This document shows, one piece after another, positions 1-22,594 of a stretch of 22,594 bases of DNA. The notes under the pieces are model-generated. The model was not told where the DNA came from. It was given only the letters and a program-made list of their open reading frames with translations, and ran no database searches. Source of the DNA: a virus. Position numbers and translations under genes: made by a program. The DNA lies in IMG/VR virus record IMGVR_UViG_3300010354_000726, positions 1-22,594 of that record; one strand, given 5' to 3'. The stretch's first letter is position 1. Each line of letters starts with the position of its first letter.

Positions 1-1
1 A

Positions 2-577
2 AGTAGCGGAACTGTTTATCTATATGTAGTTAATGATAATAATATTGCTCTAGGAATGAATGCAGCACCAGTCTTGAGAAACGGTGATAGTAACTTTTTC
101 TTTGGAAATAACCTTGTTACAACGATGGTAACAGGAAGTAATAACACATTTATTGGACATAATGTCGGCAACAACTTAACAAATGTTAACGGAACTATAG
201 CACTCGGAGGTGATAATCTAGTCGATAACCGAGATAATCAGGTAAACATCGGAAGTGTGTTCTATTATGACGGTGCTGGAAATACTGATATTAATTCTGA
301 TCTAAGGTTAGGCCTGGGCACTGAGTCTACCGGAACAGACACTGGAGCACTGGTAGTATTAGGGGGGTTAGGAGTTAAAGGTAATATATATAGTTTAGGA
401 AGTGGTGTTCCTGAAGAGGATTATCTTGTATATACACCTAAGGTAACAATAACCACAGGGACAGTTCCGTCTAATCCTAGATTAGGAGATATCTGGATTA
501 ATACTGACGTATTTGGATATCTGCAATATATTCAAGATGGAACAAGCACGATATGGTTGCAAATTGTTCAATTGTAA
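2..577 (+). CDS. Fibre-like virion protein, C-terminal part (5' end outside window)
   Basis: The frame is open from base 2 to the TAA at 575-577, so the gene starts to the left of the window; the internal ATG at 56 need not be its start. What is visible is beta-rich and Asn/Gly-rich. It holds a NNTFIGHNVGNN stretch like the repeated NTxIGxxxG units of trimeric phage fibres and adhesin heads. One TGALVVLGGLGV module (about 331-388) of the type repeated in the next genes follows. The C-terminus has a PSNPRLGDIWI...WLQI motif, a small fold often found in phage fibres. The next gene begins 14 bases downstream with a related motif. Inferred role: structural subunit of the adsorption apparatus. The exact fibre is unknown. 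Confidence 0.75.
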   Translation, partial: SSGTVYLYVVNDNNIALGMNAAPVLRNGDSNFFFGNNLVTTMVTGSNNTFIGHNVGNNLTNVNGTIALGGDNLVDNRDNQVNIGSVFYYDGAGNTDINSDLRLGLGTESTGTDTGALVVLGGLGVKGNIYSLGSGVPEEDYLVYTPKVTITTGTVPSNPRLGDIWINTDVFGYLQYIQDGTSTIWLQIVQL

Positions 578-591
578 AATGAGAATAACAT

Positions 592-1629
592 ATGGCACTA
601 TTTAATTTTCCAACAAATCCTTCGATTGGAGATACTTACACAGTAGGTAGCAGAACTTATATATGGAACGGTTCGGCTTGGATTATTGGTCCAAGCCCAG
701 GAAGCTTTACCACCGTAACAGGTGTAACTCTAGTTCTTACTACAACTGCTAATGCTGTAAGCATTTATAACGGTGGTGCTTTAACTGTTGCTGGAGGTGC
801 TGCTGTAGCTGGAGATTTATATGTAGGTGGCAGTATTGTAGGCATAAGCACAGGAACAGGTGGCGGCATTGGAGCAATAAGCGGAGGAACTGGAACCTTT
901 GCTAGAGTTGTAGTAACAAGCGGTGTTCAATCATACAGCACAATGACAGGTGCTTTAGTTGTAAATGGAGGCATGGGTCTAAGCGGGAATTTATGGCTTG
1001 GTGGAACATTATTTTCTGGAGGTGCACCAGTATTAACTACTGCTAGTTTTAATGAAACTATTGCAGACGGGGTCGATATTGATATTACAGATATTGGCGG
1101 TGGTGTTTTAGAATTTAATAATATTTCAACCCTTCAATCTGTGTCTAGTAGAGGTAATTCTACAACATTTACTGTTAACATTCTTAATACCACTAGCTCG
1201 ACAGCCACAAATAACGGCGCACTAGTAGTAGCTGGAGGTGTAGGAGTAGGCGGACGAGTAAATTCTGAAAGTTTAAGAATAGCAGACACCATTTTTGATT
1301 CTACTGTCCAAACGGTAAATAATACACTTGCGACTGTGATTGATGAATTTTCCTTTAATGAATATAGATCAGCGAAATATCTAGTTCAGGTGAGCGAGGG
1401 AACAAGTTCAACGCATAGATGTCAGGTAACTGAATTATTAACTTTAGTATCAAATACTGGTTCTGTAATTGTTACAGAATACGGAAGTGTGGTAACTGAC
1501 ACTGACCTTGGAAATTTTGATGCTATGGTAACTAATGCCGGATACGATACTGTAGTAAGATTATATTTTTTAGCTGTTGATAGCACGCCAAAAACTGTTA
1601 AGGTAATGAGAACAGCAATGGCAAAGTAA
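592..1629 (+). CDS. Fibre-like virion protein with GALxVxGG repeats
   Basis: This 345-residue protein opens with FPTNPSIGDTYT...YIWNGSAWI (residues about 5-31), a motif common at the ends of phage fibre proteins. Three copies of the GAL[TV]V(A/N)GGxxxxGxLxxGG module follow, near residues 59, 118 and 206. Between them is a TLQSVSSRGNSTT module, also found in the gene at 4289. The last ~100 residues (YRSAKYLVQV...VTEYGSVV...LGNFDA...VKVMRT) form a domain shared with the C-terminus of the next gene; I recognise this domain from fibre proteins of marine T4-like phages. Such proteins are normally trimeric virion fibres that contact the host surface. Inferred function: receptor-binding or fibre subunit. 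The ribosome site is weak (GAGAATAACAT), suggesting translation follows that of the upstream gene. Confidence 0.8.
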   Translation: MALFNFPTNPSIGDTYTVGSRTYIWNGSAWIIGPSPGSFTTVTGVTLVLTTTANAVSIYNGGALTVAGGAAVAGDLYVGGSIVGISTGTGGGIGAISGGTGTFARVVVTSGVQSYSTMTGALVVNGGMGLSGNLWLGGTLFSGGAPVLTTASFNETIADGVDIDITDIGGGVLEFNNISTLQSVSSRGNSTTFTVNILNTTSSTATNNGALVVAGGVGVGGRVNSESLRIADTIFDSTVQTVNNTLATVIDEFSFNEYRSAKYLVQVSEGTSSTHRCQVTELLTLVSNTGSVIVTEYGSVVTDTDLGNFDAMVTNAGYDTVVRLYFLAVDSTPKTVKVMRTAMAK

Positions 1630-1641
1630 AGGAATTGGAGC

Positions 1642-4206
1642 ATGCCTATATTTTCCCAGAGTAGAGATTTTGTTGTAAAAAATGGTATTATCACCGAAGC
1701 TACTGGTGATGCTACAAGCTCAACAGGTAACACTAATGTTATTCAATCTGCTGGGGGTATAGCCGCTGCGAAAAACCTTGTAGTCGGAACTACAGCTACA
1801 ATTTACGGTGAAATTAAATCCTATTCTACAGCCAGTTTTGTAGATATCGTAACTACTAAAATTACTGCTACTAGCACATCAAATTTTGTTGATATCTATG
1901 TAAGGAATATTATTTCAAGCGGTGTAGTTAGCGGAACTATTACTGGTAATATTAATACTGCTACTAATTTAGCAGGCGGAACCACAGGACAGCTCCCATA
2001 TCAAACCAATTCCGGACTTACTGGATTTACTGGCCCTGGGACTGCTGGGGATTTATTAATTAGTAACGGAGCAGCAGCCCCTACATACAAAAATACACTT
2101 ACTCTTGCAGGCACTACAGAGGCAACTAGCACGAATACTGGTGCTTTGCAGGTAAGAGGCGGCGCTGGGATTGCCGGAAACTTATATGTAGGAGGAACGC
2201 TAAGTGCAGGTTCAGTATTAGGAACTGCAACGAAGGCAACGACTGCTACAAATTTAGAAAATGGAACAGCGGGTCAGGTTCCTTATCAAACAGCAGCTGG
2301 TTTAACATCATTTTATGGACCTGGAACAGCAGGTAATGTTCTCGTAAGCGGTGGAACAGGTGCTCCTGTTTATCAAAATACCCTTACATTAACTGGAACC
2401 GCACAAGCATCTACTACAAATAGTGGTGCTTTACAAGTTGCAGGCGGAGCAGGAATAGGCGGAAATCTTGTAGTAGGCGGAACAGTCTTTGGTTCACTAA
2501 CAGGAACAGCTTCTACATCTACAAACTTAGCAGGCGGAGCTACAGGATCTATCCCTTATCAATCAGCAGCAGGGCTAACAGCATTCATCCCTATCGGAGC
2601 GAACGGGTTCGTTCTTACTTCTAACGGGACTACTGCAACATTCCAAAGTTTAAGCAGCCTTAGTGCAGGAAATGCCCTAACAGCTACAAATATAGCTAAC
2701 GGTCTAGCTGGTCAGCTTCTTTATCAACAAAGCCCAGGACAAACAACATTTGTTAATACCGGAACAGTAGGTAATGTTCTTGTAAGCGGAGGAACAGGCT
2801 CACCTGTCTACCAAAATACTCTTACGTTAACAGGAACGACCGCGGCTTCTTCGACACAAACAGGAGCCTTAATAGTCGGTGGTGGTATTGGTATTGGTGG
2901 TAATGCTTATATAGGTGGCAATGAAGATATTGCTGGTTCGTTAACTATTAACAGTCTTAACGCTAGCACAGGCACAGCAGCAAGTAACGCTTTGTATGTC
3001 AAAGGCGGTGCTTATATTGATAAAACCCTTGTTGTAAAACAGAAAGCATTATTTGAAGGTGATGTTGTATTTGCCGGAACTGCAACCTACGCATATTCAA
3101 CTAATACAGTTATTACAGATAACTTAATGAGTTTACATGCTCCACCTGGTAGTGTTCCTGGAAATCACACTTGGACATTAGATGATGGCAAAGACATTGG
3201 TTTCATGTTCCATTATTATAAAGGCACAGACAAAGACGCCTTCCTAGGAATAGCCAATGATACAAGCTATTTAGAATGGTATGATAACGGTGTAGAATCA
3301 GGCGGGGTTTTCTCTGGAACAAGTTACGGTATATTTAAATTAGGTGGTATTAAACTAGTTGGAGGAAGTCAGAATACTGGAAATACATCGACTGGTGATC
3401 TAACAGTTTTAGGTGGTGTTGGTATCGGCGGAAGTCTATATGTAAGTTCTACTGTAACCTTTAATACAACTATATTACCAACAGCAACATCGGTTAATAT
3501 AGGTAGTCCTACACAAAGGTTTGGCACACTATATGTTACAAGCTCATCATTAGATGTTGGTGGTTTAGTAATCGGTGCAGAAGCCGGAGCTATTACATTA
3601 CCTAATGTAAAGGTTACAGCTACAACTGTAGCGAGTTCTACATCAACAGGTGCTATCGTTATTCAAGGTGGCGCAGGATTAGCTGGTAACTTATATGTAG
3701 GTGGCCTAGTAAGTGTAGCTGGACTAACAACTGTTACAAATACTACAAACGCAACATCTACAGTAACAGGCGCTTTACAGGTTGCAGGTGGTGTTGGTAT
3801 AGGTAGAGATATAGTCGTTGGTGGAACAAGTATTTTAGGAACTACTGCAACTAGCGGAACTGTAGTTGGTTTTGTAAGTAATAATAGTCAATATGCAACT
3901 TATACAAGCCCTGCCATTACAAATACCATTCAACAAATTCTTGATGTGTTTAATACATCAACTTATAGAACTGCCAAATATATCATTCAAATTGTAGACG
4001 GTGCTAATATTCATTCTCAGGAATTAATGTTATTCCATGCAGCGGGTCAAGTCTATAAAACAGAATATGGTATAGTGTATAACAGCACCGAGCTAGGATC
4101 ATTTGATGCAGATATTTCTGGCGGAAATTGTAGGTTACTTTTCACTGCAAGTCCTTCCCCTAGTTCATTAGTAGTTAAAATGGTAAGAACTACTATCACA
4201 AGTTAA
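1642..4206 (+). CDS. Large fibre-like virion protein with two families of internal repeats
   Basis: The protein has 854 residues, starting at an ATG with AAGGAATTGGAG just upstream. The N-terminus reads SRDFVVKNGI, a probable attachment segment also seen at the start of the 4289 gene. There are about eight copies of the TGALQVxGGAGIGGNLYVGG unit (residues near 30, 163, 258, 403, 447, 579, 665, 704). There are four copies of a ~45-residue ATNLAGGxxGQxPYQ...APVYQNTLTL unit (near 107, 202, 293, 348). A unique ~100-residue insert (about 475-575: DNLMSLHAPPG, DDGKDIGFMFHYYKG, YLEWYDNGVE) is of a kind known from T4-like cyanophage fibres. The C-terminal ~105 residues (YRTAKYIIQI, TEYGIVYNS, LGSFDADI, VKMVRT) match the end of the preceding protein. 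It is likely a trimeric fibre subunit; which fibre is not known. Confidence 0.82.
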   Translation: MPIFSQSRDFVVKNGIITEATGDATSSTGNTNVIQSAGGIAAAKNLVVGTTATIYGEIKSYSTASFVDIVTTKITATSTSNFVDIYVRNIISSGVVSGTITGNINTATNLAGGTTGQLPYQTNSGLTGFTGPGTAGDLLISNGAAAPTYKNTLTLAGTTEATSTNTGALQVRGGAGIAGNLYVGGTLSAGSVLGTATKATTATNLENGTAGQVPYQTAAGLTSFYGPGTAGNVLVSGGTGAPVYQNTLTLTGTAQASTTNSGALQVAGGAGIGGNLVVGGTVFGSLTGTASTSTNLAGGATGSIPYQSAAGLTAFIPIGANGFVLTSNGTTATFQSLSSLSAGNALTATNIANGLAGQLLYQQSPGQTTFVNTGTVGNVLVSGGTGSPVYQNTLTLTGTTAASSTQTGALIVGGGIGIGGNAYIGGNEDIAGSLTINSLNASTGTAASNALYVKGGAYIDKTLVVKQKALFEGDVVFAGTATYAYSTNTVITDNLMSLHAPPGSVPGNHTWTLDDGKDIGFMFHYYKGTDKDAFLGIANDTSYLEWYDNGVESGGVFSGTSYGIFKLGGIKLVGGSQNTGNTSTGDLTVLGGVGIGGSLYVSSTVTFNTTILPTATSVNIGSPTQRFGTLYVTSSSLDVGGLVIGAEAGAITLPNVKVTATTVASSTSTGAIVIQGGAGLAGNLYVGGLVSVAGLTTVTNTTNATSTVTGALQVAGGVGIGRDIVVGGTSILGTTATSGTVVGFVSNNSQYATYTSPAITNTIQQILDVFNTSTYRTAKYIIQIVDGANIHSQELMLFHAAGQVYKTEYGIVYNSTELGSFDADISGGNCRLLFTASPSPSSLVVKMVRTTITS

Positions 4207-4245
4207 TAGGAGATGCCAAACTATCAAAAGTTGATATAGAGCATC

Positions 4246-4253
4246 AATAAATA
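4246..4253 (+). promoter_or_regulatory. T4-type late promoter box (AATAAATA)
   Basis: AATAAATATC lies 35 bases before the ATG at 4289, in the only sizeable gap (4207-4288) within the left fibre cluster. It fits the NATAAATA form of the T4-like late promoter and would give a leader of about 30 bases with the AAAGGGA ribosome site. The same gap has a weak hairpin, TATCAA-AAG-TTGATA, at 4222-4236. The assignment rests on motif and position only. Confidence 0.5.
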
Positions 4254-4288
4254 TCAGTTTTTAAGCCGGTTGGTGGAAAGGGAAACTA

Positions 4289-6679
4289 ATGGCGTTGGAT
4301 AAAGATTTTCGTGTTAAAAATGGCCTTACGGTTAATTCAACTCTAACGGTTTCGTCCAATGTCAACAGTATTTCAACTACAAGCGGTGCAGCAATAATCA
4401 CGGGCGGTTTGGGTGTAGGTCGCAATTTATATGTCGGTGGAAACATCAATGTAGCCGGAACTATAAATGCTAGTGTAAGCGGAATAGCAACAACTGCCAC
4501 TAATATTGCAGGTGGATCGCAAGGACAAATACACTATCAGTCAGCCCCTGGGGTAACTGCTTTTGTAAATTCAGGAACTACAGGTCAATTCCTTCAAGCA
4601 ACTACTAACGGCGCTCCTGTTTTTACTAATACTGGCAGCATGTATGTAGGATCAGCTGCGAATTCAGAAAAATTAATAACAGCAAGAACAATTACCCTTG
4701 CTGGCGACCTATCAGGAAATGTTAGTTTCGATGGCAGCACTAATGTTACTTTAACTGCAACTGTGACCACTGATGCTGTGGCATTGGGCACAGATACAAC
4801 TGGTTTATATGTAGCTCAGGGAGCAACCAGCGGTTTTGGAATTAGCGGAACTGCAAACACAGAAGGTTCAACATTTACTGTTACTTCAAATGCTACTAGT
4901 AGTAATACTGTTAATACCATTGTGTATAGAGATGCTAGTGGTAATTTTTCAGCAAATACTATTTCTGCAATTCTGTTTAGCGGAACATTCACAGGGGCAG
5001 TATCGGGGACTGCCACTACGGCAATTAATATTGCAGGCGGGTCACAGGGACAACTTCATTATCAGTCAGCTCCTGGTGTAACCGCTTTTGTCAACTCAGG
5101 AACAACAGGTCAATTCCTTCAAGCTCAGACTAATGGAGCTCCTGTATTCACTAATACAGGCAGTATGTATGTTAATGCCGCAGTAACATCTGAAAAATTA
5201 TTAACAGCCAGAACAATCAGTCTAGCTGGAGATCTAAGTGGCAATGTTATCTTTGACGGTAGCACCAATGTTACTTTAACTGCAACTGTGGTCACCGATT
5301 CTGTAGCATTAGGAACAGATACCACAGGAATATATGTAGCCCAGGGAGCAACAAGCGGTTTTGGTATTAGCGGAACTGCTAATACTGAAGGTTCAACTTT
5401 TACTGTTACTTCAAATGCTACTAGTAGTAATACAATTAACACTTTAGTTTATAGAGATGCTAGTGGTAATTTCTCAGCGGCTAATGTTACTCTAGCTGGA
5501 ACAACAGCAGCAAGCTCTACAAATTCAGGAGCTCTGCAGGTTGCCGGCGGTGTAGGCATAGGCGGTGCCTTATACATAGGAACTAGTAGTTATATTTTCG
5601 GAGCTCAAATCTTAACCAGCGCTACAGTTAATCAATTTGTAACAGCTGGGGTAAGTTCTATTTCTGCAGGAACTGATACTGCTGTAAGTCAGACTACTGG
5701 CGCTGTGGTTGTATGGAATACCGCCACACTTCGAAGCGTTACAACTAGAGGTGCTACAACCACTAATATTATAAGCATAACCAACACTACAAGTTCAACT
5801 TCAACAACAACTGGTGCAATGATTATCGCGGGTGGTCTCGGTGTTGGCAGAAAAATATTTGTAGGTGGACTGACAAATTCTACCAGCACTAGTGTTTTAT
5901 ACTATAACACATCAACTGGGGAATTTACTTACGGTGCAAGCTTTGCTTCTGGGGGTGGCGGAACTACTAGTCCATTTAGCGGTATCTTTACTATAACAAA
6001 TACCACAGCAGCTACATCAACGTCATCTGGCGCTTTACAGGTATCAGGGGGAGTAGGAGTTGGGGGAAGTCTTTATGCTACTAATGTATTTGCCGGTGGA
6101 GCACAGATAACAGGATTTAACAGTCAAGAATTTACTGCTTTAGCAGGTCAAACTGTCTTTACAGTAACAAACGGATATATTGTAGGTCAAGTTGAAGTAT
6201 TTGCTAACGGTATCTCTTTAAATGCTAGCGATTACACAGCATCAAATGGATCTAGTATAACATTAATTGAATCTAGACGATTAAATGATGTTATTAAAAT
6301 CATTTCAGGTAAAAATATAAGTGTCAGCTCTCAACAGGCATATATATTTACAGAAGTAGTAGCAACTACAGCAGGGCAGACGACATTTACAGCAAATTAT
6401 AATTCTGCAACTGTTCAAGTTTTTGTAGACGGTGTATTAAGAAGCCCATCTGCTTATACAGCATCGAATGGAACATCAATAGTTTTGAGCAGCGGAAGTG
6501 GAATAGTCAACGGAACTCGAATCGGTGTCTTATCTTTCAATAGTATTAGTATTGCTGGTGCAGTAAGTTTAAGTGGCGGAACAGTTAACGGGACATTAAA
6601 TGTAAATGGAAGTCTGCAACAAAACGGAACAGACCTTAAGGCCTATACGCTAGCAATGTCAGTGGCTATGGGAATTTAA
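4289..6679 (+). CDS. Large fibre-like virion protein with a 175-residue tandem duplication
   Basis: The protein has 796 residues, and its ATG is preceded by AAAGGGAAACTA. The N-terminus, LDKDFRVKNGLTVNS, resembles that of the previous gene (SRDFVVKNGI), suggesting the same attachment point. A GAAIITGGLGVGRNLYVGG module (near 32) leads into two almost identical 175-residue blocks (starting about residues 72 and 247). Each block contains IAGGSQGQ, AGDLSGNV.FDGSTNVTL and VAQGATSGFGISG. More TGALQVAGG modules lie near residues 411, 508 and 580. Two copies of an AGQTxFT...VFxxGxxLxxxxYTASNG beta domain lie at about 614-673 and 689-750. The tail is a short STLNVNGSLQQNG-like segment. All parts are familiar from phage fibres, supporting a virion adsorption role. 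The partner proteins are not known. Confidence 0.82.
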   Translation: MALDKDFRVKNGLTVNSTLTVSSNVNSISTTSGAAIITGGLGVGRNLYVGGNINVAGTINASVSGIATTATNIAGGSQGQIHYQSAPGVTAFVNSGTTGQFLQATTNGAPVFTNTGSMYVGSAANSEKLITARTITLAGDLSGNVSFDGSTNVTLTATVTTDAVALGTDTTGLYVAQGATSGFGISGTANTEGSTFTVTSNATSSNTVNTIVYRDASGNFSANTISAILFSGTFTGAVSGTATTAINIAGGSQGQLHYQSAPGVTAFVNSGTTGQFLQAQTNGAPVFTNTGSMYVNAAVTSEKLLTARTISLAGDLSGNVIFDGSTNVTLTATVVTDSVALGTDTTGIYVAQGATSGFGISGTANTEGSTFTVTSNATSSNTINTLVYRDASGNFSAANVTLAGTTAASSTNSGALQVAGGVGIGGALYIGTSSYIFGAQILTSATVNQFVTAGVSSISAGTDTAVSQTTGAVVVWNTATLRSVTTRGATTTNIISITNTTSSTSTTTGAMIIAGGLGVGRKIFVGGLTNSTSTSVLYYNTSTGEFTYGASFASGGGGTTSPFSGIFTITNTTAATSTSSGALQVSGGVGVGGSLYATNVFAGGAQITGFNSQEFTALAGQTVFTVTNGYIVGQVEVFANGISLNASDYTASNGSSITLIESRRLNDVIKIISGKNISVSSQQAYIFTEVVATTAGQTTFTANYNSATVQVFVDGVLRSPSAYTASNGTSIVLSSGSGIVNGTRIGVLSFNSISIAGAVSLSGGTVNGTLNVNGSLQQNGTDLKAYTLAMSVAMGI
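4502..5478 (+). repeat. 525-bp in-frame tandem repeat inside the fibre gene
   Basis: The block starting at 4502 (AATATTGCAGG) recurs at 5027, and the matching ends (GCTAGTGGTAATTT..TCAGC) fall at 4953 and 5478. The offset is exactly 525 bases at both ends, that is 175 codons with no net indel. The proteins are nearly identical over about 150 residues, while the DNA differs at many third codon positions. The intervening linkers (about 4954-5026) are less alike. Confidence 0.9.
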
Positions 6680-6682
6680 CCC

Positions 6683-6690
6683 GATAAATA
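6683..6690 (+). promoter_or_regulatory. T4-type late promoter box (GATAAATA)
   Basis: GATAAATATC lies in the 26-base gap before the gene at 6706, with AAAAAGGTAAATT following as ribosome site. It shares the nine bases ATAAATATC with the boxes at 4246 and 16325. The box ends only 15 bases before the ATG, so the leader would be very short (about 9 bases). Confidence 0.5.
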
Positions 6691-6705
6691 TCAAAAAGGT
6701 AAATT

Positions 6706-9582
6706 ATGGCAAAGCAACAATTAAGAGATTATGTTTTTACTCCAGGAGCCGCAGGTATTGGCAATATCAAAGTTCCGGGGAAATATACTCTTGATCAGAT
6801 TATTCTAATTACTAATGTTACTAGAAACACAATTCTTTACAATTTTGCCGATACTTTGTTTAACGGAACAACAGTAACATTTACCGAAGGTAACGATGCT
6901 ACTAACTTTCCTAAAATTCTTCAAAGAGAAGCCGGTTTCACAACCATTACCTTAACTGCTAGCACTGTCGGCCAAAGCTCATCAGATCGTCTAAGTGTCT
7001 TAATGGAAGAGCGAGAAATATTCTTCAGACCTTATAGATTTGGAACAGATGCAATAGAAAGAATGAGGATTAGCCAAGGTCAGTCAATGATCGATGCTGA
7101 CTTTGAGTATGGTCTACAACCTACAAAATGGGCAGGATATGGGGTAGTAAGAGGTTATCCTAGTGTTTATGAAATTCCAGGGGTTGACTTAATAGTTAAC
7201 ACTATTACAACAGATGGTGGTAGTCCAAATAGCCTAATTACTATTACAACTACAGGTGCTCACGGAATAAGCGACGGGCAGGCTATTAGCATAACTGGAT
7301 TGAACGACGGAATTAGCGGTTTCAGTCAGGCTGACGGACTTTTTATTGTTACTATTCCAAATAGCACAAGTATACAATACTATGCCTGGGGAGTTGTGGG
7401 GGTCAATAATGATGATCTTAAATCAGATGCTATTCAGCTTAAAAGAGGAGGTATCTATACTGGGGCAGGATTAAGTGTTGCAAGTGGGTCAAGCTCTGGA
7501 GGTAATCCGTCAGTTATTACTATAAATTTTAACAGTAATCATGGATTAGTCCCCGGATCACCTTTATATGTTTTATCTAATAGAGCTAATGCAACTGGTC
7601 CGTTTTATGTTGAAACGGTGCCGAGTCTAACATCAGTAACATTTACTGCTAGAACTGGCTCTATTGCTAGTATAACATTTACCGCAGTATATTGTATAGC
7701 CGGATCTCAAATTATACATAGACCATTTGATGGCGGAGTTTATATCAGCGTAGGTATACCTTCTCATGGTGCTAGTGTAATTAGAGTCAGTAAAAAATAT
7801 TTTAGATATCAGTCAGGTAAAGGTTTATTATGGTCAACAGGAACTCTTTTCAAACCTAACTATGATATAAGAAGCATATCGTCTTCTGGAACTGCTGCCG
7901 GTAGCACAATTACTGTAACACTAGATGGTGTTGCTCATGGATGTCAAATAGGCGCAACTATTGCTATAGAAGGCGTAAACAGCAGCGGTTACAATGGAAA
8001 CTATCAAGTAGTCAGTATTGTTAGTGATATCTCATTTACAATTACAGCAAATACTGCACTAGGGTCGGCTGCTCCTGTATTGGGTATGGGAGCAAAGGTC
8101 GTTTTAGAAGGATGGCACGGTGCAGTAGTAAGAGCAGGATGCTTCGATGACCAAAATGGAATGTTTTGGGAATATGATGGAATGAATCTTTGTGTGGTTA
8201 GAAGAAATTCTACACAACAGCTTACTGGAGTTGTAACTATAAGCAATGGTAGTAATCAGGTCACAGGAACTAATACAAGATTTTTAACCCAGGTTAGAGC
8301 CGGCGATAAAATTGTAATACGAGGAATGACTCACTATGTTACAACGGTGGCATCTAATACCAGTATGTTTGTGAACCCAGATTTTAGAGGAGTGTCTGCG
8401 GCTATACAGGTTAAGGCAAGTTTAATAGTAGAGACTAGGGTAAAGCAGTCTGAATTTAATATAGACAGACTTGACGGAACCGGACCTACTGGATTTAGAA
8501 TAACTATGGCTAGAATGCACATGCTAGGAATTCAGTATACATGGTATGGAGCAGGATTTATTGATTTTATGGTGAGAGGAGCCGACGGCAATTGGGTTTA
8601 CGCTCATAGGTTAAAAAATAATAATGTAAACTATGAAGCACATATGAGAACAGGAAATCTTCCTGTAAGATATAGTATCGAAAACGAGGGAGGAATCTCG
8701 TATCTCACTAGTTCTACTAATTCTTCACAAACATCAATTTATATAAATGATACTACCTATTTTGCTACAACAGGAACAGTATATATTGATAATGAAATTA
8801 TAAACTATACTGGAAAAACCAGCACAGGTATATTAACAGGATGCACTAGAGCAGCCACATTAACTCAATTTATAAATGGTGCAAATAGAAATTTCACCGC
8901 AGGCACCGCAGCAGCTCATACTGTTGATACTGGTGTTATACAGATTTCTAGTTATGGAACACCAACATTAAGTCATTGGGGTAGTGCGTTATTATGTGAT
9001 GGCATGTTTGATGAAGACCGAGGGTATTTGTTTAACTATCAAAGAACTGATTTTACTATCACTAGATCAACACAAACATCTTTTTTAATTAGATTGGCCC
9101 CTAGTATCTCAAATAGCACTATTGGTGATTTAGGTGTAAGGGATTTGCTCAATAGAAGCCAATTGTTGTTAAATGCCTGTACAGTGAGTTTAGCTAACGG
9201 TGCCGGAAATCCGACTAGTGTTGTTGTCGAAGGCATTTTAAATCCTAAAAATTTTAGTAATGCTACATGGACTGCATTAAATTTAGAAAGTGCAGGAGGC
9301 CAACCGAGCTTTGCTCAAGTGGCAACTAGTGTGACATATAGCTCAGGAAGCTATGCTCTCCCAGGTGAACAGGTATTTGCTTTTGCTGCGCAACCATCAG
9401 GTGATGCAACATTAGATCTTAATCAACTAAAAGAATTAACTAACAGTCCACTAGGTGGCAGTGGAGCATTTCCTAACGGGCCGGATATTTTAGCAGTTAA
9501 TGTTCGTGTGTCGGGTGGGCAAGTTAGCACCGCTACAGTTATCGGAGCAGTTTTAATAAGATGGAGTGAAGCTCAGGCTTAA
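6706..9582 (+). CDS. Large multidomain virion structural protein (T4-like marine phage type)
   Basis: The protein has 958 residues and starts after AAGGTAAATT. Its core resembles a large structural protein widespread in aquatic T4-like phages. Recognisable core parts are the N-terminal QLRDYVFTPG, RPYRFGTDAIERMRISQGQ (about 112-130), QSEFNIDRLDGTGPTGF...YTWYGAGFIDF (about 584-625) and LSHWGSALLCDGMFDEDR (about 753-770). Several beta modules are threaded into this core. Three are AHGxxxG...VxxxxSxxFT units (about 183, 280, 409). One is a VTGTNTRFLTQVRAGDKIVI unit (about 505-560). One is a YIDNEIINYTGKTST...CTRAA unit (about 663-742). Its exact place in the particle is not known; adsorption apparatus or baseplate periphery is likely from its fibre neighbours. 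Confidence 0.75.
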   Translation: MAKQQLRDYVFTPGAAGIGNIKVPGKYTLDQIILITNVTRNTILYNFADTLFNGTTVTFTEGNDATNFPKILQREAGFTTITLTASTVGQSSSDRLSVLMEEREIFFRPYRFGTDAIERMRISQGQSMIDADFEYGLQPTKWAGYGVVRGYPSVYEIPGVDLIVNTITTDGGSPNSLITITTTGAHGISDGQAISITGLNDGISGFSQADGLFIVTIPNSTSIQYYAWGVVGVNNDDLKSDAIQLKRGGIYTGAGLSVASGSSSGGNPSVITINFNSNHGLVPGSPLYVLSNRANATGPFYVETVPSLTSVTFTARTGSIASITFTAVYCIAGSQIIHRPFDGGVYISVGIPSHGASVIRVSKKYFRYQSGKGLLWSTGTLFKPNYDIRSISSSGTAAGSTITVTLDGVAHGCQIGATIAIEGVNSSGYNGNYQVVSIVSDISFTITANTALGSAAPVLGMGAKVVLEGWHGAVVRAGCFDDQNGMFWEYDGMNLCVVRRNSTQQLTGVVTISNGSNQVTGTNTRFLTQVRAGDKIVIRGMTHYVTTVASNTSMFVNPDFRGVSAAIQVKASLIVETRVKQSEFNIDRLDGTGPTGFRITMARMHMLGIQYTWYGAGFIDFMVRGADGNWVYAHRLKNNNVNYEAHMRTGNLPVRYSIENEGGISYLTSSTNSSQTSIYINDTTYFATTGTVYIDNEIINYTGKTSTGILTGCTRAATLTQFINGANRNFTAGTAAAHTVDTGVIQISSYGTPTLSHWGSALLCDGMFDEDRGYLFNYQRTDFTITRSTQTSFLIRLAPSISNSTIGDLGVRDLLNRSQLLLNACTVSLANGAGNPTSVVVEGILNPKNFSNATWTALNLESAGGQPSFAQVATSVTYSSGSYALPGEQVFAFAAQPSGDATLDLNQLKELTNSPLGGSGAFPNGPDILAVNVRVSGGQVSTATVIGAVLIRWSEAQA

Positions 9583-9587
9583 TCATT

Positions 9588-10985
9588 ATGACAATCGCTG
9601 CTAACCTTTCCTATCTTCAAGACAATCAAGGTAATATAACGTCAGGAACATTTAATGTTGCTGCGGCTCCTTTTACGATTGCTATTGCTAGTAGCGAAAA
9701 AGTTAGGATTGATAATAATGGTTACCTTTTAGTTAATCGAACTACAAGTCAAGGGAATTATCATCTACAGGTTCAGGGTAACACTTATATTAGCGGAACT
9801 ATGGAGGCTGGAACGATTATTGCCAGCAACTTTGCAGGAGTTAGTAATACCTCTACAAATTTATCAGGCGGAGATGCTAACCAAATAGTGTATCAAACAG
9901 CACCCGGGCAAACCGGATTCTTGCCTGTTGGACCAATCAATACCGTATTAGTAGGCACAGGAAATGCTCCCAATTTTCAAAACTTCTTTACACTAGGTTC
10001 TACCACTGACTCTACTAACACACAAACCGGGGCTTTGATTGTCAGAGGTGGAGCGGCCATCCAAAAAAATCTATATGTTTTTGGAAATGTAGTCAGCTCG
10101 GGAACAATTGTAGGTAGTGTAGCACAAGCCTCAACAGCTACATTTGCTATATCAGCCGGATCTGCAACAACAGCTACTAACGCCTTGTTTGCCAATACTG
10201 CAACCTTTGCCTATACTGCAACTACTGCTACACATCTGCTAGGGGGTGCAGGTGGGAGTATTCCATATCAAACTGCCGCAGGTCAGACAGCATTCTTGGC
10301 TATAGGTGCTAACCAATATGTGTTAACAGTCAGCGGAACAACACCTGCTTGGTCACCATTAAGTGGTGTTAGTGCGGGAAGTGCATTGACAGCAACTAAT
10401 GTAGCATTTGGAACTGCTGGCCAGATCCCATATCAATCATCACCGGGAGTGACTGTATTTGTTGGACCAGGAAATACTGGTGAAATACTAGTAAGTAGAT
10501 CAACATCGGGACCTATATTTCAAAATACTCTAACACTAGCAGGAACTACCGCTGCTTCGAGCACAATGACTGGCGCTTTTCAAGTAAGAGGTGGTGCTGG
10601 CATCGGCGGTGATCTGTATGTAGGCGGCACAATATATGGATTAAATGGTCAGGGTATTAGACCTAGAGTGGTAGCATATGCTAACGCTACCAGCATAACG
10701 CTCAATGCTGATACAACAGATATTGCCACACAGACAAATACACAAGCAGCAGGCACGCTGACCTTTGCTGCGCCCACAGGAACCCCATATGATGGTCAGA
10801 AAATTTTAGTTAGATTAGTATGCACTAATGCCCAAAGTTTCAGCTTTAATGCGGTATTTCAAGGGTCGTCTGAAATGGCATTGCCTACTAGTAGTAGTAG
10901 CGGCGGAAAATATGACTATATGGGATTTATATATAATTCGGCTGCCGTCAAGTGGCAACTTATAGCAAAAATGTTCGGTTTTTAA
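9588..10985 (+). CDS. Tail-fibre-like protein with conserved C-terminal domain
   Basis: The protein has 465 residues, starting 5 bases after the previous stop with no good Shine-Dalgarno; coupling to the upstream gene is likely. The N-terminus has an EKVRIDNNGYLLVNRTTSQG segment, the xRIxxxGxxxVxxT motif that begins many trimeric fibre regions. Three GGxxxQIPYQxAPGxTxF units (near 87, 215, 268) and two TGALIVRGG-type units (near 145, 328) follow. The last ~110 residues (RPRVVAYANATSITLNAD, TDIATQTNTQAAGTLTF, YDYMGFIYNS, KWQLIAKMFGF) form a compact domain that I recognise as a common C-terminus of phage fibres. It is probably the distal or receptor-proximal tip. Inferred role: fibre subunit in host recognition. 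Confidence 0.8.
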   Translation: MTIAANLSYLQDNQGNITSGTFNVAAAPFTIAIASSEKVRIDNNGYLLVNRTTSQGNYHLQVQGNTYISGTMEAGTIIASNFAGVSNTSTNLSGGDANQIVYQTAPGQTGFLPVGPINTVLVGTGNAPNFQNFFTLGSTTDSTNTQTGALIVRGGAAIQKNLYVFGNVVSSGTIVGSVAQASTATFAISAGSATTATNALFANTATFAYTATTATHLLGGAGGSIPYQTAAGQTAFLAIGANQYVLTVSGTTPAWSPLSGVSAGSALTATNVAFGTAGQIPYQSSPGVTVFVGPGNTGEILVSRSTSGPIFQNTLTLAGTTAASSTMTGAFQVRGGAGIGGDLYVGGTIYGLNGQGIRPRVVAYANATSITLNADTTDIATQTNTQAAGTLTFAAPTGTPYDGQKILVRLVCTNAQSFSFNAVFQGSSEMALPTSSSSGGKYDYMGFIYNSAAVKWQLIAKMFGF

Positions 10986-10994
10986 TTTAGTGAT

Positions 10995-13900
10995 ATGGCA
11001 AATAAGTATTGGCGAAGCACTATAGCATCAGGAAGTTGGAACTCATCGGCAAATTGGAGTCTTAATAGCTCTACCCCTCCCTATACAAATACCAGTGCTC
11101 CTACCAGCTTAGATGATGTATTCTTTGAAAGTAATGCTACTGTGTCTTTTACCACTTCAGCTAACTGTAGGCTGCTGAGAATAAGGGCCAATGTGACATT
11201 CAATGCAGGCAGTATAGGAACAATAAGTGTAAATGGCGACCTTGAGTGTGATTATTTTACCACGGTAAGATATAATGGAACTACTGCTATTACCATGGTA
11301 GGTAGTGCCGCACAAAATATCTATCCTAGTAGCGATATGAATGTTCAGAATTTTAGAATTAACAAAGCTACTGGGGCAACGGCTACTCTCCACGGTCAAC
11401 TGAATATTACCATAAACACAACCAATGCTTCTAGGTTTTTTCACACCACAGGAAATTTCAATCTAAATGGTAATACTTTGGTATGCAGATATTACGATCA
11501 AAGCGCAACTGGTAATAGAGCATTTAATCTCAATGGCACAGTTAGAGTTATCGGGCAAAGCGGTAATATAGTTATAGGAATCGCAAGTCCCAACCTAACC
11601 TATACAGACAAGTCAGGTTGGATAGAAGTAGCACCAGACGGCGGCACAGGCACAATAGGATGTGTATTTCACACACAGAATAGAAATGCTGCACCTAAAG
11701 TAAGATTCACTAATAATAGAAACTACTCAGTATCTGGTAATTGTGAAGAGGTTGAATTAAACGGTGCTTTTGTCTCTACGACTAATATTGGAATTTTCGG
11801 ACCACTTACTGGTACTCCCACTGTGACATCTATGATTACCGGCGTAACTGTTACAATACTGGGCGTAGCAGGGCAAACTGTAGAATACCCGGGATATAAT
11901 GCTATTTTTGGCACATTGGCATTTAGTGGTTTTGCCGGTGCCTCTGGTATTACATTCAACATAAGTGGTGTTCGAGCTAACACAATAAACTGCACAACTT
12001 CATTTTGTACCTATAATATTTCCATAACCGCAAATGTATCTGGTTTTACATCAACTACTCTCAATGCCACAGGCATAGGATCGACTTATAATTATGATAA
12101 TTTTTATGATCAAGCAGCCTCTACTATCAATATGGGGGGCAGTGCGGCTACAGTTCATTTTGTTAAATACTATGCTACATTTGATACCATAGGCTCAATT
12201 AATTTTACTATAGGAAATTTGACATTAGAAACTACAATTTATTGTAGATTTTTTAATTCAAATACTGCCAATACTAGAGTCTTTCTTTTTCAAAACAATT
12301 GGATCAGGGTTGGTCATTCTAGGTCCAGCACAGGATCGGGGGCAGAAGCTAATGGAACTGGCGCAATTGCTATCACCGGAACATCGGCTCAAATAACCTC
12401 TGATGCGGAAACAACATATGATGGCGGATTTTGGCTATCAGGTAGCGGGACCTGCACACTGGGCACTTGGGGTATTATTCATGCTCCTAGGTTTGTTATA
12501 GAGGCTATCAATAATGTTGGACTAACTGCCAACATTACCAGCGGTAATGTTCGTCGTTGTGAAATACAAAACAGTGTTACATTTGGATCAAGCACAATAG
12601 CGATTACCAAAGAAGATTTTGTTTGGAATGGTGGAGGAACACCTAATTTAACTAATTTAACCTTGGATCATATACATACTTCCAATATAAATGTGGATTT
12701 TAGACCCAGTGAAGCACTCGGCAGTAATCCTAATCTTAGAATAGGCACATTTAGAATTCCTGGTACGGCAGGAGCAAATGTTACCTGGAACCTAAATGTC
12801 TATTGTAGGTTTATGAGCCTGCTAGTTTCTACAGGAAATTTTTATTTAGATGATGTTAATTTTGTAAATCAAATAACTGCCAGTGGTATAAATGCTATCT
12901 ACAGATACAACACAGTTATTAATAATACCGGAGTTACAACCAGCGAACAAATTACTATGGGTGGTAGTGCTAGCACTCAACATAGAGTAGAATGGTATGA
13001 TGTTAATGTAAATGGTATTATAAATCATTCGATAGGGTTATTACACCTAGACTGGGATTTAAATTGTCGCACATTTAGAAGTAATGTCACTGCTAATACT
13101 AGAGTATGGGAATTTAACGGTAATTGGATTAATACTACTGGTTCTGGTATATTCGACATTGTAGGATCAACCGCTATTACTTCAGATGCAGAAACAAGTC
13201 CTTGGGGTGGAGGTTTTAGGGTAAGAGGTTCTGGGAGTTATCATACTTTTGGAACCGTTCCTGGAATACATGCGCCTAGGGTAATTTTTGATCCTCAAGG
13301 CAGCACCGTTACCGTGGGAGTAACCAGCGGAAATGTTCGAGAAGTATATTTAGAGGCGGGAACTCTTACCTTTCTTACCAGTAGCGTAATAACCTTTGTG
13401 AGATCTGGAATGAGTCATGCCGGCGGCACATATAATACAGTAAATTTAACATGTATTATAAATTTTGTTGCTAACGAAACTTTTGATTATACATATACTA
13501 GAATAGGAACACTACAAGTTTCTGGAGCACCTACGGGATTAACTTATAATCTTAGTGCTGATTGTAACACTCTAACGATTTCTTCGGGCAGTAACACATA
13601 TAACCTCGATAATATCACACACGGTATTGTTACATTAAGTGGTGGGTCTGCTACTTATAATTGTAACTATCTACGACAAAATACAGGAGCAGGCGCTAGA
13701 ACATTATCAGGCACAGGTTCTACTTATAATTTGACTAATTGGCAGGCACTGGGAACTATAACTCATAGTGCTGGCACCGTAAATCTTACCTCTAATAATA
13801 ATCTTTTCGACCAATGGCAATCAACATCTGGACTTACTAGACGACTACAAGCCAATGGCTATTTTATATATTGTGCAACCTCAGTGAATTTTCAATCAGG

Positions 13901-16235
13901 CATTACTGGATTTACTTCAGATAGTAATGGTGGCTTCGAAATGGATAATGGCAATGCTAACTTAACTGCTATTCTATCAACAGATACCAATGCTTTTGAT
14001 TTTAGAATATATGGTAATATGTCCTGGAGTTTTGGCGGAACAGTGAATACCTTGATCCTAGGAGGTGGTGCCGGTATAACAGGGTTAACTCAGATGTATG
14101 TAAGAAAAAATGTCATACAAGGGTATCCTTGGACCACGGTTAACTCACTTTCCAATCTTCGAATATACATGGTTAGCAACGGAACTTATGACGCAGATAC
14201 ACCCAGTCCAGTGGGTTTAGTTGTCGCCCAAAATAATGGGCAAAGCATCACGGTTAACAATATGTATGCTTCTCAAGTTGATTTTACAGGGGCTACTTCA
14301 AATTATACAATTAATAATGCCACAGCTATAACTATCTTAAACTGTAGTGGTAGCGGTTCTACTTATAACTTGTTATCATTTAGCGGAACAACAGTAAACC
14401 TTACCGCACTTTTTGCCAGCGGAACTCCTGTTTACAACATAGGATCTATTGTGATTACAGGATCTGCTGTAGGACAAGGACTACAATTTCAGGGGGGTGG
14501 TAATTTAAACCTAGTAGGAAATCCTTCTTTCTATCGTATCAATTCAAATGTTGGCAATACAAGAAGTTTTAATTTCGGCAGTTATTTTATTATTATGGAA
14601 GCAGGCGGTAATGTTAACATTGCCAATTCGGCACAATTCAGCTCTACTGAGACAGGGGGTGGATGGAGGCTGAGAAATAATAATACCATGGATATAGGTA
14701 TATTGGCATCTGGTGCTTCTATGAATATCCAATTTCAAGGTGTTTTAACTCTGTCTACACCTGGAAATACATTTATTAAAACACTTCAAAATTATTGGGA
14801 TGGTGATGCAGGAACACCTGGATACATAAATACAGCCAATTTTACCCTAACTGTCTACGGTGGAGTAAAATTAGCTGGTGACGGTAATCTAAACTATGGT
14901 AATTGGTCTACTACAAATATAACTGTTATAAATAATGACACTGCTGCAAATCCTTCCTTTACTTCATATCCTTCCGGCGCATCAGGTTCTGTAACTATCC
15001 CTAATCTTGATGTATCCGGTGCAGGGGTGACAAGAAATCTAGTAGGAAACTTATATGTAGGAACATTTACTTTTAATTCAGGTAGTTTTAATTTAAATAA
15101 CAATACAATTTTTGCTACCACATGTACATTAAATTCAACTACAAAGTCCATAGCTTCAGGAACATCAGGAAAAATACAAACTATAAATTGGAGCCATGCA
15201 GACATAAGCGCAATGACATGGACAGGCACAGGTTACATCGAAGTTTATAACGGAACACTAAACAATGGAGGCACTACAGGCGCTACTACTAATATTGCTA
15301 ACTTTAGGATAGCAGGAAATCCCACAGTCAACAATAATTTTTATGCAAACAACCTAATACTTGTCGGATGGACTCCTAATTCTAGTCTTTATAGAACATA
15401 TATTGCAGGTAATCTAACCTATTCTGGTGGAATGGATTCAACAGCATACCTACATACCTTTGAATTTATCGGGACAAATGCAGCTTCAGTATCTACTACA
15501 GCAGCAATGACTAATTCTTTTCCAAGGTTTATTATCTCTGGAGGTAAAACACTTACAATTCAGAATTCTATACTTGCTAGTATTATCCAAATAAATGCTT
15601 CAAACACCTTAAACACAAATGATCAAGCAATAACCATTGATAATAGTGTAATAAACAATGGGACAGTCACATTAGGGTCTAGTATAATAACTATGTCTTC
15701 TAACAGTGGTAGTATTTGGAGTGGCAGTGCTAGTCAAATTGTTAACGGAGGAACCTCAGAGATTAAGTTTACAGGCACAGGATCGTTTGATAAAACTGTT
15801 TATTTTGGAACTGGTAATACGCTCAACAAGTTAACAAATGGAACAACATTTTCACATAGTGGAAGCGGGGACGGCACAGGGTGGTTAATAATTCAATCTG
15901 ATAACCTTTCTATAGCTCTTGTGGCCAAAAATCCTGGTGCCTATTCTGCAGGTTTCAAATTTACTAACCAAGGAGCTGGTATAGCCAAAGTTACAGCGTT
16001 CTCTATAGATGGTATTTCTGGATTTCCTACCTATGTTCAAGGTCCTATAACTAAACCAGGAAGTGTAGGAACTATGACATTTAATTGGTTGGGAGTAAAA
16101 AATTCAGTGGTATCAGGAGGTGCTCCTCCTGGTTGGTATGCTAATAGCAGTATAGACTATGGAGGCAACACAGGATGGATATTTGCCGCTCCAGTTAATA
16201 CAAATAACGGTAACGGATTTTTTGTATTTTTCTAG
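10995..16235 (+). CDS. Giant beta-rich adhesin-like virion protein (1746 residues)
   Basis: This is the longest gene here. It begins YWRSTIASGSWNSSANWSLN...PTSLDDVFF (residues 5-44), the opening of a family of secreted or phage-borne beta-strand-repeat proteins (YWxxGTGNW...NWS...PTSxDxVxFD). The rest is Asn/Thr/Ser/Gly-rich with short alternating strands and no predicted catalytic motif, suggesting a long beta-solenoid. A large unit is repeated clearly twice (about 378-520 and 653-782). Weaker relatives lie near residues 173-255, 945-1010 and 1185-1262. The C-terminus DYGGNTGWIF is also typical of this adhesin family. There is no signal peptide, as expected for a virion protein. It is probably a host-contacting spike or fibre, last gene of the fibre run. 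Enzymatic activity against polysaccharide cannot be excluded. Confidence 0.72.
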   Translation: MANKYWRSTIASGSWNSSANWSLNSSTPPYTNTSAPTSLDDVFFESNATVSFTTSANCRLLRIRANVTFNAGSIGTISVNGDLECDYFTTVRYNGTTAITMVGSAAQNIYPSSDMNVQNFRINKATGATATLHGQLNITINTTNASRFFHTTGNFNLNGNTLVCRYYDQSATGNRAFNLNGTVRVIGQSGNIVIGIASPNLTYTDKSGWIEVAPDGGTGTIGCVFHTQNRNAAPKVRFTNNRNYSVSGNCEEVELNGAFVSTTNIGIFGPLTGTPTVTSMITGVTVTILGVAGQTVEYPGYNAIFGTLAFSGFAGASGITFNISGVRANTINCTTSFCTYNISITANVSGFTSTTLNATGIGSTYNYDNFYDQAASTINMGGSAATVHFVKYYATFDTIGSINFTIGNLTLETTIYCRFFNSNTANTRVFLFQNNWIRVGHSRSSTGSGAEANGTGAIAITGTSAQITSDAETTYDGGFWLSGSGTCTLGTWGIIHAPRFVIEAINNVGLTANITSGNVRRCEIQNSVTFGSSTIAITKEDFVWNGGGTPNLTNLTLDHIHTSNINVDFRPSEALGSNPNLRIGTFRIPGTAGANVTWNLNVYCRFMSLLVSTGNFYLDDVNFVNQITASGINAIYRYNTVINNTGVTTSEQITMGGSASTQHRVEWYDVNVNGIINHSIGLLHLDWDLNCRTFRSNVTANTRVWEFNGNWINTTGSGIFDIVGSTAITSDAETSPWGGGFRVRGSGSYHTFGTVPGIHAPRVIFDPQGSTVTVGVTSGNVREVYLEAGTLTFLTSSVITFVRSGMSHAGGTYNTVNLTCIINFVANETFDYTYTRIGTLQVSGAPTGLTYNLSADCNTLTISSGSNTYNLDNITHGIVTLSGGSATYNCNYLRQNTGAGARTLSGTGSTYNLTNWQALGTITHSAGTVNLTSNNNLFDQWQSTSGLTRRLQANGYFIYCATSVNFQSGITGFTSDSNGGFEMDNGNANLTAILSTDTNAFDFRIYGNMSWSFGGTVNTLILGGGAGITGLTQMYVRKNVIQGYPWTTVNSLSNLRIYMVSNGTYDADTPSPVGLVVAQNNGQSITVNNMYASQVDFTGATSNYTINNATAITILNCSGSGSTYNLLSFSGTTVNLTALFASGTPVYNIGSIVITGSAVGQGLQFQGGGNLNLVGNPSFYRINSNVGNTRSFNFGSYFIIMEAGGNVNIANSAQFSSTETGGGWRLRNNNTMDIGILASGASMNIQFQGVLTLSTPGNTFIKTLQNYWDGDAGTPGYINTANFTLTVYGGVKLAGDGNLNYGNWSTTNITVINNDTAANPSFTSYPSGASGSVTIPNLDVSGAGVTRNLVGNLYVGTFTFNSGSFNLNNNTIFATTCTLNSTTKSIASGTSGKIQTINWSHADISAMTWTGTGYIEVYNGTLNNGGTTGATTNIANFRIAGNPTVNNNFYANNLILVGWTPNSSLYRTYIAGNLTYSGGMDSTAYLHTFEFIGTNAASVSTTAAMTNSFPRFIISGGKTLTIQNSILASIIQINASNTLNTNDQAITIDNSVINNGTVTLGSSIITMSSNSGSIWSGSASQIVNGGTSEIKFTGTGSFDKTVYFGTGNTLNKLTNGTTFSHSGSGDGTGWLIIQSDNLSIALVAKNPGAYSAGFKFTNQGAGIAKVTAFSIDGISGFPTYVQGPITKPGSVGTMTFNWLGVKNSVVSGGAPPGWYANSSIDYGGNTGWIFAAPVNTNNGNGFFVFF
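12126..13340 (+). repeat. Long degenerate repeat within the adhesin-like gene
   Basis: Protein residues 378-520 (DNA 12126-12554) and 653-782 (DNA 12951-13340) share the same order of motifs: I[NT]MGGSA.T, CR.F.SN.TANTRV, ITSDAET...GGF, GIIHAPR/PGIHAPR and TSGNVR. The period is 275 residues at the start of the unit and about 262 at its end. The first copy carries roughly 14 extra residues (Ser/Gly-rich, near 440-455). Confidence 0.8.
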
Positions 16236-16247
16236 CGTGAAGTATAT

Positions 16248-16255
16248 AATAAATA
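16248..16255 (+). promoter_or_regulatory. Late-promoter-like box AATAAATA
   Basis: AATAAATAAC lies 12 bases after the stop of the adhesin gene and directly abuts the hairpin at 16254-16279. It would give a ~90-base leader for the gene at 16354. It is a weaker candidate than the box at 16325 because it lacks the ATAAATATC extension. Confidence 0.3.
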
Positions 16256-16279
16256 ACTAGATTATCTATTATCTAGTTA
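16254..16279 (+). other. Perfect 9-bp inverted repeat with an 8-base loop
   Basis: TAACTAGAT (16254-16262) pairs exactly with ATCTAGTTA (16271-16279) around the loop TATCTATT. Inside it, ATTATCT is repeated in tandem (16261-16274). There is no T-run after the stem, so a classical intrinsic terminator is not supported. It could be a transcript-end stabilising hairpin of the long fibre message or a protein-binding site. Confidence 0.5.
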
Positions 16280-16324
16280 AATTATGGCACCTTTTCACAA
16301 ATTATCTCTGCAAAAAAACAGCAC

Positions 16325-16332
16325 CATAAATA
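16325..16332 (+). promoter_or_regulatory. T4-type late promoter box (CATAAATA)
   Basis: CATAAATATC ends 21 bases before the ATG at 16354, followed by AAGGTAAAGGT as ribosome site. It shares ATAAATATC with the boxes at 4246 and 6683. It probably drives the three-gene set 16354-17716. Confidence 0.55.
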
Positions 16333-16353
16333 TCGGAGCCATAAGGTAAAGGT

Positions 16354-16578
16354 ATGGCATTACTCACCCCTGCAACAGGAGCACAGATTTCTTTTGGTAA
16401 AGTCAACAAGGCATTTACCAATTTTGCACCAGGTGCAGCAGGTAATGCCCCGTCTGGAGGACAAAATATAAAACTTAGTTCAGTGTTAGGAACCTACGTT
16501 AGTTTGGCAACCGGAACACAATTAAGTTTATCTTTAGGATTAGGCGGAAAATCTACACCTTTTGATTACGATACATAA
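16354..16578 (+). CDS. Small virion-like protein (74 residues)
   Basis: It begins with a strong ribosome site (AAGGTAAAGGT). The sequence is Gly/Ser/Thr-rich and repeats the motif TGAQISFGKVNKAF / TGTQLSLSLGLGGKST. Such ISxSxIN...xGKS units recur in small or terminal domains of phage structural proteins. No enzyme motif, signal peptide or membrane helix is visible. It stands first in a tight set with the unknown protein at 16587 (8-base gap) and a glycosyltransferase. It may be a decoration or fibre-associated peptide. This assignment rests on composition and a short motif only. Confidence 0.6.
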   Translation: MALLTPATGAQISFGKVNKAFTNFAPGAAGNAPSGGQNIKLSSVLGTYVSLATGTQLSLSLGLGGKSTPFDYDT

Positions 16579-16586
16579 GGTAATAG

Positions 16587-17057
16587 ATGAAAGTAGATCA
16601 AATTGCTGAAATAATAAAAATTGCAGACTTATCAAAGAGTAAGTGGGAATTAGATAATATAATCTACTGGGACAGATCTACAAATCCAGTAACACTTATA
16701 AACTTTTTAGAAAGAATTCAAGAACTCAAAACTAGCACTAGTTTAACTAAAACTGAAGAGACTGAGCTTAAGCATCTCATTGAATTGTTAAAAGAGCTTG
16801 ATTATAAAGAATGTAAAGAGCTTTTTAGCCAAGACGACGACCAATCTAAAGATTATTATTTAGAATCTTTAGCAAGAACAGCGGCTATAGAAACACTAAC
16901 CTCGGGCAAATTGAGCTTCGAAACTATGACAACCGCTTGCAAATTAAGTCCCAACGACTTTATAATAGTTGCGAAACGCACACAAGATCTAATTCAGGCA
17001 ATACATGGATTAGTAATTAAGGGCGAAGCACTGAGTAAAGATGTTGCAGGCGCATGA
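16587..17057 (+). CDS. Unrecognised helical protein (156 residues)
   Basis: I do not recognise the family. The protein is charged and looks wholly alpha-helical, with Leu/Glu/Lys-rich stretches at about 39-75 (LINFLERIQELK, ELKHLIELLKEL) that could form a coiled coil. A conserved-looking C-terminal part follows (LARTAAIETL, SPNDFIIVAKRTQDLIQAI). There is no membrane segment or signal peptide. A proper ribosome site, AAGGTAA, precedes the ATG. Its TGA overlaps the ATG of the glycosyltransferase (ATGA at 17054-17057), which indicates translational coupling and probably a shared process. Confidence 0.7.
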   Translation: MKVDQIAEIIKIADLSKSKWELDNIIYWDRSTNPVTLINFLERIQELKTSTSLTKTEETELKHLIELLKELDYKECKELFSQDDDQSKDYYLESLARTAAIETLTSGKLSFETMTTACKLSPNDFIIVAKRTQDLIQAIHGLVIKGEALSKDVAGA

Positions 17058-17716
17058 AAAAGAAATCAGTATTTTCTACCACAAGCTGGACAAGCAAAAA
17101 AGGTAAATTAGCTGTTTGTATCCCTACTAGGGATACTCTACATTCAGCTCACGCCTTATGTCTAGCTGAAATGATGAAACTTAATACCATGAATAATATC
17201 GATACTCAAGTATTCATGGATGCTAGCACTATACTATTAACTCAGCGTGAACGGCTAGCCACCGAAGCGGTTAATCTAGGTGCAGAATATGTGCTTTGGT
17301 TAGATAGCGATATTACCTTTCCCGCTAGCATAGCCATGAGATTAATAGCACATAACGAGGATATTGTTGCCTGTAATTATATTCGAAGGCAATTGCCACC
17401 AAAGGGTGTTGCCTATGAAGTTATAGGAGATTGGCAAAATCCATTACCATTCGAGATTTACGATGACTTAATAGAAGTTCAGGGTGTAGGTATGGGATGT
17501 ATGCTAATGAAAACTAAAATTTTTACAGAAATCCCTAAACCTTGGTTTGAGTTTGGTTGGACAGCCTCTAGTAATGACTATCTCGGTGAGGACATGATAC
17601 TTTGTCAAAAAATGGCAAGTGTTGGGTATAATGTAAAAATTGATACTCAACTCAGTCAAGAATTAAGGCATTTAGGAACTTGGGCGTTCGGCCCAGACCT
17701 ATTAGATAAGTTCTAA
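17054..17716 (+). CDS. Glycosyltransferase, GT-A fold (family 2-like)
   Basis: The protein has 220 residues. Its first strand, LAVCIPTRDTLHSAH (19-33), is the nucleotide-sugar-binding beginning of GT-A enzymes. QRERLATEAVNLGAEYVLWLDSDITFP (64-90) contains the DSD metal-binding motif (84-86). GVGMGCMLMK (144-153) and GEDMILCQK (178-186) correspond to the acceptor/base region (Glu179-Asp180). His206 (RHLG) is a plausible last metal ligand. Such small transferases are frequent in large phages, where they may glycosylate virion proteins, modified DNA or host surface glycans. The acceptor is not shown by the sequence. It is coupled to the unknown helical protein upstream by ATGA and converges on the Nudix gene with a 15-base overlap. 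Confidence 0.82.
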   Translation: MKKKSVFSTTSWTSKKGKLAVCIPTRDTLHSAHALCLAEMMKLNTMNNIDTQVFMDASTILLTQRERLATEAVNLGAEYVLWLDSDITFPASIAMRLIAHNEDIVACNYIRRQLPPKGVAYEVIGDWQNPLPFEIYDDLIEVQGVGMGCMLMKTKIFTEIPKPWFEFGWTASSNDYLGEDMILCQKMASVGYNVKIDTQLSQELRHLGTWAFGPDLLDKF

Positions 17717-17718
17717 TA
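17700..17718. terminator. Possible weak bidirectional terminator hairpin at convergent gene ends
   Basis: TATTAGA-TAAGT-TCTAATA forms a 7-bp AT-only stem covering both stop codons of the converging glycosyltransferase and Nudix genes. There is no long T-run on either side, so its strength is doubtful. Confidence 0.25.
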
Positions 17719-18124
17719 ATAATTCTAATTTAGCCCTAGTTATCTTATTTGTTAAACTATTTTTTACGCCTTGATGTAGGGGTTTAGGCCATTTACCGTA
17801 TTCACACCAAGAATAACCACTATGCTCAGAATTTAATACAGGCATAAATTCTTTTTCAATTAATAGCACATAGGTATTATATTGAAAACGTTGATCATTA
17901 CTTACAAAAAGCTCTAAAGGTATAGCTTTTCTAATTTTAGTATTTCCTACTTCTTCTTCTATTTCACGTGACAGTGTGTCATATGGTGTAAAATCTTTAG
18001 GATCTTTTTTACCTCCAACAAATCCCCAAGACCCGGCAGTTTTACCGTTGTTCCTGAGTAAAAATAAAAACCTTTTAGTATCAGCAGCCAAAACAAATCC
18101 ACCACTACAAATTATTTCATTCAC
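17702..18124 (-). CDS. Nudix hydrolase
   Basis: Nudix enzymes hydrolyse nucleoside diphosphates linked to another group (for example oxidised nucleotides, NAD-type dinucleotides or capped RNA ends). The substrate is not shown here. The first strand, CSGGFVLA, is followed by SWGFVGGKKDPKD and then REIEEEVG, the catalytic helix with its metal-binding glutamates. The Nudix box is slightly unusual: it has one extra residue between GG and RE, and Asp-Phe where the usual conserved Glu lies. No ATG exists. I chose GTG at 18124 because it overlaps the gp15 stop as GTGA; a TTG at 18139 would add five residues. It is the last gene of the gp14-gp15-Nudix set and so may be expressed late. Confidence 0.8.
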   Translation of the reverse strand: MNEIICSGGFVLAADTKRFLFLLRNNGKTAGSWGFVGGKKDPKDFTPYDTLSREIEEEVGNTKIRKAIPLELFVSNDQRFQYNTYVLLIEKEFMPVLNSEHSGYSWCEYGKWPKPLHQGVKNSLTNKITRAKLELLLELI

Positions 18125-19521
18125 AAAATCAATCGCCAAAGTTTATTTTGATATACACCTTCATAACTCTTTACCCAATCACCGTTTTCAAATTGATACT
18201 GAGTTCCGGTATAAGAGTTAGTGACATAAATTACACCGGTCGCTGTTGTAGAATCAAATACAATACCCCAACTTGTTCCATTCCATGAGATTATATCATT
18301 GGCATGTGCCCTGAAATCGCTTCCGTCGGAGTTTTTCCATGCTACAGGACCGTCGTATCCGGGCTGACCAAAATCTGGAGAAAGATTTAATCCTTCTAAA
18401 ATTAAAAATCTTGTTCCTGCTGTTACCCCCGATGGTTTATATGTAATAGGATTAACTATAGCATCAATAGTGCCTCTTCCTGATAAAATAGTATTAGAGG
18501 GTATTGTATCTTGATCTACAGATAAAATCATTGATTTATCATCTGATGGATCTAAAGAAATTGTAGCAACTACTTCATTCTCACCAGCTTTAGCAAATCT
18601 TAATTGAGTTAAACTAGCTCTAAATTTTCCAGGATACATATTTAAAATTGTATGCCACGAAGTAGAATTCCTAGGATCAGTTATATCAATTCCTGAGTTT
18701 GAAATTGCTTGACTAATAAGACGTGCTGTTCCGTTTAACACTAATAATTCATAGTTGCCCGGTGTCACTGTAACTTCTTCGTCTGGGCTAAAATCATTAA
18801 AAATAGCAGATTCACCTGTTCTATCATAGGCAGTCTTAATCGGTCCTTCTATATTTTCAGCAAAAAGATTACTGATAATTTTAGTTACTATACCTAATTT
18901 TCTTACCTTTGCAGGTGGAGTAATCCATACAGGTGCTGAGAATGTTAAACTTAAAATATCAATATCCTCGTTAACACCTTGCGGAACAGCTCTTGTCGTC
19001 CATACCTGACTTTCTAAGTGTAGCACACTAAGGCTAGTCCAATCAACATAATTATCAGTAGTTTGAATTTCTAAACTAGGATTAAAAAATACAACTATTT
19101 GCTCCCAAAGTTGCAACTTTTGTTCTGCACTTGTAGTCCATATATCTGCATTTAAAGAAAGCAGATAAGGGCTAGGCATAATACGTTCTACAGTATAATT
19201 ACTACCTTGAGTGTTAATATAGGTATTAGTAGCGGTGTTTATATCACGTTCTCTAATATGTATTTTGCTGACAAAGGTAGGGTCTTGTAGTCTAGGGCGG
19301 TCAAATTGAATGTCTTTTATATAGCAAGCAATAAATGGTGCTGATGGAATAGCATTCTCACTGTTCTTTCTTAGCAACTGTGCCACCTGTCTAGTCATAT
19401 CTCCATATCTAACAGGCACACGAGTAAGATTACCCTTAGCATCTCTATAGGCAAAATTACTCATCACGTTAATAAATTGAGACAAATATCTTCTTATTTG
19501 CCCGTCATAAAAATAATCCAT
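18121..19521 (-). CDS. gp15: Tail sheath stabiliser/completion protein gp15 (T4-like)
   Basis: In T4, gp15 caps the finished tail, holds the last sheath ring and joins tail to head neck. The N-terminus MDYFYDGQIRRYLSQ corresponds to the YFY...RRY opening of T4 gp15. LTRVPVRYGDM (32-42), NYTVERIMPSPYLLSLNADI and EQIVVFFNPSLEI follow in the same order as gp15 (RVPITYAS, YNPSPIKMIYELSI, EQILPYFQPH). LTFSAPVWITPPAKVRKLG matches the end of the conserved region. At 466 residues it is much longer than T4 gp15 (about 270). The C-terminal extension ends in a WNGTSWGIVF...GTQYQFENGDWV module of fibre-like type, as in cyanophage versions. Its ATG overlaps the gp14 stop by one base (TAATG). Confidence 0.85.
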   Translation of the reverse strand: MDYFYDGQIRRYLSQFINVMSNFAYRDAKGNLTRVPVRYGDMTRQVAQLLRKNSENAIPSAPFIACYIKDIQFDRPRLQDPTFVSKIHIRERDINTATNTYINTQGSNYTVERIMPSPYLLSLNADIWTTSAEQKLQLWEQIVVFFNPSLEIQTTDNYVDWTSLSVLHLESQVWTTRAVPQGVNEDIDILSLTFSAPVWITPPAKVRKLGIVTKIISNLFAENIEGPIKTAYDRTGESAIFNDFSPDEEVTVTPGNYELLVLNGTARLISQAISNSGIDITDPRNSTSWHTILNMYPGKFRASLTQLRFAKAGENEVVATISLDPSDDKSMILSVDQDTIPSNTILSGRGTIDAIVNPITYKPSGVTAGTRFLILEGLNLSPDFGQPGYDGPVAWKNSDGSDFRAHANDIISWNGTSWGIVFDSTTATGVIYVTNSYTGTQYQFENGDWVKSYEGVYQNKLWRLIL

Positions 19522-20708
19522 TACACATCAGCCTTCGGTTTAAGGACTCTGCTAAGAGCCTGTCTTTCTGGAATAATCTCACCTGCTATAGTAGCTGTAT
19601 TTAAATTGTTTATAAAGCTAGCTTTTAATTTTCTTCTAATTAGATCTTGATCGATAGTTTGTGTATCCCCTAAGGTGCTAATTGTCATCCTAACATTATC
19701 CTCAAATCTTACCCAATGCGATCCATTGAACCTATACATTCTATTTGGAAGGTAGTCAGTTCTAACAAAAAACTCACCTTCTGTTGCATTTTCCGGAAAT
19801 GTTATACCAAAACTGTATGGCGATCCGTTTGGTGGAACACCATCCCCTGTAAGATATCCTACATAATAATTCTTGTTAGGTGTATTAAGAATAGCGGTAG
19901 TATCTAATCCGCTAGTGACATCAATATCTGTTGAGCTTACATCTAAAGTATCTACTAACCCAGATGTCTCCTCCTTAGGAACAATATACAAATGTCGTGT
20001 TTCATACCCACTCTTAGGGACATCTGCTTCAGCTTGAAGTATAACCTGATCATTAATTTCTATACTCTTTTGATAATCACTTAAAAGATCTCTTAAAGTC
20101 GATCCATCACCTGCTCCTGAATCTTTATCTAAAATTTCTTTAAACTCTTGTCTATCTACCAAAGGTTGGCATTTAACTCTAATCAAATGTGGATACCAAG
20201 TTTGGCTGTAACCGCTAGCAGGTCTGCTGACTTCGCTAACTACATAAAATCTTTTTAAAGCAGCTAAACTGTTATCTAAGGCATATTCATCTTTTTGATG
20301 CGGTAGCTCTAGAACATCACCTGCAACAATTTTTCTACCAAGAGCTTCGAAACTTGATCTAAGATGAAAGTTTATAAGTATATTCTCATTTTGTAAAAAC
20401 AATCCAAATTGACTCAAATTAAAATCTATATCCTGAAGAGTGTAAATCCCTCTAATTACATAAACATCTGTATCATACTTTCTATCTCTATTTTCTAACA
20501 ACAATAAGTCTTGAATAGAAACTTCAGGGATTTCGTTAAGCTGAGCAGGAACTGTTGGCGAACTTTCTCCTTCTAAAGGAGTCACTGGCCCAAGGTATTT
20601 GTGAACAAGTATATCTGTGCCACCAATTTGAAATTGTTCATTAATAGCACGATCGATAAATTTAAAATCATTACCTTTTTCTGGACGATATAGAGATAGT
20701 CTAGGCAT
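19521..20708 (-). CDS. gp14: Neck protein gp14 (T4-like)
   Basis: T4 gp14 forms, with gp13, the neck that closes the filled head and receives the tail. The N-terminal part, KGNDFKFIDRAINEQFQIGG followed by DILVHKYLGP, and the segment DVYVIRGIYTLQDIDFNLSQ through LELPHQKDEYALDN are typical of gp14 of marine T4-like phages. These features correspond to the ECYYVPREYV, LSQFG-like and GDLIYFPMDNSLFE region of T4 gp14. At 395 residues it is longer than T4 gp14 (about 256). The extra C-terminal part carries a FPENATEGEFFVRTDYLPN...NGSHWV module related to phage fibre ends, then a charged tail. It is first gene of the leftward gp14-gp15-Nudix set. No Shine-Dalgarno precedes the ATG. Confidence 0.82.
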   Translation of the reverse strand: MPRLSLYRPEKGNDFKFIDRAINEQFQIGGTDILVHKYLGPVTPLEGESSPTVPAQLNEIPEVSIQDLLLLENRDRKYDTDVYVIRGIYTLQDIDFNLSQFGLFLQNENILINFHLRSSFEALGRKIVAGDVLELPHQKDEYALDNSLAALKRFYVVSEVSRPASGYSQTWYPHLIRVKCQPLVDRQEFKEILDKDSGAGDGSTLRDLLSDYQKSIEINDQVILQAEADVPKSGYETRHLYIVPKEETSGLVDTLDVSSTDIDVTSGLDTTAILNTPNKNYYVGYLTGDGVPPNGSPYSFGITFPENATEGEFFVRTDYLPNRMYRFNGSHWVRFEDNVRMTISTLGDTQTIDQDLIRRKLKASFINNLNTATIAGEIIPERQALSRVLKPKADV

Positions 20709-20715
20709 AGTAGTA

Positions 20716-20723
20716 TATTTATG
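20716..20723 (-). promoter_or_regulatory. T4-type late promoter box (CATAAATA) just before gp14
   Basis: Read on the minus strand, CATAAATATACTACTATG places the box only 7 bases before the gp14 ATG. If used as T4 late promoters are, transcription would begin one or two bases before the start codon, consistent with the missing Shine-Dalgarno. The box overlaps the first codon of gp13 on the other strand. Confidence 0.45.
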
Positions 20724-21494
20724 GTAAATAGCTGTATGACTGATAGCGAACTAGAAAGACAAAATGTCGTTGACTACATCAAATCTATGCTAGGTGATGG
20801 CATGATTGATGTTGAATTAGACCCTGCACACTATAAAACTGCCATAGATCGAGCTTTAGCTAAGTTTAGACAGCGTAGTAGCAATGCAGTAGAAGAGAGC
20901 TATGCTTTTTTAACAGTTCAAGTTGACCAAAATGAGTATACCCTACCTAGTGAAATTACTAATGTTAGACAAATTTTTCGTCGAAGCATAGGTTCTAGAT
21001 CTGGCGGAGGAGGAGGTGGCACCCTATTTGAACCATTCAATTTAGCCTACTCTAACACTTATCTCTTAACTGCTACAAATATGGGTGGATTAGCTACATA
21101 TTACGCTTTTGCAAGCTATCAAAAGCAAGTAGGAAAAATGTTTGGTAGTGATATAAATTTCACATATAATAGAACTACAAAGAAACTAACATTGATGCAA
21201 AGGCCTAGAAGTGAAGAAGAAGTATTGATATGGGTTCACAACTACAGACCAGACTTTAATTTATTGCAAGATCAGTTTGCTGGCCAATGGTTAAAGGATT
21301 ATGCCCTTGCTACCTGTAAAGTTATACTTGGCGAAGCTAGAGAAAAATTTGGAACTATTGCGAGTCCACAAGGTGGCACAACGCTAAACGGTGCCGCCTT
21401 AAAAGGTGAGGGTAAAGCTGAGCTAGAAATGTTAGAACAAGACATTGTTAATTATAAAGACGGCGGAACTCCCCTTACATTTGTTATCGGCTAA
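20721..21494 (+). CDS. gp13: Neck protein gp13 (T4-like)
   Basis: gp13 works with gp14 to build the neck at the portal vertex. The N-terminal VVDYIKSMLGDGMIDVELDPAHYKTAIDRAL corresponds to T4 gp13 [28 protein letters not shown]. The C-terminus (QWLKDYALATCKVILGEARE, SPQGGTTLNGAALKGEGKAE, then the end FVIG) matches the T4 end (RWVKAYATALAKELNGQI, PGGVTIDGQRLIEEARLE, GILVG). At 257 residues it is a little shorter than T4 gp13 (309). A six-glycine run (residues about 95-100) marks the middle. The start is uncertain: ATG at 20736 has a GGTAA eight bases upstream and may be the true one. It is divergent from gp14 with 12 bases between, unlike T4, where 13-14-15 run together. Confidence 0.85.
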   Translation: MVNSCMTDSELERQNVVDYIKSMLGDGMIDVELDPAHYKTAIDRALAKFRQRSSNAVEESYAFLTVQVDQNEYTLPSEITNVRQIFRRSIGSRSGGGGGGTLFEPFNLAYSNTYLLTATNMGGLATYYAFASYQKQVGKMFGSDINFTYNRTTKKLTLMQRPRSEEEVLIWVHNYRPDFNLLQDQFAGQWLKDYALATCKVILGEAREKFGTIASPQGGTTLNGAALKGEGKAELEMLEQDIVNYKDGGTPLTFVIG

Positions 21495-21501
21495 TAAAAA
21501 T

Positions 21502-21530
21502 TTGACATTCTAATCTAAAGATAATAAATT
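21502..21530 (+). promoter_or_regulatory. Sigma70-type promoter before the dNMP kinase
   Basis: A perfect TTGACA (21502-21507) is followed after 17 bases by TAAATT (21525-21530), a fair -10 match. It lies in the 57-base gap between gp13 and the kinase and predicts a start near 21537. This would let the kinase be made early by unmodified host polymerase, independently of the late neck genes. Confidence 0.55.
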
Positions 21531-21553
21531 ATAGCATCGTTCGGGGGTGCTAT
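21531..21553 (+). promoter_or_regulatory. Hairpin covering the kinase ribosome binding site
   Basis: ATAGCATC (21531-21538) pairs with GGTGCTAT (21546-21553), including one G-T wobble, around a 7-base loop. The 3' arm takes in part of the GGGGG ribosome site and the first two bases of the ATG at 21552. In transcripts that read through from gp13 the hairpin would hide the start. The promoter at 21502 is predicted to begin inside the 5' arm and so make a message unable to form the full stem. Confidence 0.45.
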
Positions 21554-22199
21554 GATTATAGGGTTTGTAGGTTTTATTGGATCAGGTAAAGATACTGCCG
21601 CAGATTATTTGGTAAATTTTCACGGATTTCGAAGGGATTCTTTTGCTAATACCTTAAAAGATGCTGTAGCTGCGGTTTTTGGATGGGATAGAACTTTACT
21701 AGAAGGACGCACTAAAGAAGCTCGGGAATGGCGAGAACAAGTAGACACTTGGTGGTCAGAAAGACTTGAAATTAAGGAACTAACCCCTCGATGGGTATTA
21801 CAGCATTGGGGGACAGAAGTTCTAAGAAATCATTTTCACGATGATATCTGGATTGCTAGCCTTGAGAATAAAATTCGCAAAACTAAAGACAACATTGTAA
21901 TCAGCGATGTTAGATTTACAAATGAAATAAAGGCCATCCATAATGCAGGTGGATTAGTAGTGAGAGTAAAAAGAGGGACTGATCCTAATTGGTTCCAAGA
22001 TGCTGCCAACGTTAACTGCGGACCTACAAATCTTAATTGGGCAATAAGTAAACAAAGAATGTCGGAATTAAAAATTCATACTAGTGAAACTAGTTGGATT
22101 GGAAATCATATTGACTACACAATAGAAAATGATCAAACCATTGATCATCTTTTTAACGAAATTAAAAATCTGGTTGAAGATCACCTCGTCGCCATCTAA
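21552..22199 (+). CDS. gp1: Deoxynucleoside monophosphate kinase (T4 gp1-like)
   Basis: The enzyme phosphorylates deoxynucleoside monophosphates for phage DNA synthesis in the cytoplasm. The P-loop GFIGSGKDTAADYL (7-20) parallels T4 gp1 GVKRSGKDTTADF. The LKDAVAAVFGWD segment (36-47), LLQHWGTEVLRNHFHDDIWI-type segment (about 84-102; here VLQHWGTEV) and VISDVRFTNEI (115-125) match the conserved gp1 order. That order is PIKDALAYAWGV, LMQALGTDLIVNNFDRMYWV and IVPDTRQDHEM. The length of 215 residues is close to T4 gp1 (241). The start is fixed by the P-loop ten residues in. Downstream it overlaps the converging HNH-like gene by 38 bases. Confidence 0.88.
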   Translation: MIIGFVGFIGSGKDTAADYLVNFHGFRRDSFANTLKDAVAAVFGWDRTLLEGRTKEAREWREQVDTWWSERLEIKELTPRWVLQHWGTEVLRNHFHDDIWIASLENKIRKTKDNIVISDVRFTNEIKAIHNAGGLVVRVKRGTDPNWFQDAANVNCGPTNLNWAISKQRMSELKIHTSETSWIGNHIDYTIENDQTIDHLFNEIKNLVEDHLVAI

Positions 22200-22497
22200 T
22201 CTCTGTTTTATCTAAAATTCTTTGGCAATTTGCACAGACAGTTTTTAAGTTAGAATGCCTACAATTTTGTAGATCACCGTCAGCGTGATAAACATTAAAT
22301 TGTTGCGGAAATTTAGAAGAAAAGCTACATCTATCGCAGGATAATTTTTTCTTATATCCTGCTCTTACCCATAAAGGAACCCCATCTCCACGATCTTTGG
22401 AGCAATGATCGCACATTGACCTATAATAAACTTTATCAGCTTTGTGATAGTTAATAGCAACAAGCCTTTGTTGACATTTCTTACAAAAATTACGCAT
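22162..22497 (-). CDS. Zinc-binding HNH-like protein with four CxxC pairs
   Basis: The protein has 111 residues with four CxxC knuckles: Cys5/8, Cys29/32, Cys54/57 and Cys88/91. The second half, CDRCSF...QFNVYHADGDLQNC...SNLKTVCANC (54-91), follows the HNH plan (DHxDGxxxNxxxxNLxxLCxxCH). It has Tyr70-His71, Asp73, Asn78, Asn83 and a closing CxxC. The usual Asp before His is Tyr, and the last His is Gln92, so cleavage activity is uncertain. Similar small proteins occur in T4-like cyanophages, where their role is not established to my knowledge. AAAAGGGC seven bases before the ATG is the ribosome site. The 3' end overlaps the dNMP kinase gene, antisense. Confidence 0.78.
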   Translation of the reverse strand: MRNFCKKCQQRLVAINYHKADKVYYRSMCDHCSKDRGDGVPLWVRAGYKKKLSCDRCSFSSKFPQQFNVYHADGDLQNCRHSNLKTVCANCQRILDKTEIRWRRGDLQPDF

Positions 22498-22502
22498 ACT
22501 GC

Positions 22503-22523
22503 GCCCTTTTCAGTGCCCTTTTC
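22503..22523. repeat. Direct repeat GCCCTTTTC x2 upstream of the HNH-like gene
   Basis: GCCCTTTTC occurs at 22503-22511 and 22515-22523 (on the minus strand GAAAAGGGC). The copy nearer the gene supplies its Shine-Dalgarno. The second copy may be a duplicated leader element or a repressor site; there is no further evidence. Confidence 0.5.
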
Positions 22524-22547
22524 CGTGTATTTAAGACGGATTTTTTT
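22522..22547 (+). terminator. Intrinsic terminator-like hairpin
   Basis: TCCGT (22522-22526) pairs with ACGGA (22536-22540) around a 9-base loop and is followed by seven T (22541-22547). It would stop rightward transcripts from gp13/dNMP kinase after they cross the HNH-like gene antisense, and separate them from the next late gene. Confidence 0.5.
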
Positions 22548-22557
22548 CTAAGATGGT

Positions 22558-22588
22558 AATAAATAAATCAAAGTAATCCATTTAGGAG
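22558..22588 (+). promoter_or_regulatory. Late-promoter-like box and Shine-Dalgarno of a gene beyond the window
   Basis: AATAAATA (22558-22565) is followed by AGGAG (22584-22588) six bases before the window ends. This is the layout seen before 4289 and 16354, so a rightward late gene probably starts at or just after the edge. Confidence 0.45.
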
Positions 22589-22594
22589 ATTGTA

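Follow-up and report, generated by a model that had tools for sequence, protein, structure and literature searches.

Why would a phage gene carry two copies of one stretch of protein that have stayed nearly the same while their codons have drifted apart? The question is raised by an ORF at 4289–6679 (plus strand) that encodes a modular, phage fiber-like structural protein of 796 residues, and that lies in a virus record of 22594 bases from an uncultured phage, analyzed here over its whole length and called the window. The original prediction described a duplication of 175 residues; the exact offset of 525 bases holds, but 175 residues is the period, consisting of a block of 151 residues and a linker of 24. 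Copy 1 of the block occupies 4502–4954 and copy 2 occupies 5027–5479 (151 codons each), separated by the 24-codon linker at 4955–5026, all on the plus strand. At the ungapped offset of 525, the two copies are 82.6% identical over 453 nt from 4501, against 40.0% over 453 nt at the next best offset inside the ORF and a maximum of 41.5% when 20 codon shuffles are run through the identical set of offsets. In steps of 30 bases at offset 525, identity is 0.27–0.47 in the linker stretch and 0.37–0.50 just upstream of copy 1. The duplication inside this ORF is thus confirmed. Profile searches resolve the block into a module A of about 44 residues and a module B of about 97 residues, with the boundary between them a split point of our own choosing. 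Module A lies at 4502–4645 in copy 1 (profile match of 44 residues) and at 5027–5170 in copy 2, and module B at 4646–4954 (profile match of 97 residues) and at 5171–5479, again on the plus strand, with profile matches in the second copy as well.

Of the 151 aligned positions, 137 carry the same residue in both copies but only 85 the same codon, and codon positions 1, 2, and 3 account for 11, 8, and 61 differences, which bears out the expectation of a nearly unchanged protein with differing third positions. The strong purifying selection that had been proposed is also seen when rates are computed between the copies: NG86 gives a dN of 0.067, a dS of 0.85, and a dN/dS of 0.08 (range 0.035–0.136 in 300 bootstraps), YN00 a dN of 0.062 and a dS of 1.00 (ratio about 0.06), and maximum likelihood a dN of 0.057 and a dS of 1.57 (ratio about 0.04), where a dS near 1 is to be read as partly saturated. 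Throughout the block, dN is below dS (9 of 9 sliding windows of 30 codons). Fourfold sites common to the copies differ in 37 of 83 cases (45%); at saturation, local codon usage would predict 65%. Taken together, the dN/dS of 0.08 and this fourfold comparison show constraint on the protein together with silent drift that stops short of full saturation. A different account, in which codon divergence was itself selected to keep the tandem repeat from recombinational collapse, would also yield the same protein in different codons, and we regard it as highly improbable, given that the fourfold divergence stays short of the saturation expectation and resembles ordinary divergence between congeners, and that identical runs of 35, 24, 23, and 20 nt persist between the copies. 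We rejected such recoding, since there is no excess over drift and the present numbers fit plain drift.

Constraint is not uniform along the block. By NG86, module A shows a dN of 0.033 and a dS of 0.99 between the copies, and the part of module B outside a core described below shows a dN of 0.027 and a dS of 0.66, so that dN/dS is 0.03–0.04 in both. The core itself has a dN of 0.173 and a dS of 0.95 (ratio about 0.18) and is the least conserved part, which argues that core packing is not the most conserved property of the module. Seven other B pairs, each within a single gene, gave NG86 dN/dS values of about 0.04–0.26, several of them with saturated dS.

What kind of protein carries these modules? 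The ORF matches PHROG families of minor tail, head decoration, and long tail fiber proteins (phrog_356, E 1.5e-39, the best match; phrog_11011, E 4.8e-14), and its similarity extends to cyanophage tail fiber genes, with matches in eight Synechococcus phage records, five of which are annotated as tail fiber protein. No Pfam domain is found in the protein at E 0.01, and hence neither Mtd_N nor Peptidase_S74. Many fiber proteins lack these end domains, and their absence is therefore not taken as excluding a fiber. In five proteins from relatives scanned with Pfam, Peptidase_S74 was found in L120 and L003, and Mtd_N in L120 and L125; these modular fibers have A and/or B modules in common with the window protein, but the end domains are theirs and are not detected by Pfam in the window protein. 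The surroundings are those of virion structural genes. The ORF belongs to a plus-strand run from 592 to 16235, several ORFs of which resemble virion structural families in PHROG, and tail sheath and head–tail adaptor families are present in the window. The next gene (6706–9582, plus strand) encodes a conserved virion structural protein (phrog_5838, E 1.2e-254), with matches in 165 phage records, of which 125 go by the name Synechococcus phage, the cultured S-CAM1 being an example, and a best identity of 50% among the matches listed. We infer that the product of 4289–6679 is placed in a tail fiber or another fiber of the virion.

A link to a known structure comes from module B. A profile was built from A+B or B rows, using 50 of the 54 that had been prepared and setting aside three from L023 and one from L015. 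It matched residues 98–134 of Dec, the decoration protein of phage L (6e3c), with E 1e-12 over 37 positions, and the same rows gave no second match up to E 1 in the PDB profile search; the whole ORF alone matches Dec with E 1.5e-6. The corresponding cores, at 4652–4762 in copy 1 (placed from the alignment to 6e3c_C) and at 5177–5287 in copy 2 (the first core shifted by 525), both on the plus strand, thus share the C-terminal spike motif of Dec. The two proteins differ in other respects. Dec is a capsid decoration protein with a chain of 137 residues, whereas the window protein, of 796 residues, contains the motif as part of a module, and Dec has an N-terminal OB-fold for which the window protein has no significant match, none being found to any Dec residues before 73 (the capsid-binding OB-fold part). 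Filing the window protein as Dec was rejected because neither sequence comparison nor Pfam finds the OB-fold in it. In the part of the Dec paper drawn on here (PMC6449081), the C-terminal part forms the spike of the trimer, modeled on T4 gp34, and the trimeric beta-helix is the authors' own model, which they term speculative. By analogy with Dec, module B may adopt a trimeric beta-helix fold. A model of one A+B unit, predicted as a monomer, has beta strands and no helix of four or more residues (mean pLDDT 77, pTM 0.41), and a model of the two-unit segment, also as a monomer, is poor (pLDDT 47). Foldseek with the one-unit model returned a single match in the PDB, at E 8.9, and nothing usable. 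In BFVD it returned seven matches at E ≤0.001, three of them Mtd_N or Peptidase_S74 proteins and four uninformatively named, with TM-scores of at most 0.41 among the best 50 matches listed.

Whether the pair of copies serves a fixed fiber length or two separate binding surfaces, as the original prediction had suggested, was examined through module order and number in relatives. We used the 6706–9582 gene as a synteny anchor: its protein has relatives on 165 viral contig stretches, of which 80 were kept. Just upstream, 66 of the 80 loci have an ORF of 150 aa or more, complete in 55 (43 distinct proteins); the gene at this position means here such an ORF whose end lies no more than 400 nt from the anchor gene. 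These 55 genes encode 184–2531 aa with 0–5 A modules and 0–2 B modules, any A or B module at all is present in 5 of the 55, and none of the 55 has the order A-B-A-B. Some of these loci also went into the profiles behind the counts, and E-value limits change with the set under search, so that L088 scores two B modules in one survey and one in another; the open-ended L106 gene, with seven A modules, falls outside the 55. The closest positional relative with modules, L042, reads A-B-B followed by four A; its likeness to the window gene was judged by eye from a similar N-terminus, and the other position-matched genes are defined by position.

The wider survey covered 140 distinct records, including the window, with loci of one contig merged by hand, L170–L175 left out, and near-identical viruses such as L120 and L121 counted apart. 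Strong B modules (at least 75 bits) occur in 20 genes on 18 of these records, one to eight per gene, and A stands directly before B zero to three times per gene. A-B-A-B is found inside a longer array of the fiber gene of the near-identical L120 and L121, and A modules without B occur too (e.g. L148 and L150). The nearest full A+B units are 68–71% identical to those of the window, and cellular genomes gave only five weak matches (two Paenibacillus, one Chryseobacterium, and two Bacteroidota MAG records). Variation in copy number, which the original prediction had named as counting against it together with decay of copies, is therefore what the relatives show, while as to decay, all that was seen is that some other arrays include B copies with low scores. 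The idea that shaft length or both surfaces matter is not supported: both copies are constrained, and A-B-A-B recurs in L120 and L121, but encoded length and module count differ greatly among genes at the position, L042 has A-B-B, and the window duplication is not common to L042. We consider selection for a fixed length or for two surfaces improbable, and note that it is compatible with the account of how the pair arose that we prefer.

That account depends on when the copies split relative to L042. From 14 chosen sources, 39 B modules (at least 75 bits and length at least 79) were taken for a larger tree, leaving 37 after removal of two duplicates, and 19 of these 37 rows were chosen by locus for a smaller one. 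In the 19-row tree, the two B modules of the window are sisters (95/89); its two A modules, placed separately, are sisters as well (support 0.77). AU tests reject a grouping of the first window B with the first B of L042 (p 0.0003) and of the second with the second (p 0.003), with these groups chosen once the tree was known, a practice that the tool warns about. The same test leads us to reject a tandem B that is ancestral and shared with L042. The B copies of L042 itself form no clade in the 19-row tree, and their sister grouping is not rejected by the AU test (p 0.42). As the window copies are sisters and the L042 groupings are rejected, the duplication is either specific to this lineage or has been homogenized. 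Under homogenization, an older duplication common to the relatives would have been kept alike by gene conversion, which would account for each window B copy having the other as its closest relative and for the 81% likeness of the L042 B copies. The high dS between the window copies speaks against this, since values of 0.85–1.57 are too high for ongoing conversion. Nor do identical codons cluster significantly between the copies (permutation p 0.46, 0.07, and 0.43 in windows of 20, 30, and 40 codons; p 0.09 for the longest run of identical codons), and on that result gene conversion was rejected. Such concerted evolution appears very unlikely to us.

More weight must be given to a history in which the copies diverged before they came together. 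Comparison with the congener L040 shows that DNA in this region has moved. For the whole 6706–9582 gene, the window and L040 differ with a dS of 0.88 and a dN/dS of 0.036, but dS is 0.08 at 6706–7004 and 1.07 from 7005 on. Identity in steps of 150 bases is 95–98% at 6255–7004, 88% in the next step, and then mostly 77–92%, counting L040 gaps as differences and ignoring L040 insertions. Over its final 140 residues, the repeat gene encodes the same protein in L040 (dS 0.14). A recombination junction with L040 is likely near 7000–7150, inside the 6706–9582 gene. Since the shared tract reaches into the fiber gene, fiber DNA has been exchanged between congeners, and the dS of the copies alone cannot date their joining. 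The common ancestor of the copies is not recent, given that their silent distance is close to that between the window and L040 in the next gene. The claim that the duplication is not recent thus stands for the divergence of the copies and not for their joining, because the 3′ end of the gene lies in a tract recently shared with L040.

These observations allow for a recent tandem, in which unequal or ectopic recombination between congeneric phages joined two diverged alleles of one A+B block, and silent drift would then have taken place in separate genomes. The fourfold divergence of the copies (45%) resembles that of the window from L040 in the 6706–9582 gene once the shared tract is excluded (46%; 170 of 367 sites from 7005 on), and the exchange with L040 reaches into the repeat gene itself. 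However, this equality may be a coincidence, no phage was found with just one of the alleles, the nearest A+B units being those of 68–71% identity, and both L040 and L041 are recorded only from a point downstream of the repeats, with their matches to the window starting at 6255 and 6934. We hold a recent joining to be possible but on the unlikely side. A slightly more tentative version would have a single unequal recombination of two congeners make the pair, with a longer shaft as its result and diverged copies that recombine less. If that were true, the dS of the repeat pair would date the split of the donor phages and not the duplication.

The reading that we find probable is a lineage-specific duplication of an A+B module of a fiber, with both copies held by the constraint of their fold. 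The product of 4289–6679 would be a virion fiber subunit, most likely homotrimeric, assembled from small beta-rich modules that belong to a common stock. In this lineage, after the split from the L042 lineage, an A+B block would have been tandemly duplicated together with its linker, and both copies would be under purifying selection since each must keep the module fold, while synonymous sites drift. Maintenance of the fold as the source of the constraint is our inference. Against this reading stand the low conservation of the Dec-like core relative to the rest of the block, the lack of any Pfam domain, and the weak fold matches and structure models.

Lineage-specific tandem duplication of a fiber module, our best reading, is a known mode of phage fiber evolution (PMC10684548, PMC6949934), on the parts of those papers drawn on here, and a conserved protein with drifted silent sites is an ordinary outcome of the known shuffling of fiber modules. 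The account of phage protein mosaicism in PMC10684548, whose main text as used here does not contain the word duplication, concerns mosaicism between proteins, whereas the present case is a duplication within one gene. The BACON tandem repeats of crAss-like phages, as described in the portion of PMC6949934 consulted, are also lineage-specific duplications in tail-associated proteins, but involve another domain and several single-domain duplications, compared with a two-module block here. According to the sections of Persi et al. (PMC5120217) used here, paralogous repeats are under purifying selection that is weaker than between orthologues; our 0.08 between copies against 0.036 for the neighboring gene is similar, with different genes being compared, and the present case differs in having no window of 30 codons with dN above dS. 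Among the best matches in the fiber-repeat literature, judged by title or the start of the abstract, we found no description of the A+B module pair. The locus thus offers a clean measured case of a duplicated fiber module kept at a dN/dS of about 0.08, in a setting where relatives reshuffle those modules, and its fiber module is now linked to the spike motif of Dec. It also indicates that silent divergence between repeats need not date a duplication in recombining phages.

A few further features of the surroundings deserve mention. ORFs 1642–4206 and 9588–10985 also match the A+B profile, mainly in its A part, and repeats of the GALxVxGGxGxGG type occur in ORFs 592–1629, 1642–4206, and 9588–10985, which points to a stock of repeats shared along the gene cluster. 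ORF 10995–16235, with 1746 residues, has no PHROG match at E 0.001. At 18121–20708 on the minus strand, running opposite to the fiber genes, two genes resemble families of tail sheath proteins and one family of virion structural proteins. In L042, the repeat gene (L042:3808–8976) has a seven-bladed beta-propeller match near its C-terminal end (Lactonase, PF10282, E 4.7e-39).
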